Shown: positions 1-64,000 of the stretch, piece after piece | Layout: every line of letters begins with the position of its first letter | How positions within the stretch are numbered: position 1 is the first letter of the stretch | Source: Plantactinospora endophytica | GTDB lineage: Bacteria > Actinomycetota > Actinomycetes > Mycobacteriales > Micromonosporaceae | DNA: 64,000 bases | Direction of reading: 5' to 3' | Assembly (NCBI RefSeq): GCF_016862915.1 | Contig: NZ_BONW01000013.1 | Coordinates: 124,001 to 188,000 of the forward strand | Translations under genes and position numbers: made by a program | The notes under the pieces: generated by a model | What the model saw: only the letters and a program-made list of their open reading frames with translations | Told to the model about the DNA's origin: nothing | Database searches by the model: none

Positions 1-9
1 CAACCCCTG

Positions 10-50
10 ACGACGGCGGCCCGGACCCACCATCCGGGCCCGTCCGTCGT
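10..50. terminator. Hairpin, probable transcription terminator
   Basis: A GC-rich stem-loop: ACGACGG (10-16) pairs with CCGTCGT (44-50), and GGCCCGGA (18-25) pairs with TCCGGGCC (33-40), around a 7-nt loop. No U tract follows, which is usual in high-GC actinomycetes. It could end a gene lying left of the window or back up the terminator of the transporter that ends at 173. Confidence 0.5.
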
Positions 51-125
51 GACAACCGTTCGCCACCACCGTCCTCAACGAGCCTCACCTGACGGGGGCC
101 AGCCTTCCCAAGCGGCGTCACCTTG

Positions 126-164
126 CGCCACGGGCCTTCCGGCGCCAACCGGAGGCCCGTGGCG
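126..164 (-). terminator. Strong hairpin terminator of the MMPL gene
   Basis: CGCCACGGGCC (126-136) pairs perfectly with GGCCCGTGGCG (154-164). The stem continues inward through TCCGG/CCGGA after one bulged T and closes on the loop CGCCAA. It starts 9 nt past the stop codon of the reverse-strand transporter gene, the expected place for its terminator. Confidence 0.7.
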
Positions 165-172
165 GGAGGTAG

Positions 173-2287
173 TCAGCTGGTCGCGCCGGTGAGCGCCGGT
201 TCGGGGTTGGACTTGACTGTCGGCGGTTGGGGGTCGTGGTGTTTGGACAGTTTGCTGGGCCACCACATCCATCGACCCACATCGACGGTCAGGGCGGTGA
301 CCAGCACCGAGCGGACGATCATGGTGTCAAGCAGTACGCCGAACGCCACCGTGAAACCTAGCTGCGCGGCGAAGACCAACGGCAGTGATCCCAGCGCTGC
401 GAAGGTACCGGCCAGCACCAGTCCCGCCGAGGTGATCACGCCGCCGGTGGCGGATAGTCCGGTCCGCGCCCCGTGTCGGGTGCCGTGCAGTTGTGCGTCT
501 TCCCGTACCCGGGTGACGAGGAAGATGTTGTAGTCGATGCCCAGGGCGACGAGGAACACGAACACCAGGAGTGGGAAGTTCGCGTCCGCTCCGGCGAAGT
601 CGAACACGTGGTTGAACATCAGCGCGCTCACGCCGAGGGCCGCTCCGAAGGACAGCACCACGGTCGCCATGAGCAGCAACGGCGCGACGATCGCCCGTAG
701 CAGCAGCGCGAGGACGAGGAAGACCACGATCAGTACGGCGGGGATGATCACCTTGGCGTCGCGGGCGGCTGATTGTTGTGTGTCGAGTGCGATCGCCGTG
801 CTGCCGCCGAGCCGGGCATCCGCACCTTCGATCTTGTGGACTGCGGTTCTGGCCTGCTCGACGGTGCGCATCGCAGCCTTGCTGCCGGGAGGGTTCTCAA
901 GCGTCCCGAGGACGAAGACGTCACCATCCTTGATCATCGGCGTCGCGACGTCGGCGATCCCTGGGACGCGGGACAGCACGGTCGTGACCTGCTCCGCCGA
1001 GGTGGCGTTGGCCACGACGTAGATGGGGTCACCCGATCCTGCGGGAAAGTGCCGGGACTTGATCTCCTCGCCGACGACCGCCTGCGGCTCGTTGGTGAAC
1101 TGGCCCTTGCTCGGGATCCCATCGGCCTTGAGCCCCGTCACCCCGATCGCCATGACGCCGAGGACGAGCGCGGTGCCGACCCACACGATCCGCGGCCGGC
1201 GCGAGATGGCGGTGCCGATCCGCGTCCAGATGCCGTCCTTGGCCGTCACCACCGCGCCGAACGACGGCTTCACCGGCCAGAAGATCCAGCGGCCGCAGAT
1301 GACCAGCAGGGCCGGCATCAGGGTGAGCATCGCGAGCAGCCCGATGGCGATACCGATGGCACAGGCCGGGCCGAGCCCTTTTGTGGAGTTGAGACTCGCC
1401 AGCAGCAGCACCAGCAGGCTGACCGCGACGGTCGCGGCGCTGGCGATGATCGCGGGACTGGATCGGTACAACGCCTCCGCCATCGCCTCGTGCCGGTCCT
1501 TGTGCCGCCGCAACTCCTCCCGGTACCGCGAGATGAGCAGTAGCGCGTAGTCGGTGGCGGCGCCGAACACCAGTACGGTCAGAACGAGGCTGGTCTGCGT
1601 GTTGACGGTGAGCCCCGCGTTCTTCGCCAGCAGGTAGATCACTGCTTCCGCCGCGACCAGGGCGCCGCCCGCCGTCAGTAACGGCAGCAGTGGCAGGAAC
1701 GGACTGCGGTAGGTGAACAGCAGGATGACGACCACCACCAACGCCGTGATCATCCCGAGGGCGCCCTCTCCGCTGAAGGCCGTTATGGAATCGGATGCGT
1801 AACCGGCTGGTCCGGTGACGTGGAAACCGAGACCGTTGGCGTTCCGTTCACCGATCTCGGTCATCGCGCCGACGGCCTTGTTGGCCCCGTCCCAGCCATC
1901 GGTACCGTCGTCAATCTGGACCACGGTCTGGATTGCTTTGCCGTCCTGGGACTTCAATGGGCCCTGTGGCTGTCCCACGACCTTCTCGATGCCCTTGAAG
2001 GCTTCGGCGTCGGCTTGGGCCTTGGCCATGTCGGCCGGGGTGACGCCCTCGGGCCGGTCGTAGATCACGATCGCGGGCAGGGTCTCGGCGGGCTGGAACT
2101 TCTTGGCCTGCTCGATGACCGTGGTCGCCTCCGCGTTGCTGGGCAGCCAGGCCGAATTATCGTTCTTCTCGACGTCGCCCAGTTTGCCGGCCAACACGAA
2201 GGCCGGCACGAGCAGGGCGACCCAGACGGCCACGATGGCCCATTTCGCAATCCTGCCGCTGGGCAAGGTCACTATTTTTCGCAGCAT
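173..2287 (-). CDS. MMPL/RND-family integral membrane transporter
   Basis: 704 residues, full length for the actinobacterial MMPL family (proton-driven RND exporters of lipids or drugs). It has the duplicated RND layout. There is one N-terminal membrane helix (MLRKIVTLPSGRIAKWAIVA...), then an extracytoplasmic domain, then a five-helix block. The second extracytoplasmic domain and second helix block follow. The proton-relay aspartates are visible in GAATDYALLL (first half) and ALGIDYNIFL (second half). The extracytoplasmic start contains the family-typical NDNSAWLPSNAEAT. It is a single gene with a strong hairpin downstream and no obvious partner, so the substrate cannot be named. Both halves look intact. 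Confidence 0.9.
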   Translation of the reverse strand: MLRKIVTLPSGRIAKWAIVAVWVALLVPAFVLAGKLGDVEKNDNSAWLPSNAEATTVIEQAKKFQPAETLPAIVIYDRPEGVTPADMAKAQADAEAFKGIEKVVGQPQGPLKSQDGKAIQTVVQIDDGTDGWDGANKAVGAMTEIGERNANGLGFHVTGPAGYASDSITAFSGEGALGMITALVVVVILLFTYRSPFLPLLPLLTAGGALVAAEAVIYLLAKNAGLTVNTQTSLVLTVLVFGAATDYALLLISRYREELRRHKDRHEAMAEALYRSSPAIIASAATVAVSLLVLLLASLNSTKGLGPACAIGIAIGLLAMLTLMPALLVICGRWIFWPVKPSFGAVVTAKDGIWTRIGTAISRRPRIVWVGTALVLGVMAIGVTGLKADGIPSKGQFTNEPQAVVGEEIKSRHFPAGSGDPIYVVANATSAEQVTTVLSRVPGIADVATPMIKDGDVFVLGTLENPPGSKAAMRTVEQARTAVHKIEGADARLGGSTAIALDTQQSAARDAKVIIPAVLIVVFLVLALLLRAIVAPLLLMATVVLSFGAALGVSALMFNHVFDFAGADANFPLLVFVFLVALGIDYNIFLVTRVREDAQLHGTRHGARTGLSATGGVITSAGLVLAGTFAALGSLPLVFAAQLGFTVAFGVLLDTMIVRSVLVTALTVDVGRWMWWPSKLSKHHDPQPPTVKSNPEPALTGATS

Positions 2288-2499
2288 GGGATTCCTCGGT
2301 GTTCAGTCAAGATGGAAAGCTTGTCGGGATTGACGGCGGCACGGTTTCCGCACACCGGGCAGCCGCCGCATTGATGTCAGAGACGACGATGGCGAAAGTG
2401 GTGTCGTCGGCGAACGGCAGCGCCGACGGATCGCCGTTGAAACAGCGGTGGACGACACTGAGAGCCTTGCCGAGGCGGGACCGGTGGCTTGTCGGCTCC

Positions 2500-3399
2500 T
2501 TAGCGGCTGATCTGCCGTACGACCGTCATTGCGACGAGTTTGTCCGGGTTGCGGATGGCGTAGAAGTTGGTGATCTTCCCGTCGATGATCTGCATCAGGA
2601 GTACACCTTCAGGCTGGTCGCCGCCGATGTGGGCGACCAGCGCGGGCGTGTTGTTGCAGTTGGCCGTCTGGATCTGCATGCCCGGCATCTGCCCGCTTGT
2701 CCGGAAGAGGTCCATGAGGAGGGTGGCCACCTTCTGAGCGCCGACCATCGGCCGGCGCGCCGCAGTGGCCTTGCCTCCGCTGTCGGCGGTCCAGGTGACG
2801 TTCGGCGCGAGCAGGGTGAGCAGCCCTGCCATGTCACCGGTGGCCGCCGCGGTCATGAACTCCTCGGTGACCTGCGCGGTCTTCGCGGCGTCGACGGGCT
2901 GGAATCGCCTGCGTCGCGCCTGCACGTGCGCTCGCGCGCGGTGCGCCACCTGGTGCACCGCCGTCACGGACTTGCCTACCGATGCGGCGATGTCGTCGTA
3001 GTCGAAGCCGAACACCTCGCGCAGCACGAACACCGCCCGCTCGTCCGGGCTGAGCGTCTCGAGCAGTACGAGCATCGCCATCGACACCGACTCGGCGAGT
3101 ACCACATCGGCCGACGGGTCGTTGTCGTCAAGCAGCAGCGGCTCGGGCAGCCACGGGCCGACGTAGTCCTCGCGACGGCGCGCGCTCGCCCGCAACGCGT
3201 TGAGCGCCTGACGGGTCACCAGCCGCGCCAGGTACGACCTGGTGTCCCGCACCGTCGCGAGGTCCACCTCGGCCCACCGCAGATAGCTGTCCTGCAACAC
3301 GTCGTCCGATTCGGTGGCCGAGCCAAGTATCTCGTAGACGATCGTGAACAGCAGCGGCCGCAACAGGGTGAACCGCTCGGCATGCTCGTCGGTCGTCAC
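2500..3399 (-). CDS. ECF41-group RNA polymerase sigma factor (SigJ-like)
   Basis: 299 residues: sigma region 2 (about 10-80), region 4 (about 110-165), then a SnoaL-like C-terminal extension of about 115 residues. The signatures of group ECF41 are present: WLPEP in the linker between regions 2 and 4, and NPDKL near the C terminus. DSGGK stands where many members have DGGGR/K. In that group the extension works as a built-in modulator instead of a separate anti-sigma factor. The GTG start at 3399 overlaps the stop of the upstream oxidoreductase (GTGA), implying translational coupling. ECF41 genes are usually linked to oxidoreductases or carboxymuconolactone decarboxylases, which fits the neighbour. 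The stress or signal is unknown. Confidence 0.9.
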   Translation of the reverse strand: MTTDEHAERFTLLRPLLFTIVYEILGSATESDDVLQDSYLRWAEVDLATVRDTRSYLARLVTRQALNALRASARRREDYVGPWLPEPLLLDDNDPSADVVLAESVSMAMLVLLETLSPDERAVFVLREVFGFDYDDIAASVGKSVTAVHQVAHRARAHVQARRRRFQPVDAAKTAQVTEEFMTAAATGDMAGLLTLLAPNVTWTADSGGKATAARRPMVGAQKVATLLMDLFRTSGQMPGMQIQTANCNNTPALVAHIGGDQPEGVLLMQIIDGKITNFYAIRNPDKLVAMTVVRQISR

Positions 3400-4583
3400 G
3401 GGAACGTGACCGCCCGCGCAGCGGAGGCCGACTGCTCCAGCCGCCGACCGCCTCTGACCCAGACCGCGGAACCCGGCTTGCGGGCCTCGCGACGGATCCT
3501 CGACACCCCGACCTTGCAGGTGAACTCCTTGATCGCGGCGCCCAGGCGGCCGCCGACGTAGAGGTTCACCGCAGTGTCGTCCCTGCGGGCGAGCTGTCGC
3601 ACGGCGGCGTGCCGGCCGAGGCTGACGCACGATCCCGTGAGGGCCTGGTCGATCACCGCCGGCGGGGTCCCCGCGATGTGACTCAGTACGGTGTTGGCGG
3701 CCTGGGCACCCAGCGCCCCGGCGGCCTGGCAGCTCATCCTCAGCGGCTGGTCCGACGGTGCCGCGGCGTCGCCGGCGGCCACCACCCGGTCGTCGTCGAC
3801 ACTGGCCAACGTCTCGTCGGTGAGCAGCCGGCCGAGCGTGTCGGTGCGCAACCCACTCTCGGCCGCCAGCCCTGGCACGCCGAAACCGGTCGCCCAGATG
3901 GTCAGAGCGCTCGACCGCACCGCACCGTCCGCGAGGACGACCGCATCCGGCCCGACTTCGGTTACCACGTCGGCTTCGAGCACAGTGACACCGTGCCGGG
4001 ACAGCCACCTGGCGACGTATCGGCGACCCGGCGCACTCCATGACGACACCAGGGTTCCTCCACACACCAGGGTGACCGTACGTCCCTGCTCGGCCAGCTC
4101 GGCAGCCGTCTCGACGCCGGTCAGCCCGCCGCCGACCACGGTGACCGGAGCGTCGACGGGCAACTCCGCCAGCCTGGCGCGGAGCCGCCGCGCAGCCTCG
4201 AACTCGGCGACGGGGAAAGCGAACTCGGCCGCACCAGGCACCGACGAGGATATCGTCGCGGTGCTGCCGACCGCGTAGATGACATAGTCGTAGCTCAGTG
4301 CACGGCCCGACGCCAACCGCACCACGCGGGCGGCGGTGTCGATGCGTGTGGCGCTGTCGACCACCAACTGGATGCCTTCGCCGAGCAGCGTGCCGTAGTC
4401 GATCGTGGCATCTCCGGTGCCGGCCACGAACTGGTGCAGCCGCACCCGTTCGACGAAGTCCGGCCAGGGATTGACGAGTGTGATGTCGACGTCGGCGCGC
4501 ATCCGCAGATGGTTTGCCGCGAGCGTTCCGGCATAACCACCGCCGATGACGGTGACCCTGTGACGTGTGTCGTGCTCAGTCAT
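3396..4583 (-). CDS. FAD/NAD(P)-dependent oxidoreductase of the NDH-2/ferredoxin-reductase-like family
   Basis: 395 residues. The N-terminal FAD-binding Rossmann motif is VIGGGYAGTLAA (about residues 9-20), the second nucleotide-binding motif is VTVVGGGLTGVETAAELAEQ (mid-protein), and the C-terminal FAD motif is RVVAAGDAAAP. There is no CxxC redox pair, so it is not a thioredoxin-reductase-type disulfide enzyme. The closest types are single-component NADH dehydrogenases and AIF-like oxidoreductases. The start at 4583 (MTEHDTRH) sits just before the Rossmann fold. The gene leads the operon and overlaps the ECF41 sigma gene by 4 bp, so it is probably the sigma factor's own regulated target. Confidence 0.85.
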   Translation of the reverse strand: MTEHDTRHRVTVIGGGYAGTLAANHLRMRADVDITLVNPWPDFVERVRLHQFVAGTGDATIDYGTLLGEGIQLVVDSATRIDTAARVVRLASGRALSYDYVIYAVGSTATISSSVPGAAEFAFPVAEFEAARRLRARLAELPVDAPVTVVGGGLTGVETAAELAEQGRTVTLVCGGTLVSSWSAPGRRYVARWLSRHGVTVLEADVVTEVGPDAVVLADGAVRSSALTIWATGFGVPGLAAESGLRTDTLGRLLTDETLASVDDDRVVAAGDAAAPSDQPLRMSCQAAGALGAQAANTVLSHIAGTPPAVIDQALTGSCVSLGRHAAVRQLARRDDTAVNLYVGGRLGAAIKEFTCKVGVSRIRREARKPGSAVWVRGGRRLEQSASAARAVTFP

Positions 4584-4591
4584 GCCCTCAA

Positions 4592-4618
4592 GACACCGCC
4601 GAACGCCCAGAGCTGACA
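4592..4618 (-). promoter_or_regulatory. Candidate ECF41-type promoter
   Basis: Read on the reverse strand, TGTCAGC (4618-4612) is followed by exactly 16 nt and then TGTC (4595-4592), 8 nt before the ATG of the oxidoreductase gene. From memory, the published ECF41 promoter is TGTCACA plus CGTC with a similar spacer, so this is a near match upstream of an ECF41 sigma operon. It suggests autoregulation and a very short or leaderless transcript. Confidence 0.5.
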
Positions 4619-5257
4619 CGACGTGACGCGCGCCACTGCACGCCGAAACGCGGGAACGGTCGTGGGAGCAGGTCGAGCGTTCCACGGACGTCCTGGCGGC
4701 GTACGCCCGCGTCCTGACCGACCATCTGCCCGCGATCCGCGCGGCCGATCGGCCAGGAGTGCCACGCGGACGCTCGGGCGCTACGACCAGGTCGCGGGGG
4801 CTGCGGCGTGCAGGTGGTCAAGGTTGTCGTGGGTACCGGTTGGGCGTTTCGCGAAGGGCGGGCTCGTCGCGGGACGGGTGCGACCCCCCGACGTTCGGCA
4901 GGTATGGACGTGGCGAGTGGCGCGGCGCCCACGGCCATTTGGCCGAGAGTGGCCGCAGTCGAAATATAGGCATGCTGTGATGTCGCCGGGACGGCGCGCG
5001 GACCTGCTGAGCGGCGGGGTCGGGAATGGTGCGGAAGCGGGGAACGGGGCCGCTGTCGGCTCGGTGTCGGACGGACAGGCATGATCGAGTTGGCCACGCC
5101 CTGGGGAAGCGCGGACAGGGCCGTGTTTGTCGGTTGTTGCCGGGAGATCCGCAGTGAAATCCGTCGGGCCCGTTGTCCACGCATCCATTGGTAAACTTCC
5201 ATATATCGTCGGGCGAGGCCGTCCCAGGTCGGGCAGGCCGCCGCCGACAAGCTGCAT
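4619..5257. other. Gene-poor stretch with a possible coding relic
   Basis: No complete gene is convincing here. On the plus strand, 4636-4759 reads as a helical, protein-like segment (LHAETRERSWEQVERSTDVL and onward, ending near IRAADR). An in-frame stop lies just before it and there is no start codon, so it may be the remnant of a regulator or other helical protein. The rest shows no motif, RNA or repeat that I can support. Confidence 0.3.
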
Positions 5258-5269
5258 ATGGAGGTACGG

Positions 5270-5740
5270 ATGCTGCACAGGTTCAGCGTTGTGCTCGCCG
5301 GCGCGGGCCTGGCTCTGGCCGGGCTGGTCGTCGGTGGGGTGGGCAGCGCAGGGGCGTCTCCCGTGACATCGTCAGCCAGGGCCGGCGCGTCGTCGACGCC
5401 GCCGCCAATGCCGACGTGCCCGCCGGTGTTGCCGCTCAGCGGTGGGGTGTCATCGGTAACCGCCACGAGCCTGACGGTCAGCTACTTCATCTTCCTGGGC
5501 CCGCCATGCGGCTACAACCCGCCGGTCACCGTCAGCCTCTTTGTCAGCCGTGAGGACGCCCAGCAGTGGCGGGATCCGGTGTCCGAGGCGGTGTCCGGGC
5601 CGGAGCGCTACGGACAGGTGACCATCGACGGCCTGACCGCCGACACCGTGTACTGGTTCCGGTTCAGCGTCGACGGCGGCCCGGACCCGTACATGATCGG
5701 GTCCGGGCGGACCGCGTCGCTGCCGGGCTGGAAGCCTTGA
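5270..5740 (+). CDS. Small secreted protein with a fibronectin-III-like fold
   Basis: 156 residues with a clear Sec signal peptide: MLHRFSVV, a hydrophobic core rich in A, G, L and V, and a likely cleavage after GAGA-S or SAGAS-P near residue 30. A short Ser/Thr/Pro linker follows. The mature part has the alternating strand pattern of an Fn3-like domain (VTATSLTVSY, then GQVTIDGLTADTVYWFRFSV). Start chosen at 5270: GGAGG at 5260-5264 lies 5 nt upstream, while the in-frame ATG at 5258 has no ribosome site. It stands alone, with no enzyme attached. A carbohydrate-surface or matrix role would be guesswork. Confidence 0.7.
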   Translation: MLHRFSVVLAGAGLALAGLVVGGVGSAGASPVTSSARAGASSTPPPMPTCPPVLPLSGGVSSVTATSLTVSYFIFLGPPCGYNPPVTVSLFVSREDAQQWRDPVSEAVSGPERYGQVTIDGLTADTVYWFRFSVDGGPDPYMIGSGRTASLPGWKP

Positions 5741-5945
5741 GAAGCGCCGACGCCACCATCGACAACAGGCGCCCGGCCGGTGCGGTGCTTGAGTCGTCGC
5801 GCCGCTGTTCGACCAGCCGGCCCGGGGCGATCTGGCGGGGAACGAGCGCAGCCGGGCAGGCGTGAGGCCGGAGCCGTCCTACCGGCAGTCGGGGCGGCCC
5901 AGAGCGGCCGCAGGGTAGGGGTATCCGGCCGGTTGTGAGACCGAC

Positions 5946-6156
5946 TCTCCGATGTCACCTATCAGGTGTTCCCGGCGTGCCGCTGCGAGTTCTCCGGCCG
6001 GGAATCGCAGATCGAGGCGACGGACCGGTTCGGCAAGTTCCTGGAATCCGCCGACATCCACCCGCATCCCGAGGCCGTGGCCGCACGGACCTCGACGCGT
6101 ACGCGGAAGTGTGGTTCACCTCCGTCCCGCCCAACCAGGGTTCAGCCGGACTCTGA
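5946..6156 (+). pseudogene. Frameshifted remnant of an unrecognised gene
   Basis: The reading frame through 5950-6085 gives YQVFPACRCEFSGRESQIEA and continues plausibly to HPHPEAVAA. The continuation DLDAYAEVWFTSVPPNQ up to the stop at 6154-6156 is only in another frame, so an indel near 6085-6095 broke the gene. A stop lies upstream in the first frame and there is no start codon, so the 5' end is also missing. I do not recognise the family. It sits next to the carbohydrate island, in convergent orientation to the lactonase gene. Confidence 0.4.
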
Positions 6157-6187
6157 CCGTGATCGCCGCTCGTCCTGCTGTGTCACG

Positions 6188-7042
6188 TCATCCGGTGAAC
6201 GGAAGAACCGGAAGTCCTCGCACGCCGACATGGGCGGCGAAGACGGCACCCGCCTGCGGCTGCTCCCCGGGTGGGAGATGCTCGCGCGAGGTGGTGACGA
6301 ACAGGGTGTCCAGCTTGTCGCCGCCGAGAGTGCAGGAGGTCACCTGACGCACCGGCAGCTCGATCACGTCCTGAAGCGTGCCACCGGAATCGTAGTGGTG
6401 AACCGCAGATCCTCCGTACAGCGCGACCCAGATGCCGTCGTGCTCGTCCACCCACAAACCGTCGGGGTTGCCCATGCCGTCCGGAATGGACACGAACGGT
6501 CGGCGGTCGGTCAGGCGGGCACCGTCAACGTCGAGGATGTCCACCCGGCGCGTTCTGGAGTCCACGTAGTACATCTGACGGCCGTCACCGGTGAACCCCA
6601 GCCCGTTGGAGACGGTGACGCCAGCGAAGAGCCGTTCGACGGTCCTGTCCGGCCGCATCCGGAAGACCTCGCCCGCCCCGCTGTCGCGGGTGTACGACAG
6701 GGAGCCGCAGATGATCGCGCCGTCGGGGTCGCAGCCGCCCTCGTTGAACCGGCATCGGGCGTTCGGCCAGACCGGTGCGCTCGTCCAGACCCGGACATCG
6801 TTCTCCCAGAGGGTGAACTCACGCTCCGTGACAACGACGAAGCCGCCGTTGGTGCGTGGCCGCACCATCGCCGCCACGGGGGACCCGATGTTCTGGCGCG
6901 TCACGGCGCCGGTGGCGGCGTCCAGGGACAGCACCGCACCAGCCAGCATGTCGACCCATTTGAGGCCGCCCCAGCCGGCGCACCAAACGGCGCCCTCGGC
7001 GTGGTAGGCGAGCGGTTCCGTTATCTGCTCCGCCATCACCAT
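6188..7042 (-). CDS. SMP-30/gluconolactonase family protein
   Basis: 284 residues, a complete six-bladed propeller of the SMP-30/regucalcin/gluconolactonase type. Metal-dependent lactonases of this family hydrolyse sugar-derived lactones to aldonic acids in the cytosol. Family-typical segments are the opening EGAVWC, NARCRFNEGGCDPDGA, VSNGLGFTGDGRQMYYVDS and GNPDGLWVDEHDGIWVA; the metal-ligand Glu, Asn and Asp positions look present. The first of two in-frame ATGs is favoured because GAGGAA lies 6 nt before it. It is downstream of, and on the same strand as, the zinc alcohol dehydrogenase (84 bp gap). This suggests that dehydrogenase makes a lactone which this enzyme opens. Confidence 0.85.
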   Translation of the reverse strand: MVMAEQITEPLAYHAEGAVWCAGWGGLKWVDMLAGAVLSLDAATGAVTRQNIGSPVAAMVRPRTNGGFVVVTEREFTLWENDVRVWTSAPVWPNARCRFNEGGCDPDGAIICGSLSYTRDSGAGEVFRMRPDRTVERLFAGVTVSNGLGFTGDGRQMYYVDSRTRRVDILDVDGARLTDRRPFVSIPDGMGNPDGLWVDEHDGIWVALYGGSAVHHYDSGGTLQDVIELPVRQVTSCTLGGDKLDTLFVTTSREHLPPGEQPQAGAVFAAHVGVRGLPVLPFTG

Positions 7043-7126
7043 CGAAGATTCCTCACCGCGCGTGTGACGCGCTTGCAGCTCACAGTTGTCCCGGTTCGGA
7101 AGCCAGCCGAGGGCGGCTGGCTCCGC

Positions 7127-8140
7127 TCAACGACGAGGATCGACAAGGATCTTGGGACGGACCCGCTCTGTCGTGGCCGCCCAGCCGGACAAGGTCGCCG
7201 GAACCTCGTCGAGACCGATGATCGACCCGACGAGCGGCGTGGGATCGACCCGGCCCTCCGCATACGCCGTGATCGTCGGAACGAGGCCGAGCGAGGCGCC
7301 GAGGAGACCGATCACCCTGAGGTCCTTCCGCAGGACGGTCCTGGTGTCGATCGTGCTGGGGTCGGTGGAGACGCCGATCAGCACCACCCGCCGCCCGGGC
7401 TCGACGAGATCGACGGCCGCCTGCGGCATCCGGGCCGAGTCGGTAGCGTCGATCACGGCGTCCCACGGCCGGTCCGGCAGGATGTCCTGGGTCCACGCCC
7501 CGTGCACGCCGAGGCTCCGGGCCAGTTCCAGGGAAGCCGCTGTGCGGCCGAGCACGTGCACCTCGGCCCCGTTGGTCAGCCCGAACTGGGCGCAGAGGAG
7601 GCCGATGGTGCCGGGGCCGAGGATGAGAAGGCGTTGCCCCTCGGTCACGCCGCTCGCGGCCACGGCCCGGTACGCATTGCCGCCCGGCTCGACCATCGCG
7701 CCCATCTGGTCGGTGACGCTCGGCGGCAGGGGGCGCAGCGCCTCGACGGGTACCAGCAACTGTTCGGCGAGCGCGCCCGGCCAGTCCCTGCGTACGCCGA
7801 TTTCGTACCGGTCGTCGCACACGTGGTGCCGGCCATCCCGGCAGCGTGCACAGCGACCGCAGCCGATCATGGTGTCACCGGTGACCCGCTGACCCAACCA
7901 CGACCGGTCCACGCCGTCACCGAGCGCGCACACCACGCCGCACCACTCGTGGCCGAGCCGCAGCGGGTAGCTGCTCCGGGCGTGACGAATGCGGGCCTCG
8001 TTCCCGTGGAACAGCGCGGCGTCGGTGCCGCAGATTCCGGTAAGCGCGATGTCGACGACCACCTGGCCGGCCGCCGGCACCGGCGGGTCCACCTCCTCCA
8101 CCGAGCCGACTCCGGACCGTGTGACGAGAAGCGCCCGCAT
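7127..8140 (-). CDS. Zinc-dependent medium-chain alcohol/sugar dehydrogenase
   Basis: 337 residues. Catalytic-zinc ligands are seen in GICGTDAALFHGNE and RLGHEWCG, the structural-zinc cysteine cluster in IGCGRCARCRDGRHHVC, and the NAD(P) motif in LILGPGTIGLLCAQFG. The composition resembles glucose or threonine dehydrogenase-like MDR enzymes, which oxidise a secondary or anomeric hydroxyl. Start set at ATG 8140 (MRALLVTR), preceded by AAGGA; longer in-frame starts add only a proline-rich tail. It is transcribed away from DeoR1 and followed by the SMP-30 lactonase, so a two-step oxidation plus lactone hydrolysis is a reasonable guess. The substrate is unknown. Confidence 0.85.
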   Translation of the reverse strand: MRALLVTRSGVGSVEEVDPPVPAAGQVVVDIALTGICGTDAALFHGNEARIRHARSSYPLRLGHEWCGVVCALGDGVDRSWLGQRVTGDTMIGCGRCARCRDGRHHVCDDRYEIGVRRDWPGALAEQLLVPVEALRPLPPSVTDQMGAMVEPGGNAYRAVAASGVTEGQRLLILGPGTIGLLCAQFGLTNGAEVHVLGRTAASLELARSLGVHGAWTQDILPDRPWDAVIDATDSARMPQAAVDLVEPGRRVVLIGVSTDPSTIDTRTVLRKDLRVIGLLGASLGLVPTITAYAEGRVDPTPLVGSIIGLDEVPATLSGWAATTERVRPKILVDPRR

Positions 8141-8408
8141 CGCATCATCCTTCAGGTGGGGGTGGCCGGGTGGGTCCTGCATCGGGGATGCGGGCTCGCC
8201 CGGCGGTGGCTTGGCACGACTGCTGTCTGTTGACGCTGAGTCCCTGGCGGTTGTCCTGGCCGACGAGCCTCTTCGGTCCGGCGGCGAGGCCGTCGGGGAT
8301 CGGGGGACCGGTCCGTGAAGGCCCGTCCTGGCCTTCGTTCCGCATGCCCTTCTCCTCTCCCCGAGTGTTCGATGTCGGGCCTACGCTAGTCGGGGCCTGT
8401 GCTAATGT

Positions 8409-8423
8409 AAACATCTGATGTTT
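8409..8423. promoter_or_regulatory. Perfect palindrome, probable DeoR operator
   Basis: AAACATC-T-GATGTTT is a perfect 7-bp inverted repeat around one base. It lies in the divergent intergenic region between the zinc dehydrogenase (start 8140) and DeoR1 (start 8608), inside an AT-rich patch unusual for this DNA. The half GATGTTT recurs at 11481-11487, directly upstream of the -35 box of the ABC importer gene. This supports one shared regulator, plausibly DeoR1 or DeoR2. Confidence 0.55.
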
Positions 8424-8474
8424 GAACTATCACATCTATCCGTGCGACACTCGGGGTAAAGAGGACAAAGCGCC

Positions 8475-8534
8475 ATGCTGGATGTGATCTGTGTGGGCTC
8501 AACGGGCTCCGACATCACCGCACCGGTGCGCTGA
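8475..8534 (+). pseudogene. 19-codon PfkB-kinase-like N-terminal relic or leader peptide
   Basis: An ATG with GAGGA upstream opens the reading frame MLDVICVGSTGSDITAPVR and then TGA. The residues match the first beta strand and turn of PfkB/ribokinase-family sugar kinases (compare MPLEVVCVGVVTIDTIAVV of the intact kinase at 14839). It is either the stub of a deleted kinase gene or a short translated leader ahead of DeoR1. The motif match favours a relic. Confidence 0.5.
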
Positions 8535-8607
8535 CATGGCCGGTGCGTTCGTACGCGCAGAACTCGACCGCGAGGACGTCCCGGGTCGCGGCCGGAGGAG
8601 CGAGGAC

Positions 8608-9435
8608 GTGTCAGTAGGCGATGGTCGACTGTCCCACGCGCCGATGGCGGAACGACGCGACCTTCTTACCCAGGTCGTCGTCGAGCAGGGCTACTGCACG
8701 ATCTCCGAGCTCGCTCGACGCTTCGGCGTCTCGGAGATGACGATCCGGCGTGACATCGCCTACCTGGTCGACCGGGGGCGGTTGCGCGCGTTTCACGGTG
8801 GCGCAGCAGCACTGTCGCCCGCAGATCTGCTCGGAAGTGACTACCGCGCGCGTGACCTCAGCATGGCTGCCGCGAAGCGCGCGATCGCCGAACGCGCACT
8901 GGAGCTGGTCGAGCCGGGTTCGGTGATCGCAATCGACGCCGGGACGACGGCGAACCAGCTGGCCTCGCTGCTCTCCCCGGCAATGGGCCTCAAGGTGGTG
9001 ACGCAGTCACTCCCCGTGGTTTCCGCCCTGGCCATGAACCCGGGCGTCGAGCTCGAGTGTCTGGGTGGGACCCTGCACAGCGAATCGATGTCGTTCTCCG
9101 GACCGGCGACGCTCGCCGCCATCTCCGAGCTGCACATCGACACGCTCTTCCTCGCCGCCAGCGCGCTCAACGAACGTGGTGCCCTCTGCGCCAACGGGTT
9201 CGATGCCATCACCAAGCGTGCGCTCATCGAGGTGTCGGAAACCGTCGTCCTCATCGCGGACTCGTCGAAGTTCTCGAAGTCCGCGCGAGTCCGCATCTGC
9301 GACTGGCAGGTACCGGATCGGTTCGTCGTGGACGACGGCCTGTCCGACGGCGATCGCGGGTCGCTCGCCGACCTCGGCGTGGTGGTCGACGAAGCGCGAG
9401 CACGCCCGACGGCAGGTGAGGTACGACGGCTCTGA
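8608..9435 (+). CDS. DeoR/GlpR-family sugar-phosphate-responsive repressor (DeoR1)
   Basis: 275 residues. The N-terminal winged helix is GYCTISELARRFGVSEMTIR with RRD following. The C-terminal DeoRC sensor, which has the ribose-5-phosphate-isomerase-like fold, shows AIDAGTTANQLASLL, GGTLHSESMSF and FDAITKRALIEV. Such repressors release DNA on binding a phosphorylated sugar. GTG 8608 is preferred as the start because GGAGG lies 9 nt upstream; an in-frame ATG at 8644 is possible. Strongly similar along its length to the second DeoR at 16867, so the two are paralogues. It is probably the regulator of the divergent dehydrogenase/lactonase genes and the aldehyde dehydrogenase downstream. Confidence 0.9.
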   Translation: MSVGDGRLSHAPMAERRDLLTQVVVEQGYCTISELARRFGVSEMTIRRDIAYLVDRGRLRAFHGGAAALSPADLLGSDYRARDLSMAAAKRAIAERALELVEPGSVIAIDAGTTANQLASLLSPAMGLKVVTQSLPVVSALAMNPGVELECLGGTLHSESMSFSGPATLAAISELHIDTLFLAASALNERGALCANGFDAITKRALIEVSETVVLIADSSKFSKSARVRICDWQVPDRFVVDDGLSDGDRGSLADLGVVVDEARARPTAGEVRRL

Positions 9436-9454
9436 TCGCGATCACTGCGGGTGA

Positions 9455-9563
9455 CGGCACTGGCCAGGCTCGGCAGTCGAACCCTTCGTCATCCACAACA
9501 TCAACAAGCTCGCCACCGACGCGGATGCCTGACGTCGGCACCAGAAAGACGTCGGCACCAGAA
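9455..9563 (+). pseudogene. Possible C-terminal gene relic followed by a 17-nt tandem duplication
   Basis: Between DeoR1 and the aldehyde dehydrogenase, the frame 9455-9532 ends in AVEPFVIHNINKLATDADA and a stop, which reads like a genuine protein tail without a body. It is followed by GACGTCGGCACCAGAA twice (9531-9546 and 9548-9563), a tandem duplication of 16 nt plus A typical of replication slippage. Together with the kinase stub at 8475 this hints at gene loss on both sides of DeoR1. The family of the tail is not recognised. Confidence 0.3.
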
Positions 9564-9572
9564 GAGGACAAG

Positions 9573-10988
9573 ATGCAGCATCAAGCACTGTACGTCGCAG
9601 GGGTGTGGCAGGACACTGCCGAACGCTGGACAGTCTCGGACAAGTGGACCGGCACGGAGCTCGGAACCGTGTCCGTCGCGACGAAGCAACATGCCACCGC
9701 AGCCGTCGACGCCGCGGAAGACGCGATGCGGAAAGGGCTGCCGCCGTACGCCCGCGCGCGGATCCTCGCCGACGTGAGCCGGCTCGTCGAGGAGCACGCT
9801 GACGAGCTGGCCAGCCTGATCACGGCCGAACTGGGCAAGCCGATCACCGCGTCCCGGGCCGAGGTGGCGCGGGCCGTCGTCACCGCGCGTCTTTCGGCAG
9901 AGGAGGCCGGACGCCTGCCGGGTGAGACCGTGCCGCTCGATGCGGTCGAGGCCGGTGGGGGGACGTTCGCCTTCACCGTGCCCTGCCCCCGCGGCATCGT
10001 CGCCGCCATCACGCCGTTCAACTTTCCGCTCAACCTGGTCCTGCACAAGGTCGGTCCGGCGCTGGCCGCCGGCTGCGCCGTGGTGCTGAAGCCGTCGGAG
10101 CACGCGCCGCTGACCGCCGGATTGATGGTCAGGCTGTTCGAGCGCGCCGGGCTGCCGGCCGGGTGGCTCAATCTCGTCACCGGCCCCCCGTCCGAGATTG
10201 TCGACGCGTGGCTGCACGACGATCGCGTGGCCGTGGTCAGCTTCACCGGGTCCTCCGCCGTGGGATGGCGGTTGAAGTCGCAGTCTCCCCGGAAGCTGCA
10301 CGTACTGGAACTCGGCTCGAACACCGCGATGGTCGTGGCCGCCGACGCGGACCTCGATCGCGCCGTCCCCGACGCCACCACGGCCGCGCTCAGCGGCTCC
10401 GGACAGGCCTGCGTCTCGTTGCAACGCGTCTATGTCGAGCGGCCGGTGGCCGACCGGTTCATATCCGCACTCGTCCGGTCGTTCGCCGACGCTGACTACG
10501 GTGACCCACGTGACGAGCGCACCGTCGTCGGACCGCTGGTCAACAGGGACGCCGCCGAGCGCCTGCTGAACTGGATGACCGCGGCAGAGCAAGCGGGCGC
10601 CCGCCTTGCCGTCGGCGGGGACGTGACGGACCGTCTTCTGGCGCCGACGGTGCTGGTCGACGTGCCTCGGGACAGTCCCCTGCTGTGCGAGGAGGCGTTC
10701 GGGCCGGTCGTCAGCGTCATCGTCGTCGACTCCGTGGCGCAGGCGATCGACGAGGTGAACGCGACGGGCTACGGCCTCAACACGGCCATCTACACCCGCA
10801 GCCTCGCCACGTCTCTGGAGTACGCGAAGAAGGCGCAGGCAGGAAGCGTCCTGGTGAACATGCCGCCCTCGTTTCGGGCCGACCACATGCCGTACGGCGG
10901 GGTCAAGGGATCGGGCCAGGGGCGCGAGGGCGTGAAGTATGCGATCGCGGACCTTCTCCAGGAGAAGCTGGTCGTGCTCCGGCCCTGA
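9573..10988 (+). CDS. NAD(P)-dependent aldehyde dehydrogenase (lactaldehyde/phosphonoacetaldehyde dehydrogenase-like)
   Basis: 471 residues, a full ALDH-superfamily enzyme oxidising an aldehyde to the acid in the cytosol. Catalytic residues visible are Asn150 in TPFNFPLN, Glu246 in LELGSN and Cys280 in SGSGQACVS. The C-terminal FRADHMPYGGVKGSGQGREG is typical of the subgroup with non-phosphorylating glyceraldehyde, lactaldehyde, phosphonoacetaldehyde and sulfolactaldehyde dehydrogenases. Start at 9573 with AGAGGA upstream. It lies downstream of DeoR1 in the same direction and ends at a hairpin. In context it is the candidate for oxidising the three-carbon aldehyde released by the aldolase at 15899; the actual aldehyde cannot be read from sequence. 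Confidence 0.88.
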   Translation: MQHQALYVAGVWQDTAERWTVSDKWTGTELGTVSVATKQHATAAVDAAEDAMRKGLPPYARARILADVSRLVEEHADELASLITAELGKPITASRAEVARAVVTARLSAEEAGRLPGETVPLDAVEAGGGTFAFTVPCPRGIVAAITPFNFPLNLVLHKVGPALAAGCAVVLKPSEHAPLTAGLMVRLFERAGLPAGWLNLVTGPPSEIVDAWLHDDRVAVVSFTGSSAVGWRLKSQSPRKLHVLELGSNTAMVVAADADLDRAVPDATTAALSGSGQACVSLQRVYVERPVADRFISALVRSFADADYGDPRDERTVVGPLVNRDAAERLLNWMTAAEQAGARLAVGGDVTDRLLAPTVLVDVPRDSPLLCEEAFGPVVSVIVVDSVAQAIDEVNATGYGLNTAIYTRSLATSLEYAKKAQAGSVLVNMPPSFRADHMPYGGVKGSGQGREGVKYAIADLLQEKLVVLRP

Positions 10989-11017
10989 CGGAGCGGTGCC
11001 CGGCGAGTGAGCGGCGC

Positions 11018-11052
11018 GGATGGCGGGCAGGCCCGGGGCCTGTCCGCGATCC
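11018..11052 (+). terminator. Hairpin terminator after the aldehyde dehydrogenase
   Basis: Nested inverted repeat: GGAT...ATCC outermost, then CGG, then CAGGCC (11028-11033) pairing with GGCCTG around a CGG loop. It begins 30 nt after the stop codon at 10988. Confidence 0.55.
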
Positions 11053-11480
11053 GTGTGCCCGCACCACGCGGACAGATGATCGACCCGACCTTGCCGGAGG
11101 CGGGACAGTCGCGGGCGGCATGACGCTCGCGGTGGATCCGTCCGAGGTCGAGGTGAAGTCCGCCTCGTCGCCGAGGGGCGCCGACGGATCAGACGCGGTT
11201 CGCAGGGGCTGCCGGTGGCCCGGAGCCGGCCGAGCAGCCGCCCATCTCACCGACAGCCTTCGCGTCATCGCGGACGGTGGTGAAGTGCCGCCCGTCGCGA
11301 CCGACTCGGAGCCGGGCGAGACGCTGCTAATTACTCACGGTGAGCGATTCGATCCGGTCGTAGCTGATCCGGGCGCCACTCCATCCCCGGTACCCGGGAC
11401 ACAGGTTTGGCTGACCACGCACATGCCCGCAGCGGTCGCCCCTGGTCAGGCGGTCGGGCGTTGAGCGTAAAGACTCAAAA
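11053..11480. other. Intergenic region without a recognisable gene
   Basis: About 430 bp between the aldehyde dehydrogenase terminator and the importer promoter. Open frames exist, but none has a ribosome site, a conserved motif or protein-like composition. It probably serves as promoter upstream DNA or holds decayed sequence. Confidence 0.4.
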
Positions 11481-11519
11481 GATGTTTCGTTGACACCAAC
11501 CTTGGGTCGGTGTTCAAAT
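11481..11519 (+). promoter_or_regulatory. Promoter of the ABC importer/aldolase operon with an operator half-site
   Basis: TTGACA at 11490-11495 is followed after 18 nt by TCAAAT (11514-11519), a reasonable sigma-70-type -35/-10 pair. GATGTTT at 11481-11487, abutting the -35 box, repeats one arm of the palindrome at 8409-8423, so a DeoR protein may act here. The start codon of the binding protein is about 70 nt downstream. Confidence 0.5.
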
Positions 11520-11587
11520 GGCACCACTCACCCGGGCGGGACCAGGAAGTCCCCCTCCTCGCCCACCCCCACCAAGGGAGTCGTGCA

Positions 11588-12895
11588 ATGAAGACTCGTC
11601 CCCTCGCGGCAGGGGTGTCTGCCGTCCTTCTCGCTGCCACCCTGGCGGCATGTTCTAGTGGTGACGCCGACTCCGGCGGTGCCGGGGTCACCCTCACCTA
11701 TTGGGCCAGCAACCAGGGCGCGAGCCTGGACAACGATAAAGAGATCCTCACGCCCGAGCTGGAGAAGTTCACCGCGAAGACGGGCATCAAGGTCAAGCTC
11801 GAGGTCGTCCCGTGGTCCGACCTGACCAACAACACGCTCGCGGCCGCCGTCAGCGGCCAGGGCCCGGACGTGGTCAACATCGGCAACACCAACGCCGTGA
11901 CGTTCCAGTCCACCGGCGCCTTCTACAAGTTCGACGACGCCGCGCTGACCAAGCTCGGTGGCAAGGACCACTTCGTGGGCACCGCCTTCGCCACCTCCGG
12001 CAAGCCCGGCGAGCCGCCGACCTCGCTGCCGCTCTACAGCCAGGTCTACGCGCTCTACTACAACAAGAAGCAGTTCGCCGACGCCGGCCTCCAGCCTCCG
12101 ACCACCTGGGAGGAGATGGTCTCGGCCGCGCAGAAGCTCACCAAGCCGGACCAGAACAAGTGGGGCGTGGTGATCCCCGGCGCGACGGTGAACGCGAGCA
12201 TGCACTTCTCGTACATCTTCAGCGAGCAGAACGGGGGCTCGGCGTTCGACGCTAGCGGCAAACCCACGTTCACCTCACAGGGCATGATCGACGGCGTCAG
12301 GCAGTACGTCGACCTCATGAGCCGCGACAAGGTCGTCAACCCGAGCTCCGCGCAGTTCGCCGAGGTCGCGCAGGCTGCGGGTGAGTTCGCCCGGGGCAAC
12401 GCGGCAATGTACTTCGCGCAGACCTCCGGCATCAACACCCTGGCCCAGAACGGCATGAAGCCCGACGAGTACGGCATCGTGCCGATCCCGGCGCCTGCGG
12501 GCAAGACCAAGATCGGCAGCTTCGTCGCCGGGTCCAACATCTCGATCTTCAAGAACACCAAGCATCTCGACGAGGCCATCGAGTTCGTCAAGTTCATGAC
12601 GAGCGACGAGGAGCAGGCGATTCTCAACAAGGCGTACAAGTCGCTGCCCGCCGTCCAGGGCGTCGAGTCGGCGATCAGCGACGAGCCGGAGAAGACCGAG
12701 GCGTTCGAGAAGGTCCTCGCCGAGCAGGCCAAGCCGCTCCCGCTGATCCCGGGCATCCAGGCATTCCAGGCCAGCGTCGGCAGTGCGGTCGTCGGCCTGA
12801 TAGCCAAGGCCGCCACCGGTTCGCAGGTCTCCGAGGCCGACATCAGGGCCGCGCTGGAGAAGGCCCAGCAGAAGATGGCCTCCGCGCCGAAGTAG
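11588..12895 (+). CDS. Sugar ABC transporter substrate-binding lipoprotein
   Basis: 435 residues, family 1 extracellular solute-binding protein (MalE/UgpB-like). It has a lipoprotein signal peptide, MKTRPLAAGVSAVLLAATLA, with lipobox LAAC, so Cys21 is lipidated and the protein is anchored outside the membrane. The mature part has the usual features of this cluster: an early LTYWASNQG segment, GPDVVNIGNTNAV and WEEMVSAAQKL. ATG 11588 has GGGAG upstream. It heads the operon of two permeases, kinase, aldolase, DeoR2 and dehydrogenase, so it defines the imported sugar. No binding-site residue lets me name that sugar. Confidence 0.92.
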   Translation: MKTRPLAAGVSAVLLAATLAACSSGDADSGGAGVTLTYWASNQGASLDNDKEILTPELEKFTAKTGIKVKLEVVPWSDLTNNTLAAAVSGQGPDVVNIGNTNAVTFQSTGAFYKFDDAALTKLGGKDHFVGTAFATSGKPGEPPTSLPLYSQVYALYYNKKQFADAGLQPPTTWEEMVSAAQKLTKPDQNKWGVVIPGATVNASMHFSYIFSEQNGGSAFDASGKPTFTSQGMIDGVRQYVDLMSRDKVVNPSSAQFAEVAQAAGEFARGNAAMYFAQTSGINTLAQNGMKPDEYGIVPIPAPAGKTKIGSFVAGSNISIFKNTKHLDEAIEFVKFMTSDEEQAILNKAYKSLPAVQGVESAISDEPEKTEAFEKVLAEQAKPLPLIPGIQAFQASVGSAVVGLIAKAATGSQVSEADIRAALEKAQQKMASAPK

Positions 12896-12955
12896 GGGCG
12901 AGGAGACAGAGCGAGGCAAGCCGAAGTACCGACCCGTCCCTGTCCCGCACAACGA

Positions 12956-12998
12956 GGCTCCGACGCCGCCCCCGCACCCCCGGGTCGGCGTCGGAGCC
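12956..12998 (+). promoter_or_regulatory. Intercistronic hairpin between binding protein and permease genes
   Basis: GGCTCCGACGCCG (12956-12968) pairs perfectly over 13 bp with CGGCGTCGGAGCC (12986-12998) around a 17-nt loop. It lies in the 116-bp gap after the binding protein and is followed by the GAGGAG ribosome site of the first permease. Such structures commonly stabilise or attenuate the message so that the binding protein is made in excess over the permeases. Confidence 0.6.
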
Positions 12999-13011
12999 GA
13001 GGAGAGCAACG

Positions 13012-14001
13012 ATGTCCGTGACGCTCCCGAAGCGGCCGGCCCGGCGGCTCCGCCTGGTCAGGTCGCAGCACAAGGCCCCGGCGCCCGCGCCGCGCAAGTG
13101 GTTCACCTGGCGGCGCTCGACGCCTTACCTGCTCATCCTCCCGGCCATCGCGCTGGAGTTGCTGATCCACGTCATCCCGATGGTCGTCGGCATCTGGATG
13201 AGTTTCGTCGAGCTGACCCAGTTCTTCATCACCAACTGGGGCGAGGCGCCCTTCGCCGGTCTGGACAACTACGACGTGGCGCTGGACTTCTCCGGACCGC
13301 TCGGCGTACAACTGCTCGAGTCGTTCGGCCGCACGCTCGTGTTCACCCTCCTCGTCGTCGGCATCTCGTTCACGTTCGGGATGTCGGCCGCGCTGGCCCT
13401 GCAACGGTTCCGTCGCGGTCGCGGCCTGCTGCGTACCCTGTTCCTCATCCCTTACGCGCTGCCCGCCTACGCCGGGATCATCACCTGGAAGTTCGTGCTC
13501 CAGCGCGACAACGGCCTGCTCAACGAGCTGCTGACCACCCTGCACATCTCCGACGAGCGCGCGTTCTGGCTGATCGGCGGCAACGCCTTCGTCTCGCTCG
13601 TGATCGTCTCGATCTGGCAGCAGTGGCCGTTCGCGTTCCTGATGACGATGGCCGGCATGCAGGTCATCACCGAGGACGTCTACGAGGCCGCGGCGATCGA
13701 CGGCGCCAACACCTGGCAGCAGATCCGGCACATCACGTTCGGCATGATGCGCCCCGTCAACGCCACCCTGCTGCTGCTGTTGTTCCTGTGGACGTTCCGG
13801 GAGTTCAACACCCCGTTCGTGCTCTTCGGTGCGACGCCGCCCGATTCGGCCAACCTGATGACGATGCACATCTACAACAGCTCGTTCATCAGCTGGAACT
13901 TCGGCCTCGGCTCGGCGATGTCCGTACTCCTGATGCTGTTCTTGGTTCTCGTCGCCGGCCTGTGGGCGCTGTGGAACAGGAAGGTGACCCGCAATGCGTG
14001 A
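13012..14001 (+). CDS. Sugar ABC transporter permease, MalF/UgpA type
   Basis: 329 residues with a basic cytoplasmic N terminus and six predicted membrane helices (first at about STPYLLILPAIALELLIHV). The EAA loop that docks the ATPase is visible as EDVYEAAAIDGANTWQQIRH. It pairs with the permease starting at 13994, whose reading frame overlaps this one by 8 bp. No ATP-binding gene accompanies them. Actinobacterial carbohydrate importers of this class usually use a shared MsiK-type ATPase encoded elsewhere. Confidence 0.92.
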   Translation: MSVTLPKRPARRLRLVRSQHKAPAPAPRKWFTWRRSTPYLLILPAIALELLIHVIPMVVGIWMSFVELTQFFITNWGEAPFAGLDNYDVALDFSGPLGVQLLESFGRTLVFTLLVVGISFTFGMSAALALQRFRRGRGLLRTLFLIPYALPAYAGIITWKFVLQRDNGLLNELLTTLHISDERAFWLIGGNAFVSLVIVSIWQQWPFAFLMTMAGMQVITEDVYEAAAIDGANTWQQIRHITFGMMRPVNATLLLLLFLWTFREFNTPFVLFGATPPDSANLMTMHIYNSSFISWNFGLGSAMSVLLMLFLVLVAGLWALWNRKVTRNA

Positions 14002-14836
14002 GCAGACCTCGTTCCGGGTTTTCCGCTGGCTCGTGTTGATCCCGCTCGCGATCTTCACGGTCCTGCCGCTCTATGTGATGGTCACCTCGGCCCTCAAACC
14101 GCTGCGCGACGTGCAGGGCGCGTTCGAGTGGTGGCCGTCGAACCTGACGTTCTCGCCGTTCGTCGACATCTGGTCGACGGTGCCGCTCGCGGAATACTTC
14201 GTGAACAGCCTGATCGTCACCACGTCCGCGACCGCGTTCAGCGTGCTGATAGCGATCTTCGCGTCGTACGCCATCTCGCGCTATGCCTTCCGCGGACGCG
14301 GCGCGTTCGCCGGAGTCGTGCTCTCGACGCAGATGTTCCCCGGCGTGCTCTTTCTGCTGCCGCTGTTCCTGGTGTTCGTCAACATCGACAAGAGTCTGGG
14401 CTTCACGGCCGTCTACCAGACCCGGCTCGGGCTGATCATCACCTATCTGACGTTCACCCTGCCCTTCTCCATCTGGATGCTGGCCAGCTATTTCAACGGG
14501 ATCCCGCGAGACCTCGACGAGTCGGCCCGGGTCGACGGCGCCTCCGCGCTCGGCGCCCTGTTCCGGATCGTTCTGCCCAGCGCCCGGCCCGGTGTCATCG
14601 CGGTCGCCGTCTACTCGTTCATGACGGCGTGGGGCGAGATCCTCTTCGCCTCGCAACTGACCAACAGCGCGTCCCGCACGCTGTCGATCGGCCTACAGAG
14701 CTACGCCAACGAGACCAACGTCTACTGGAACCAGGTGATGGCCGCGGCGCTGGTCGTCAGCGCGCCGATCGTCGCCGGCTTCATGCTGTTGCAGCGCTAT
14801 CTGGTGGCCGGCCTCACCGCGGGCGCGGTGAAGTAG
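13994..14836 (+). CDS. Sugar ABC transporter permease, MalG/UgpE type
   Basis: 280 residues with six membrane helices and the EAA motif DLDESARVDGASALGALFRI. Its start overlaps the end of the MalF-type gene by 8 bp, and the kinase ATG follows its stop by 2 bp, so import and metabolism genes are tightly co-translated. The length and helix pattern are ordinary for the family. Confidence 0.92.
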   Translation: MREQTSFRVFRWLVLIPLAIFTVLPLYVMVTSALKPLRDVQGAFEWWPSNLTFSPFVDIWSTVPLAEYFVNSLIVTTSATAFSVLIAIFASYAISRYAFRGRGAFAGVVLSTQMFPGVLFLLPLFLVFVNIDKSLGFTAVYQTRLGLIITYLTFTLPFSIWMLASYFNGIPRDLDESARVDGASALGALFRIVLPSARPGVIAVAVYSFMTAWGEILFASQLTNSASRTLSIGLQSYANETNVYWNQVMAAALVVSAPIVAGFMLLQRYLVAGLTAGAVK

Positions 14837-14838
14837 CC

Positions 14839-15909
14839 ATGCCGCTCGAGGTCGTGTGCGTCGGCGTGGTCACCATCGACACCATCGCCGTCGTCGACCG
14901 GGTGCCCGGGCCGGACGGCCGCGTCGTCGCCGCCCCGTTCACGGTGGCCGGCGGCGGTCCTGCGGCGACCGCGGCGGTCGCGCTCGCCCGGCTCGGCGTA
15001 CCCGTCGGCTTCTGCGGCGTCGTCGGCGACGACGAGGACGGCGAACGGGCCCGCGCACTGCTGGACGACGCCGGCGTCGACACCCACTGGTTGACGACCC
15101 GGCCGGGCACGGCCACCGCCAGCAGCGTCGTGGTCGTCACCCGCACGACCGGGGAGCGGATGATCATCACGAGCCCCTCCGCGCCGCCGGACCCGGCCTC
15201 CGTGCCGACGCACGCCGCCCGGTGGTTGCACGTCGACCAGACCGGGTACGGCAGCGTGCGCGCCGCCATCGCCGACGCTCCCGCGCACCGGCGCGCGGAG
15301 GTAATGGTCAGCGTCGACGGCGGCAACCCGATCGCCGGGCTCGATCTGCGTGGTGTGGAGCTCTACGCCCCGTCGGTGTCGGCGCTGCGGGCGGTGTTCC
15401 CGGTGTCCCCGACCGACTCCGACGGCGATGGCGGCGATGTCGCGGCGGCGATGAGGGCCGCTGCGGCTGCCGGGGCACGGCAGGTCGTGGCCACCGACGG
15501 CGCCCACGGCAGCCACGTCCTAGTCGACGGCGCGGCGCGGCTCGTGCCGCCGGTCGCCGTCCCGACGCTGTCCTCCTCCGGCTCGACAATCGGCGCCGGC
15601 GACGTCTTCCACGGTGCGCTCCTGGCCGGCCTCGTCGAGGGCCGGCCGCTCACGGACGCGGCCGCGTGGGCGAACGCCGTCGCCGCCCTGTCGTGTCGGG
15701 CGCTCGACGGTCAGAGCGGCATCCCCGACGCGGCCGAGGCCCGGCAGTTCCTGGGCACGCACCCCGGCGAGACCCACGGCCCGGCCGACCCCGGCCGACC
15801 CACCAGCACCGAGTCCACCACGAACACCCGATGCACAACGATGTCGGCCCGCCGGAGCGAACATGACCCGGCGGGCACGAGCGCACGAACGGAGAACCAT
15901 GTCTGGTAA
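14839..15909 (+). CDS. PfkB-family sugar kinase, YihV-like
   Basis: 356 residues. The ribokinase fold shows the N-terminal strand VVCVGVVTIDTIAVV, the GGGPAATAAVALARLG motif and the catalytic-base motif GAGDVFHGAL (Asp255). The closest relative I recognise is YihV, the 6-deoxy-6-sulfofructose 1-kinase of sulfoquinovose breakdown (VGGGPAATAAVAAARLG there). The three YihV residues known to hold the sulfonate, Lys27, Asn109 and Arg138, align here with Arg28, Thr111 and about Thr135, so a sulfosugar is doubtful. An unusual tail of about 45 polar residues extends past the normal end and overlaps the aldolase start by 11 bp. It probably phosphorylates a ketose at C1. Confidence 0.82.
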   Translation: MPLEVVCVGVVTIDTIAVVDRVPGPDGRVVAAPFTVAGGGPAATAAVALARLGVPVGFCGVVGDDEDGERARALLDDAGVDTHWLTTRPGTATASSVVVVTRTTGERMIITSPSAPPDPASVPTHAARWLHVDQTGYGSVRAAIADAPAHRRAEVMVSVDGGNPIAGLDLRGVELYAPSVSALRAVFPVSPTDSDGDGGDVAAAMRAAAAAGARQVVATDGAHGSHVLVDGAARLVPPVAVPTLSSSGSTIGAGDVFHGALLAGLVEGRPLTDAAAWANAVAALSCRALDGQSGIPDAAEARQFLGTHPGETHGPADPGRPTSTESTTNTRCTTMSARRSEHDPAGTSARTENHVW

Positions 15910-16804
15910 CCAGGTGACGGCGGACCACGCGACCGGCGAGTTGGTCGCGCCGCTCCGGACGGCCGAGGGCGGCTTCGCCATGCTCGCCCTCGACCAACGC
16001 GAATCCCTGCGCCGGATGTTCCCGCTCGTCGACGGCAGAGAAGCCGACGACAGCGCGCTGCGCCACTTCAAGACCATCGCCACCCGTACCCTGTCGCCGT
16101 TCGCGTCCGCCGTGCTGCTCGACCGCCCCTACGCGGTCACCGACGCGCGACCCGAGACGATCAGTCCGGGCTGCCGGCTGATCCTCGCCGCCGACGTCCT
16201 GCACCAGCCGCCGGGTGAAGGCGTGGTCGGGACCTCGCTCGACCCGCTGGTCACCCCCGACTTCGTCCGCCAGGTCGGTGCCGACGCGATCAAACTGCTG
16301 CTGATCTGGCGCCCCGACGGCGAGGCCGCCGCCCGGGCCGAGCTGGTCGAGTCGTTCCTCGACGTCGCCCGCGACGCCGGCGTCGCCAGCCTGGTCGAGG
16401 CGATCGCCCGGCCGGCCGACGGCGAGGTGTGGACGAGCGTAGCGGCACGGCACGAGGGCATCCTCGACGCCGCCCGCGAGATCGCCCCGCTGGGCGGATC
16501 CATCTACAAGGCCGAGGTGCCCGGGTACGTCCCCGGCGACGTCTCCCGGGTCCGCGAGCACGCCGAGCGGATGACCGAGCTGGTCCCGGTGCCGTGGGTG
16601 GTGCTCTCCAACGGTGTCGAAGCGGCCGACTTCGCCGCGGCGCTTCGCGAAGCCTGCCTCGGCGGTGCGCAGGGCTTCCTCGCCGGCCGCGCCGTCTGGG
16701 CCGACACGGTCGCCGAACCCGACACGGACACCGCGCTGGAGGTGCGCGCCGCCGAGCGGCTGCGCACCCTCGCTCGGATCGTGGCACAGGTCCAGGGATC
16801 CTAG
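15899..16804 (+). CDS. Class I aldolase, YihT/LacD-like
   Basis: 301 residues of the DeoC/LacD aldolase superfamily. It is very close to YihT, the sulfofructose 1-phosphate aldolase: EGGFAMLALDQRES, LSPFASAVLLD, DAIKLLLIWRPDG, PWVVLSNGVE and GFLAGRAVW all have clear YihT counterparts. The Schiff-base lysine is Lys204 in IYKAEVPGY, and the GRAVW arginine (Arg264) is conserved. These enzymes cleave ketose 1-phosphates to dihydroxyacetone phosphate plus an aldehyde. GGAG lies 5 nt before ATG 15899. Directly after the kinase, it is the second step of the same pathway. Which substituent C6 carries is not known. Confidence 0.85.
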   Translation: MSGNQVTADHATGELVAPLRTAEGGFAMLALDQRESLRRMFPLVDGREADDSALRHFKTIATRTLSPFASAVLLDRPYAVTDARPETISPGCRLILAADVLHQPPGEGVVGTSLDPLVTPDFVRQVGADAIKLLLIWRPDGEAAARAELVESFLDVARDAGVASLVEAIARPADGEVWTSVAARHEGILDAAREIAPLGGSIYKAEVPGYVPGDVSRVREHAERMTELVPVPWVVLSNGVEAADFAAALREACLGGAQGFLAGRAVWADTVAEPDTDTALEVRAAERLRTLARIVAQVQGS

Positions 16805-16866
16805 TGTCAGTAGGCAACCGGGCGTCAGCAGTGGACCGGCGGACGTTGGACTGGGGAGAACACGAG

Positions 16867-17700
16867 ATGAGCACCGTCGAAGAGAGCTTCAGGTACACCT
16901 CGGCACCTGAGCGGCGCGAGCGGCTCGTGCAGTTCATCACCGAGCACGGCTACTGCACGATCGCCGAACTCTCCAAGGCGTTCGACGTCTCCGAGATGAC
17001 GATCCGCCGCGACGTGCTGCGCCTGGTCGAGCAGGGCCGGGCGCGCGGGTTCCGGGGCGGCGTCGGCTCCCTGACGAAGCAGGACATGGAGGGCAGCGAC
17101 TACCGGCTGCGTGACACCAAGATGGCCGACGCGAAACGCGCGATCGCGCTGCGGGCCATCGAGATGGTCAGCCCGGGGTCGGTCGTCGCGATCGACGCCG
17201 GCACCACCGGCCACCAGGTCGCCGAGCTGCTACCCACCGACCGTTCCCTCACGGTGGTCACCCACTCGTTCCCGGTCGTCTCCAGCCTCATCGGCAACCC
17301 CGGCGTCGAGGTCATGTGCCTCGGTGGCCTGCTGCACTCCGAGTCGCTGTCCTTCGACGGGCCGGCGACCCTCGCCGCGATCGCGAACCTCCAGGTGGAG
17401 ACGCTGTTCCTCGCCGCCAGTGGCATCGGCGACCGGGGCGCGTTCTGCGGCAACGGGTTCGATGCGATCACCAAGCGGGCACTGATCGAGGTCGCCGACC
17501 GGGTGGTGCTGCTCGCCGACTCGTCGAAGTTCTTCACCTCGGCGATGGTCAAGATCTGTGGCTGGGAACCGATCGACGTCGTCACCGTGGACGACGGGAT
17601 CTCCGACGAGCACCGCCGGATGCTCGAACAACAGGATGTCGAGGTCGTCACCGTACCGACGAAGTCGGACCGGGGCGACGTGGTGTGGGAGACGCCGTGA
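16867..17700 (+). CDS. DeoR/GlpR-family repressor, paralogue DeoR2
   Basis: 277 residues with the same architecture as DeoR1: helix-turn-helix at GYCTIAELSKAFDVSEMTIR, then the sugar-phosphate sensor with AIDAGTTGHQVAELL and FDAITKRALIEVADRVV. ATG 16867 has GGGGAG 9-10 nt upstream. A GTG at 16804 is in frame, overlaps the aldolase stop (TAGTG) and begins GTGTCAGTAGGC. The same 12 bases start DeoR1, so a longer N terminus is possible. Sitting inside the operon, it probably autoregulates import and metabolism in response to the kinase product. Confidence 0.9.
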   Translation: MSTVEESFRYTSAPERRERLVQFITEHGYCTIAELSKAFDVSEMTIRRDVLRLVEQGRARGFRGGVGSLTKQDMEGSDYRLRDTKMADAKRAIALRAIEMVSPGSVVAIDAGTTGHQVAELLPTDRSLTVVTHSFPVVSSLIGNPGVEVMCLGGLLHSESLSFDGPATLAAIANLQVETLFLAASGIGDRGAFCGNGFDAITKRALIEVADRVVLLADSSKFFTSAMVKICGWEPIDVVTVDDGISDEHRRMLEQQDVEVVTVPTKSDRGDVVWETP

Positions 17701-18845
17701 GCGGGGCGAGGCTGGTCGAGGGCGGGTCCGGCACGGCCGGCGGCGGGCCCGGTGCGGCGGGCGCCGCCACGGCGCGGTACCGGATCGCGGTCATCGCCGG
17801 CGACGGCATCGGGCAGGAGGTCGTACCGGCCGCCATCGAGTGCCTCGACGTCGTCGCCGAACGCCACGACATCGTCTTCGACTGGCACCAGCTCGACTGG
17901 GGCTCCGACTACTACCGCTCGCACGGCCGGATGATGCCGGTCGACGGACTCGACCGGCTCGCCGAGCACGACGCGATCTTCCTCGGCGCGGTCGGCGTGC
18001 CGGACATCCCCGACGTCGAGACGCTGTGGGGGCTGCTGATCCCGATCCGGCGACGCTTCGAGCAGTACGTCAACCTCCGACCCGTACGCAGCCTGCCCGG
18101 CGTGTCGTCGCCGCTCGCCGGCACCGAACCGGTGGACATCGTGATCGTCCGGGAGAACAACGAGGGCGAGTACTCCGAGGTCGGGGGCCGGCTCTACCGG
18201 GGCACCGAGGACGAGGTCGCGATCCAGGAGTCGATCTTCACGAAGCGTGGGATCACCCGGGTCGCCCGGTATGCGGCCCGGCTCGCGGCCGACCGACGCG
18301 CCGCCGGGCACGCCGGTCGGCTCACCTCGGCGACCAAGAGCAACGGCATCGTCCACACGATGCCGTTCTGGGACGAGGTCGTGCGTGGCGTACTCGCCGG
18401 CTTCCCCGACGTGACGACCGACAGCGAGCTGATCGACGCGCTCGCCGCGAGCCTGGTGCTGCGGCCGCACCGCTACGACGTGATCGTGGCGTCGAACCTC
18501 TTCGGCGACATCCTCTCCGACCTCGCCGGCGCGATCACCGGTTCGATCGGCTGCGCGCCCAGCGCCAACCTCAACCCCGACGGCCGACACCCGTCGATGT
18601 TCGAACCGGTGCACGGCTCCGCGCCGGACATCGCCGGGCAGGGGATCGCCAACCCGATCGGCCAGATCTGGAGCGGTGCGCTGATGCTCGACGCCCTCGG
18701 GCACCCCGATGCGGCCACCGACCTCGTCGCCGCTTTCGAGGCGGCGTTGGCGGGCGGCGCCCGTACCCGTGACATCGGTGGAAGCGCCAGCACGGCGGAG
18801 GTCGCCGCCGCGGTCCGTGCCCACCTGGAGACGACGGCCGCGTAA
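17697..18845 (+). CDS. Tartrate/D-malate-type beta-hydroxyacid dehydrogenase (isopropylmalate dehydrogenase superfamily)
   Basis: 382 residues. The core begins at YRIAVIAGDGIGQEVVPAAI after a Gly/Ala-rich N-terminal extension of about 30 residues. Superfamily motifs are LWGLLIPIRRRFEQYVNLRP, VRENNEGEYSEVGG, ATKSNGI, ASNLFGDILSDLAG and EPVHGSAPDIAGQG. The LWG...QYVNLRPV signature points to the TtuC/DmlA branch, NAD- and divalent-metal-dependent oxidative decarboxylases of tartrate or D-malate, more than to leucine biosynthesis. Its GTG overlaps the DeoR2 stop (GTGA), so it belongs to the sugar operon. The substrate is presumably a 2-hydroxyacid made in this pathway; that is inference. Confidence 0.82.
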   Translation: MSGARLVEGGSGTAGGGPGAAGAATARYRIAVIAGDGIGQEVVPAAIECLDVVAERHDIVFDWHQLDWGSDYYRSHGRMMPVDGLDRLAEHDAIFLGAVGVPDIPDVETLWGLLIPIRRRFEQYVNLRPVRSLPGVSSPLAGTEPVDIVIVRENNEGEYSEVGGRLYRGTEDEVAIQESIFTKRGITRVARYAARLAADRRAAGHAGRLTSATKSNGIVHTMPFWDEVVRGVLAGFPDVTTDSELIDALAASLVLRPHRYDVIVASNLFGDILSDLAGAITGSIGCAPSANLNPDGRHPSMFEPVHGSAPDIAGQGIANPIGQIWSGALMLDALGHPDAATDLVAAFEAALAGGARTRDIGGSASTAEVAAAVRAHLETTAA

Positions 18846-18876
18846 CTGTCGAGCACCTGTCGTTCGTCGACGGCGA

Positions 18877-18900
18877 GCGGGTGCCCGGCGAGGCGCCCGC
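18877..18900 (+). terminator. Hairpin terminator of the importer/aldolase operon
   Basis: GCGGGTGCC (18877-18885) pairs with GGCGCCCGC (18892-18900), with one G-U pair and a 6-nt loop, 31 nt past the dehydrogenase stop. Confidence 0.55.
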
Positions 18901-18992
18901 TGTCGGCGTACCAGCCTTGGTGCACAGACAGGTACAGCTTGACGTGTGAAGTCCTTGGCCTGCTGATGTCGGCGCTCGCGGGTGGGGCGAGG

Positions 18993-19868
18993 TCAGCCGC
19001 GGATGACCTCGAACAGGCTGGCGAAACTGTCCTTCCCGTGGCCGGCTGCGATGCCCTGGTTGGTCAGTGACTTGATGAGTGCGGGAAGGGAGGAATCGAT
19101 GCCGCAGGCCCGTGCGGCTTCGATGAGGTGGTCCATGAGTGGGGCGTCCAGTTCGAGCCATTCCTCGTCGCCCGGGTAGTGCCGATCATCGATCTGCTGT
19201 GCGTAGTCGGTGATCACCTCTGTGACGGTGGCGGCCAGCCAGCGGGTCAGAAGTGGCGCCACGGTGGTGGCCGGGACCTGGGCGGTGCCGAGAAGCGCGG
19301 CGGTCTGCAAGAAGCCGATCAGGGTGGCCCAGGCGAGGTTGAGCATCGCCATGTCGTAGAGGGCGGCGGTGCCAGGGGCCGCGCCCAGGTAGGTGGCGGC
19401 GCCCAGGTGCCTGAGCGATGCCTCGTGACGCTCGAACACCTCGTGCGAGCCGCTGTAGACCAGCACCGTCTCCGGTCTGCCGACATGCTCGGGATGGGCC
19501 ATCAACGCACCGTCGAGGTAGTGGCCGCCCCGGGCGTCCATCCAGGCGGCGACCTGCTCGGCCTGGGCACTCGTTCCCGATGTCAGGTTGACCACGTCGG
19601 CGGAGGTGACATACGGGTCTGCTCGGCGAAGGATGCGCTGGACGCTGTCGTAGTCGTCGACGCAGACGAGGATCAGGGATGCGGCGGTGAAGGCCGCCTG
19701 CAACGAGTCGGCCCGGGAGACGTCCTCGGCAGGCGGCGCCTCGGACAGGGTGCCGGCCTCGTCCCACACCGTGACGGCACCACCAGCCGCCGCCAAGGCG
19801 CGGGCCAGTGCCGCGCCTCGCGGGCTTAGCCCTATCACCGTCACCCGGGCGCCCGTTCGCTGGTTCAT
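18993..19868 (-). CDS. NADPH-dependent imine reductase family protein
   Basis: 291 residues. The N-terminal Rossmann domain (RVTVIGLSPRGAALARALAA) is followed by a helical dimerisation domain, as in imine reductases and 6-phosphogluconate/beta-hydroxyacid dehydrogenase relatives. The segments DGALMAHPEHVG, LYDMAMLNLAWATLIGFLQT and the C-terminal GHGKDSFASLFEVIR are typical of actinobacterial imine reductases. The dinucleotide motif is altered (GLSPRGAALA in place of GxGxMGxAxA). It is transcribed away from a MerR regulator with a dyad operator between them, a gene pair common in actinomycetes. The natural substrate is unknown. Confidence 0.85.
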   Translation of the reverse strand: MNQRTGARVTVIGLSPRGAALARALAAAGGAVTVWDEAGTLSEAPPAEDVSRADSLQAAFTAASLILVCVDDYDSVQRILRRADPYVTSADVVNLTSGTSAQAEQVAAWMDARGGHYLDGALMAHPEHVGRPETVLVYSGSHEVFERHEASLRHLGAATYLGAAPGTAALYDMAMLNLAWATLIGFLQTAALLGTAQVPATTVAPLLTRWLAATVTEVITDYAQQIDDRHYPGDEEWLELDAPLMDHLIEAARACGIDSSLPALIKSLTNQGIAAGHGKDSFASLFEVIRG

Positions 19869-19927
19869 GAAGTCCTCCACTGATCATGGGACCCGCGTGG
19901 CCGCGTGATCTCTGTTAGGTAAAGCTA

Positions 19928-19951
19928 GACTTTGACATCGATGTGAGAGTC
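19928..19951. promoter_or_regulatory. MerR-type dyad operator between imine reductase and merR genes
   Basis: GACTTTGACATCGATGTGAGAGTC is a 24-bp dyad with a perfect ACATCGATGT core and GACT/AGTC ends (10 of 12 positions symmetrical). It lies in the 97-bp divergent region, 15 bp before the MerR start, matching how MerR proteins bind stretched promoter spacers. Confidence 0.65.
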
Positions 19952-19965
19952 AAGTGGAGAGTGCC

Positions 19966-20319
19966 GTGCGTATCGGGGAACTGGCTCGACGAACCGGCGT
20001 CAACCAACGGCTGTTGCGCTACTACGAGGAGCAGGGCCTACTGCGGCCAGTTCGGCGACCGAGCGGATACCGCGAGTACGGCGACGCCGACGTGGAACAG
20101 GTGCGACGCATCCGCACCCTGCTCGCCGCCGGACTCAACACCACCACCATCGCCGACGTGCTGCCCTGTACGGCCGACACCGGCAACGGCCTGGCCGCGG
20201 CATGTCCCGACCTCTTGACCGACCTGCGCCGTGAACGCGACCGGATCAGCAGGTCCATCGCCGAGTTGCACACCGCCCGGACGATGCTCGACGCCATCAT
20301 CGAGGCCACCTCACACTGA
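19966..20319 (+). CDS. MerR-family transcriptional regulator
   Basis: 117 residues. The N-terminal winged helix-turn-helix is MRIGELARRTGVNQRLLRYY followed by EEQGLLRP, and a coiled-coil dimerisation helix lies near the C terminus (RRERDRISRSIAELHTART). A short C-terminal part contains two cysteines (LPCTADTGNGLAAACPDL), which could bind a ligand or metal. GTG 19966 is chosen because GGAG lies just upstream and MerR proteins normally begin MRIGELA; the GTG at 19954 is less likely. It probably activates the divergent imine reductase through the operator between them. Confidence 0.88.
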   Translation: MRIGELARRTGVNQRLLRYYEEQGLLRPVRRPSGYREYGDADVEQVRRIRTLLAAGLNTTTIADVLPCTADTGNGLAAACPDLLTDLRRERDRISRSIAELHTARTMLDAIIEATSH

Positions 20320-20691
20320 GGCCACACACCGCCCGATCGCCGACGAGGGGCAGCACGCCAAGAACCGGGCACCGGGCCAACATCGAAGCCCTCACAAGAT
20401 CCGGCATCCACGGCTGGCTCTGTCCACCGCTGCTGAAGTTCCTGACAGCCGGAGGCTGGACCACCCACAGCGCTTGCCCGACGACCAACAGGCCACTCGC
20501 AGCCCAGCTACGGACCGTCGCACCGGGCGATTCATCCCAACCGCAGCGGTCACGGCGAGACGCCCGCGCGTCGCCGGTCGATCCCCAGTTCCGGGTAGCA
20601 CCTCGACGGATGTGACGCGCTTGCGCACGGCCGCTCGGGACGCCGATCGGGTGGATGCCCGCACCGGCCATCGACAGACTGTGCGGTGCGA
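20320..20691. other. Intergenic region with no supported gene
   Basis: About 370 bp between the MerR stop and the terminator of the reverse-strand operon. Translated frames are Arg/Ser-rich and lack motifs or ribosome sites, and I find no RNA or repeat. It may contain degraded sequence. Confidence 0.4.
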
Positions 20692-20735
20692 GGAGAAATG
20701 GCCGTGGTTGATCACCAATGCACGGCCACTTCTCC
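20692..20735. terminator. Long hairpin terminator, probably bidirectional
   Basis: GGAGAAATGGCCGTG (20692-20706) pairs over 15 bp with CACGGCCACTTCTCC (20721-20735), with one mismatch or G-U pair and a 14-nt loop. It lies 28 nt beyond the stop of the reverse-strand TIM-barrel gene at 20764. Confidence 0.7.
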
Positions 20736-20763
20736 TTGACCGGCGGCCGGCGGCCGGCGCCGG

Positions 20764-21771
20764 TCAGCGCTGGGTGAATGCCTGGTCGAATCTCGCGTGC
20801 GGCGGGTCCCAGAGCAGGGACCGGACGAACGCCAACGCCCGTGGGGCGCCGTCGAGGCGGCTCATCCGCGCGTCCTCCCACTCGATCGAGATGGGGCCGG
20901 TGTAGCCGATCGACTCCAGCGCGCGGAACGCGTCCTCGAACGGGACGTCGCCCTGGCCTGCCGAAACGAAGTCCCAGCCGCGACGTGGGTGCCCCCACGG
21001 CAGGTGGGAACCGAGGCGACCGACGCGGCCGTCGCGGTTGCGGATCCGGGTGTCCTTGCAGTCGACGTGGTAGATGCGGTCGGCGAAGTCGACGATGAAG
21101 TTGGCCGGGTCGATGTCCTGCCACATCATGTGGCTCGGGTCCCAGTTGATGCCGAACGCCTCGCGCCGGTCGATGGCTTCCAGGGCGCGGTGGGTGGTCC
21201 AGTAGTCGTAGGCGATCTCGCTCGGGTGGACCTCCAGCGCGAAGCGCACGCCCTCCGAGTCGAAGACGTCCATGATCGGGTTCCAGCGGGCGGCGAAGTC
21301 GGCGTAGCCGTCGTCGATGACCGATTCGGGCACCGGCGGGTACATGGCGACGTAGCGCCAGATTTTCGAGCCGGTGAAACCGGTGACCACGCCGGCGCCC
21401 AGCTTGCGGGCGACGATCGCGGTCTTCTTCATCTGCTCGGAGGCCCGGGCTCGGACGCCCTCGGGGTCGCCGTCGCCCCAGGTGCGGCTGCCGACGATGT
21501 TCTGGTGCCGGAAGTCGAGCGGGTCGTCGCAGACCACCTGGCCCTGTGCGTGGTTGGACAGCGTCCACACGCCGAGGTTGTGCCGGTCGAGGAGGTCACG
21601 GATGGACCGGAGGTAGGCGTCGTCGGTGAGCGCGCGGTCGACGTCGAGGTGTTGCGACTTGCAGGCGATCTCCAGCCCGTCGAAGCCCCACTCCGAGGCG
21701 AGCCGGCACACCTCCTCGAACGGCAGGTCGGCCCACTGGGCGGTGAACAGGGTGACGGGGTGGGTGGACAT
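20764..21771 (-). CDS. Sugar phosphate isomerase/epimerase-type TIM-barrel protein
   Basis: 335 residues of the xylose-isomerase-like (AP endonuclease 2) superfamily. Candidate metal ligands occur in the usual places: EVHPSEIAYDY (Glu), NWDPSHMMWQ (Asp/His), YHVDCKDT and SIEWED near the C terminus. The opening VTLFTAQWADLPFEEVCRLA and the GSHLPWGHPRRGWDFVSAGQ loop are typical of actinobacterial members found with Gfo/Idh/MocA dehydrogenases. It is the last gene of the four-gene reverse operon, 9 bp after the VOC gene. Such enzymes isomerise or epimerise keto sugars, or cleave 3-keto glycosides; which applies here is open. Confidence 0.8.
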   Translation of the reverse strand: MSTHPVTLFTAQWADLPFEEVCRLASEWGFDGLEIACKSQHLDVDRALTDDAYLRSIRDLLDRHNLGVWTLSNHAQGQVVCDDPLDFRHQNIVGSRTWGDGDPEGVRARASEQMKKTAIVARKLGAGVVTGFTGSKIWRYVAMYPPVPESVIDDGYADFAARWNPIMDVFDSEGVRFALEVHPSEIAYDYWTTHRALEAIDRREAFGINWDPSHMMWQDIDPANFIVDFADRIYHVDCKDTRIRNRDGRVGRLGSHLPWGHPRRGWDFVSAGQGDVPFEDAFRALESIGYTGPISIEWEDARMSRLDGAPRALAFVRSLLWDPPHARFDQAFTQR

Positions 21772-21780
21772 CGCGCCTCT

Positions 21781-22239
21781 TCAGATCGATGTGTGCGGCT
21801 GAAGGAACTCGAGCTGGTTGCCGAAGAAGTCGTACGTGTGGAAGCGTCGGTGCCCCGGAAAGCGGTCGTCGGGCTCGACGCCGACGCCGTGTGCGGACAG
21901 CCGGGCGGCGAGCGCGTCGAGGTTGTCGACGAGGATCGCCGGATGCCCGAGCCGGTTGGGGTGGAAGTCGGCGTCGGGCAGGCCGTGGATCTCCAGCGCG
22001 CCGGTGCGGAACCAGCAGCCGATCGGCCGCATGGTCGCCGGCTTGGGGATCTCGGTCAGGCCGAGGACGCCCGCGTAGAAGGCGCGGGCCCGGTCCTCGG
22101 TCCCGACCGGCATGGTGAAGGTGGCGTGGTGCAGACCCCGGAAGAGCGTCGGAGAACCAACCTCCCCTTGCGGTTCGGCGGACCGCAGGATCGGACGCGG
22201 TACGGAAGCGCCGCGCGGTTCGGGTTGACGCAGGTTCAC
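21781..22239 (-). CDS. VOC-family (glyoxalase/dioxygenase fold) protein
   Basis: 152 residues. After a leader of about 30 residues, one VOC module runs from GLHHATFTMPVGTEDRARAF to FGNQLEFLQP. Candidate metal ligands are His in LHHATF, His or Glu in LEIHG and LGHPAI, and Glu in QLEFL. The GTG start overlaps the upstream stop (GTGA at 22236-22239), which supports the longer N terminus. Single-module proteins usually dimerise to form two sites. In this operon it may be a sugar or aldehyde isomerase-like enzyme or a stabilising partner; no specific reaction is visible. Confidence 0.75.
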   Translation of the reverse strand: MNLRQPEPRGASVPRPILRSAEPQGEVGSPTLFRGLHHATFTMPVGTEDRARAFYAGVLGLTEIPKPATMRPIGCWFRTGALEIHGLPDADFHPNRLGHPAILVDNLDALAARLSAHGVGVEPDDRFPGHRRFHTYDFFGNQLEFLQPHTSI

Positions 22240-22964
22240 CGGTTCACCGGCGTCGCGTGGACGCGGGCGATGGCGTCGCCGAGTACGGCGGGAAGGTCGC
22301 CCTCCGGGATCGTGAACGAGGTCTCGTCGTCGATGGCGAGCGGGGCGCCGAACACGACGACGCCGGCTCCGATCGTCGGGCAGCTCACCGCCTGGTCGAT
22401 GGAGAGCCCGCCGACGGCCTGCACCGGGATGGTGGTGGCGGCGACGATGCCCGGCAGGTCGGTCAGCGGGGAGAGGCCCAACTCGCGGTGCATGTTGCGA
22501 TGGTCGTGGCCGATGTGGTGCAGGACCATGCCGACGCCGAGGTTCTCGAGCCGCTTCGCCTCGGCGATCCGGTCGTCGGCGGCCATGTCGTCACCCATGA
22601 CGAGGAGCCCGAAGTCGGCGCCGGCCTCGCAGACCCGTTGGATGGTCGCGTCGTGCGCCCGGCCCATCACGACGACCGCGTCCGCGCCGGCCTCGGCGTA
22701 GAGCGCGGCCTCGCCGTACCCGCCATCCATGATCTTCAGATCCGCGATCAGCGGATGGTCGGGGTATTCCCTACGCAGCGCGCGCACCGCCCGGGTGCCC
22801 TCGGCGAGCAGTAGCGGGGTGCCGATCTCCAGCCAGTCGGCGCCGGCCTCGGCCGCGATGGCGGCCATCCGCAGCCCGTCGTCGAGGTTCTTCAGGTCGA
22901 GCGAGACCTGGACGATGCCATGGGTCAGGTCCTCGCGCCGCAGGCCGCGGATCGAGTGGCTCAT
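22236..22964 (-). CDS. HUMPS/OMPDC-suite protein (hexulose-6-phosphate synthase or keto-gulonate-phosphate decarboxylase-like)
   Basis: 242 residues, one TIM barrel of the orotidine phosphate decarboxylase suprafamily. The signature DxKxxD is visible in IADLKIMDGG, preceded by GADWLEIGTPLLLAEG, with VQAVGGLSIDQA late in the barrel. Members either decarboxylate 3-keto-L-gulonate 6-phosphate or carry out the aldol reaction of formaldehyde with ribulose 5-phosphate. No hexulose phosphate isomerase is adjacent, so formaldehyde fixation is not favoured. ATGA overlap with the upstream TIM-barrel gene and GTGA overlap with the VOC gene place it in the middle of the reverse operon. Confidence 0.75.
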   Translation of the reverse strand: MSHSIRGLRREDLTHGIVQVSLDLKNLDDGLRMAAIAAEAGADWLEIGTPLLLAEGTRAVRALRREYPDHPLIADLKIMDGGYGEAALYAEAGADAVVVMGRAHDATIQRVCEAGADFGLLVMGDDMAADDRIAEAKRLENLGVGMVLHHIGHDHRNMHRELGLSPLTDLPGIVAATTIPVQAVGGLSIDQAVSCPTIGAGVVVFGAPLAIDDETSFTIPEGDLPAVLGDAIARVHATPVNR

Positions 22965-23938
22965 GCTGTGGTTGCTCCTTCTCCCGAGGGGGTGCCCGCG
23001 GCCGCCAGCCGGGCCGCGTCGTGGTTCCGGACCCTGACGGCGGTCGAGCCGCCGAACCAGCGGTCGCGAGCCTCCCGGAGGAAGACCGCCGAGGCACGCA
23101 GTTCGTCGATGCCGTTGACGCCGTCCTCGATGCTGATCCAGCCGTCGTAGCCGGCCTCGACCAGGACGGTGAAGATCCCCGGGTAGTCGTTGAGACCCTG
23201 GCCGATCACACCGTGTTTGAGGGCGGGGGAGTAGCCGATGGTGCCGTCGGCCGACCGGAGGTCGTCGAGGTCGACGCCGGGCTCGACGAAGCGGTCCGAG
23301 GCCTGCATGGTGACCACCCGGTCGATGACGGTACGCAGGAACTCGACCGGGTCGGCGCCGGCGACGAGGGCGTTGGACGGGTCGTACTGCACACCGAAGT
23401 GCACCCGCTCGTCGATGCGGCCGAGCAGTGCATGGAACACCTCGGGCCGCTGGGCGAACTCCGGGTAGGCCCAGGTGCTCGCCTTGTAGTGGTTCTCGAC
23501 GGCGAGCGTGATCCGCAGTTCGGCGGCGAGTGGGATGAGTTCGTTGATCGCCCCGGCGGCCCAGTCGAGGCCCTGCTCGACCGGCACCGTGGGGTGCGCC
23601 TGGCCGCTCAGCACCCGGCAGGTGGCGCCGGGGCCGCCGAGCAGCGCGGTCGTCCGCATGTACGAGGCCTGGGCCTCGATCTCACGGGCCCGGGTGTCGG
23701 GGTCGGGGTGGGTGAAGTCGGGCGATGCGCACATCATCGGCATCTCGAAGCCGGCCCCGGCGATGGCGTCGGCGACCTCGGCGAGGTAGCCGGCCTCGTC
23801 GGACCAGAGAAAACCGGTGTGCAACTCGAGCCCGTCGACGCCGAGCGTGCGCGCGTCCTCGATCCAGTCGAAGACGGTCTTGCTGCGGCGGACGACCATC
23901 GCTTCCAAGTCGCCCTTGGGGAAGGCCGCGATCCTCAT
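22961..23938 (-). CDS. Sugar phosphate isomerase/epimerase-type TIM-barrel protein
   Basis: 325 residues, xylose-isomerase-like fold. Candidate ligands are in GVDGLELHTGFLW, LAVENHYKAS, FGVQYDPSNAL and ISIEDGVNG. The start at ATG 23938 (MRIAAFPKGDLEAM) is favoured over a TTG 21 bp upstream. First gene of the reverse operon, it is divergent from the dehydrogenase at 24041, with an inverted repeat between them. Its sequence is only distantly related to the family member at 20764, so the two should have different substrates in the pathway. Confidence 0.8.
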   Translation of the reverse strand: MRIAAFPKGDLEAMVVRRSKTVFDWIEDARTLGVDGLELHTGFLWSDEAGYLAEVADAIAGAGFEMPMMCASPDFTHPDPDTRAREIEAQASYMRTTALLGGPGATCRVLSGQAHPTVPVEQGLDWAAGAINELIPLAAELRITLAVENHYKASTWAYPEFAQRPEVFHALLGRIDERVHFGVQYDPSNALVAGADPVEFLRTVIDRVVTMQASDRFVEPGVDLDDLRSADGTIGYSPALKHGVIGQGLNDYPGIFTVLVEAGYDGWISIEDGVNGIDELRASAVFLREARDRWFGGSTAVRVRNHDAARLAAAGTPSGEGATTA

Positions 23939-23956
23939 GGCCTGAGACCCTAGCAC

Positions 23957-23986
23957 CAAAGTGTGGGAGGAAGACTACAGACTTTG
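23957..23986. promoter_or_regulatory. Inverted repeat in the divergent promoter region of the second sugar island
   Basis: CAAAGT (23957-23962) and ACTTTG (23981-23986) are perfect inverted arms separated by 18 bp, so their centres are 24 bp apart on the same face of the helix. The region serves both operons (starts at 23938 and 24041). The spacing suits a LacI-, GntR- or ROK-type dimer, but no regulator gene lies in either operon. Confidence 0.4.
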
Positions 23987-24040
23987 AGCGGTTCCTGTTC
24001 TATTGTTGACGCGCCCCGAGCATCCTGGAGGATCAGCCGC

Positions 24041-25090
24041 ATGAAGGCTTTGGTCAAATACGCCGACGAGAGCGGTGCCCTGGAGGTGCGTGACGTGCCC
24101 GAACCGGTCCTGGCGCCGGGGACGGTGATCGTCCGGTTGCACACCGTAGGGGTGTGTGGCTCCGACATTCATATGTGGCAGAACTCCCAGAGTAGGAGTT
24201 CGGTCGGCGTACTGCCGGTGACGCTCGGCCACGAGTCGGCCGGCACCATCGCCGCAATCGGTGACGGTGTCTCCGGCTGGTCGGTCGGCGACCGGGTGGT
24301 CTGCGAGACCGCCGCGTCGATCTGCGGGGTCTGCCCGCTCTGCCGCGCCGGCCGTTACAACCTCTGCCCCCAACGCCAGGGATACGGGCTCAAGCGCGAC
24401 GGCGCCATGGCGGAGTACATGCTGGCCGAGCCGCGCGTCCTGCACCGCATCCCCGACCCGGTCGCCTTCGAGACGGCAGCGATGACCGAGCCGTTCGCGG
24501 TCGCCTACAACGCCGTCGTCGAACGTGCCAACGTCAACCCCGGTGACCTCGTGGTCGTCCAAGGCGCCGGCGCGATCGGCATCCTCGCCCTGCAGATCGC
24601 CATCCTGCGCGGCGCCGCCACCACGGTCGTCCTCGGCACCTCGATCGACGCGGACCGGCTCGAGACCGCGAAGCAGCTCGGCGCCGACCACGTCCTCGAC
24701 GTCACCCAGGGCGACCCGCGGGAACTGGTCGCCTCGCTGCACGACGGGCTCGGCGCCGACCTCGTCGTCGACGCGACCGGGGTCAGCGTCGCGCTGCAAC
24801 AGTCGATGGAGCTGGTCCGCCCGGGCGGCGCGATCGCCAAGGTGGGCTGGGGTCCGCAACCTCTCGGCTTCACCCTCGACCCGTTGGTCAAGAAGGCGGT
24901 CACGCTCTACGGCTGCTACTCGCACACCTGGAACACCTGGGAGAAGGTGCTGCGCCTGTTCGCCGACGGCAAACTGCAGACCGACCGGGTGCTCGGCGGG
25001 CTCTACCCGATCGAGCGCTGGGAAGAGGCGTTCACGGCGATGAAGCAGGGCTCGCACGTGAAGTCGGCGCTGCGGATGGTGCAGCCGTGA
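24041..25090 (+). CDS. Zinc-dependent alcohol/sugar dehydrogenase (sorbitol or threonine dehydrogenase-like)
   Basis: 349 residues. Catalytic-zinc ligands are in GVCGSDIHMW and LGHESAG, the structural-zinc cysteines in SICGVCPLCRAGRYNLC, and the NAD(P) motif in VVQGAGAIGILALQIA. It is most like L-iditol/sorbitol, threonine or galactitol dehydrogenases, which interconvert a polyol or sugar hydroxyl and a ketone. ATG 24041 has GGAGGA 8 nt upstream. It leads the forward operon, and its stop overlaps the GTG of the first Gfo/Idh/MocA gene. It is distinct in sequence from the zinc dehydrogenase at 7127. Confidence 0.88.
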   Translation: MKALVKYADESGALEVRDVPEPVLAPGTVIVRLHTVGVCGSDIHMWQNSQSRSSVGVLPVTLGHESAGTIAAIGDGVSGWSVGDRVVCETAASICGVCPLCRAGRYNLCPQRQGYGLKRDGAMAEYMLAEPRVLHRIPDPVAFETAAMTEPFAVAYNAVVERANVNPGDLVVVQGAGAIGILALQIAILRGAATTVVLGTSIDADRLETAKQLGADHVLDVTQGDPRELVASLHDGLGADLVVDATGVSVALQQSMELVRPGGAIAKVGWGPQPLGFTLDPLVKKAVTLYGCYSHTWNTWEKVLRLFADGKLQTDRVLGGLYPIERWEEAFTAMKQGSHVKSALRMVQP

Positions 25091-26268
25091 CCGCGATCCG
25101 GCTCGGGATCGTCGGCCTCGGGGCGGTCGCCCAGGCCGTCCACCTGCCGCTGCTCTCCAAGCGGCCGGACCTCTACTCGATCGCGGCGATCTGCGACCTG
25201 TCGCCCGAGGTCCTGGCGGCGGTCGGCGACCGCTTCGGCGTACCCGCCGCGCGCCGGTTCGCCGCCCTCGAAGACCTCCTCGACGTCGGCGGCCTCGACG
25301 CGGTGATGGTGCTCAACCGGGGATCCCACTCGGCCCAGGTCCTCGCCGCGTTCTCGCGCGACCTGCCGGTCCTCTGCGAGAAGCCGCTGGCATACACGAC
25401 CAACGAGGTGGACACGCTCATCGAGGCGGAGCCCGATCTCGGCCACCCGGCGATCCTGCTCGGCTACATGAAGCAGTACGACCCGGCGGTGCTCGCCGCC
25501 GCCGAGGCGCTCGCCGACGTCGACGACATCCGCATGATCGAGGCGTCGGTGCTGCACCCGACCGGCGCCGCGCAGCTTGCGCTCGCCCGCGTCGTCGGCC
25601 CGTCCGCGCCGTTGCCACCCTCGGTGGCCGCCTCCGGTGATGCCGAGGACCAGGCGCTGTGGGCCGCCGCCGTCGGCGACGCCGACGAGGCGACCTGGCG
25701 GGCCTACCGGGGTGCGTTGGTCAGCAGCCTCGCGCACGACCTGTCCATCATGCGCTCGTTCGGCGCCCCACCGGCAACGGTGGAGTGGGCCGACATCTGG
25801 CGCCAGACCTCCAGGCACGCCGAGATCGACCCGGGGCGTGACCGGCGCTCGTTCGGCGATCACCCGCCGTCGATCAACGCGGTCGGGTCCCTCGCCAGCG
25901 GCGGTCGGTGGTCGCTCTCCTGGCACTACCTGCCCGACTTTCCCGCCTACCGGGAGACCATCCGGGTCGTACACGGCCGGGGCACCGTCGAACTGGTCTT
26001 CCCGTCGCCGTACCTGCTGCATGCGCCGACCGAGCTGACCATCACCAGCCGCGACGGGTCCGCCGAGCGGCGCGTCGTGCGGCGCAGCCCGATCGAGGCG
26101 TTCGAGACCCAGTTGGAGGCCTTCCACGCCATGGTCCGGTCCGGTGTCCCGCCCCGCTCGGATCTCGCCGCCGGTCGCGCCGACATTCTCGACTGCCAGC
26201 GGATCCTCGCCACGTTCGCGGGCCGCACCGGCCTGCCGGTCGGCGGCGAAGTCGGGAAGCTGGTCTGA
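25087..26268 (+). CDS. Gfo/Idh/MocA-family oxidoreductase 1
   Basis: 393 residues. N-terminal NAD(P)-binding Rossmann domain (RLGIVGLGAVAQAVHLPLLS) with the family motif LPVLCEKPLAYTTNE, whose EKP lysine is catalytic in the family. It is followed by the mixed alpha/beta substrate domain. The protein is longer than most members, with an insertion around 160-215 (including EDQALWAAAVGDADEATW). It reads more like the glycosidase or lyase-type relatives than a simple inositol dehydrogenase. GTGA overlap with the preceding dehydrogenase; the next gene follows by TGATG. Confidence 0.85.
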   Translation: MTAIRLGIVGLGAVAQAVHLPLLSKRPDLYSIAAICDLSPEVLAAVGDRFGVPAARRFAALEDLLDVGGLDAVMVLNRGSHSAQVLAAFSRDLPVLCEKPLAYTTNEVDTLIEAEPDLGHPAILLGYMKQYDPAVLAAAEALADVDDIRMIEASVLHPTGAAQLALARVVGPSAPLPPSVAASGDAEDQALWAAAVGDADEATWRAYRGALVSSLAHDLSIMRSFGAPPATVEWADIWRQTSRHAEIDPGRDRRSFGDHPPSINAVGSLASGGRWSLSWHYLPDFPAYRETIRVVHGRGTVELVFPSPYLLHAPTELTITSRDGSAERRVVRRSPIEAFETQLEAFHAMVRSGVPPRSDLAAGRADILDCQRILATFAGRTGLPVGGEVGKLV

Positions 26269-27305
26269 TGACCGGGACAGAAAAGCAGATCAAAACCGTC
26301 GTCATCGGGTACGGCCTCGCGGGCGCGGTCTTCCACGCACCGCTGATCCAGGCCGATCCGGCGTACGAACTCGCTGGCATCGTCACGGCCAATCCGGAGC
26401 GGGCGGCGGCAGCCTCCGCGACGTACCCGGAGGTCCGGATCCTGCCGTCGGTGGATGCCCTGCTCGCCGCCGGTGAGTTCGAGCTGGCTGTCGTCGCCGC
26501 ACCGACCCCGCAGCACGTCGAGATCGCGTCGCGTCTGCTCGCCGCCGGTCTGGCGACGGTGGTCGACAAGCCCCTCGCCGTGCGGTCCGCCGACGCCGAG
26601 GCTCTGATCGAGCTGGCGTCGGCGCGGGGCGTCGCGCTGACCGTCTTCCAGAACCGGCGCTGGGACGGCGACTTCCTGACCGTCCGCAAGCTTGTCGAGT
26701 CCGGCGCCCTCGGCCAGATCCGGCGCTTCGAGTCGCGCTTCGAGTGGCTGTCGGCCCGGCCTCGGCCGGAGTGGAAGAAGGGCACCGCCGGGCGTGACGG
26801 CGGCGGCGTCGGGTACGACCTCGGCTCTCACCTCATCGACCAGGCCATCCAGCTCTTCGGGCCGGTCGCCCCCGCGGTCTACGGCGAACTCGACAGCCAC
26901 GCGGCAGTCGTCAACGACGACGACACCTTCATCGCACTGACCCACGAGTCAGGGGTGCGCTCGCATCTGTCGATGAGCAGCCTCGTCGCCCAGCGGGGCT
27001 TCCGCTTCCGGGTGCTCGGATCCGACGCGGCCTACACCAAGTGGGGCCTCGACCCGCAGGAGGCGCAGCTCGCCTCCGGCATGTCCCCGCTGGATCCCAC
27101 CTTCGGGGTGGAGGAGCCCTCCGCCCACGGAAAGATCGGCCGCGACGGCTCCCTGACCGCCGTGCCGACCGAGCACGGTGGATACCGCGAGTTCTACGCG
27201 CGCCTGGCGCTCGCACTGCGCGGTGCAGGCCCGCTGCCCGTCGATCCCCGCGACGCGGTCGCCCCCATCCGCATCATCGAGGGCTTGCACGACCGTACCT
27301 CCTGA
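26268..27305 (+). CDS. Gfo/Idh/MocA-family oxidoreductase 2
   Basis: 345 residues. Rossmann motif VVIGYGLAGAVFHAPLI, a family dyad in the form VVDKPLAV (DKP in place of EKP), and the FQNRRWDGDFLTVRKLVESG and GVGYDLGSHLIDQAIQLFG segments. These are characteristic of the YdgJ/YvaA/GalD-like subgroup, which oxidises sugars or inositols with NAD(P). The start shares one base with the previous stop (TGATG). It is probably the main sugar dehydrogenase or reductase of this operon. Confidence 0.87.
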   Translation: MTGTEKQIKTVVIGYGLAGAVFHAPLIQADPAYELAGIVTANPERAAAASATYPEVRILPSVDALLAAGEFELAVVAAPTPQHVEIASRLLAAGLATVVDKPLAVRSADAEALIELASARGVALTVFQNRRWDGDFLTVRKLVESGALGQIRRFESRFEWLSARPRPEWKKGTAGRDGGGVGYDLGSHLIDQAIQLFGPVAPAVYGELDSHAAVVNDDDTFIALTHESGVRSHLSMSSLVAQRGFRFRVLGSDAAYTKWGLDPQEAQLASGMSPLDPTFGVEEPSAHGKIGRDGSLTAVPTEHGGYREFYARLALALRGAGPLPVDPRDAVAPIRIIEGLHDRTS

Positions 27306-27327
27306 ATCTCCCGAAAGGCCCACTCCT

Positions 27328-28104
27328 GTGTCCGTGACCGGCCCATCATCGCTCAACTCCCTGTCCCTACAGCTCTACAGTGTTCGCAACGCCCTCGACG
27401 AAGACCTCGCCGGCACGCTCGCCCGGGTCGCGGAGATCGGCTATCAGCAGGTCGAGTGCTCCTACAAGCTGTTCTCGCGCGGACCCGAGGTCGCCTCGGC
27501 CCTGCGCGACAGCGGTCTGTCGGTCGCGACGTTCACCTCGTCGCTGGTCGACACCGACCACGAGGCGATCTTCGCGGCCGCGGTGTCGCTGGGCGCGACG
27601 GCGGTGATCGACACCTACATTCCCGAGGAGTTCTGGACCAGCGAGGAAGACGTCGACCGGATCGCCGGCCACCTCAACCGGGCTGCGGTCGGGGCGGCGG
27701 CGCACGGGCTACGGGTCGGCTACCACAACCACTGGTGGGAGCTGGAGCGGCAGTTTGCTGGCAAGTCTGCCCTGGAACTGCTGGTCGACAAGGTGCGGCC
27801 GGAGGTCGTGCTGGAGATCGACGCCTACTGGGTCGCCGTCGGCGGCGCGGATCCGGTCGCCGTCGTGCGGAACTTCGGCGACCGGGTGCGGTTCCTGCAC
27901 CTGAAGGACGGGCCGATCAGCCGCGACAACCTGGAGCAGCGGCCGGCGGGGCAGGGCCGGCTTCCGATCGACGCGATCCTGGCGGCGGCACCACAGGTCG
28001 AGGTCGGCGCCGTCGAGTTCGACGAGTACGACGGCGACATCTTCGAGGGGATCGCCGCGAGTCACGCGTTCCTGTCGCAGCGTCTGCCGGGAGCCGCCGT
28101 ATGA
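27328..28104 (+). CDS. Sugar phosphate isomerase/epimerase-type TIM-barrel protein (3-keto-sugar isomerase/lyase-like)
   Basis: 258 residues, compact xylose-isomerase-like barrel. Ligand-bearing segments are VECSYKLF, GYHNHWWELERQ, EIDAYWVAVGG, FLHLKDGP and a Glu in AVEFDEYDGD. The YHNH...EID...HLKDG series is the pattern of sugar isomerases that accompany Gfo/Idh/MocA enzymes in 3-keto-glycoside and levoglucosan-type pathways. GTG 27328 follows GAAAGG; the GTG at 27334 is an alternative. Its stop overlaps the next ATG (ATGA). Confidence 0.82.
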   Translation: MSVTGPSSLNSLSLQLYSVRNALDEDLAGTLARVAEIGYQQVECSYKLFSRGPEVASALRDSGLSVATFTSSLVDTDHEAIFAAAVSLGATAVIDTYIPEEFWTSEEDVDRIAGHLNRAAVGAAAHGLRVGYHNHWWELERQFAGKSALELLVDKVRPEVVLEIDAYWVAVGGADPVAVVRNFGDRVRFLHLKDGPISRDNLEQRPAGQGRLPIDAILAAAPQVEVGAVEFDEYDGDIFEGIAASHAFLSQRLPGAAV

Positions 28105-29201
28105 GCGGCCCGGTCGGCGTCGGCGTCATTGGGGCGGGGCGGATCAGTTCGCAGTACCTTGACAACCTGACCAGGTTCCCCGACCTGTCCGTGGTGATGA
28201 TCGCGGACCTGCTGCCGGAGCGGGCGGCGGCGCAGGCCGCCGCCTACGGGGTGCCGCTGTCGGGCACTCCGGACGAGGCGCTCGCACATCCCGACATCGA
28301 GATCATCGTCAACCTGACCATCCCGGCCGCCCACGCGGCGGTCTCACTCTCCGCATTGGAGGCCGGGAAGCACGTCTGGTCCGAGAAGCCGTTCGCGCTC
28401 TCCGTCGAGGACGGACAGCAGTTGCTGGACGCAGCATCCACCGCCGGCCTGCGGATCGGCGGCGCGCCCGACACGTTCCTCGGTGCCGGTCTGCAGAGCG
28501 CCCGGCGGGCCATCGAACGCGGCGACATCGGCGAACCCCTGTCCGGCCTGACCCTTTTCGAGGTGCCCGGCCCGCAGGACGACCATCCCATCCTCAGGAC
28601 GCTGCTGTCGCGCGGCGCCGGCCCGCTGTGGGACATGGGGCCCTACTACCTGACGGCGCTGACCCAGACGCTGGGCTCGTTCGCGTCCGTCTACGGCATC
28701 GGGCGGATCGCCCGGCCGCGCCGGACCCCGGTCAACGGGCCGGGCGCCGGCACCGAGCACGAGGTCGAGGTCCCGACGCACGTGTCGTTCGTCAGCCGCT
28801 TCGCCGGCGGGCAGACCTCGTCGAGCACGCTGAGCTGGGACTCGCCGCACCGCCGAGTCGGCCACGTGGAGATCGTCGGCACCGAGGCGACGTTGTCGCT
28901 GCCGGACCCCAACGAGTTCACCGGGCCGCTACGCCTGCTGCGACGCGGTTCGACCGACTGGGTCGACGTGGCGGTCGCCGGGCCGGTGGCCGGGCGCGGG
29001 TTCGGGGCACTCGACATCGCCCGGGCTGTACGGGCCGGAGCGCCGCATCGGGTGGACGGACGGCTGGCGTTCCATGTGCTGGAGGCGATAGCGGCGGTGA
29101 CGGCGTCGATCGACTCCGGTACGCCGGTCGAGGTCACGAGCCGGGCGCCGGAGGTCGAGCCGGTGCCGGAAGACTGGGACCCCTACGCCCGTACCCTCTG
29201 A
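28101..29201 (+). CDS. Gfo/Idh/MocA-family oxidoreductase 3
   Basis: 366 residues. Rossmann motif GVGVIGAGRISSQYLDNL, catalytic motif KHVWSEKPFALS, and the substrate-domain signature GAGPLWDMGPYYLTALTQ. The C-terminal EDWDPYARTL is typical of actinobacterial members. It is the last gene of the five-gene forward operon, ending at a perfect hairpin. Three different members in one operon suggest sequential oxidation and reduction at different carbons of the same sugar, or recycling of a tightly bound cofactor. Confidence 0.85.
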   Translation: MSGPVGVGVIGAGRISSQYLDNLTRFPDLSVVMIADLLPERAAAQAAAYGVPLSGTPDEALAHPDIEIIVNLTIPAAHAAVSLSALEAGKHVWSEKPFALSVEDGQQLLDAASTAGLRIGGAPDTFLGAGLQSARRAIERGDIGEPLSGLTLFEVPGPQDDHPILRTLLSRGAGPLWDMGPYYLTALTQTLGSFASVYGIGRIARPRRTPVNGPGAGTEHEVEVPTHVSFVSRFAGGQTSSSTLSWDSPHRRVGHVEIVGTEATLSLPDPNEFTGPLRLLRRGSTDWVDVAVAGPVAGRGFGALDIARAVRAGAPHRVDGRLAFHVLEAIAAVTASIDSGTPVEVTSRAPEVEPVPEDWDPYARTL

Positions 29202-29203
29202 GC

Positions 29204-29256
29204 GCCGTGGCGCGGGCCGGGCGAAGCTGGCATCGCGCTTGCGTCCGCGCCACGGC
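29204..29256 (+). terminator. Terminator of the forward sugar operon
   Basis: GCCGTGGCGCGG (29204-29215) pairs perfectly over 12 bp with CCGCGCCACGGC (29245-29256) around a 29-nt loop that can fold further. It starts 2 nt past the last stop codon. Confidence 0.65.
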
Positions 29257-29421
29257 AGGGCACGCCGGTCGGCCACACTTCGAGGCGTACCCGCGCCGCC
29301 GGACAACCGGCACGAACCGTCTTATCTGGAGCACGCCAATGGTCGATCAACTGTTTGTGCGGTGGATCCGGATGATCGGCCATGACGAACTGGCTCCCGC
29401 GCGGGACGGCAATGACGACCG

Positions 29422-30081
29422 TCACTTCGCGATCGGTGCTGTGGTCTGTGGATGGGGCCGCAACCGGCCAGCCAGGTGGTCCTTGACCCGCGGCCAGTCG
29501 TCGTCGGTGATTGCGTAGATGAGGGTGTCGCGCCATGTTCCGTCCGCGCGACGGCGATGCTTGCGCATGGTGCCCTCCCGAGTAGCGCCGAGCCGCTCGA
29601 TCGCGGCCCGAGCCCGCTCGTTGCGGACATCGGTGACCAGCATGACCCGAACCACGGCCAAGGACTCGAACGCGAAACTGAGCATGAGAAGCTTCGCTTC
29701 GGCGTTCGCGCCGGTACCCCACCACTGCCGTCCGAGCCAGGTGTGACCGATTGCCAAGGTGCGCAGCCGTGGATCGGGATCGGCGAACGACGTCGTCCCG
29801 GCGAATCTGCCGGTCGCCACGTCGATCTGGGCGTAGGGAAGCCGGACTCCGCGAGCTCGAGCGGCCAGCGCGGCGACGACGTGCGCTCGGGCATCCTCTA
29901 CCGTGACCGGTCGGGCCAGCGCCCCTCCCGGTGGGCTCTGCCACTGGAAGATCTCAGCGGCGTCCTCCTCGCTGCCGGCCGCGGCCAGATAGCCGACCGC
30001 ATGTTCGTACCGCAGAGGTTCGAGCCGGATCCGGCTGCCCGTCAGTTCCGGCATCGCGAAGAAGAAGCTGTCATCGACCAT
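29422..30081 (-). CDS. GNAT-family N-acetyltransferase (RimJ/RimL type)
   Basis: 219 residues. The N terminus carries the typical PELTGSRIRLEPLRYEHA, the core has strands around YAQIDVATGRFAGTTSFAD, and the acetyl-CoA loop region is TWLGRQWWGTGANAEAKLLM. A long C-terminal basic tail (KHRRRADGTWRDT, then WPRVKDHLAGRLRP) completes the RimJ/RimL pattern. It transfers acetyl to an amino group of a protein or small molecule, but the substrate is not predictable. The start is uncertain: ATG 30081 is used, and a later ATG (MPELTGS) is equally plausible because neither has a good ribosome site. Confidence 0.8.
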   Translation of the reverse strand: MVDDSFFFAMPELTGSRIRLEPLRYEHAVGYLAAAGSEEDAAEIFQWQSPPGGALARPVTVEDARAHVVAALAARARGVRLPYAQIDVATGRFAGTTSFADPDPRLRTLAIGHTWLGRQWWGTGANAEAKLLMLSFAFESLAVVRVMLVTDVRNERARAAIERLGATREGTMRKHRRRADGTWRDTLIYAITDDDWPRVKDHLAGRLRPHPQTTAPIAK

Positions 30082-30299
30082 TGCGAGATCATCGCAGTCG
30101 CCGATTTGGCTCGTCAGTCGAATTCTGAGGTCCGACAGCATGTCCGGCGGTAGTTCGGCGGCAAGGTTCCCCGGGGTGCTTCTCTCGTGCCACATGCGTC
30201 CGCCGGAGCGACGTGACGGCCTCTTACTCCTCCAGAGCACAACGGCTGGAGGCTCCTCCGAGGGAAAGCTGAGCCCCCCGCAGAGGTGCAGAAGTCGCG

Positions 30300-30419
30300 T
30301 CAGTTGGACCAGGTGTATCCGGCGACGTTCCAGAGAGTCTGGGCCTGGGTCAGGATGGCGACCACTGCGATGGCGGCGAGGAGTGCGGCGACGGTGACGA
30401 TTCTGACTCGCAGGCTCAT
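30300..30419 (-). CDS. 39-residue membrane-spanning peptide
   Basis: A short gene with ATG 30419, GGGGA 6 nt upstream, and TGA at 30302-30300. The product begins MSLRVRIVTVAALLAAIAVV: a basic N terminus followed by one hydrophobic helix. It ends with a short polar tail, QTLWNVAGYTWSN, rich in Trp, Tyr and Asn. The ribosome site, basic start and clean helix argue that it is real. It could be a small membrane regulator, a toxin-like peptide or a secreted signal. No partner is evident; its neighbours are a GNAT gene (same strand) and the divergent padR operon. Confidence 0.6.
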   Translation of the reverse strand: MSLRVRIVTVAALLAAIAVVAILTQAQTLWNVAGYTWSN

Positions 30420-30683
30420 GAGATTCCCCATCGGGTCAGCGGATTGGTGCGTTCATGGTACCGAGACTCGATCACAGCGAGCGTCGGATGATCGGGCGGA
30501 TCGGCAGTGGCCTGATCGGACCAGGTACGGCTGTGGTCTGTGCGACCACGGTCGCTGTGACAAGCGATCGCCCACCTCGAACGCATCCGGCTTTGGCCCG
30601 GCGCGGCATGCGAGGCCCTCTGCGGCGACTGGATAGTTCGGAACCTTCCCGCCGTTGTTCGGCGCGGCGTCCCAGTTCGGTTC

Positions 30684-30719
30684 TTGACAGGAACTAGTAA
30701 CGCAGTGTCTAGTGTCCTG
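30684..30719 (+). promoter_or_regulatory. Promoter and dyad operator of the padR/ABC exporter operon
   Basis: TTGACA at 30684-30689 lies about 32 nt before the PadR ATG, so the transcript has almost no leader. A dyad overlaps it: CAGGAACTAG (30688-30697) and CTAGTGTCCTG (30709-30719), symmetrical except for one extra base. This is a likely binding site for PadR autorepression. Confidence 0.5.
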
Positions 30720-30720
30720 C

Positions 30721-31242
30721 ATGGCGCTTCCGGAAACCTTGCTTGGGCTGTTGGAGCCCGTACCCCGCCACGGCTACGACCTCCAGCGCGAATACGACGC
30801 GCAGTTCGGCTGGAATCGGCCGGTTAAGCCACCCCAGGTGTATGCCACCCTCGCCCGTCTGTCTCGGAACGGCGAGATCGAGGCGGTGGCCGTCGAGCGG
30901 GTAGGCGGTCCGGACCGGACGACTTACGCGCTGACCCCGGACGGGGTGACGCACCTGGAGCGGTGGCTGGCCGAGCCGGAGGGGATTTCGGCCTACCTCC
31001 AGTCAGTGGTCTACGTCAAGGTGATGATCGCGCTGCGGTCCGGGCGGCCGGCCCGGCAGGTGCTCGACGCGCAACGCGCGGCACACCGCCAGACGATGCG
31101 GGAGGTGACGGCGCGCAAACGGGGTGGCAGCACCGCCGTAGCCGTCGCCTGCGACTTCACTCTCTTCCACCTCGACGCCGACCTGCGGTGGATCGACCAC
31201 ACCGCGGCCCGGCTGGACCACCTGGCACGGGAGGTGCGATGA
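30721..31242 (+). CDS. PadR-family transcriptional regulator
   Basis: 173 residues. N-terminal winged helix ALPETLLGLLEPVPRHGYDL followed by the PadR signature VKPPQVYATLARLSRNGEIE, then a C-terminal helical domain (PadR C, VirR-like). ATG 30721 is used, as PadR proteins normally start MALPE or similar; the GTG at 30712 lies within the operator. ATGA overlap with the ATPase gene. PadR proteins of this arrangement repress the adjacent exporter until a drug or peptide ligand binds. Confidence 0.9.
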   Translation: MALPETLLGLLEPVPRHGYDLQREYDAQFGWNRPVKPPQVYATLARLSRNGEIEAVAVERVGGPDRTTYALTPDGVTHLERWLAEPEGISAYLQSVVYVKVMIALRSGRPARQVLDAQRAAHRQTMREVTARKRGGSTAVAVACDFTLFHLDADLRWIDHTAARLDHLAREVR

Positions 31243-31919
31243 CCGGCTCCCTGCTGCGGACGGTCGACCTCCGACTCGCATTCGGGGCTACCCAGGCACT
31301 GGCCGGAGTCTCCGTGGAGATCGGTCCCGGTGAGCTGGTCGCGCTGGTCGGCCCCTCGGGTTCGGGCAAGTCCACCCTGCTGCACTGCCTGGCTGGCATC
31401 CTTCGGCCGGACAGCGGCTCCGTGTGGTACCGCGGCGTACGCCTCGACGACCAGTCCGACGACCGGCGTAGCCGGCTGCGCCGCACCGACTTCGGTTTCG
31501 TCTTCCAGTTCGGGTCGCTGGTGTCGGACCTGACGGCGTTGGAGAACATCGCCTTCCCGCTGCGGCTGGCCGGAGTACGGCGGCGGGTGGCCGAGGCGCG
31601 GGCCCGGGAGTGGCTGCACCGGCTCGGCGTTGCCGACGTGGCTGGCAAACAGCCCGGCGCGATGTCCGGCGGCCAGGGGCAGCGGGTGGCGGTGGCCCGG
31701 GCGTTGGTCACCGGGCCACGGGTGGTGTTCGCGGACGAGCCGACCGGTGCGCTCGACAGCTTCAACGGTGAACTCGTGATGGACGAGCTGGTGGGCACGG
31801 CCCGCGAGCAGGGAACAGCGGTGGTGCTGGTTACCCACGATCCCCGCATAGCGGCGTACGCGGATCGGGAAGTCGTGTTGCGGGACGGCGCGTCGGCGTC
31901 AACGGAGGTGTCAGCGTGA
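31239..31919 (+). CDS. MacB/LolD-type ABC transporter ATP-binding protein
   Basis: 226 residues. Walker A GPSGSGKST, Q-loop VFQFGSLV, signature MSGGQGQRVAVARAL, Walker B VVFADEPTGALD and H-loop VTHDP are all intact. It energises the FtsX-type permease encoded next (GTGA overlap at 31916). Transporters of this type use ATP hydrolysis for extrusion or mechanical work, often in resistance to antimicrobial peptides. Confidence 0.93.
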   Translation: MTGSLLRTVDLRLAFGATQALAGVSVEIGPGELVALVGPSGSGKSTLLHCLAGILRPDSGSVWYRGVRLDDQSDDRRSRLRRTDFGFVFQFGSLVSDLTALENIAFPLRLAGVRRRVAEARAREWLHRLGVADVAGKQPGAMSGGQGQRVAVARALVTGPRVVFADEPTGALDSFNGELVMDELVGTAREQGTAVVLVTHDPRIAAYADREVVLRDGASASTEVSA

Positions 31920-34357
31920 CCGGGTGGGGCCTCGCGCTTGGACTCCGGCTCACCTTCACCGGCGGACGCGCGGGACGTATCCGACTGCTCATGATGGTCG
32001 GTGGGGTGGCGGCGGGAGTGGTTCTGCTGCTCGCGGTCGGGGGTGCGCTGCCCGCTGCGGTGGAGCGGATCGGCAAGACCGCGGCCCGGGCGGTCGTGCC
32101 CACCGCCGACGCCGGGACCCGCACCGAGGGAGTACGGGCGGCGCTGTCGGTCGGGTTCTGGCGTGGGCATGAGATCCGAGTACTCCGGGTCGAGGTCGTC
32201 GGCCCGGATGTCGCCCCACCCCTGGGCGTGCCGAGGACCCCGCAAGCGGGGGAGATGTTCGTGTCGCCCGCCCTGGCGGCGGCGTTGACCGGCGAACACG
32301 GCGGGGAACTCGCGCCACGCCTACCCGAACGGACGGTGGGCACGGTCACCTCGGCAGGTCTGGTCGGCCCGAAGGAGTTGTACGCCGTCGCGGGTCCGCC
32401 GCCCGGTGGCCTCGTCGGCCCGCCAGGCGCCGATCCCGGGCTGTCTACGGCCTTCGAGCGCCCCGGACAGGGATCGCTGTTCGCATCCCAGGGTGCGCAC
32501 GTCGACGGGACCGGGATGGGGCAGGAGGCGAACGCCACGGGCACCCTGCTGGTGATGGTCGCCCTGGCGGGTGTGGGTCTGGTGGTGCCGCTGGCTGTCC
32601 TGGTCGGCACCTCGGTCCGGCTCTCCCAGGCCAGCCGTGAACGGCGGGCCGCCGCCATGCGTCTGATCGGCGCCACCGCCGGCCAACTGCGGATGCTCGG
32701 CGCGGTGGAGGCTGCGGTCGTTGGAGTGCTCGGCGTGCTGGCGGGTACCGCACTGTTCCTCCTGCTACGCCGCCCGGTGGCGGCGTTACTACCGATTCCG
32801 AACGGCCTCTACCCGCAGGACGTGGCACCGCCACCAGCGGTGGCCATAGCCGTACTGGTCGGAGTGCCGGCGCTGGCCGCCCTCACCGGTACACTCGCGC
32901 TCCGCCGCGCGGTGACGTCCCCGCTCGGCGTACGGCGGCAGGCCAAACCGGCCCGCGCCGGCGCCTCCCGGCTGCTTCCGCTCGGCCTCGGCCTCGCCCT
33001 GCTGCTCGGCGCCTACGCCGACCGCCGGGCCGTGCTCGCGGGTGCCTGGCACGGCCGTGCGCTGCTGCTGAGCGGAGCGGTGCTGTGTCTGGTCGGCCTG
33101 GCGGTCGGCACCGCCGCGCTGGCCCGAGTGACTGGCCTCGCGGTGGCACGCTGGGGACCTGGCCTGGCCAGCCAACTCGCCGGACGTCGACTGATCGCCG
33201 ATCCGGCCGGCGCCGCCCGGGCGGTCACCGGTACCGCTCTGGTCGTCGTCCTGCTCGGCTGGGTGGTGGCGCTGCTTCCCGTCCTCGACCAGATCGACGG
33301 CGACGACGGCCTGGCGGGCGCCCTACGCCCGCACACCGTTGTGGTGACCATCGCCGCCGACGCCCAGGTGGAGCCGCTCGTCGAGACGCTGCGCGCGGTG
33401 AACGGCGTCGCCCAGGTCGCCACGGTCCGCCACCTGGACCTACTGCCGCCCGGCGTACGACCGACAGACTGTTGCAGCGACGGAACCGCACGCATCGGTG
33501 AGCAGAACGTACGAGCCGTGATCGCCGACTGCGGCGACCTGGGACGGATCCTGCGAGCGCCATTGCCCGACTGCCGTCCGAACACCCCGCACTACCTCAC
33601 CGGAAGCTACTTCCCCTCGTCGACCATCGCGGCGACGGATCGGCTTCAACCGGTGACCGCGCCAGACCGTCCACCGGCCGGCCCGATCCTCGAACTACCG
33701 GCGGAGCTTCCCGCCCTCACCCTGCCCGACGCGTTCACCAACCGCACCGACGGGCTGCTGCTCGCAGGTGACCTGCTCGTCCCACCCACACTGCTCCCCG
33801 CCGACCTGCCCGACAAATGGTTCCCGAACCTCCTGGTCGCTACCGACGGCCGGGCCGAGACGTTAGAGGCGGTCCGGGCCCGCCTCGGCGCCCAGCAGAC
33901 CCCCTTTCCACCGCTGACCGCCGAGGAAGCCGTGGTGCTGGCCCGGTCGTCCTCGGACGGCTACACCCGCGCAGCGCTCCTCATGACCATCGCCGTCGTA
34001 CTGGCCGGCGGCCTCTCGCTCGCCGTCACCACCGCCGACGGCATCCGCGAGCGGCACCGGGCACACTCGGCACTGACCGCGATGGGAACTCCCGCCCGGG
34101 TCCTACGGCACAGCAGCCTGCTGTACACGGCGCTCCCCCTGGCGCTCACCATCGGCTTCGCCGTGCTCGTCACCGCCGCCAGCTCCTGGCTGCTCGTCGG
34201 ACTCAGCGCTTCGGCCGGGATCGCCCCGCCGCCGTTACCCTGGGACGGATACGCCGCCATCGGCGCCACCACGCTGGTCGCCTGCCTACTCGCCACCGCC
34301 GCCACGCTGCCATTCGTCCGAGCCGTGACCCGACCCGACGCCCTACGCATCGAATGA
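31916..34357 (+). CDS. FtsX/MacB-like ABC transporter permease
   Basis: 813 residues with the two-module FtsX layout. A first helix is near residue 20, then an extracytoplasmic domain of about 160 residues, then a cluster of helices (TLLVMVALAGVGLVVPLAVL onward). A second extracytoplasmic domain (about 460-680) contains a CCSDG and DCGD/DCRP cysteine set likely to form disulfides. The last helix cluster follows. The first gene product of the pair, the ATPase, lies directly upstream. The substrate is unknown; PadR control suggests export of a toxic compound or peptide. Confidence 0.88.
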   Translation: MTGWGLALGLRLTFTGGRAGRIRLLMMVGGVAAGVVLLLAVGGALPAAVERIGKTAARAVVPTADAGTRTEGVRAALSVGFWRGHEIRVLRVEVVGPDVAPPLGVPRTPQAGEMFVSPALAAALTGEHGGELAPRLPERTVGTVTSAGLVGPKELYAVAGPPPGGLVGPPGADPGLSTAFERPGQGSLFASQGAHVDGTGMGQEANATGTLLVMVALAGVGLVVPLAVLVGTSVRLSQASRERRAAAMRLIGATAGQLRMLGAVEAAVVGVLGVLAGTALFLLLRRPVAALLPIPNGLYPQDVAPPPAVAIAVLVGVPALAALTGTLALRRAVTSPLGVRRQAKPARAGASRLLPLGLGLALLLGAYADRRAVLAGAWHGRALLLSGAVLCLVGLAVGTAALARVTGLAVARWGPGLASQLAGRRLIADPAGAARAVTGTALVVVLLGWVVALLPVLDQIDGDDGLAGALRPHTVVVTIAADAQVEPLVETLRAVNGVAQVATVRHLDLLPPGVRPTDCCSDGTARIGEQNVRAVIADCGDLGRILRAPLPDCRPNTPHYLTGSYFPSSTIAATDRLQPVTAPDRPPAGPILELPAELPALTLPDAFTNRTDGLLLAGDLLVPPTLLPADLPDKWFPNLLVATDGRAETLEAVRARLGAQQTPFPPLTAEEAVVLARSSSDGYTRAALLMTIAVVLAGGLSLAVTTADGIRERHRAHSALTAMGTPARVLRHSSLLYTALPLALTIGFAVLVTAASSWLLVGLSASAGIAPPPLPWDGYAAIGATTLVACLLATAATLPFVRAVTRPDALRIE

Positions 34358-34503
34358 AAGACGACCGACTATCCGGCCTCGCGCGGATTCAGGACCCTTC
34401 CGGCGACATTGGGCGACCAACTGCTCGAAGCCTCGTGACGAGCGGAACCTGAAAGTCGACCACCGCGACCCCGCCGCAGACACAGGATCTCGGTCCCGCC
34501 CCG

Positions 34504-34529
34504 GCGGCGGCGTGTCTCCACGCCGCCGC
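34504..34529. terminator. Terminator between convergent genes
   Basis: GCGGCGGCGTG (34504-34514) and CACGCCGCCGC (34519-34529) form a perfect 11-bp stem with the loop TCTC, between the permease stop (34357) and the reverse-strand EEP gene stop (34547). Confidence 0.7.
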
Positions 34530-34546
34530 TCGGCGTCGGCTGGGGG

Positions 34547-36061
34547 TCAGTTGAGCCGGAAAGCGGTGAGGACGGCGGCGTGGTCGGAGGTCCAGACGTT
34601 GGCGGACGGGTTGGACTGGGCGGGGGTGCCTTCCCAGACGGCGTCGGAGGACAGGACGGTGAGGGGGCCCCGGTAGTGGATGAAGTCGATGCGGTCCTGG
34701 GGCTCGGGCTCGCCGGAGTGGGAGTCGTAGCCGTAGCCGCCGGTGAAGGTCTTGTAGACGGGGGACCAGGTGACGCCCGGCTGCGTCGAGGGGTTGGGGC
34801 GGGCCTGCCGGTAGGAGTCGATGAGGCCGGCGTTGGCGGGCACCGTGGAGGTGGGCCACGGGACGGCTCCGTAGCCGCAGCGGGAGTTCGTGGCCGTCCA
34901 GTCGAGGTGCGACGGGGCGTTGAAGTCGCCGGTCAGCAGCACCGGCGTGGTCGAGGAACTGCCGAGGTCGGCCGACATGGCGGCGATGATGGTGTTGATC
35001 TGGCCGGTCCGGCCGGAGGACGACTCACGGCTCAGGAGCTGCTGGACGGTCATGCGACCGAAGCAGGCGTCGTACGGGCCGTAGGGGGTGTAGCCGAGGT
35101 GGGCGCTCCAGAGCCGGAGGGAGCGGGCGCCGAGGTCGATCCTGGCGGCGACGGCCGAGCCGGCGACGGTGGGGGTGGTGGCGGTGATCGGGTAGCGGCT
35201 GAGGACCGCGGTGTCGGAATTCTGGAAGTACGACCAGCCGAGGGCTGTGGCGAGGGTCTGGGCGGCGCTGCCCTGGTTCTCCTGGATACCGACGACGTCG
35301 ACGTCCCGTTCGAGCAGGAACTTGAGTTGCTTCTCCAGGCCGCCGGAGACCACCGTGCCGCCGTGCCAGAGGTTCCAGCTAAGCGCGTTGAACTGTGGGA
35401 CGAGCGCGCCGGACTGGACCCGGATCGTCACGGTCGCGTCGGCGGTGCCCGAGGCGGTGGTGGCGCGGATGCCGAGCGTGGCGTTACCCGCTGCGGTCGG
35501 AGTGCCGGTGACGACCCCGGTCGAGGAGAGGGCGGCCCAGGCGGGCCCGGAGGTCTTGGTGAAGCTCAGCCGGCTGGTGTCGCCCTGCACCAGGCCCCGT
35601 ACCGTCGCCGAGTAGCCGGCACCTACCTTGGCGTTGCGCAGGGTGAACGCCGAGGCGGGGAAGTGCGGCGCGGTGTTGGTGGTCAGCCGCACCGTTACGG
35701 GCTGGGCGAGCCAGGTGTACCCGTCGTCGAACAGGTAGTAGACGATGTAGTCGCCCGCCGCGAGACCCGACGTGGACAGCGACGCCGATCCGCTGGAGCC
35801 AGGGGTGTAGGTCCAGGTCAGCGACGGCCCCACGTACGCCTGGTCGACCGGCCCGTTGCCGGGATTGCGGTAGAGCCCGACCCAGTTCTTCGCGTTCGGC
35901 CGGGGCGTGGAGTAGCTGAACCTGAGGTCGGTGCCGACCGCGAAGGTGGGCGACGTCACCGTCAACGTCCCGTCGGGGGCGGCCTGGGCGGGCCGGGTCG
36001 GCAACGCGAGGGCCATGGCGACGGAGAGGACGGTCAGTGCCAGGGGGAGCAGTCTGCGCAT
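34547..36061 (-). CDS. Secreted endonuclease/exonuclease/phosphatase-family protein
   Basis: 504 residues. A Sec signal peptide (MRRLLPLALTVLSVAMALAL, cleavage near PAQA-A) is followed by two Ig-like domains. The first (about 25-125) has YSTPRPNAKNWVGLYRNPGN, as in metallophosphatase-associated modules; the second is a putative-Ig type (about 130-230). The EEP catalytic domain follows: LSWNLWHGG, VGIQENQ (metal Glu), TGDFNAPSHLDW (catalytic Asp/Asn), QDRIDFIHYR and SDHAAVLTAF (terminal Asp-His pair). All catalytic residues are present, so it should hydrolyse phosphodiesters or phosphomonoesters outside the cell, possibly nucleic acid or lipid head groups. Confidence 0.88.
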   Translation of the reverse strand: MRRLLPLALTVLSVAMALALPTRPAQAAPDGTLTVTSPTFAVGTDLRFSYSTPRPNAKNWVGLYRNPGNGPVDQAYVGPSLTWTYTPGSSGSASLSTSGLAAGDYIVYYLFDDGYTWLAQPVTVRLTTNTAPHFPASAFTLRNAKVGAGYSATVRGLVQGDTSRLSFTKTSGPAWAALSSTGVVTGTPTAAGNATLGIRATTASGTADATVTIRVQSGALVPQFNALSWNLWHGGTVVSGGLEKQLKFLLERDVDVVGIQENQGSAAQTLATALGWSYFQNSDTAVLSRYPITATTPTVAGSAVAARIDLGARSLRLWSAHLGYTPYGPYDACFGRMTVQQLLSRESSSGRTGQINTIIAAMSADLGSSSTTPVLLTGDFNAPSHLDWTATNSRCGYGAVPWPTSTVPANAGLIDSYRQARPNPSTQPGVTWSPVYKTFTGGYGYDSHSGEPEPQDRIDFIHYRGPLTVLSSDAVWEGTPAQSNPSANVWTSDHAAVLTAFRLN

Positions 36062-36282
36062 CTGGGCTCCTGAGGATCGAGAGTCGGCGATTACCGTGAT
36101 CGTCAGTAGCCGGTATGCATGCGACGTGACATCCCCGCCACACCGGGCCGAAGCACAACCCAACGCTGCTGGACCTGTCCGCTGGAGGACGCCACCGTCC
36201 ACTGCTGCGGTCGGCTCGGTGCGCGTACTCGTTGCCGTGATCGTCGTTCGGACACCGCGCGGGCGGCTCGTAGCATGGCGGT

Positions 36283-37128
36283 GTGCGATCCGGAGGACCG
36301 GTCTGTGTCGCCGGGGCTGTGGTGGAGATCGCGGTCCCGTCAGAATCGCGCCGTGCGCCGGGGATCAGCATGGCCGGGTTCCGTGGTCGGGCGGAGGACC
36401 CGGTCAATCTCCAAATGGTCCCGTACCCGGCGTTCACGGTGTTCCTCGACTTCGGCGACGCGCTGCTCGTCGACGACGCCAGCGGCGAGTGGAGGCGAGG
36501 CAGCGTCGTCGTCGGCATGACCTCGGGCAGCGTCCGAGGGCGCGGGCGCGATGTCGACCTGCTACAGGTACGGCTCTCGCCGACGGTCGCATACGGGGTG
36601 TTGGGTGTCTCGGCCGAGCCGGACGCGACAGTGGTCGCCCTTGAGGATCTATGGGGGCGCGACACCGGACGGATCCAGGAGCAACTGCGTGCCGCTGGGT
36701 CGTGGGACGACCGTTTCGCGGTCATGGGGGCCGCGCTCGCGCGACGACGTGAGACAGGCCGAAGGGTCGATCCGGAGATCGCCTTCGTCTGGGGACGGAT
36801 CGTGACGAGCCGGGGGCGGGTTCGCGTCGAGCGGCTGGCGGCCGAGGTGGGGTGGAGCCGGAAGCGGCTGTGGTCCCGGTTCCGATCCCAGGTCGGCCTC
36901 ACGCCCAAGCGCGCCGCGATGCTGGTCCGATTCGACCACGTGGCGCACCGCCTCGCGGCGGGGCACGGCGCCGCCCGGGTGGCGGCGGAGAGCGGCTTCG
37001 TGGACCAGTCCCACCTCTGCCGGGACGTCATGGCCATCGCCGGGATGACGCCCACGGCCGTGGCGGGCGCGCCGTGGCTGGTGGTCGACGACATCGCATG
37101 GCCCGGGGTGGCCGACGCCGTCGCGTGA
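36283..37128 (+). CDS. AraC-family transcriptional regulator
   Basis: 281 residues. The N-terminal ligand or dimer domain contains LQMVPYPAFTVFLDFGDALL, as in many actinobacterial AraC regulators that recognise small aromatics. The C-terminal double helix-turn-helix is about residues 170-255 (RVERLAAEVGWSRKRLWSRF and AARVAAESGFVDQSHLCRD). It is divergent from the EEP gene and 273 bp upstream of an esterase on the same strand, its likely target. The start is approximate: a GTG at 36283 gives a typical length. Confidence 0.85.
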   Translation: MRSGGPVCVAGAVVEIAVPSESRRAPGISMAGFRGRAEDPVNLQMVPYPAFTVFLDFGDALLVDDASGEWRRGSVVVGMTSGSVRGRGRDVDLLQVRLSPTVAYGVLGVSAEPDATVVALEDLWGRDTGRIQEQLRAAGSWDDRFAVMGAALARRRETGRRVDPEIAFVWGRIVTSRGRVRVERLAAEVGWSRKRLWSRFRSQVGLTPKRAAMLVRFDHVAHRLAAGHGAARVAAESGFVDQSHLCRDVMAIAGMTPTAVAGAPWLVVDDIAWPGVADAVA

Positions 37129-37191
37129 CCTCGGCTCGTCGATCGTCGTGGCCCGGGATGGTCGACGACATCGTGTGACCTCGGCTCGTCG
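37125..37191 (+). repeat. 50-bp imperfect tandem duplication at the end of the AraC gene
   Basis: GTGACCTCGGCTCGTCG occurs at 37125-37141 and again at 37175-37191, exactly 50 bp apart. The preceding GGTCGACGACATCG is also repeated. The second copy has lost the bases between these elements. This is a local slippage duplication covering the AraC stop codon; it leaves the first stop in use. Confidence 0.6.
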
Positions 37192-37401
37192 GCATCGCGT
37201 GGCCTACGTAGGAGCGGGCCTGGAGGGTGTGACGTGAGCCCAAGCTCCTATCGCTGTCCGGCCGGGCGGAACATTTCTCCAAGACACCCGGCGGGGCGTC
37301 CGGTGATGCTGGTAGTCACCACCCAGCGCGGTGCTTTCGGAGTCGCTGGACAGACGGCAGGAGACGCCAATGGTGCGGTACGTGCCCGGGTCGGGGACGA
37401 G

Positions 37402-38352
37402 ATGAGCGGCAGGGCTCCCTTGGGTACCCGGATTCTCCGGGACGCCCTGGACTGGGAGGCGATGACCGACGACCAGGTGATCGCCGCGCGTGAGAAGGCC
37501 AACCGCGCGGCGTCGTCCCGGGCCGGACGGATCGTGACCGGTCTGCCGGACCGTCGTGCCCGCATCGAGGAGGTCACGATCGACCTTCCCGGCCGTCGAC
37601 TGATGCTGCGGGTGCACCGCCCGAGGAACGCGGAACGGGCGCTGCCGCTGATCGTGTCGTTCCACGGTGGAGGGTTCATCTCGGGCACCGCCGCGCAGAA
37701 CGACTGGCTCAACAGCCATCTCGCAGCCCGCTGCCCGGCCGTGGTGGTCGCGGTGGAGTACCGCCTCGCCCCGGAGCACGTGCTGCCCAGGGCGATCGAG
37801 GACGGCTACGACACGCTCGCGCGGATCGTCGACGAGGCCACCGGCTGGGGCATCGACCCCGCCGCCCTCGCGGTCGTGGGTGAGAGCGCCGGTGGCATGA
37901 TCGCCGCGCTCGTCGCACTGCGGGCACGCAAGGACGGCCCGCCGCTGCGCGCCCAGGTGTTGAACTACCCGAGCACGGACTGGACCGAGACGATGGCCGA
38001 CTACCCCTCGTTCGTGGAGAACGCCGACAACCCCACGCTTCCGCTGTCGCGGCTGCGCGCGGCCCGCACCCTCAGCGTGCCTCCGACGCTCGACCCGAAC
38101 ACCGTGTCACCGCTGAAGTTCGGGAACCTCGGCGACCTGCCACCGGCACTCGTCGTCACCGCCGCGCTCGACCCGCTGGCCGACCACGGACGCCGGTACG
38201 TCGAACGGCTCAGCGACGACGGCACCGACGCCCGCCTGTCCTGCTACCCGAAGGCCACCCACAGCTTCCTCAGCACCCCCCGACTGGTGCCGGCGGCCCG
38301 GCCCGCGCGCCGCGAGATCCTCGCCTTCCTGCGCAATCACCTACACCCGTGA
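37402..38352 (+). CDS. Alpha/beta hydrolase, HSL-type esterase/lipase
   Basis: 316 residues of the hormone-sensitive-lipase (family IV) esterases. Oxyanion motif SFHGGGFISG, nucleophile motif VGESAGGM (GxSxG), catalytic Asp in AALDPLADHG and His in KATHSFL. The cap helix sequence and VVVAVEYRLAPEHVLPRAIE are typical. ATG 37402 follows GGGGACGAG; an earlier in-frame ATG at 37234 adds an unstructured 56-residue stretch and is less likely. There is no signal peptide, so it should act in the cytosol on short-chain esters. Probable regulation by the AraC gene upstream. Confidence 0.88.
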   Translation: MSGRAPLGTRILRDALDWEAMTDDQVIAAREKANRAASSRAGRIVTGLPDRRARIEEVTIDLPGRRLMLRVHRPRNAERALPLIVSFHGGGFISGTAAQNDWLNSHLAARCPAVVVAVEYRLAPEHVLPRAIEDGYDTLARIVDEATGWGIDPAALAVVGESAGGMIAALVALRARKDGPPLRAQVLNYPSTDWTETMADYPSFVENADNPTLPLSRLRAARTLSVPPTLDPNTVSPLKFGNLGDLPPALVVTAALDPLADHGRRYVERLSDDGTDARLSCYPKATHSFLSTPRLVPAARPARREILAFLRNHLHP

Positions 38353-39186
38353 ACGGAGGAAATGAATGGGTAAAGGGCCACCGCGAGGCCAATGAACAAT
38401 AGCATCGGCAACGGAAATGCGTAGCGAGGTCGGGCAGGTAGGCGTTCGTCCCGTCCGACTTCGCCACCACACAGCCGACGAAGCGGACGGCTGCGTAGGT
38501 CTCCGGTGCTAATGAGCATCTTGTCGTGCAGAATCCAGGCGGCCGCCCCGCCCTGCGTGTCCCGCAATCTGCCAAGCTGAGCCGAGCCCTATACCCCATG
38601 CGCGAACGATGTCGCGGTCAGTTGCCGCCGGGCCAGACGACGGATCGCCGCGCCGTGACGGCACCGAAGCGGAGCAGCCAGGACGGCGGCGTGCGGCGAC
38701 AAGACACCTTCCGTGATTCGGAAGTGCCCACCGCCCGAACGCGTCCGTACCGCAGTGAAACGCAGTCGGTGAACCCCGAGGTGGACGTGCTATTCGTCGC
38801 CGGGGCAGCGGCCCATGCGGCCAAGGTGGACTGACACGGCGAGACCAGAAACATCAATGTCGGATACCGATGAGGTAAGCGTTTGAGCGGGCGAAGCAAG
38901 GGAGCCGATTGAGCAGCCGGCTCGAAGAGACGCGCCTGCCCGCGTTACCCGGTACCTCCCGTGCGGCGAGTGCCGCCGGATGCGCTAGCGGGGCTTCGGG
39001 CGACTGCCGAACCCGAGGTCAGCCGTGGTTGCCGGCCGACTGTCCCCCGCCGGCCGGCGTGAGGTCCTATCCTGGATCCGCTCAACGGAGGCTTGGCGGA
39101 TTTGGAACCTGATGGACGGTGCTCGATTGCACCGCAAGCTGGTGGTGGCGCGAGTGGCCGTCACCGCGACCGGCAGGGTGTGACGA
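38353..39186. other. Long intergenic region with only doubtful coding fragments
   Basis: About 830 bp between the esterase and the PBP gene. Fragments look protein-like but are isolated. On the reverse strand near 38425-38510 the frame reads CVVAKSDGTNAYLPDL, slightly reminiscent of MltG-type lytic transglycosylase ends. On the plus strand a frame ends VDVLFVAGAAAHAAKVD at 38834. Neither has a start or a full domain. The region may be decayed genes and PBP promoter DNA. Confidence 0.3.
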
Positions 39187-41994
39187 ATGAACTCGTACGG
39201 CGATCCTAGTTCCGCGCGCGGTCGGGCGCAGTACCCGGGCGCGAACGGCGACTCTGGACCAGCGGACGATCCATACCAGCGCCCGTCCTGGGACGATCCG
39301 GGAGCCGCTCGCCGCTCGTCCGACGGCGACCGGGGCGGCTGGCCCGCCAACCAGGGCCGGGCCGGCGGCGCGTCGGCCCGAGCCAGCGTCAGCGGCGGGG
39401 CCTCGCCCGGCCGGGCCACACCGCCGGGGCGGGCGTCCGTCGACGGTGGTCTGGTCGCTTCCGTCTCGCCCACCTCTGGTTCCGCCTCGGCGGGTCGGGC
39501 GCGGGTTGGCGGTAGCGCGTCCGTTTCCGCCGCGCCCGCTTTGGCCGGGCGTTACGGTGCCGGTGGGGCGTCCGCGGGCCGCGCGAGCGTCGGTAGCGCT
39601 TCGGTGGCTGGTGGCGGTGCGGGTGGCGACAGTGGCCGGGCCGGCGTGGGCCGGGCGGCGGTCCCGGTCTCCTCGGCGGGTCCGAGCGGAGTGGACGAGC
39701 CGAACCGTCCAGGGCGGTCCGGTGCCCGCCGTGGTCGCCGGGGTGAGTTGGACGAGGCGGCCCAGAAGCGGGCCAAGAAGCGCAAGCGGATGAACGTCGT
39801 CATCGCGATGTTCGCGGTGTTCGTCATGTTGGCCGGGGGCGGGGTCGTGGGTATCACCTACTACTCGACCAATATCGTCATGCCGAACCAGATTCCGTTG
39901 CCGGTCGGCACCACGATCCTTGACAGCAGGGGCAAGACGATTGTCACCCTTGGTCAGCAGGCGAGGACGATCGTGCCGTTGAGCAAGGTTCCGCAGCATG
40001 TGCAGTGGGCGGTGGCGGCGGCCGAGGACCGGAGCTTCTACGACCACGACGGTGTGGACTATGTTGGCATCGCCCGAGCCGCATGGAACAACTTTACGGG
40101 TGGCACGAAGCAGGGTGCGTCCACCATCACCCAGCAGTACGCCCGGAACGCCTACCAGAACCTGGCGGATGACAGTTACCAGAGGAAACTCAAGGAAGCG
40201 ATCTTCGCCTCCCGGCTGAACGACGAGTTCAGCAAGGAGGAGATCATGCAGCACTATCTGAACACCATCTACTTCGGTCGAGGCGCCTACGGCATCGAGA
40301 TGGCCGCCCTCACGTTCTTCGGCAAGTCGGCGGAGAAGCTCGACGTCGGCGAGGGCGCGGTGCTGGCCGGGATGATCAAGCAGCCGGTCAACGACCCGCA
40401 GACCGGCGTGAAGGGCTACGACCCGGCCCAGAACCCGGAGGCCGCCGAGGACCGGTGGAACTACGTGCTCAACGGCATGGTGGAGAAGAAGTGGCTGGAC
40501 CCGGCCAAGCGGCCAGCCACGTACCCGACGGTGGCGAAGCCGAGGGACGCCAGCGCCTCGGTAGGGGTGAAGACGCCCAAGGGAAACGTCGTCAACTACG
40601 TGCGGGCCGAGATGGACGCGATGGGACTGTGCCACGACGGCGCCGTGCCCGCCGGCAGCGCGAAACCGAACTGTCAGACCACGTTGGCCACGGACGGATA
40701 CAAGATCACGACGAGCATCGACCGCAGGCTGCAGGACGCGGCGGAGGCGGCGGCGCAGCAGGAGAAGAAAAGCTCTCCGCTTTCCGATCAGCCCGAAAAC
40801 CTCCAGGCGGCGTTGGTCTCGATCGACCCGAAGACCGGCCGCGTCCTCGCCTACTACGGCGGCAACAGTGGCGTCGGAATCGACTACGCCGGAAAGAACA
40901 TCATCGGCGGCAAGCTGGTCGGCGGACATCCGCCGGGCTCGTCGTTCAAGGTGTACACCCTGGCCGCGGCGATCGAGGCGAAGATCTCCATCGAGTCGCA
41001 CTGGGACTCCACCCCCTTCAAGCCCGAGGGTTTCAAGGACCAGGTGGTCAACGCCGGCCGGAACCCCGACTGCAAGAAGTACTGCGAGCTGGCCCATTCG
41101 ACCGTCCAGTCCTACAACGTGCCCTTCTACCACGTGAGCGCGAAGATCGGCCCAGACAACATCGTCGGCATGGCGCGGCAGGCCGGGGTCACCACGATGT
41201 GGACCACCGGCGGCAAGGGACCGGAGCCAGTCGACCTGACCAAGAAAAAGCCTGAGGAGGTGGCCCCGTCGCCGTTCTTCCACGTGGTGGCGTACGGGCA
41301 GTACCCGATCACGGTGCTCGACCATGCGAACGGACTCGCCACACTCGCCAACCGGGGCAAGTACAACAAGGCCCACTTCATCGTCAAGATCGAGCAGCAG
41401 GACAAGCAGACCGGGGTGTGGAAGAAGATCGGTGGCGAGCAGATCAAACCGGCGCAGCGGATCCAAGCCGACGTTGCCGACGAGGTCACCTCGGTGCTCA
41501 AGAAGATTCCCGGTGCCAACAACCACAGCCTTGCCGGCGGTCGTGCTGCGGCCGGCAAGACCGGCACCTGGCAGTACGGTGACACGAAGCAGAACGCGGA
41601 TGCCTGGATGGTTGGTTACACGCCCGAGATAGCCACGGCAGTCTGGATCGGCAGCGACAACCCCAAGAAGCCGAAGATTCTCAAGGCCGGCGGCGGCGAC
41701 GTCAGCGGTGGAGGCCTGCCCGCCGACATCTGGAAGCAGTACATGGACAAGGCGCTCGACGGCGTCAAGAAATCCACGCTGCCGGACTCGAAGGGGCTGG
41801 GCAACCGCGAGGCGGGCAACGGAGAAAAGCCGGCGGCCCCGCCACCGAACTGCGCGAATCCGGTCGACGGGGTATGCCCACCGACCAACCCTGGTGACCC
41901 TGACCCCGGTGACCCCAATCCCGGCGATCCGGACGGTCCAGGCGGTCCCGTCATCGCCGACCCGGATCGGCCGGGCGACAACACCGCCGACTAG
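39187..41994 (+). CDS. Class A penicillin-binding protein (bifunctional transglycosylase/transpeptidase)
   Basis: 935 residues, membrane-anchored peptidoglycan synthase. A cytoplasmic N terminus of about 200 residues is very rich in Gly, Ala, Ser and Arg, with repeats such as GRASV and GSAS. One membrane helix lies at about 203-225. The GT51 transglycosylase has catalytic Glu280 in AAEDRSFYDHDGVD and the second motif GASTITQQYARN. The transpeptidase has nucleophile Ser585 in SSFK, S642-Y643-N644, and K791-T792-G793. The C-terminal tail is a Pro/Asp/Gly-rich spacer (PGDPDPGDPNPGDPDGPGG). All catalytic motifs are intact. It stands alone, as PBP1A/PonA genes often do. Confidence 0.95.
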   Translation: MNSYGDPSSARGRAQYPGANGDSGPADDPYQRPSWDDPGAARRSSDGDRGGWPANQGRAGGASARASVSGGASPGRATPPGRASVDGGLVASVSPTSGSASAGRARVGGSASVSAAPALAGRYGAGGASAGRASVGSASVAGGGAGGDSGRAGVGRAAVPVSSAGPSGVDEPNRPGRSGARRGRRGELDEAAQKRAKKRKRMNVVIAMFAVFVMLAGGGVVGITYYSTNIVMPNQIPLPVGTTILDSRGKTIVTLGQQARTIVPLSKVPQHVQWAVAAAEDRSFYDHDGVDYVGIARAAWNNFTGGTKQGASTITQQYARNAYQNLADDSYQRKLKEAIFASRLNDEFSKEEIMQHYLNTIYFGRGAYGIEMAALTFFGKSAEKLDVGEGAVLAGMIKQPVNDPQTGVKGYDPAQNPEAAEDRWNYVLNGMVEKKWLDPAKRPATYPTVAKPRDASASVGVKTPKGNVVNYVRAEMDAMGLCHDGAVPAGSAKPNCQTTLATDGYKITTSIDRRLQDAAEAAAQQEKKSSPLSDQPENLQAALVSIDPKTGRVLAYYGGNSGVGIDYAGKNIIGGKLVGGHPPGSSFKVYTLAAAIEAKISIESHWDSTPFKPEGFKDQVVNAGRNPDCKKYCELAHSTVQSYNVPFYHVSAKIGPDNIVGMARQAGVTTMWTTGGKGPEPVDLTKKKPEEVAPSPFFHVVAYGQYPITVLDHANGLATLANRGKYNKAHFIVKIEQQDKQTGVWKKIGGEQIKPAQRIQADVADEVTSVLKKIPGANNHSLAGGRAAAGKTGTWQYGDTKQNADAWMVGYTPEIATAVWIGSDNPKKPKILKAGGGDVSGGGLPADIWKQYMDKALDGVKKSTLPDSKGLGNREAGNGEKPAAPPPNCANPVDGVCPPTNPGDPDPGDPNPGDPDGPGGPVIADPDRPGDNTAD

Positions 41995-42045
41995 CCTAAG
42001 CCCCGAGGAACTTGCCAGCAGCCAAGAGATCTGGAACACGGCAGC

Positions 42046-42372
42046 CTAATTGCGCTGGTACTCCGACCGGTGCTGCCTGGCGGTAGCCGGGCACTCGGCT
42101 GCGTCTGCTGCAGGGTCTGACTTCCCGAGCGCCGCTTTCGGTGATCTTGTGGCGTTGGCTCGCGCCTGAAGCAGGATGCGTTTGCGGAGCAGGTTGAAGC
42201 TCGCGCGGCCGTAGCCGAGGCGGTTGACCAGTCTAGCTCTGGTGTTTCGTCCGTCGACCCGGCCGGAGCTCTACGTCGTGAAGAGTCCGGCCAGGACGGC
42301 CTTGCTGCGGGCTGCCTACGCGCGGATCTGTTTGAGTTCCTTGAATTAGTCGACCTTGGTGGGGGCGGACGT
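42046..42372 (-). pseudogene. Degraded C-terminal end of an ISL3-family transposase
   Basis: On the reverse strand the frame reads FKELKQIRA, a stop, AARSKAVLAGLFTT, a stop, then SSGRVDGRNTRARLVNRLGY and GRASFNLLRKRILL. It ends at TAG (42048-42046). The SSGRVDGRN...YGRASF pattern is the hallmark of the C-terminal end of ISL3-family transposases, where a Trp-Ser/Asn-G-x-x-E/D-G motif recurs. At least three in-frame stops and the missing N-terminal two thirds show it is dead. It lies 51 bp after the PBP stop. No terminal inverted repeats were recognised. Confidence 0.65.
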
Positions 42373-42443
42373 GCTGGAGCCCTCCCGATGGCGGTCGGAC
42401 TGTCAGCGTCCGCTTCGGGAGGGCTTGTCAGCGGAAGTAGTGG

Positions 42444-42947
42444 TCAGGTGATGATGGAGCCGGGGGAGTAGAACGTTCCTCTGATCGGAGGGTAGCCGTC
42501 CTTCCACGTCACCGTGGCCGCCATCACACTTTGGACACGGCCGGACACTCCGTTGAAGGGCACGCTGTGACTGCAGGTCGTAGATGGGCCGAGAGCCACC
42601 GGGCAGGTCTTCACCGGGGCGAGGATGATGCCGTGCTGGGCGATGCCGATCTGCATGAAGATGGCGTCGGTCTCGGTCGCCAACTGGTTGTCGTCGGTCC
42701 ACCGGCAAGCAACGGCCCAGGTCACGTTGAGGGCGCCGTTGTACACGGTGACGTCGTTGCCGTAGCTGACGTGGCAGAGGATCGGTGCACCGGGTGCCTG
42801 CACGGTGATGGCGGAGGGATCGCTGAACGCGGCGCGTGGGCCGACTGCTTGTGCGGCGGCCGGCGTGGCGCTCAGGGTGAGACTCGCCAGCGAGGCGGTG
42901 AACACGACGACGAGAAGCCGAAGAGATCGTAGACGTCGCAGTTTCAT
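42444..42947 (-). CDS. Secreted protein of unknown function
   Basis: 167 residues. The signal peptide (MKLRRLRSLRLLVVVFTASL, then ASLTLSATPAAAQA) is likely cleaved near AAA-QA. The mature domain of about 130 residues has four cysteines (ILCHVSYG, WAVACRW, KTCPVAL, TTCSHSV), enough for two disulfides. It is rich in beta-strand sequence. I recognise no family. Single gene; the upstream neighbour is the acyltransferase, about 490 bp away. Confidence 0.72.
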   Translation of the reverse strand: MKLRRLRSLRLLVVVFTASLASLTLSATPAAAQAVGPRAAFSDPSAITVQAPGAPILCHVSYGNDVTVYNGALNVTWAVACRWTDDNQLATETDAIFMQIGIAQHGIILAPVKTCPVALGPSTTCSHSVPFNGVSGRVQSVMAATVTWKDGYPPIRGTFYSPGSIIT

Positions 42948-43438
42948 GAGGCTCCTTGTAGATTGCGAGTCGGTCGTAGCCGCAGTGCGTGGTCGACATC
43001 CGTGGATATTCGCGATGGCTCAGGGACGCGTACGGTGAACCTCCATTTCGGCGCTGCGGTCGCTGTCCCTCTGGCACCGTGCGGTCGGGTCGATGATCGG
43101 TACGGCGGGCGATACCGATCACGCAGTGGACAGTTGCGACTACGGAAGGGCTACCGGTGACGATGCGGTCATCGACTGGATTCCAACTGAACGCCAACTG
43201 GACGCCAGGATCGTTAAGACCGACCAGAGCGGTCGCCCAGGGTCGGTAGGTCGAGTTCGGCGGCGGCCTGGTACGGGGCGCCGGTGGTACTTCGTCCGCC
43301 GGGAACCGGACGAAATCACGCAACGGATTCTCGACCACCTCCGCCTCAAGCAGGGCCGCAACCGCAACTCTCGTGCTGGTTTGATCCCCGTTTGGGTTGG
43401 CGGGAAGTCCGATGCCTCGTGCGGTACACGCGTCGTGG
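42948..43438. other. Intergenic region with an inverted repeat
   Basis: No supported gene. GATCGGTA (43095-43102) and TACCGATC (43113-43120) form a perfect 8-bp inverted repeat with a 10-nt loop. It could be a terminator for the acyltransferase (stop at 43439 on the reverse strand) or an operator for the secreted-protein gene. Other frames are short and without motifs. Confidence 0.4.
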
Positions 43439-44095
43439 TCACCTACGGGCGTAGTGCGGCACGTATTCCTGGCAGGTGAGGGACTGGATGGTGGCCATCA
43501 GGGTGTCGGTGAGCCGGCGGATGTCCGCCGGCGCCTCGATGTGCACCGGGATGGCTGGCCCGAAGGTGATGCTGATCGGGTGGCGTCGGGGAAGGCGTGA
43601 CCCGGGCGGGCGTACGTGGTTTGTGCCGCGGATGCCGACCGGAATGATGGGGACGCTGGCCTGGTGGGCGAGGCGAACTGCGCCGGTGCGGCCACGGTAG
43701 AGGCGGCCGTCGGGGGAGCGGGTGCCCTCGGGGAAGACGGCTACCAGGCCGCCGGAGCGGAGTACGGGCACTGCGGCGTCGAATGCCGCGAGGGCTGCCC
43801 GGCCGCCGTTCCGCTCGACCGGGATGGCGCCCATGCCCGTGACGATTCGTCGGGTGAGGTGGCCACGGGGCCCGGGAGAGCGGAAGTATTCGGCCTTGGC
43901 CCAGAAGGCGATGTGTCGGGGTGTCAGGATTCCGAGGAACAGTTGGTCGGCGACCGACAGGTGGTTGGCGGCCAGGATCGCGCCTCCGGTGTCGGGGAGG
44001 TGGCCGAGGCCGTCGACGGTGGGGCGCCAGGAATGGCTCAGGTATCGGCCGACGGTGTGCTGGGCCAGCCCGTACAGGGGTGGGGTGCGGGTCAT
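43439..44095 (-). CDS. 1-acyl-glycerol-3-phosphate acyltransferase family protein (PlsC-like)
   Basis: 218 residues. Acyltransferase motif I NHLSVADQ (NHxxxxD, with catalytic His), motif III FPEGTRSPDGRLYRGRTGAV and motif IV IIPVGIRGTNHV are all present. It transfers an acyl group from acyl-CoA/ACP to a lysophospholipid or similar hydroxyl at the membrane face. Its ATG overlaps the stop of the TetR gene upstream (ATGA), so the two are co-translated and TetR probably controls acyltransferase levels in response to lipid or acyl-CoA state. Confidence 0.87.
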   Translation of the reverse strand: MTRTPPLYGLAQHTVGRYLSHSWRPTVDGLGHLPDTGGAILAANHLSVADQLFLGILTPRHIAFWAKAEYFRSPGPRGHLTRRIVTGMGAIPVERNGGRAALAAFDAAVPVLRSGGLVAVFPEGTRSPDGRLYRGRTGAVRLAHQASVPIIPVGIRGTNHVRPPGSRLPRRHPISITFGPAIPVHIEAPADIRRLTDTLMATIQSLTCQEYVPHYARR

Positions 44096-44670
44096 GCAGC
44101 GGGTCCGAGGTGGGCGGTGAGGGTGGCGTCGAGCAGTGCGGCGGGATCGGTGGCGCCGGTCGCGAGGGTGAGGCTGCCCCAGTTCCACAGTTGGGCGATG
44201 CCGTGCAGGTTGGCCCAGAGTGCTCCTGCGGTGACCTGGGCCGGCGGCTCGGGGGCGGGCCGGGCCTGCGCGACCAGGTCGGTGAGGAGCCGGAAGAGCG
44301 GGAGGCTGGTGTCGCGTAGCCCTAGGTGGCCGCTTTCCAGCAGGTCGTGGCGAAACATCAGTTCGTACCGGCCGCGCCGGGTGGCGGCGAAGTCCAGGTA
44401 GACCTGGGCCAGCGTCGCAAGCTGGGCGCGTGGGTTGCCTCCCGCCTCGGCCAGGGCGGAGTTGGCCCGGGTGGTGAGGTCGGTGAACCCGTCGCGGGCG
44501 ATGGCCGACAGCAACTCCAGGTGGGTGGGAAAGTAGCGGCGCGGCGCGCCGTGCGAGACGCCGGCGCGTCGGGCGATTTCTCGTAGTGACACCGCGGACG
44601 GGCCCTCGTTGTCGAGTAGTTCGCCGCCGACACGGATGAGGCGGTCGCGTAAACCCTCGTCAGCTTGCAT
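44092..44670 (-). CDS. TetR-family transcriptional regulator (acyltransferase operon)
   Basis: 192 residues. DNA-binding domain at the N terminus (LLDNEGPSAVSLREIARRAG, VSHGAPRRYFPTHLELLSAI) and a ligand-binding domain with the WHG-type pattern (ALWANLHGIAQLWNWGSL). The ATG at 44670 lies immediately next to a symmetrical operator at 44669-44705, so it should repress its own operon. The downstream gene is a PlsC-like acyltransferase. Confidence 0.9.
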   Translation of the reverse strand: MQADEGLRDRLIRVGGELLDNEGPSAVSLREIARRAGVSHGAPRRYFPTHLELLSAIARDGFTDLTTRANSALAEAGGNPRAQLATLAQVYLDFAATRRGRYELMFRHDLLESGHLGLRDTSLPLFRLLTDLVAQARPAPEPPAQVTAGALWANLHGIAQLWNWGSLTLATGATDPAALLDATLTAHLGPAA

Positions 44671-44705
44671 AGACGCTGTCTACCAGCTGGTAGTAGACGG
44701 TGTCT
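44669..44705. promoter_or_regulatory. TetR operator upstream of the acyltransferase operon
   Basis: The centre CTACCAGCTGGTAG (44680-44693) is a perfect 14-bp palindrome. It is flanked by TAGACG...GTGTCTA so that TAGAC/GTCTA elements repeat symmetrically over about 37 bp. It abuts the TetR start codon, which strongly suggests autorepression. Confidence 0.65.
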
Positions 44706-44903
44706 ACTCATCCTGCCTGTGTGATGGTCCCCAGACCTGCGGCGGACCGACCAGTACCCGGTGGTCGAAGAAGAGCCCGACGGCGGCGACCGGCCTCGGC
44801 AACAGCATTCCGGCCGCGACGACGAGCAGCGGTCGGTGCCAGCGCCGTGGGCCGGCGGTCGCCGGGGATGCCTGTCGGGCGTGGTCGGGAGCGTTTCCGT
44901 CAT
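44704..44903 (-). pseudogene. Frameshifted N-terminal remnant of a small membrane protein
   Basis: On the reverse strand an ATG near 44903 opens MTETLPTTPDRHPRRPP, but the membrane helix continues only in another frame: RWHRPLLVVAAGMLLPRPVA then AVGLFFDHRVLVGPPQVW, ending at a stop (44706-44704). The RWHRPLLVVAA...DHRVLVG pattern resembles the N terminus of a family of multi-helix actinobacterial membrane proteins. The gene therefore seems both frameshifted and truncated, with its cut end at the TetR operator. Confidence 0.4.
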
Positions 44904-44969
44904 GCCCGATGGTTGTTTCGCAGGCCCGGCCGCAGATCATGGCGACAACTGGACTGCGTGGGGACAGCC

Positions 44970-45620
44970 CTACCGGTCCTGGTTCAGGTGGGCCAGCACG
45001 GCGCGTACCCGGCGGTGCGAGTCGGTGGCGGGCGGCAGGTCGAGCTTGGCGAAGATGTTGGTGATGTGTTTCTCCACCGATACCGGGGCAAGGACCAGGG
45101 CGGCGCAGATCGCGGAGTTGGACAGGCCCTGGGCCATCAGGTCGAGCACCTCGCGTTCCCGGGCGGTGAGTGCCGCCACGCCCCGGTTCCGGCTGTTGCG
45201 GGCGAATAGTTGCCGGACCACCTCCGGGTCCATCACGGTTCCGCCGCCGGCCACCCGCTCCACCGCGTCGAGGAAGTCGTCCAGCGCCGTCACCCGGTCC
45301 TTGAGCAGGTAGCCGACGCCGCCCCGACCGTCGGCGAGCAGTTCGGCGGCGTACGCCCGCTCGACGTACTGGGAGAGGATCAGGACCCGGGCGTCCGGGT
45401 CGGCGGCCCGGATCGCCAGGGCCGCGCGCAGGCCCTCGTCGCGGAAGCCGGGCGGCAGGCGTACGTCCACGATGGATAGATCCGGCCGGTGGGTGGTCAC
45501 CGCGCTGGACAGCTCGGTGGCGTTGTCGACCGCGGCGACCACCTCGTGCCCGGTGTCGGTGAGCATTCGTACCAGCCCGTCGCGGAGCAGCAGCAGGTCT
45601 TCGGCGATCACGATGCGCAT
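44970..45620 (-). CDS. NarL/LuxR-family response regulator
   Basis: 216 residues. Receiver domain with phospho-acceptor Asp in LSIVDVRLPP, acidic ED near the N terminus (MRIVIAEDLLLLRDGL) and the Lys of GYLLKDRV. The C-terminal LuxR helix-turn-helix (LTAREREVLDLMAQGLSNSA) is complete. Its start overlaps the histidine kinase end by 13 bp. It is the last gene of a four-gene operon with an exporter, so it most likely controls that exporter or cell-envelope genes. Confidence 0.92.
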   Translation of the reverse strand: MRIVIAEDLLLLRDGLVRMLTDTGHEVVAAVDNATELSSAVTTHRPDLSIVDVRLPPGFRDEGLRAALAIRAADPDARVLILSQYVERAYAAELLADGRGGVGYLLKDRVTALDDFLDAVERVAGGGTVMDPEVVRQLFARNSRNRGVAALTAREREVLDLMAQGLSNSAICAALVLAPVSVEKHITNIFAKLDLPPATDSHRRVRAVLAHLNQDR

Positions 45621-46870
45621 GGGAACTCCGCGTGCAGACTGGTGGGACCACCGACCGGGCTGGTCAGGGTCAGTGTTCCGTCGAGGGCTTCGACCCGCTG
45701 GCGCAGCCCGGACAGGCCGCTGCCGGTCAGGTCGGCGCCGCCCCGACCGTCGTCGGTCAGGGTGACGGTGACGAGCCCGGGGGTCCGGGTCAGCACGATC
45801 TGGCAGGAGGTCGCCTCGGCGTGCTTGCCCGCATTGGCCAGCCCCTCGGCGGCCACGAAGTAGGCGGCCGACTCGATCGCCGCCGGGTAGCGGTCGGCCG
45901 GGTCGCCGCGTACCTCCACCGCCAGCGGACTGTCCGCGGCCAGGGCGGCGAGCGCCTGGTACAGGCCACGGTCGGTGAGGATCGGCGGGTGGATGCCCCG
46001 GACCAGCCGGCGCAGTTCGGCGAGCGCGTCGTCGAGCTGCCGACGCGCCAGCCGTACGTCCGGAACGATCTCCCCACCGGTCCGCAACTTCCGTTCGGCC
46101 AACGCCAGGGTTATCCCGGCGGCGACTATCCGGGCCTGCGCCCCGTCGTGCAGGTCCCGTTCGATCCGGCGCAGCTCGGCGGCCTGGGCGTCGACCACCC
46201 GGGCCCGGCTCTCGGCCAGTCGGGCGGCGCGCTCGACGAGCTGCCGGTGGTTCCCGGGGGCCAGCAGCGCACGGGCGACCCACACCTGGCCCCCGGCCAG
46301 TTGGCGCACCAGCCAGGCGGCGACCGGCAGCAGCGCGAGCCCGAGCAGGCTGAGCACGAACCGACCCGGCGTGGTCGTCATCGCCGGCTTGATCAGGAAC
46401 GGTGCGTTCGGGTTCGGCACCGCCCAGGCCCAGGCCGGCGCGACGGCCATGCCGAGGGTGACCGCCGTGACCACGATCCCCGCGATGCCGCCGGCCAGAC
46501 CGAGCGGAAGCAGCACGACGAGCCAGGCCAGGTCGCGCCACGTCGCCGGCTGGACCGCCACCTCGCGGATCCGCTGCCGCGTCGAGCCGTCCTCGACCGG
46601 CAGGTAGGGAGACCCGATCGGCGCGCCGAGGAGCCAGCCGGCCCGGTGCCGCTCGATCGTGGCGAGCCGCCGGGTGACCCAGGCCGCGCCGAGGAACGCC
46701 GGTGGGCCGAGCTGTGTGACCGAGACGAGCCCGACGGCGAGCGTCGACGCCAGGCTCCAGGCGAACCCGGCCACCCCGGCGGCCAGGCTGGTGACCAGGT
46801 ATCCGAGCGACCGCCCGGTGCGCGGCACCTGGGCCGCTCCGGTCAGGGTCTTCCAGGGCCGGGGTGGCAC
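45608..46870 (-). CDS. NarL-type sensor histidine kinase
   Basis: 420 residues. The N-terminal region has about four to five membrane helices with short loops (GYLVTSLAAGVAGFAWSLA onward), so it senses within or at the membrane. Next come the HisKA_3 domain with phospho-acceptor His in RRIERDLHDGAQARIVA and a HATPase domain (GLANAGKHAEA, DDGRGGADLTGSGLSGLRQR). GTG start 3 bp after the permease stop. It partners the response regulator at 44970 and, because of its location, probably detects the exporter's substrate or activity, as in bacitracin-type modules. Confidence 0.9.
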   Translation of the reverse strand: MPPRPWKTLTGAAQVPRTGRSLGYLVTSLAAGVAGFAWSLASTLAVGLVSVTQLGPPAFLGAAWVTRRLATIERHRAGWLLGAPIGSPYLPVEDGSTRQRIREVAVQPATWRDLAWLVVLLPLGLAGGIAGIVVTAVTLGMAVAPAWAWAVPNPNAPFLIKPAMTTTPGRFVLSLLGLALLPVAAWLVRQLAGGQVWVARALLAPGNHRQLVERAARLAESRARVVDAQAAELRRIERDLHDGAQARIVAAGITLALAERKLRTGGEIVPDVRLARRQLDDALAELRRLVRGIHPPILTDRGLYQALAALAADSPLAVEVRGDPADRYPAAIESAAYFVAAEGLANAGKHAEATSCQIVLTRTPGLVTVTLTDDGRGGADLTGSGLSGLRQRVEALDGTLTLTSPVGGPTSLHAEFPCAS

Positions 46871-46873
46871 GGG

Positions 46874-49399
46874 TCAGCGTCCTTCCGCCTGTGCCGGCAG
46901 GCTGCCCCGGCGCAGGACCAGCCGGGCCGGTACCGAGCCGGCGAGCAACCCCAGCAGCCCGACCCCGCCGAGCATCCCGAAGTACGTCCCGGCATCGACC
47001 ACCAGCCGGAACCGTCCGTCCTGGGCGGTACTGAACGCCCCGACCACGATGGCGGTGACCGCACATCCCAGCAGCAGGCCCACCGCGACCGCGAGCACGC
47101 TCTCCCGGGTGGCCATCCGCCAGATCTGTCCGGTGGTCGCCCCCGCCAGCCGCAGGTCGGCGTACTCGCGTCGGCGGGCACCGGTCGCGATGGCGAACGT
47201 GTTCACCACGGCGATCGCGGTGAACCCCAGCGAGATCACGACCAGCAGTTCCCAGGCGCCCTGCTGCTCCTGCGCGTCACCGGCCGGGGCCGCCTCGGTG
47301 CGGGGCAGCACGGTCAGCGACGGCAGCGCGGCGTGCACCGCGCCGGCGACGTCGTCGCCGCGCAGCGCGACCGTGGCGGCCAACCCGCGCGGGTCGTGCG
47401 CCGCGACCAGTACGGCGGGCAGCGCCAGCTCGCCGAAGCCCCGCGAGCGCTCGTAGATCGCGGCGAGACGCAGCGTCACCTGCTGTCCGTCGGCGAGCCA
47501 CATGCCGACATTGTCACCGAGCCGCCAGGAGCGGGCGTCGGCAAGGTCGTCGCTGGCCGCGAACGTGTCCTTCCCGGCCAGCGCCCCCTGGCGCACGCCG
47601 AGATCCATGGCCCGCTCGGGGCCGGCCTCGAACAGGCCCTGGGCGGGATGATCCTCCGGCTTGCCGCCCTCGTCGAGCACGACCCGGGTCGGCAGCGTGG
47701 CCGCAGCGCCCTTGACCCCGGGCAGTGCCGCGATCCGCTCGACGGTGCCGAGCGGAAGCCCGCCCGGCGCGGTCACCTGCACCGCCGCCGGCGCGGTACG
47801 CAGTGCCTGCTCCTCGGCGGCCAGTTTCGTGGACAGTTCCGAGTTGAGCAGCATGGTGGCGTTGATGGCGAACATCAGCGTCAGCGGTACGGCGACCGCG
47901 GTGACCCGGTGGGTCTCCGCCCGGCTGACCGCCCCGGCGAGCCAGCCGGTCACCCCGGTCGCACCGACCAGCCGGGCGACGCCTGCGGTGAGCAGCCGGA
48001 CCAGCAGCGGACCGGCGGCGGCGACGGCACAGAGCAGCAGCGCGCAGGAGACGAAGCCCATGCCCACGCCCAACTGTCCGCCCAGCGGCACGAAGGTCAG
48101 CACCGCGATCGCTCCGCCGGCCGGGGACACGGCCAGGAGCAGCCGGGCAGCCTGCCCGCCGCCCGGGGCGGTCGCGGTCTCGACCAACGCCTGCGTCGGC
48201 GCGATCCGTACCGCGCGGCGACCGGCGAGCCGGGCGGAGACGAAAGCGACGAGCACACCGGCGCCGACCGTGGCCAGCAGCACTCCGATGTTGGTCTGGA
48301 CCGTGAACTGCGCCGGTACGGCGCCCAGCTCCCGGAACCGGGCGGCGACCAGATTGGCGACGACGATGCCGAGCGGGCAGCCCGGTACGGCGGCAAGCAG
48401 GGCGACCAGGACGCTTTCCAGCCCGAGCAGCCGGCGCAGCAACCCGGGGGTGGCCCCGACGGTACGCAGCAGCGCCAACTCGCGCAGCCGCTGCCGGACG
48501 CCGAGCGCGACCGTGCCCGTGAGCACGAAGATCGCGGCGAAGGCGGTGATGCCGATGACGAAACCGAAGATGGAGATCGGAGCGATGTAGTCCGGCAGCG
48601 CACCCGGCAGGTCGGCGCGGACCTTGTCCGTACCGGTCAACACCGGAGCCTGCCCGGACTCGGCACGCAGCGCCGCGAGCACTGCCGGCCCGTCGGTGCC
48701 GGGTCCGGCGACGACGGCCACCGCGGTCGGGCCGGCGAGCCCGGAGATCTCCCCGACCTGCGAGTCGGCCAGGAACAGCGCGCCCTGCGCGGGCAGCCCG
48801 TTCCCGCGTGCGGGTGCGGCGACACCGGAGAGTCGCAGCGTGTGCACCCCGGTCCTGGTGGTGATCTGGATCGAGGCGCCGGGCTGGACGGCGGCTCGGG
48901 CGGCCAGGTCGGCGTCGAGCACCACCTCGCCTCGGTGGGGTGCCGCACCGGCCCGCAGCGTGAACGGCGTCAGCGACGCCGAGGCCCAGCCGTGCCCGAT
49001 CACCGGCGCGTCGTCGGCGCCCCGTACCGGCCGGCCGTCGCCGGTGGCGAGCAGCACCGGGAACGCGGCGTCCGGCACCGCGGCGGCCACTCCGGGCAGC
49101 GCCGCGACCCGGCCGGCCAGGTCGGCGGGAAGGGTACCGGCGCCGGTCAGCCCCTCGCTCTTGGTCTTGCGTTTGACCTTGTCCTTTTTCTCCTTGGTAG
49201 TGGTCAGGGTGATCTCTCGCTCGCCGGAGATCACTGCGGTCGCGGCGCCGAACCGGTCGGCCGGCGGCTGCGCGGTGAGGACCGAGAAGAGCAGCAGGCC
49301 GCCGCTGGCGAGCAACGCCACGGCCAGCAGGGCCGCGAGAAAGGTGCCGAGGTAGGCGCCGCGGTGCCGGCGCAGCGTGCCGAGGGCGAGCCGGATCAT
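46874..49399 (-). CDS. FtsX/MacB-like ABC transporter permease (two-component-linked)
   Basis: 841 residues with ten or so helices in the two-FtsX-domain layout. The first helix starts at RRHRGAYLGTFLAALLAVAL. A first extracytoplasmic domain contains the very basic stretch TTTKEKKDKVKRKTKSE (residues about 67-83). The first FtsX cluster follows, then a second extracytoplasmic domain and the C-terminal cluster (TAIAVVNTFAIATGARRREY). ATG 49399 overlaps the ATPase stop by 4 bp. With the ATPase, kinase and regulator it forms a complete detoxification or lipid-extrusion module. The Lys-rich loop is unusual and may contact an anionic ligand. Confidence 0.87.
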   Translation of the reverse strand: MIRLALGTLRRHRGAYLGTFLAALLAVALLASGGLLLFSVLTAQPPADRFGAATAVISGEREITLTTTKEKKDKVKRKTKSEGLTGAGTLPADLAGRVAALPGVAAAVPDAAFPVLLATGDGRPVRGADDAPVIGHGWASASLTPFTLRAGAAPHRGEVVLDADLAARAAVQPGASIQITTRTGVHTLRLSGVAAPARGNGLPAQGALFLADSQVGEISGLAGPTAVAVVAGPGTDGPAVLAALRAESGQAPVLTGTDKVRADLPGALPDYIAPISIFGFVIGITAFAAIFVLTGTVALGVRQRLRELALLRTVGATPGLLRRLLGLESVLVALLAAVPGCPLGIVVANLVAARFRELGAVPAQFTVQTNIGVLLATVGAGVLVAFVSARLAGRRAVRIAPTQALVETATAPGGGQAARLLLAVSPAGGAIAVLTFVPLGGQLGVGMGFVSCALLLCAVAAAGPLLVRLLTAGVARLVGATGVTGWLAGAVSRAETHRVTAVAVPLTLMFAINATMLLNSELSTKLAAEEQALRTAPAAVQVTAPGGLPLGTVERIAALPGVKGAAATLPTRVVLDEGGKPEDHPAQGLFEAGPERAMDLGVRQGALAGKDTFAASDDLADARSWRLGDNVGMWLADGQQVTLRLAAIYERSRGFGELALPAVLVAAHDPRGLAATVALRGDDVAGAVHAALPSLTVLPRTEAAPAGDAQEQQGAWELLVVISLGFTAIAVVNTFAIATGARRREYADLRLAGATTGQIWRMATRESVLAVAVGLLLGCAVTAIVVGAFSTAQDGRFRLVVDAGTYFGMLGGVGLLGLLAGSVPARLVLRRGSLPAQAEGR

Positions 49400-50157
49400 C
49401 GGGCGCTCACCGCCATCATGCGCTCGGCGACCTTCTCGGCGGTGGGGTCTGCCAGTTCGTCCACCATCCGACCGTCGGCGAGGAAGACCACCCGGTCGGC
49501 CCAGGCCGCAGCGGCGGGGTCGTGGGTCACCATCACCACCGCGGTACCGAGCGAGTCCACCACCTCGCGGAGCAGGCCCAGCACCTCGCGCCCGCTCGCC
49601 AGGTCCAGGGCACCCGTCGGCTCGTCGGCGAAAATCACCTCGGGGCGGGCGGCCAGGGCCCGGGCGAGCGCCACCCGCTGCTTCTGCCCACCGGAGAGCT
49701 GCCCCGGCCGGTCGTTCTCCCGACCCTTCAGGCCGACCCGGGCGATCACCTCCCGCGCCCACCGCTGATCCGGGCGTACCCCGGCGAGCCGCTGCGGCAG
49801 CAGCACGTTGTGCCACACCGACAGGGCGTCCAGCAGGTTGTAGGACTGGAACACGAACCCGACCCGGCGGCGGCGCTCCTTGGTCAGTGCCGGCTCGCGC
49901 AACGTGCCGATCTCCCGACCGGCGAGCATCACCCGGCCCGAGTCCGGCCGGTCCAGCCCCGCCGCGCAGTGCAGCAACGTCGACTTCCCGGAGCCGGACG
50001 GCCCCATCACCGCCGAGAAGGTGCCCCGCCCGAAGGCGACCGACACCCCGTCCAGAGCCCGTACTCCGGCGCCATCCGGATAGGTCTTGACGACGTCGAC
50101 CAACTCGACCACCTCGGCGTCGCGGGCCGGGTACCCAATCGTGTTTTGCATGTCCAT
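49396..50157 (-). CDS. MacB/LolD-type ABC transporter ATP-binding protein (two-component-linked)
   Basis: 253 residues. Walker A GPSGSGKST, Q-loop VFQSYNLL, signature LSGGQKQRVALARAL, Walker B VIFADEPTGALD and H-loop VTHDP are intact. ATG 50157 is preferred (AAGG upstream); a second ATG is two codons later. It is the first gene of the operon and serves the permease at 46874. Its similarity to the PadR-linked ATPase at 31239 is at family level only. Confidence 0.93.
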   Translation of the reverse strand: MDMQNTIGYPARDAEVVELVDVVKTYPDGAGVRALDGVSVAFGRGTFSAVMGPSGSGKSTLLHCAAGLDRPDSGRVMLAGREIGTLREPALTKERRRRVGFVFQSYNLLDALSVWHNVLLPQRLAGVRPDQRWAREVIARVGLKGRENDRPGQLSGGQKQRVALARALAARPEVIFADEPTGALDLASGREVLGLLREVVDSLGTAVVMVTHDPAAAAWADRVVFLADGRMVDELADPTAEKVAERMMAVSAR

Positions 50158-50344
50158 GACCTTGCCGGCAGATCCGCCGGACCGGCATATGGCGACCTTG
50201 GAACCTGCTGGTAGGGGCAGCCCTACCTGTCTCGTCCCGGTCCGACGGTCGCCAGCGCGAGGCCGGGTCGTTTCGGGGTGGAGAACTACATCTCGGAGAT
50301 TCCGGCCGCTTCCGCGGCAGCCGAAACACAGCCGAAGTGCCGGG

Positions 50345-51004
50345 TCAGTTCTGGTTGACTGGCCACACCGCCGCCGGATCGCACCAATCGGGGCAGGCCA
50401 GCAGGTAGATCTCGTTGCCCAGGAACATGCCGTACTCGTCGGCGCGGAACGAGTCCTGCTGCTCGTCCGCCTCGGGGCGCTTGGGAAAGCCGAGGTTTTC
50501 CGGAATCTGGGCGAGGAACGCCAGGTCGGAGCCGCAGGCGCATCGGTACCGCTCCGGCCGCTGGAGCCAGGCCGGGCGCCCGCCCACCCTGAACGCCGGG
50601 CTGCCGTCACGCCTGCCGCCGGACTTCTCGGCGCGTGCAACCGTCAGCCGGAGCGGCCGGAGATAGGGGTCGGCGGTGCTGGCCGGGACCCCGGTGCGTT
50701 GCCGCAGGATCCGCCAGAACGACATCTCGTTCGGGGGCGGCGGTCGGTCCCAGTAGTGCGGTGGAAGCTGCCGCTCCCGAGGTGGGAAGCATGCCTCGTT
50801 GTGTCGTGGGCACTGGAACGCCAGCAGGTGGTCACCGCCGAAGGTGGGCACGTCCGGCGGGATGTCGAGCTGGAAGAAGAGCGCCATCCGGGTACCGCAC
50901 CGGCAGGCCGGCCAGGTCTGGTCCGGTGCCAGGATCGGCGAGCCACCGATGGTGTTCCGGTCGCCGGAAACGGCCGGCGTCGGCGTGATCTCGATCAGGT
51001 ACAT
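50345..51004 (-). CDS. Uncharacterised cytosolic protein, DUF1963-like
   Basis: 219 residues without signal peptide or helices. It has the pattern of YwqG/DUF1963-type proteins: an early WPACRCGTRMALFFQLDIPP and a FGGDHLLAFQCPRHNEACFP segment, then a late RCACGSDLAFLAQIPENLGF. Two CxC motifs (ACRCG, CACGS) and further Cys/His residues might bind a metal. No operon partners; function unknown. Confidence 0.65.
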   Translation of the reverse strand: MYLIEITPTPAVSGDRNTIGGSPILAPDQTWPACRCGTRMALFFQLDIPPDVPTFGGDHLLAFQCPRHNEACFPPRERQLPPHYWDRPPPPNEMSFWRILRQRTGVPASTADPYLRPLRLTVARAEKSGGRRDGSPAFRVGGRPAWLQRPERYRCACGSDLAFLAQIPENLGFPKRPEADEQQDSFRADEYGMFLGNEIYLLACPDWCDPAAVWPVNQN

Positions 51005-51569
51005 CCGGCGACGATACCGGCGGGAAGTCGCCGGCACGGTGGGCTGCTCGACCAGTAGCTTCGGCGCCTTGGCCGAGCGGGACGGGCAGTCTGCGGCAGA
51101 GCGCGCATGGCCCTGGTCGGATTCGTGACGGGCGCGGGCGTTAGCACCGCTGCGCAAAAAACTCGGCGAGGACGTGAGGCAGTCTGTTGCCGTTGGCCGA
51201 GGCGAAGGGCCTCGTCGTTGGTGTCGGCGGGCCGTGGCACGCCACCAACAACACGTCGCTGCGCCGGATTGTCATCGGCGGTACGCCCGGAAACCGGACG
51301 GTAGAGGTGCCGCCGCATGGACGGGTCGACGCCTGAACCTTGCAAGTCAGGGCGATGACCGGGACGACATCCAAGACCCAGCCGAGTACCTTGCCGATGC
51401 GCTCACCGAGATAGAGGTGGGTGAGGCGACGCCCCGCGAACGTACATCGATTGCCGGTCCTCGCGGCCGTTGCCGAGGGCGGTGTCGAGTTGCGGGCTCC
51501 CGGCTGGCGTGTGGCGCACGATCGTGCCGAGAAGCGGACGTTGTTGCGATTGAGGATTGCCCGTCCGGA
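51005..51569. other. Intergenic region without a supported gene
   Basis: About 565 bp. A reverse-strand frame at 51141-51374 (containing MTIRRSDVLLVACHGPPTPT) has neither ribosome site nor family match. No repeat, RNA or regulatory motif is convincing. Confidence 0.35.
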
Positions 51570-51935
51570 TCAGTTTGTGCAGAGGCAGAAGGGATGACCT
51601 GCCGGGTCGAGGAAGACCCGGAACGACGCACCGGGTTGGTGCGGGTGTTTGGTCGCGCCGAGGTCGAGCACCGCCGCCTCGGCGGCATCGAGGTCGTCGA
51701 CGACGACATCGAGGTGCATCTGCTGAGGCAGTTCCTGCGTTGGCCACGTCGGCGGCCGGTACCCATCCACCTGCTGAAACGAGATGCACTGACCGTACTC
51801 CGCGCGGACCTCGGCCCAGTCGGCGGAGACGTCGACCTGCCAATCCAACATCGCGCCGTAGAACCTGGCGAGCGCACCAGGATCGGGACAGTCGAGAACG
51901 ATGCTGGGGAAGCGGGCGATGGCCATGCGGGCCAT
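51570..51935 (-). CDS. VOC-family protein, single-module
   Basis: 121 residues: MARMAIARFPSIVLDCPDPG, ALARFYGAMLDW, HLDVVVDDLDAAEAAVLDLG and FLDPAGHPFCLC, the pattern of the glyoxalase-like family that is abundant in actinomycetes. Candidate metal sites are weak (His in MHLDV, no C-terminal Glu; LC replaces the usual CLV/E), so it may be non-catalytic or a drug-binding type. A second in-frame ATG at 51923 is possible. Confidence 0.78.
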   Translation of the reverse strand: MARMAIARFPSIVLDCPDPGALARFYGAMLDWQVDVSADWAEVRAEYGQCISFQQVDGYRPPTWPTQELPQQMHLDVVVDDLDAAEAAVLDLGATKHPHQPGASFRVFLDPAGHPFCLCTN

Positions 51936-52065
51936 CGTACGGCCGGTTCCGGACGATCCACGTCCGGTTCGCCTCCGGTCGCGTGCCTGGGACGTTGGCC
52001 GTCGAACCTCCGCCGATGCCGATGAGCGGATTCCTTGGCCGTCGAGTTCGGGTGTGGGACCACAG

Positions 52066-52653
52066 TCACCGCAGGGCGCTCGCCAGGACCGTGGTCACGA
52101 CCTTGTGGACGGCTGCGGGCTCCGGTTGGCTGCCCTTCCGCTCGGTGAACAGCAGGTGCGCGGCGCCGATCAGGGCGGGCGCGAGCGTGTCGACGTCGGC
52201 GTCGGACGCGATCCGGCCATGGTCGCGCTCGACCCTCAGGTACCCGGCGATCATGGCCGCGCCCTCGCCGACGAGCGGGAACCGGGCAGTGCCGGCGGCA
52301 CGCAGCCGCGTGCGCAGCTCGTCGCGGGCGATGACAAGGACCACGATCGATACCATGACCGGCTCGAAGAGGACCATCAGGGCCTGGGTCAGGTTGTCGG
52401 CCACAGCGCCGGTCCCGGCTGCGTTCCGCAGGGCGGTGGCCTGGGTCTCGACCCGGGCAATGCGGTCCAGCACCAGATCGGCAAGGAAGGCGTCGAAGTC
52501 GGCGAAGTGCCGGTGTAGGACCCCCTTGGCGACGCCCCCCTCGATGGTGACGGCCCGACTGGTCAGACCGGTGACGCCGTCCCGGACCAGCACCCGTACG
52601 GCGGCGTCGAAGAGTAGTCCGCGCGGATCTTGCAGCGCTACGCCGGTCGGCAA
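52066..52653 (-). CDS. TetR-family transcriptional regulator (divergent from methyltransferase)
   Basis: 195 residues. N-terminal helix-turn-helix region LFDAAVRVLVRDGVTGLTSR, AVTIEGGVAKGVLHRHFADF; C-terminal ligand-binding domain. TTG at 52653 is chosen as start because GGGAGG lies 9-10 nt upstream and no ATG or GTG fits. The helix-turn-helix departs slightly from consensus (GGVAKGVLHRHF). It is transcribed away from the methyltransferase, and a perfect 38-bp palindrome lies between them, so it probably represses both genes. Confidence 0.85.
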   Translation of the reverse strand: MPTGVALQDPRGLLFDAAVRVLVRDGVTGLTSRAVTIEGGVAKGVLHRHFADFDAFLADLVLDRIARVETQATALRNAAGTGAVADNLTQALMVLFEPVMVSIVVLVIARDELRTRLRAAGTARFPLVGEGAAMIAGYLRVERDHGRIASDADVDTLAPALIGAAHLLFTERKGSQPEPAAVHKVVTTVLASALR

Positions 52654-52690
52654 CGAGAAGTCCCTCCCTCGGCGAGTGTGTGGTTGCAGC

Positions 52691-52728
52691 AGTGGGCATG
52701 CGCCCACTATGGTGGGCGCATGCCCACT
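52691..52728. promoter_or_regulatory. Perfect 17-bp-arm palindrome covering the methyltransferase start codon
   Basis: AGTGGGCATGCGCCCAC (52691-52707) and GTGGGCGCATGCCCACT (52712-52728) are exact reverse complements separated by TATG. Each arm is itself nearly symmetrical, so two TetR dimers could bind side by side. The ATG at 52720 of the methyltransferase lies in the right arm. The transcript could also fold to hide its own start codon unless it is leaderless. Confidence 0.75.
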
Positions 52729-53544
52729 ATATCGTCCTCGCCCGGGTCGGAACCGCACCTGCACCGTCGGATGGCGGAGTCGTTCGGGATCGACCCCGAG
52801 CGGTACGACCGGACCCGGCCCCCGTACCCCGAAGCCATGATCGAACGGATCGTGACGGCCAGTCCCGGCACCGACTTCCTCGACGTCGGCTGCGGCACCG
52901 GCATCGAGGCTCGTCAGTTCCTCGCGGCCGGCCGCACAGTGCTCGGTGTCGAGGCCGATCCGCGGATGGCCGACTTCGCCCGGGCGACCGGCTTCGAGGT
53001 CGAGGTCGCGACCTTCGAGGCATGGGAGCCGGCTGGGCGTACCTTCGACGCGGTCGTCTCCGGTACCGCCTGGCACTGGGTCGACCCGATCGCGGGCGCG
53101 GCGAAGGCGGCCCGGATCCTGCGGCCAGGCGGCCTGCTGGCACCGTTCGGGCATGTGTACCAGCTTCCGCCCACCGTGGCGGACACCCTCGGCGCCGCGT
53201 ACCGGCGCGTGGCCCCCGACTCGCCGATCAAGTTTGACGGTCGGCCGGGGGGCTCGATCCTGGACGCGTACCAGGCGCTGTACGCCAGAGCCGCGGACGG
53301 AATCCGCGAGGCGGGCGGGTTCGGCGAGCCCGAACTGTGGCGGTACGACTGGGAGCGCTCGTACACCCGCGACGAACTCCTGGACCTGATGCCGACCTCG
53401 GGCGGCCTCACCAGCCTGCCACCGGACCGGCTGGCGGAGGTACTGACGACCGTAGGCACGGCGGTTGACGAGCTGGGCGGCACCGTCACGCTGCCGTACA
53501 CCACCTGGGGCCTCACCGCGACCCGGACCCCCACCCAGCCCTGA
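52720..53544 (+). CDS. Class I SAM-dependent methyltransferase
   Basis: 274 residues. Motif I TDFLDVGCGTGIEARQFLA, acidic ribose-binding VLGVEADPRM, and the post-I segments TFDAVVSGTAWHWVDPIAG and AARILRPGGLLAPFGHV, the pattern of the ubiquinone/menaquinone methyltransferase-like UbiE/Methyltransf_11 family. The usual family start MAESFG corresponds to ATG 52771, while ATG 52720 lies inside the operator palindrome, so the true start is uncertain by 17 codons. The methyl acceptor is unknown; TetR control points to a small molecule or drug. Confidence 0.85.
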   Translation: MPTISSSPGSEPHLHRRMAESFGIDPERYDRTRPPYPEAMIERIVTASPGTDFLDVGCGTGIEARQFLAAGRTVLGVEADPRMADFARATGFEVEVATFEAWEPAGRTFDAVVSGTAWHWVDPIAGAAKAARILRPGGLLAPFGHVYQLPPTVADTLGAAYRRVAPDSPIKFDGRPGGSILDAYQALYARAADGIREAGGFGEPELWRYDWERSYTRDELLDLMPTSGGLTSLPPDRLAEVLTTVGTAVDELGGTVTLPYTTWGLTATRTPTQP

Positions 53545-53605
53545 AACCGGAGAGAAGGGAAGAAGACCAACGCGCTGGGGCTGCCGGACGGTTCAGGTGT
53601 TACGG

Positions 53606-54313
53606 CTACTGTCCGAGCGCCTTGACGACGGCTTCCGCCGCCGGTTTGGCCGAGGCCGGGTTCTGACCGGTCACGAGATTGCCGTCGACGTGGACGCACG
53701 GGCCGAAGGCCGGTCCGCCGGCGAAGTCGGCACCGGCGCCGCGCAGCCTGCTTTCCAGCAGCCATGCAGCCTTGTCTCCAAAGCCGAAGTCGTTCTCCTC
53801 TTCATCGGTGAAGCCGGTTATCCTGCGCCCGGTGAACTTCCAGCTGCCGTCGGCGTTCCTGGCCGGCAGCAGCGCGCCGACGCCGTGGCAGACGGCGGCG
53901 GCAATCTTGTTCTTGTTCGCGTATACGGCGGCGAAGATCATGCCGATGGTGGGATTGTCGGCGAGGTCCTCCATCGGACCATGGCCACCTGAAACGTAGA
54001 CCGTGTCGTAGTCGTCGGGGTTCGCGTCCTCAAGGCGGGCCGGTGAGTCGAGCCGGTCCGCAACTTGCGCCAGATAGTCGCGCTGGGCTTTGATTAAGGA
54101 ATCGTCATTGTTGTTGAACTTTGGTGACAAGCTGACTTCGTCCACTGTCGGAGCGACGCCGCCGGGGGTCGCGATGGTGATGTCATAACCAGCCTGGGTG
54201 AAGACCTGGTGGGGATTGATAAACTCGCCGGCCCAGAATCCCGTCGGGTGAAAGCTGCCGTCCCTGAGCCGCCACCGCTTTGCGGCCGAGACGACCAGCA
54301 GTACTGCAGTCAT
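53606..54313 (-). CDS. DJ-1/PfpI superfamily protein (Hsp31-like glyoxalase/deglycase type)
   Basis: 235 residues. The nucleophile elbow is AAAVCHGVGALL (Cys), with a candidate acidic partner in GGHGPMEDLADNP. The length and NPHQVFTQAGYDITIATPGG segment fit the class I Hsp31-like group (methylglyoxal glyoxalase III or chaperone activity). ATG 54313 with GGAGAG just upstream; longer in-frame starts lack a ribosome site. Monocistronic, between convergent methyltransferase and divergent molybdoenzyme genes. Confidence 0.85.
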   Translation of the reverse strand: MTAVLLVVSAAKRWRLRDGSFHPTGFWAGEFINPHQVFTQAGYDITIATPGGVAPTVDEVSLSPKFNNNDDSLIKAQRDYLAQVADRLDSPARLEDANPDDYDTVYVSGGHGPMEDLADNPTIGMIFAAVYANKNKIAAAVCHGVGALLPARNADGSWKFTGRRITGFTDEEENDFGFGDKAAWLLESRLRGAGADFAGGPAFGPCVHVDGNLVTGQNPASAKPAAEAVVKALGQ

Positions 54314-54590
54314 GATGCTCTCCTCGCCCTCAAGCCGAACCCCAACAACCGGGCGGTCGTACCCGAATCCGTAAGTCTCAACCCCCGTCACCCTGGCGCT
54401 CTACCGGGCGCCAGGGCGGTCACGGTCCCCGTCACTCGAACGGATCCGAGGACTTGACGGCGTGGAACAACCCATGATGATGCCTACGTAGATTAGGCCT
54501 GATCTTTCAGGTTCTGTCCGTTTTAGGCGTTATCTCGGCTAGCCTGGGGCTCGGCCTACGACGATGACAGGCTTCTGCGAGGAGTGGCGT

Positions 54591-55112
54591 ATGGACGTCG
54601 ACATCAGTATCCGGGTGGACGGCGATACGCATCGATTGTCGGTGGATACCCGTACCACTGTGCTCGACACGCTGCGGGAGCGGCTGGGCATCACCAGCCC
54701 GAAGAAGGGCTGCGATCACGGCCAGTGCGGCGCGTGTACGGTGCTGCTGAACGGGCGGCGGGTGAACAGTTGTCTGCTTCTGGCGGTGGCGCACGACGGG
54801 GCCGAGATCGTGACGGCGGCCGGGCTCGCGGTCGACGGCCAGATGCATCCGATGCAGAGGTCGTTCATCGAACACGACGCGTTCCAGTGCGGGTACTGCA
54901 CGCCGGGGCAGATCGTGTCCGCCGTGGCCATGCTCGGGGAAGCAGCGGCTGGTTGGCCAAGCTTCGCCACCCCGGCCGGTGAACAACCGGCCACCCCGGA
55001 TTCCGGCGGGATGCGTGACGACGAGATCCGGGAGCGGATGAGCGGGAACCTGTGCCGCTGCGCCGCGTACGCGAATATCGTTCCCGCGATCCGGGAGGTG
55101 GCCGAAGCGTGA
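54591..55112 (+). CDS. Molybdenum aldehyde oxidoreductase, [2Fe-2S] subunit (PaoA-like)
   Basis: 173 residues. The plant-type ferredoxin domain has cysteines in [17 protein letters not shown] and VNSC, and the helical domain has [10 protein letters not shown] and GNLCRCAAY, giving the two [2Fe-2S] clusters. It lacks the Tat signal seen on periplasmic PaoA, so the complex should be cytosolic. ATG 54591 has GAGGAG 8-9 nt upstream; an earlier ATG at 54564 is less likely. GTGA overlap joins it to the FAD subunit. Confidence 0.93.
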
Positions 55113-56098
55113 GGCCGTTCCGTTACGCGCGTGCCGAGAACGTGGCCGGCGCCGTGGCCCTCCTGGCGCGCTCGCCCGAGGGCGCCTTCCTCGGCGCGGG
55201 AACCAATCTGGTCGACCTGATGAAGCTGGAGGTGCTCACGCCGGACCTGCTGGTCGACGTACGGCAGCTCACATCGGACGCGGTCGAGGAGTTGCCCGAC
55301 GGCGGCGTACGGATCGGCGCGGCCGTGCCCAACAGCGACCTCGCCGCGCATCCACTGATCCGCCGCCGCTACCCGCTGCTGTCCGAGGCGATCCTGGCCG
55401 GCGCGTCCGGCCAGCTACGGAACATGGCGACCACCGGGGGGAACCTGCTGCAACGCACACGCTGCCCGTACTGGCAGAACATCACCACCCCATGCAACAA
55501 ACGCGAACCGGGCTCCGGCTGTTCGGCGATCGACGGCTTCAACCGGGACATGGCGATTCTGGGAAGCTCGCCGCAGTGTGTGGCGACCCATCCTTCGGAC
55601 ATGGCCGTGGCGCTCACGGCACTGGACGCGATCGTGCGAACCGAGGGTCCCTCCGGCGAGCGGACGATTCCCCTGGCGCAGCTCCACCGCCTCCCCGGCA
55701 ACGAGCCGCAGCGTGACACGATCCTCCAACACGGCGAGCTGATCACCGCTGTGGACGTCCCGCCACTGCCATACGCGGTCCGCTCGCGGTACCGCAAGGT
55801 ACGGGACCGCGCCTCGTACGCCTTCGCGCTGGTATCGGTGGCCGCCGCGATCGACGTTCAGGACGGTGTGGTGCGCGATCTGCGTATCGCGCTGGGAGGG
55901 GTGGCCCACAAGCCGTGGCGGGCAACCATCGCGGAGCAGGCGCTGCGCGGCCAGCCGGCTGACCCGGACCAGTTCTGGGCGGCGGCGAGCGCCGAGGTGG
56001 CCGAAGCCCGGCCCCTGACGCACAACGCGTTCAAAGTCCCGCTGGCCCGCAACACCATCGTCGAAACACTGCTGAACCTGACCGGGATCTCCGGATGA
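55109..56098 (+). CDS. Molybdenum aldehyde oxidoreductase, FAD subunit (PaoB-like)
   Basis: 329 residues of the CO-dehydrogenase medium-subunit type. FAD-binding motifs are [14 protein letters not shown] and [20 protein letters not shown]. It retains the insertion with cysteines [16 protein letters not shown] and [10 protein letters not shown], which in E. coli PaoB (YagS) holds an additional [4Fe-4S] cluster. The complex therefore probably has the four-cofactor arrangement. GTG start overlaps the preceding stop, and its stop overlaps the next ATG. Confidence 0.92.
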
Positions 56099-58215
56099 CC
56101 ACCATCACGGCCCGCGCCATGGGGCAGGCGCTGAGCCGGGTCGACGGTCCGGCCAAGGTACGGGGACATGCTCCGTACGCGTTCGAGCAGCCGGTCGACC
56201 GCCCGGTCTACCTGTATCCGGTCGAGGCGGCCATCACCGTCGGCCGGATCACCGGCATCGACTGCAGTCACGCCAGCGCGCAGCCGGGCGTGCTGGGCGT
56301 GCTGACCCACCTCAACGCCGCGAGAACCTCGGCCGGCGCCAGCGGCGAACTGGGCATCCTGCAAAGCGATCAGGTCGCCTTTCGTAACCAGTTCGTCGGC
56401 GCGGTGCTCGCGGAGACCTCGGAGATCGCCCGGTACGCGGCCGGCCTGGTCCGGGTCGACTACGAAGCGCGGCCACACGATGTCGTGTTCGACGCGGGGC
56501 GTCGTGACCTGTACAAGCCGGAGCAGTTGGCGCCGTCGTTTCCGATGGACACCGACAAGGGTGATGTGGACGCCGCGCTCTCCTCGGCACCGTTCGCTCT
56601 CGATCAGGGCTACACCACCCCGCGATACCACCACAACCCGCTGGAACCGCACAGCACGATCGCCGTCTGGGCAGATGGACACTTCACCCTGCACATGTCC
56701 ACCCAGGGGGTGCACGTCGCGCGTGCATGCCTGGCGCAGGTCTTCGATCTCGACCCCGACCGCATCCGGATCATCGCGCCTTACGTCGGCGGGGCGTTCG
56801 GCTCGAAGGTCCAGCCCCGGGCCGATGCGGTGCTCGCCATGCTGGCCGCCCGTATGGTGCCCGGCCGGCCGGTGAAGTTCCAGCTGACCCGTCAGCAGAC
56901 GTTCTCCCAGACCGGGTACCGGCCGCCGACCGTTCAGCGGGTCCAGCTCGGCGCCGACCGCGACGGGCGGCTGCTCGCCGTCGCCCACAGCTGCACCGCC
57001 CCGACCGCGAGGATCCAGGAGTTCGCCGAACACAGCACGCGCTCCACACCCACCCTCTACGCCACACCCAACCTGCGTACCCGCCAACGACTCGCCAAGC
57101 TGGACATCTCCACTCCCTCGATCATGCGGGCACCGGGCGAGGCATCCGGCATGTTCGCCGTGGAATCGGCGATGGACGAGATGGCCATCGCCTGCGGCGT
57201 CGACCCCGTCGAGTTCCGCATCCGCAACGACACTGACACCCACCCACTGACCGGATTACCGTTCAGCAGCCGCAACCTCGCCGGGTGTATGCGCGAGGGC
57301 GCCCGTCGCTTCGGCTGGGACCAGCGTGATCCCACCCCCCGCGCGCGCCGTTCACAGGGTTGGCTGGTCGGCACCGGGGTGGCGACCGCCCTCTACTCGG
57401 TGTTCCGGTTACCGGGCTCGGCGAGTATCCAGGCGCATCCGGACGGGCGCTACACGGTGTCCATCGGCGCCGCCGACATCGGCACCGGCACCTGGACGGC
57501 GCTGGCACAGGTCGCCGCCGACGCCCTCGGCGTCGACCTGACCCAGGTGGAACTTCAGATCGGCGACACCAACTACCCCTGCGCCTCGGAGGCTGCCGCC
57601 TCGTCCGGAATCACGAGCTGGGGCGCCGCGATCTGCGAGGCGGCCGATCAGTTACGCCACGCCCTGGCCGACCAGCCCGGCGGGCAGCTCCCACCGCAGG
57701 GCCTAACGATCACCGCCGACATGCCCGAGAACCCGTACCTCCAGCAGTATTCGATGCACAGCTTCGGCGCACAGTTCGCGGAGGTCCGGATCAACGAGTT
57801 CACCGGAGAGATCCGGGTTCCCCGGCAACTGGGCGTCTTCGCCGTCGGCCGTATCGTCAACCCCAGGACCGCCCGTTCACAACTGCTCGGCGGCATGACC
57901 TGGGGCCTGTCCATGGCGTTGCACGAACACGGCGCCCTCGATCCGCGCTTCGGCGCCACCGTCAACCAGGACCTGGCCACCTACCACGTCGCCAGCAACG
58001 CCGACGTCGGCAACGTCGAGGTGCACTGGCTCGACGAGTACGACCCGTACGTCAATCCGATGGGCACGAAGGGAATCGGGGAGATCGGGATGGTCTCCGC
58101 CGCAGCCGCGATCGCCAACGCCGTCCACCACGCCACCGGAATCCGCGTTCGCGACCTACCGATCACCCTGGACAAACTGCTACCCGAGAGCAGACCTGTC
58201 ACCGCAACCTCCTAG
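56095..58215 (+). CDS. Molybdenum aldehyde oxidoreductase, molybdopterin subunit (PaoC-like)
   Basis: 706 residues of the xanthine dehydrogenase large-subunit family. Signatures are [15 protein letters not shown] (Mo-binding domain I), [51 protein letters not shown] and the catalytic-glutamate motif [10 protein letters not shown] near the C terminus. This subunit binds the Mo cofactor and oxidises aldehydes (aromatic or aliphatic) to acids with water as oxygen donor. No XdhC/PaoD-type maturation chaperone gene is adjacent, so one must be encoded elsewhere. Confidence 0.93.
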
Positions 58216-58663
58216 GCGCTTCGTCGCGGCTCCGATGGCTGCCGGGATCTACTGCAGGAGAACGGCCTGCCGTCATCAGCCGGCTACCGTTGGAGGTCGT
58301 CGCCCGTTCACCCACCCCATACTGAACTCAATCTCGCCGAACACAGCTTCGGTGAAGCGGTCCAGCGAAGCCAAGCGGACCCGCTTCCGGCGCCAGCGTC
58401 CCTGTCGTCCACGTTGCCGAAGCACGACCCGGCCCCGGCCCGTTGGCGGGCGCGCCTTCAGCCCGGTCAGGGCGGTCCGCAGCGTGGCTCCGCGTCAGGA
58501 ACACCTGTCGGTCTCGAAGCTCCAATGTCCCCGCCCGGAGCGGCAGCGGGTGCTCCGTACTCCGGAAACGAACCGGTACTGTCCTCGCCGGCCGGAATCA
58601 GTAAGACTTCCGTAATGGATGACGGCCGGGATCGGCTGACGATCGCCCCGTAGCCTGAGTCGG
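58216..58663. other. Intergenic region without a supported gene
   Basis: About 450 bp between the molybdoenzyme operon and the DM13 gene. Frames on both strands are short and Arg/Pro-rich with no motif, and no terminator hairpin with strong symmetry is evident. Confidence 0.35.
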
Positions 58664-59230
58664 GTGTGGACAAAGATGCTTCGGTCGCCGCTGTCGTGGG
58701 GTGGCGCCGTCCTGGTGGCAGTCGTCGCGGTCTCCGGCCTCTTCTGGTTCCAGCCGTGGAAGCTGTTCACCGACACACGTGTCGACGAGGCGTTACCGGT
58801 CGTCGAGGTGCCGACCGCGCCAACCACCGCCACGTCCGCCGGCGCGGTGTCCAGTCCCTCCGCCGCCGGGACGGGGAACCGGGTCCTCGCCGCTGGTGAC
58901 TTCGTCACCCACGAGCACGAGACGACCGGCACCGCTCAGATCCTCCGGCTCGCCGACGGCCGGCACCGGCTCGTCCTGCGCGATCTCGACACGTCCAACG
59001 GGCCGGACCTGCGGGTGTGGCTGACCGACCGGCCGGTGGTCAGCGGCGTCGCCGGTTGGCGGGTGTTCGACGACGGCAGGTGGTACGAAGTGGCCCGGCT
59101 CAAGGGCAACCGTGGTGACCAGGTGTACGAGTTGCCCGCCTCGGTGGATCCGGCGGACTTCCGGAGCGTCTCCATCTGGTGCAAGCGCTTCAGCGTCTCG
59201 TTCGGTGCCGCGGACTTGAAGACCGCCTGA
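58664..59230 (+). CDS. Membrane-anchored DM13-domain protein
   Basis: 188 residues. One N-terminal membrane anchor or signal (SWGGAVLVAVVAVSGLFWF) is followed by a Thr/Ser/Ala-rich linker. The C-terminal DM13 domain (about 85-185) has GTAQILRLADGRHRLVLRDL, GPDLRVWLTDRP, YELPA and VSIWCKRFSVSFGAADL. DM13 domains resemble DOMON/cytochrome-like electron-transfer or adhesion modules with a conserved cysteine, seen here in IWCKRF. GTG 58664 is used as start; an ATG at 58676 is equally possible. It is convergent with the histidine kinase gene. Confidence 0.82.
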   Translation: MWTKMLRSPLSWGGAVLVAVVAVSGLFWFQPWKLFTDTRVDEALPVVEVPTAPTTATSAGAVSSPSAAGTGNRVLAAGDFVTHEHETTGTAQILRLADGRHRLVLRDLDTSNGPDLRVWLTDRPVVSGVAGWRVFDDGRWYEVARLKGNRGDQVYELPASVDPADFRSVSIWCKRFSVSFGAADLKTA

Positions 59231-59311
59231 ACCCGTCCCCGCGCCCGAGCGTCCCCCCGAGTTCGCCGCCGACCTGCCGGATCTGCTCAAGCGCGACTGG
59301 AACGCGCCTCG

Positions 59312-60322
59312 TCAGACGGCGACGAGCCGGATCACGAACCGGCAGCCGTCGGCGGTGTTGCCCACCTCGACCCGACCGCCATGTGCCTCGACCAGCCCGT
59401 GCACGATGGCCAGTCCGAGGCCCCCGGACACCTTGCCGGTGCTCGGGGTGCGGGCCCGTTCGCCCCGGAACGCGACGTCGAAGAGCCGGGGCAGATCGCC
59501 GGGAGGGATCCCACCGCAGGTGTCGGCCACCGACAGCCACGCGTGGTCCCGCTCGCGGCCCGCCTCGATCCGCACCGTGCCGTCGTCCGGGGTGTAGCGC
59601 ACCGCGTTGAGCAGCAGATTGCCCACCACCCGGGCCAGCTCCGGTTCGCTGGCGCTGACGGTGGGCCAGCCCGACTCGGCGGCGACCAGCTTGATCCGCC
59701 GGGCGGCGGCCATCGGAGCCGTGCTGGCCAGCGCGTCGGAGACCACCTCACCGAGCGGTACCGCCGTCAGCGACAGGCGCAGCGCCCCGGCGTTGATCCG
59801 GGACAGCTCGAACAGGTCGTCGACGAGTCTGGCCATCCGGTCGGTCTCCAGCCGGATCCGCCGGTGGTACTCCTCGACGCTCTCGGGGTCGTCCACCACC
59901 CGGTCCTCCAGCGCCTCCGCCATGGCGCGGAGCCCGGCGAGCGGGGTCCGCAGGTCGTGGGAGATCCAGGCGACCAGGTCCCGGCGGCCCTCCTCCAACT
60001 GCCGCTCGCGCTGGCGGGCCTGCTCGGCCCACACCGCGGCGGACGCCAGCCGGCGGCCGAAGTGTCCGCCGACGGCGAGGCTGACCACCGCCGCCGCGCC
60101 GACGGTGATCAGCACCACGTCCCGGTCGTGCGGGGACAGGAACATCGCCTCGGCGACCGCCACCACTCCGAGCACGACCGCGACCACCGTGGTGGCGAGC
60201 AGCACGCAGAGATGCACGGTGATCGAACTACGCCGGAGCATCCGCAGCAGCAGCGCCCCGGCGAGGCCGACGACGAGTGCGGCAGCCAGGGCGATCGCGA
60301 AGATCAGCGCCAGGTCACGCAT
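59312..60322 (-). CDS. OmpR-linked sensor histidine kinase
   Basis: 336 residues. Two or three membrane helices lie in the first 95 residues (LALIFAIALAAALVVGLAGA, LLATTVVAVVLGVVAVAEAM, and a third near VVLITVGAAAVVSLAVG) with almost no extracellular domain. Then comes the HisKA domain with His in VAWISHDLRTPLAGLRAMAE. The HATPase domain has LLLNAVRYTP, ADTCGGIPP and SGGLGLAIVHGLVEAHGG. All boxes are intact. Such short-sensor kinases detect membrane or envelope signals. It overlaps its response regulator by 8 bp. Confidence 0.92.
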   Translation of the reverse strand: MRDLALIFAIALAAALVVGLAGALLLRMLRRSSITVHLCVLLATTVVAVVLGVVAVAEAMFLSPHDRDVVLITVGAAAVVSLAVGGHFGRRLASAAVWAEQARQRERQLEEGRRDLVAWISHDLRTPLAGLRAMAEALEDRVVDDPESVEEYHRRIRLETDRMARLVDDLFELSRINAGALRLSLTAVPLGEVVSDALASTAPMAAARRIKLVAAESGWPTVSASEPELARVVGNLLLNAVRYTPDDGTVRIEAGRERDHAWLSVADTCGGIPPGDLPRLFDVAFRGERARTPSTGKVSGGLGLAIVHGLVEAHGGRVEVGNTADGCRFVIRLVAV

Positions 60323-61049
60323 CGGCCGGCCCGTACCGGTAGCCGACGCCCCAGACCGTCACGATCCGTCGAGGATCGGCCGGTTCGGTCTCGATCTTCT
60401 CGCGTAACCGTCGCACGTGCACGGTCACTGTCGACTGGTCGCCGAAGTTCCACCCCCAGACCTGCTCCAACAGCTCGGTCCGGGTGAACACCCGGGCCGG
60501 GTGACGCATCAGGTGGACAAGCAGGTCGAACTCCCGCAGCGTCAGCGCCAGCTCCCTTCCGGACAGCAGAGCGGTGCGGGACGTGGTCTGCACCGTCAGG
60601 TTGCCGTCCTCGATCATCTCACGCCCGCCGGCCGGCGGGTCACCTCCGGCGCGGCGGAGCACCGACCGGACCCGGAGCACGAGTTCCCGGGGCGAGAAGG
60701 GTTTGGTCAGGTAGTCGTCCGCGCCGAGTTGCAGGCCGAGAATCCGGTCGGCCTCGTCGCCGCGCGCGGTCAGCATGACGATGGGTACACCGTCCGGTCG
60801 GGCGCGCAGCTCGCGGCATACCTGTAGGCCGTCGATCTTGGGCAGCATGAGGTCGAGTACGACCAGGTGCGGCGCCTGCCTGGCGACGGCCGCGAGGGCC
60901 GCCTCCCCGTCGCCGACGTGGCTGACCTGGAAGCCGTCGTGTTCCAGGTAACGGCAGATCACGTCGCTGACGGTCTGGTCGTCGTCGACCACCAGCACCC
61001 GCTTCGTCGTCTCCGCTCGCCGTCTCCGCTCGTCCCCGTCGGCGCTCAC
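60315..61049 (-). CDS. OmpR/PhoB-family response regulator
   Basis: 244 residues. Receiver domain KRVLVVDDDQTVSDVI, phospho-acceptor Asp in LVVLDLMLPKIDGLQ, Lys in GADDYLTKPFSPREL. The winged-helix DNA-binding domain ends TVTVHVRRLREKIETEPADP then VTVWGVGYRYG. GTG 61049 gives the normal receiver start after 16 charged residues. It is the first gene of the pair; its targets are not local as far as can be seen. Confidence 0.93.
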   Translation of the reverse strand: MSADGDERRRRAETTKRVLVVDDDQTVSDVICRYLEHDGFQVSHVGDGEAALAAVARQAPHLVVLDLMLPKIDGLQVCRELRARPDGVPIVMLTARGDEADRILGLQLGADDYLTKPFSPRELVLRVRSVLRRAGGDPPAGGREMIEDGNLTVQTTSRTALLSGRELALTLREFDLLVHLMRHPARVFTRTELLEQVWGWNFGDQSTVTVHVRRLREKIETEPADPRRIVTVWGVGYRYGPADA

Positions 61050-61169
61050 GGGGTCAGCGTAGCGACGCAGGGGATCACGGCCACCGGACCGACAGCTCGC
61101 GGGGATTCCCTGGTCGCGCCAACCGTTGTCCACCCGACCCTGCTCGTGTGCGTCCGGCGGCGGAGCCGG

Positions 61170-62303
61170 TCAGTCGACCGGGGTGAGCAGGAATCCGCGC
61201 CGCTGCTCGTCGCCGCCGAGGTGACAGGGGATCGGGCAGGCGATGCCGACGATGACGCCGTCGTCGTTGACGTCCTGCGCCGACTGGAGCGTCACGGACT
61301 CGGGCAGGCCTGGTACCCGTTCGTTCAGGTCGACCATGGTGCCGTCGTACCAGACGAAGGCGTGGTCGTTGAGCGGGTCACTCGCCGACTGCACGGTCCC
61401 GACCACCTGCCCCGGCTCGTTGACACCGTATGCGATCGAGAGCTCCCGGCCGAGGGAGCCGAGGTCGCGCATGCCGCCGTCCTGCCACAGGAACGCGTGC
61501 GTCTCCCCTTCGGCGGTCTGCGACATCCCCACCACCTGTCCCCGGTCGTTGATGTCGTTCGCCATCGTCGCCTCGCTGTTGCCGCCGAGCGTGCCCAGGT
61601 CGCGCAGGACGCCGTCCTGCCACAGGAAGCCGTGCAGCGGTCCGTCGGGGGTCGCCGCGCCGCCCACCACCTGGCCGTGGTTGTTGACGGCGGTCGCGGT
61701 GGAAAGTGTGCCCCACGGTCCGGCGGTTCCGCCCAGCGAGCCGATCTCGACGATCTCGCCGTCGCGCCAGACCACGCCCCGGTAGGGGGCGCCCTGTGCC
61801 TCGTACCGCCGGCCGACGACGACCCCGACGTCGTTGACCCCCTCGGCGACGCTGCCACTGCCGGCTCCGTAGCCGGTACCGAGGTCGGCCATGGCGCCGT
61901 CGCGGTGGACGAACGCGTGCGGCGGGTCGGTGTAGTTGACGTGGGTGGTGCCGACGACGACGCCGGCGTCGTTGATGTCCATGGCCTGACTCGACGCGTA
62001 GCGGCCGTCATCGATCGCACCGAGGTCCCGGACCACCCCGCCGGTCCAGGTGGTGGCGTGGAAGCTGTAGCCGCGCGAGGACGTCGTCGCCAGTCCGGCC
62101 GCGACGCCGGCACCGTTGACCGCAGCCGCCTGGCTGTACGTCACGCCGCCCGGGGTGGTGCCGAGCGGCCCCAGGTCCAGGTAGCGGTAGGTCGGCGGAC
62201 TCGCCGGCTCGACCGCCTGGGCGGCGACCGGAGCCGCCGCGAGTGGCGCGGCAAGAGCCAGGGCGGCGGCACAGAGGCGGCGGGACAGGGTACCTCTCGG
62301 CAT
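61170..62303 (-). CDS. Secreted HAF-repeat protein
   Basis: 377 residues. A signal peptide (LCAAALALAAPLAAAPVAAQ, cleavage near AQA) precedes about seven repeats of around 45 residues of the HAF type. Each has the form HAFLWQDGxMxDLGxLGG...AxxINDxGQVVG, as in HGFLWQDGVLRDLGTLGG and HAFLWQDGGMRDLGSLG. HAF repeats form beta-propeller-like extracellular structures of unknown role. It is monocistronic, 120 bp beyond the response regulator start and in the same orientation. Confidence 0.85.
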   Translation of the reverse strand: MPRGTLSRRLCAAALALAAPLAAAPVAAQAVEPASPPTYRYLDLGPLGTTPGGVTYSQAAAVNGAGVAAGLATTSSRGYSFHATTWTGGVVRDLGAIDDGRYASSQAMDINDAGVVVGTTHVNYTDPPHAFVHRDGAMADLGTGYGAGSGSVAEGVNDVGVVVGRRYEAQGAPYRGVVWRDGEIVEIGSLGGTAGPWGTLSTATAVNNHGQVVGGAATPDGPLHGFLWQDGVLRDLGTLGGNSEATMANDINDRGQVVGMSQTAEGETHAFLWQDGGMRDLGSLGRELSIAYGVNEPGQVVGTVQSASDPLNDHAFVWYDGTMVDLNERVPGLPESVTLQSAQDVNDDGVIVGIACPIPCHLGGDEQRRGFLLTPVD

Positions 62304-62460
62304 GCTGGACTCCCCGTGATGTCATAGCGATCATCGATGTCCAGATTATGGCTGTTCCTGGCCCCGCAGAGTCTTACCGAACGCTTACGGGCTGCCGTTG
62401 CCCCACTGCGGCGCCGGGTTCGCTCTCGCCGGCTGTGTCGGGCGGTCGCGCTGTACGCGA

Positions 62461-62529
62461 TTCACCACGCTCGTGCACGCCTGGCGTCAGATCCTGTTGA
62501 TCGACCCCGCGCTGCCCGAGGAACTGCGC
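62461..62529 (+). pseudogene. Short relic resembling the C-terminal domain of a PaaX-family regulator
   Basis: The plus-strand frame gives LVHAWRQILLIDPALPEELR, matching the conserved C-terminal block of PaaX-type repressors (typically LVHEWRRFPFLDPGLPAELLP). Nothing upstream encodes the rest of a PaaX protein, and the frame runs directly into the antisense end of the aldo/keto reductase gene, so only this fragment survives. Confidence 0.4.
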
Positions 62530-62538
62530 GGTGTCGCG

Positions 62539-63414
62539 CTATTCGAGGCTCGCCAGCTCGTCCGCGGACAGGCGAAGCGCCCCGGCTGCCACGTTCTCGA
62601 CCAGGTGATCCGGATTGCCCGTACCCGGGATGGCCAACACGTGCGGCCCACGGCTCAGCGTCCAGGCGATCCGGACCTGCGCCGGCGTCGCGCCGTGTGC
62701 GGCTGCGATGGCGAGGACCGCATCGTCGTCGGCGACACCGCCGACCTCACCTCCGTCACCGGCGATCGAGAAGAACGGCACGAACGCTATGCCCTGCTCG
62801 CCGCACGTGCGCAGGGTTTGCTCGCTGACGCGGTCGTCGACGCCATAACGATTCTGTACGCAGACGACGGGGGCAATCGCCTGGGCCTGCGTGAGATGCT
62901 CGGGGCGGACATTGGAGATGCCCAGGTGCCGGATCAGGCCGGCGTCACGCAACTCGGCAAGCGCACCGAAGTGCTCGGCGATCGAGTCGAGGCCGTGTTG
63001 GCGCAGGTTCACCACGTCCAGGTGGTCGCGGCCGAGCTGGCGCAGGTTCTCCTCGACCTGCCCACGGAGTTGATCCGGCCGGGCCAGTGGCAGCCAATTA
63101 CCGGACGGGTCCCGGCCGGGACCGACTTTCGTGATGATGACCAGATCGTCGGGGTACGGCGCCAGCGCCCGGTTGATCAGCTCATTGGCCGAGCGCAGCG
63201 GGGAGAAGTAGAACACCGCGGTGTCGATGTGGTTCACACCCAGCTCGACCGCCCGGCGCAGCACGCCGATGACGCGATCGCGGTCGCTCGGCGTGCCGAG
63301 GTCGAAGGCGGCGCTGCCCGTCAACCGCATCGCGCCGAATCCGATCCGGTTGACGGTCAGGTCGCCGAGCGTCCACGTACCCGCCGAAGCCGCAGTGGTC
63401 TTGTGAGTAGGCAT
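62539..63414 (-). CDS. Aldo/keto reductase family oxidoreductase
   Basis: 291 residues, TIM barrel. Active-site Asp and Tyr are in HIDTAVFYFSP and the Lys in VIITKVGPG. The fourth tetrad position, normally His in a YxxxH-type strand, reads DVVNLRQHG, as in a subgroup of actinobacterial aldo/keto reductases. The cofactor region is FSIAGDGGEV...AIPGTGNPDHLVENVAA, lacking the usual basic KS/R pattern. ATG 63414 (MPTHKTTAA) chosen; an in-frame ATG 60 bp upstream adds an unlikely leader. NAD(P)H-dependent carbonyl reduction; substrate unknown. Confidence 0.85.
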   Translation of the reverse strand: MPTHKTTAASAGTWTLGDLTVNRIGFGAMRLTGSAAFDLGTPSDRDRVIGVLRRAVELGVNHIDTAVFYFSPLRSANELINRALAPYPDDLVIITKVGPGRDPSGNWLPLARPDQLRGQVEENLRQLGRDHLDVVNLRQHGLDSIAEHFGALAELRDAGLIRHLGISNVRPEHLTQAQAIAPVVCVQNRYGVDDRVSEQTLRTCGEQGIAFVPFFSIAGDGGEVGGVADDDAVLAIAAAHGATPAQVRIAWTLSRGPHVLAIPGTGNPDHLVENVAAGALRLSADELASLE

Positions 63415-63638
63415 CGGACGACGATAACCATGGCCGCCGACCTGCGCGGTCGGTCGTGTACCCGATGGTGCCACGGCAAGATCGCTGTTACGTTACTTAT
63501 GGTCAGGCAGCACTGCGCCGCGCTGGCTCACCGCCTGCCTGTGTGAGCCACGTCGGAAGGCGCCGCAGGTAGGCGGGCCGGCTGTCGCCGAGGGCGTACT
63601 CGCGGTCAAGGTCGACGGTCAGGCGCGCCGGTCGAGCG
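63415..63638. other. Intergenic region without a supported gene
   Basis: About 220 bp upstream of the aldo/keto reductase gene; presumably it holds its promoter (an AT-richer patch with GTTACGTTACTTATGG lies at 63487-63502). Beyond the LuxR relic the window ends without another gene. Confidence 0.35.
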
Positions 63639-63880
63639 CTACACATTCGATCCGCCGATGCTCCGAACCGGTGCTGCGGCACGGCGGCCTACGGTGCCGG
63701 GTTCGGCTTCTCCGGCCACCGCCAGCGCGAGCCGGTCCTGCCCCCGAGCCGGGACCTCCAGTTTGCGCAGCAGCGGGGAGACGTGTGTCTCCACGGTACG
63801 CACCGAGACATACCGTCGTACCCCGATCTCGACGTTGCTGAAGGGTCTCCGACCAGCGAATGCACCCCGGCTTTCCGAGG
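63639..63880 (-). pseudogene. Decayed DNA-binding end of a LuxR-family regulator
   Basis: On the reverse strand one frame reads FSNVEIGVRRYVSVRTVETH and VSPLLRKLEVPARGQDRLAL, then a short tail to TAG at 63641-63639. This is the GerE/LuxR helix-turn-helix (SN-x-EI...VSVRTVE-x-HVS-x-LLRKL). The part before it, SESRGAFAGRRP, is degenerate: the LTPRE motif is missing and no receiver or ATPase domain follows upstream. It is a truncated gene or a relic. A small inverted repeat, TCCGTGGT-C-ACCACGGA, sits at 63941-63957. Confidence 0.5.
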
Positions 63881-64000
63881 TGACATGGCAACCATCGCCG
63901 CATCCTGTCAGCCCCTGCGTGTTCCGGTTCCGTGGTCGGCTCCGTGGTCACCACGGATCCGGACTGGACGTGGCGGAGGGCAGGCTGTGAACACACGCCG

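Follow-up and report, generated by a model that had tools for sequence, protein, structure and literature searches.

A kinase and aldolase pair of Plantactinospora endophytica related to sulfosugar-splitting enzymes may act on a sulfur-free ketose

The window analyzed here, a stretch of 64,000 nucleotides of Plantactinospora endophytica DNA, carries a kinase and an aldolase gene amid genes for an ABC importer, regulators, dehydrogenases and TIM-barrel enzymes (Table 1). The kinase falls within the PfkB carbohydrate kinases, scoring 124.6 bits against Pfam PF00294 (over the cut-off) and keeping the GAGD motif, and the aldolase falls within the class I DeoC/LacD aldolases, with 73 bits against PF01791 (over the cut-off) and a Schiff-base lysine. 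An earlier note made from the sequence had recognized both as relatives of YihV and YihT, and these are indeed the best PDB relatives of each: sulfofructose kinase 7ag6 for the kinase (130 bits; runner-up 78 bits), and the YihT entries 7ag7, 1to3, and 7ag1 for the aldolase (184–187 bits; best other entry 63 bits). Tagatose-bisphosphate aldolase LacD and other PfkB kinases share superfamilies and catalytic residues with the pair but score far below YihT and YihV. The Schiff-base lysine and GRAVW arginine named in the same note are likewise in place: GRAVW is complete, and phmmer pairs Lys204 with the lysine of YihT (YKAEVPGY/YKVEMPLY). The binding lipoprotein scores 46 bits to a sulfoquinovosyl-glycerol binding protein, versus 120 for its best PDB entry.

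Table 1. Genes of the kinase–aldolase cluster, with positions in the window.
Feature	Position	Strand	Remarks
SMP-30/gluconolactonase family	6188..7042	-	Also in loci L071, L078, L090
Zinc alcohol dehydrogenase (ADH1)	7127..8182	-	Also in loci L071, L072, L087, L090
Second DeoR-family regulator	8491..9435	+	
Aldehyde dehydrogenase (ALDH)	9525..10988	+	Best NCBIfam score lactaldehyde type, below that family's cut-off; lacks both acid-binding Arg
ABC sugar-binding lipoprotein (SBP_bac_1)	11588..12895	+	
ABC permease 1	13012..14001	+	
ABC permease 2	13994..14836	+	
PfkB-family ketose kinase (KIN), YihV-like, candidate ketose 1-kinase	14839..15909	+	GAGD motif kept; motif WLHVD-Q-TGY
Class I DeoC/LacD-family aldolase (ALD), YihT-like	15899..16804	+	Lys204 Schiff base; Arg264 in GRAVW
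DeoR-family regulator	16849..17700	+	Member of conserved KIN-ALD-DeoR-TDH-ALDH block
Tartrate/D-malate dehydrogenase-like (TDH)	17697..18845	+	Passes the NCBIfam cut-off of TIGR02089 TTC; 55% to DmlA of E. coli
Xylose-isomerase-like TIM barrel (TIM1)	20764..21771	-	
Glyoxalase-superfamily protein (GLX)	21781..22239	-	Adjoins TIM1 in many relatives
Relative of 3-keto-L-gulonate-6-P decarboxylase and hexulose-P synthase (HPS)	22236..22964	-	
Xylose-isomerase-like TIM barrel (TIM2), epimerase/isomerase candidate	22961..23959	-	
Zinc polyol-type dehydrogenase (ADH2)	23963..25090	+	
Three Gfo/Idh/MocA oxidoreductases and one TIM barrel (27328-28104)	25087..29201	+	

In the aldolase tree, 23 rows that we call group A, the window's protein among them, lie on one side of a branch with support 82 (not starred), and 15 YihT-clade rows lie on one side of another branch with support 95*. 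The window aldolase is thus placed outside the YihT clade, and carries the group A signature of VPGY, LSNGV, and an inserted Trp178. Both sets were named after the tree was seen, 11 f28 rows were left out, and loci L040 and L044 were dropped as copies of L066 and L073. A constraint joining group A with the actinobacterial YihT-clade rows to the exclusion of the proteobacterial ones was rejected (p-AU 1.3e-6), and a single clade of group A and arabinose-type rows was neither shown nor rejected (p-AU 0.548). Both aldolase kinds occur together in genome G200 (L049 and L073, by tree) and in G403 and G406 (by identity).

The kinases give a less clear signal. Their tree, determined without the same 11 f28 rows and without L083, does not cleanly separate group A; actinobacterial YihT-clade kinases are interspersed with those of group A and stand well apart from YihV of E. 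coli. A position within verified sulfo-EMP enzymes, which would have spoken against the earlier note, was not observed for the aldolase and is less clearly judged for the kinase. That note had argued for a non-sulfonate substrate from the loss of three YihV residues, Lys27, Asn109, and Arg138 in its numbering, which it gave as holding the sulfonate (a literature search on Arg138 and sulfofructose matched no paper). Both phmmer and MAFFT bear out the replacement of Lys27 by Arg28 and of Asn109 by Thr111. The third, Arg138 to about Thr135, stands in part: the region aligns poorly and the two programs disagree on its placement, while matching the WLHVDQTGY strand by eye to VVLADVRWHDG gives Gln134 or Thr135 as the counterpart. 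The argument from these losses fails, because the same losses appear in the seven actinobacterial kinases we compared whose genes adjoin a YihT-clade aldolase gene (L046, L051, L053, L054, L056, L058, and L082). Position 27 is Arg in each of them, and each reads, by eye, D-H-x-G-W where YihV has A-D-V-R-W; position 109 is Thr in five, Asn in one, and His in one; the kinase of L053 also adjoins a YihS gene 60% identical to that of E. coli. Judged from these alignments, loss of the YihV sulfonate residues is a mark of actinobacterial kinases generally and not diagnostic of substrate, and we rejected it as proof of a new one. The D-Q-x-G motif, found in 20 of 22 group A kinases, contrasts with D-H-x-G-W in 8/8 actinobacterial YihT-clade kinases.

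Gene content divides the fetched loci along the lines of the aldolase tree. The TDH-like gene occurs in 20/23 group A loci versus 1/14 YihT-clade loci and an ALDH of the group A type in 18/23 versus 0/14, whereas a GabD-type ALDH occurs in 8/14 YihT-clade loci versus 0/23 group A loci, the single group A match (L077) being a second count of that locus's group A type ALDH. YihS was found in 0/23 and 1/14, respectively; L085, a near copy of L076, was left out of these counts. The KIN-ALD-DeoR-TDH-ALDH block is preserved alongside unrelated transporters. In the ALDH tree (without L089), the group A enzymes and the GabD-type enzymes of YihT-clade loci belong to different clades. The two acid-binding positions of GabD/SLA dehydrogenases have been named, and in some Bacillus sulfolactaldehyde dehydrogenases His replaces the first Arg (PMC10599462). 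Group A ALDHs carry His and a non-Arg residue in 19/19 rows, compared with Arg and Arg in 9/9 rows from YihT-clade loci. The first-position His of the Bacillus alternative is thus present; the second residue is variable, the Asn of that alternative occurs in none of the 19 rows, and the ALDH has neither the Arg pair nor His/Asn of an SLA dehydrogenase. The ALDH points rather to a neutral short aldehyde, and the different C6 group suggested in the earlier note is one option only.

The window cluster shares a PfkB kinase, a class I aldolase, and a DeoR-type regulator with sulfo-EMP systems of E. coli (YihS, YihV, YihT, YihU) and Arthrobacter AK01/AK04, and with the latter, in which an SLA dehydrogenase replaces YihU (PMC8873060), also an ABC importer, an aldehyde dehydrogenase, and an IolG (Gfo/Idh/MocA) gene. 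It differs in its separate aldolase clade, its conserved TDH-like gene, HPS, and TIM barrels, and in having neither YihS nor a GabD-type SLA dehydrogenase; the SLA reductase YihU, sought in the compared loci, was not found. Sulfo-EMP requires an isomerase (YihS or SqvD), and, judged on a YihS query alone, none was detected: no match appeared in the cluster on comparing loci, nor, with a direct query, in its own genome or that of Acrocarpospora corrugata. The direct query clearly recovers its own source genome and two others, and replaced a PF07221 test that was dropped when the E. coli control gave no match. An Xsc relative over the cut-off was also missing from the window's genome, which holds below-cut-off relatives only, a weak test in that 0/14 controls reached the cut-off. 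The GH31 genes of YihT-clade loci were not used as proof of sulfoquinovosidases, as the aligned Arg of what we take to be the YihQ signature (Arg, Trp) is retained but Cys replaces the Trp in 6/6; the GH31 of the window's genome has neither.

A divergent but true sulfo-EMP pathway, in which an unrecognized isomerase would supply sulfofructose for cleavage to DHAP and sulfolactaldehyde, the ALDH would form sulfolactate, and the TDH-like enzyme sulfopyruvate, seems quite unlikely against this background. Sulfolactate is an isostere of malate and resembles it, Arg28 could still bind an anion, and the YihV and YihT matches and the shared His of the ALDH fit such a route; the placement of the aldolase and the ALDH, the variable second ALDH position, the missing YihS and (weakly) Xsc, and the presence of two aldolase kinds in single genomes do not. 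The same scheme would be favored by the A. corrugata contig BLAD01000050.1, which Kaur et al. (2022) listed as carrying a sulfo-EMP cluster of more distant relationship (PMC8873060). That locus (L062) has importer, kinase, aldolase, DeoR, ALDH, TIM1, GLX, HPS, TIM2, and ADH2 as in the window and in the same order, except that ALDH follows the DeoR gene, and differs in that the TDH-like gene was not found within the 20.9 kb fetched. We argue, against its published listing, that this cluster is not sulfo-EMP.

We instead favor, at a probability of roughly 0.5, a ketose 1-kinase working with a class I ketose-1-phosphate aldolase on a non-sulfonated sugar to yield DHAP and a short hydroxyaldehyde that is then oxidized, an estimate that also covers the predicted position of the pair as group A enzymes related to but separate from those of sulfofructose. 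The ABC importer would bring in a sugar or glycoside, which upstream oxidoreductases and TIM-barrel enzymes would convert to a ketose without a sulfonate. If the two enzymes follow the chemistry of their families, the kinase would phosphorylate C1 and the aldolase would cut between C3 and C4 through a Schiff base on Lys204, a residue seen in the alignment. The lactaldehyde-type ALDH would oxidize the aldehyde, most likely neutral (glycolaldehyde, glyceraldehyde, or lactaldehyde), and TDH may act at some step on the hydroxy acid so formed or on a similar one. The non-sulfonated ketose gains independent support because the aldolase tree, gene content, dehydrogenase type, and missing YihS all point to it; the substrate is probably not a sulfonate, and the undescribed pathway of the earlier note survives on these grounds although its residue argument does not. 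Several observations count against this explanation: branch support for the group A aldolase clade is no higher than 82; group A is not set apart cleanly among the kinases; TDH, ALDH, and HPS are each missing from some group A loci; and YihS relatives occur in the group A-bearing genomes G405 and G406 (44% and 52%), with a weak one in G403. Literature searches found no paper on a tartrate dehydrogenase/aldolase/sugar-kinase cluster, and the titles in further literature listings name no natural pathway of this kind.

TDH scores 505 bits against the TIGR02089 cut-off of 470, placing it with tartrate/D-malate dehydrogenases, and misses a second tartrate model, PRK08194 (491 to 501). Eight residues that we take to be catalytic or malate-binding are identical in 27/27 aligned TDH-like rows, a conservation that appears to suit a malate- or tartrate-type acid better than glycolate or glycerate and so counts against the favored explanation. 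A carboxylated ketose is a possible substrate, and the most concrete form of a different C6 group would be a ketose with a carboxylate tail, such as a seven-carbon keto acid, split to DHAP and a C4 semialdehyde acid that ALDH would oxidize to malate or tartrate, from which the TDH-like enzyme would make pyruvate, glycerate, or oxaloglycolate. We consider this unlikely on balance. It would explain the frequent TDH-like gene and its conserved residues, and an aldonate could come from the neighboring lactonase and sugar dehydrogenase genes; yet both acid-binding Arg are missing from every group A ALDH row, the ALDH clade is shared with that of an arabinofuranosidase cluster, and a common natural substrate with seven carbons is not known to us. 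The Cereibacter sphaeroides plasmid module L093 (ADH-SSADH-TDH-aldolase-kinase) also speaks for it, holding the window's five functions in one gene run. It differs in that its aldolase and kinase come from the YihT and YihV branches (the kinase keeping Lys27 and Arg138), its ALDH is of the GabD type (57% identity to the E. coli protein) with both acid-binding Arg in place, and its TDH is 52% identical to DmlA. Because C. sphaeroides combines these, a TDH-like gene is compatible with an anionic substrate, a further point against the non-sulfonated, neutral route.

We judge it very unlikely that the pair works as a broad-range ketose 1-phosphate aldolase system on ordinary fructose or tagatose, outside any dedicated pathway. 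DHAP aldolases often tolerate a range of aldehydes, according to PMC10733421, in which E. coli YihT failed to serve with formaldehyde. The preserved five-gene block argues against such a system, as does HPS, which co-occurs with the kinase–aldolase pair across genomes and whose relatives of at least 80% identity are confined to genomes carrying a group A aldolase, even where unlinked.

If group A does act on another sugar, listing sulfo-EMP by YihV/YihT resemblance would overstate actinobacterial use of sulfoquinovose, and at least one such cluster (A. corrugata) has already been cataloged in this way. Aldolase clade, the kinase Gln motif, and TDH/ALDH neighbors would be simple marks separating the two. 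The family tree and conserved neighbors suggest that the pair, actinobacterial relatives of enzymes that split a plant sugar containing sulfur, splits another, probably sulfur-free sugar, and the gene set defines a concrete, testable candidate pathway.

Four loci (L075, L079, L081, and L084) hold an aldolase 45-51% identical to the window's, with an FGGY kinase instead of PfkB and an aldo/keto reductase family in 4/4 (Pfam check in L079). L079, an arabinofuranosidase cluster with a GH51-type enzyme, and the similar L084 have ALDHs nested inside the group A ALDH clade; L075 has GH127, and in L075, L079, and L084 a 2-hydroxyacid dehydrogenase replaces the TDH-like gene. An ALDH identity of 80% for L081 was set aside, since a second called gene begins at base 165 and only a contig-edge fragment can match.

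A quite speculative extension would have the wider cluster open glycosides via 3-keto sugars and the HPS/UlaD-like protein decarboxylate a non-phosphorylated 3-keto acid to a pentulose, whose 1-phosphate the pair would split to DHAP and glycolaldehyde; if true, YihT-type class I aldolases would serve pentulose catabolism besides sulfosugars. HPS keeps the aligned catalytic set (D-x-K-x-x-D) and has lost the phosphate Arg, the aligned GRS near the phosphate site being PLA. TIM1 has as PDB relatives 2zds (494 bits) and 8ro4, a 2-hydroxy-3-keto-glucal hydratase (125 bits); a literature search on 3-keto-glucal hydratase found no paper. Families F14, F15, F23, and F24 of the oxidoreductase and TIM-barrel run at 25087..29201 are common to several relatives.

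The PfkB kinase and class I aldolase of the window are built like the sulfo-EMP pair, and they belong to a conserved actinobacterial cluster, probably for another sugar, of which no published description was found in titles of the open-licence literature. Their closest solved structures, by wide margins, are sulfofructose kinase and sulfofructosephosphate aldolase, in agreement with the kinship to YihV and YihT put forward in the earlier note, and the aldolase does keep its catalytic Schiff-base Lys204 and GRAVW motif. Alignment confirmed Arg28 and Thr111 of the window kinase as the counterparts of the YihV sulfonate residues Lys27 and Asn109; the region of Arg138 aligns poorly, and a match by eye gives either Gln134 or the Thr135 proposed earlier. 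That note had read these losses as the sign of a new substrate, and this reasoning fails, although the conclusion of a pathway for a different sugar is probably right on other grounds.

Seven actinobacterial kinases adjoining aldolases that group with E. coli YihT (the YihT clade; L046, L051, L053, L054, L056, L058, and L082) all have Arg at position 27 and D-H-x-G-W where YihV has A-D-V-R-W, with Thr (five), Asn (one), or His (one) at position 109. The L053 kinase adjoins YihS, the sulfoquinovose isomerase (60% identical to E. coli YihS), and an aldehyde dehydrogenase (ALDH) with both acid-binding arginines; L053 is the sole YihS-matching locus among 14 YihT-clade loci. These controls are YihT-clade loci defined by sequence, from strains other than the experimentally tested AK01 and AK04. 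The kinase tree puts E. coli YihV with two proteobacterial rows; across from them lie both kinds of actinobacterial kinase, along with three Chloroflexota rows and a further proteobacterial row. Because actinobacterial kinases beside YihT-clade aldolases, including that of L053, show largely the same losses, and because of this tree, loss of the Lys27, Asn109, and Arg138 equivalents does not appear to mark a substrate change. A finer sequence mark tells the two kinase groups apart, namely D-Q-x-G in 20/22 kinases of group A (the window locus and its close relatives by aldolase) versus D-H-x-G-W in 8/8 actinobacterial YihT-clade kinases. From GAGD onward the window kinase has 105 residues versus 56-74 in most of group A, its extra residues closing with a Thr/Ser-rich tail whose coding stretch runs into the start of the aldolase gene; long kinases also occur in L061, L074, and L076.

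Positions and gene order of the features discussed (in the window unless a source is named)
Position	Strand	Feature
	minus	Left flank: SMP-30 lactonase, zinc alcohol dehydrogenase (ADH)
		Central run: DeoR, ALDH, ABC binding lipoprotein, two permeases, PfkB kinase, class I aldolase, DeoR, tartrate/D-malate dehydrogenase-like gene (TDH)
6188-10988		Apparent join of two cluster types
14839-15909	plus	PfkB kinase
15775-15909		Stretch by which the kinase frame is ~35-45 residues longer than most group A relatives
15899-16804	plus	Class I aldolase
18993-20319		After TDH, before TIM1: imine-reductase-like gene (RedAm-like C-terminal domain), MerR regulator
	minus	Xylose-isomerase-like barrel TIM1, glyoxalase, UlaD/hexulose-P-synthase-like gene (HPS), second barrel TIM2
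		Beyond TIM2: zinc ADH, then a series of Gfo/Idh/MocA and TIM-barrel genes
342478-345322		Contig C2 of G405 (Serinicoccus, genome of L076): YihS relative (44%) adjoining an aldolase 32% identical to that of L053
4090-12158		L092, Arthrobacter sp. YA7-1 plasmid (typed conjugative): SDR, dehydratase, DHDPS-like, SMP-30 genes
4374-9789		L093, Cereibacter sphaeroides plasmid: zinc ADH, SSADH, tartrate dehydrogenase, YihT-clade aldolase, YihV-like kinase

The aldolase lies outside the YihT clade, a separation that the kinase tree, mixing both actinobacterial kinds, does not show cleanly. It was matched in 45/394 genomes of the class, its own included (E 1e-20 or better), with an identity gap between close relatives (55-67%, five genomes besides its own) and all others (47% or less); searching named genomes yielded 32 loci. 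Close relatives stood apart from the clade with E. coli YihT in a 62-row tree. In a 52-row set, 15 YihT-clade rows fell on one side of a branch (95*) and 23 group A rows on one side of another (82, not starred), and forcing group A together with the actinobacterial YihT-clade rows was rejected (p-AU 1.3e-6), the sets having been defined only after a tree was viewed. In group A aldolases the lysine is followed by VPGY (Gly and Tyr conserved in 23/23); they also carry LSNGV, with Asn in 23/23 where 15/15 YihT-clade rows have Ser, and an inserted Trp in 21/23. Some genomes hold more than one copy: G200 has one aldolase in each clade (L049 and L073, by tree), G406 one 67% identical to that of L053 and a second at 42%, and G403 one at 53% and two at 42%. 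Two kinds within one cell suggest two jobs.

The neighbors differ as well. In the fetched stretches (6.8-20.9 kb long in group A, besides 32 kb from the window, and 12.7-20.8 kb in the YihT clade), TDH-like genes occur in 20/23 group A versus 1/14 YihT-clade loci, ALDHs at least 50% identical to the window's in 18/23 versus 0/14, HPS at 60% or more in 11/23 versus 0/14, GabD at 38% or more in 1/23 versus 8/14, and YihS in 0/23 versus 1/14, the absences being minimal statements because loci vary in length. The sole group A GabD match, in L077, is that locus's own group A type ALDH gene. Seven loci (L070, L071, L072, L074, L076, L077, and L090) keep the kinase-aldolase-DeoR-TDH-ALDH block, with transporters only ~30% identical to the window's and, in 4/7, an ADH-like gene after DeoR. 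HPS relatives occur in 13/394 genomes (E 1e-60 or better). Five have at least 80% identity, all among the six genomes whose group A aldolase reaches at least 55%, and in one of them the HPS and aldolase sets stand 1.6 Mb apart; because the five represent three genera, this amounts to about three independent observations. The other eight (52-55%) are genomes of the f28 set, two of which hold HPS, ADH2 (a zinc ADH), and TIM2 relatives as a short run, one with an additional gene inside.

In the ALDH tree the window protein clusters with those of L071, L072, and L090 (97*), loci that share the zinc ADH1 and, in two cases, SMP-30; the remainder of the cluster resembles the L060-L069 type, whose ALDH, where present, sits after DeoR or TDH. 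Relatives mapped at the TDH-TIM1 junction have no imine-reductase-like or MerR gene there.

The substrate is probably not a sulfonate. A YihS query found no match in the window's own 9.68 Mb genome, Xsc gave none there over the cut-off (a weak test), and the one GH31 protein, outside the cluster, has neither the Arg nor the Trp at the positions aligned with those of YihQ. Across 14 genomes the YihS query recovered its source, clear relatives in G405 (44%) and G406 (52%), both group A-bearing, and a weak one in G403; the other 10 gave no hit. Acrocarpospora corrugata contig BLAD01000050.1, the source of group A locus L062, is described by Kaur et al. (2022; PMC8873060) as carrying a more distant sulfo-EMP cluster; in the A. 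corrugata genome the aldolase query matched once and the YihS query not at all.

Succinate-semialdehyde and sulfolactaldehyde dehydrogenases have two acid-binding arginines, which PMC10599462 identifies. Both are present in 9/9 ALDH rows from YihT-clade loci; at these positions group A has His plus a variable residue, never Arg or Asn, in 19/19. The ALDHs of L079 and L084 nest within the group A ALDH clade; L079 encodes a GH51-type arabinofuranosidase, and both loci encode a 2-hydroxyacid dehydrogenase and the same aldo/keto reductase and FGGY kinase families. These residues and this nesting favor a short neutral hydroxyaldehyde, for instance glycolaldehyde. Against this, the TDH-like protein, an ordinary tartrate/D-malate family member (55% identical to E. 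coli DmlA), points to a malate- or tartrate-like acid: eight residues that we take to be catalytic or malate-binding are identical in 27/27 rows. Nine other columns are invariant in group A and differ from DmlA and L101. We therefore retain a carboxylate-bearing ketose as an unlikely alternative, one that suits the TDH family evidence and the Cereibacter locus L093, which combines TDH, the acid-binding ALDH type, and a kinase that has kept Lys27 and Arg138, but that fits poorly with the missing ALDH arginines of group A. The L093 module, which adjoins an ABC importer, is a second candidate pathway.

Before the kinase acts, an unphosphorylated keto acid or keto sugar may be processed, as the HPS/UlaD-like protein and the short f28 gene runs suggest. 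The HPS/UlaD-like protein retains D-x-K-x-x-D and, at the positions aligned with UlaD, its Asp, Glu, and His, with PLA in place of the UlaD GRS near the phosphate site. Among PDB entries TIM1 resembles 2zds (494 bits), annotated as a 'putative DNA-binding protein', more closely than a 2-hydroxy-3-keto-glucal hydratase (125 bits); because its wider family is common (140/394 genomes), TIM1 alone says little.

Other loci showed further variants. The genes of L092 adjoin YihV/YihT-like genes, an SSADH-type gene, and TauE, possibly a mix of sulfo-ED and sulfo-EMP genes. More YihT-related aldolases lie in clusters with an FGGY kinase and an aldo/keto reductase (L075, L079, L081, and L084), L075 having a GH127 arabinofuranosidase. 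Another subfamily (L048, L050, L057, L059, L095, and L052), with no YihV-like kinase match within the fetched stretches, has Gln replacing the second Ser of LSSGV, and one frame in L050 resembles a GH1 glycosidase by eye.
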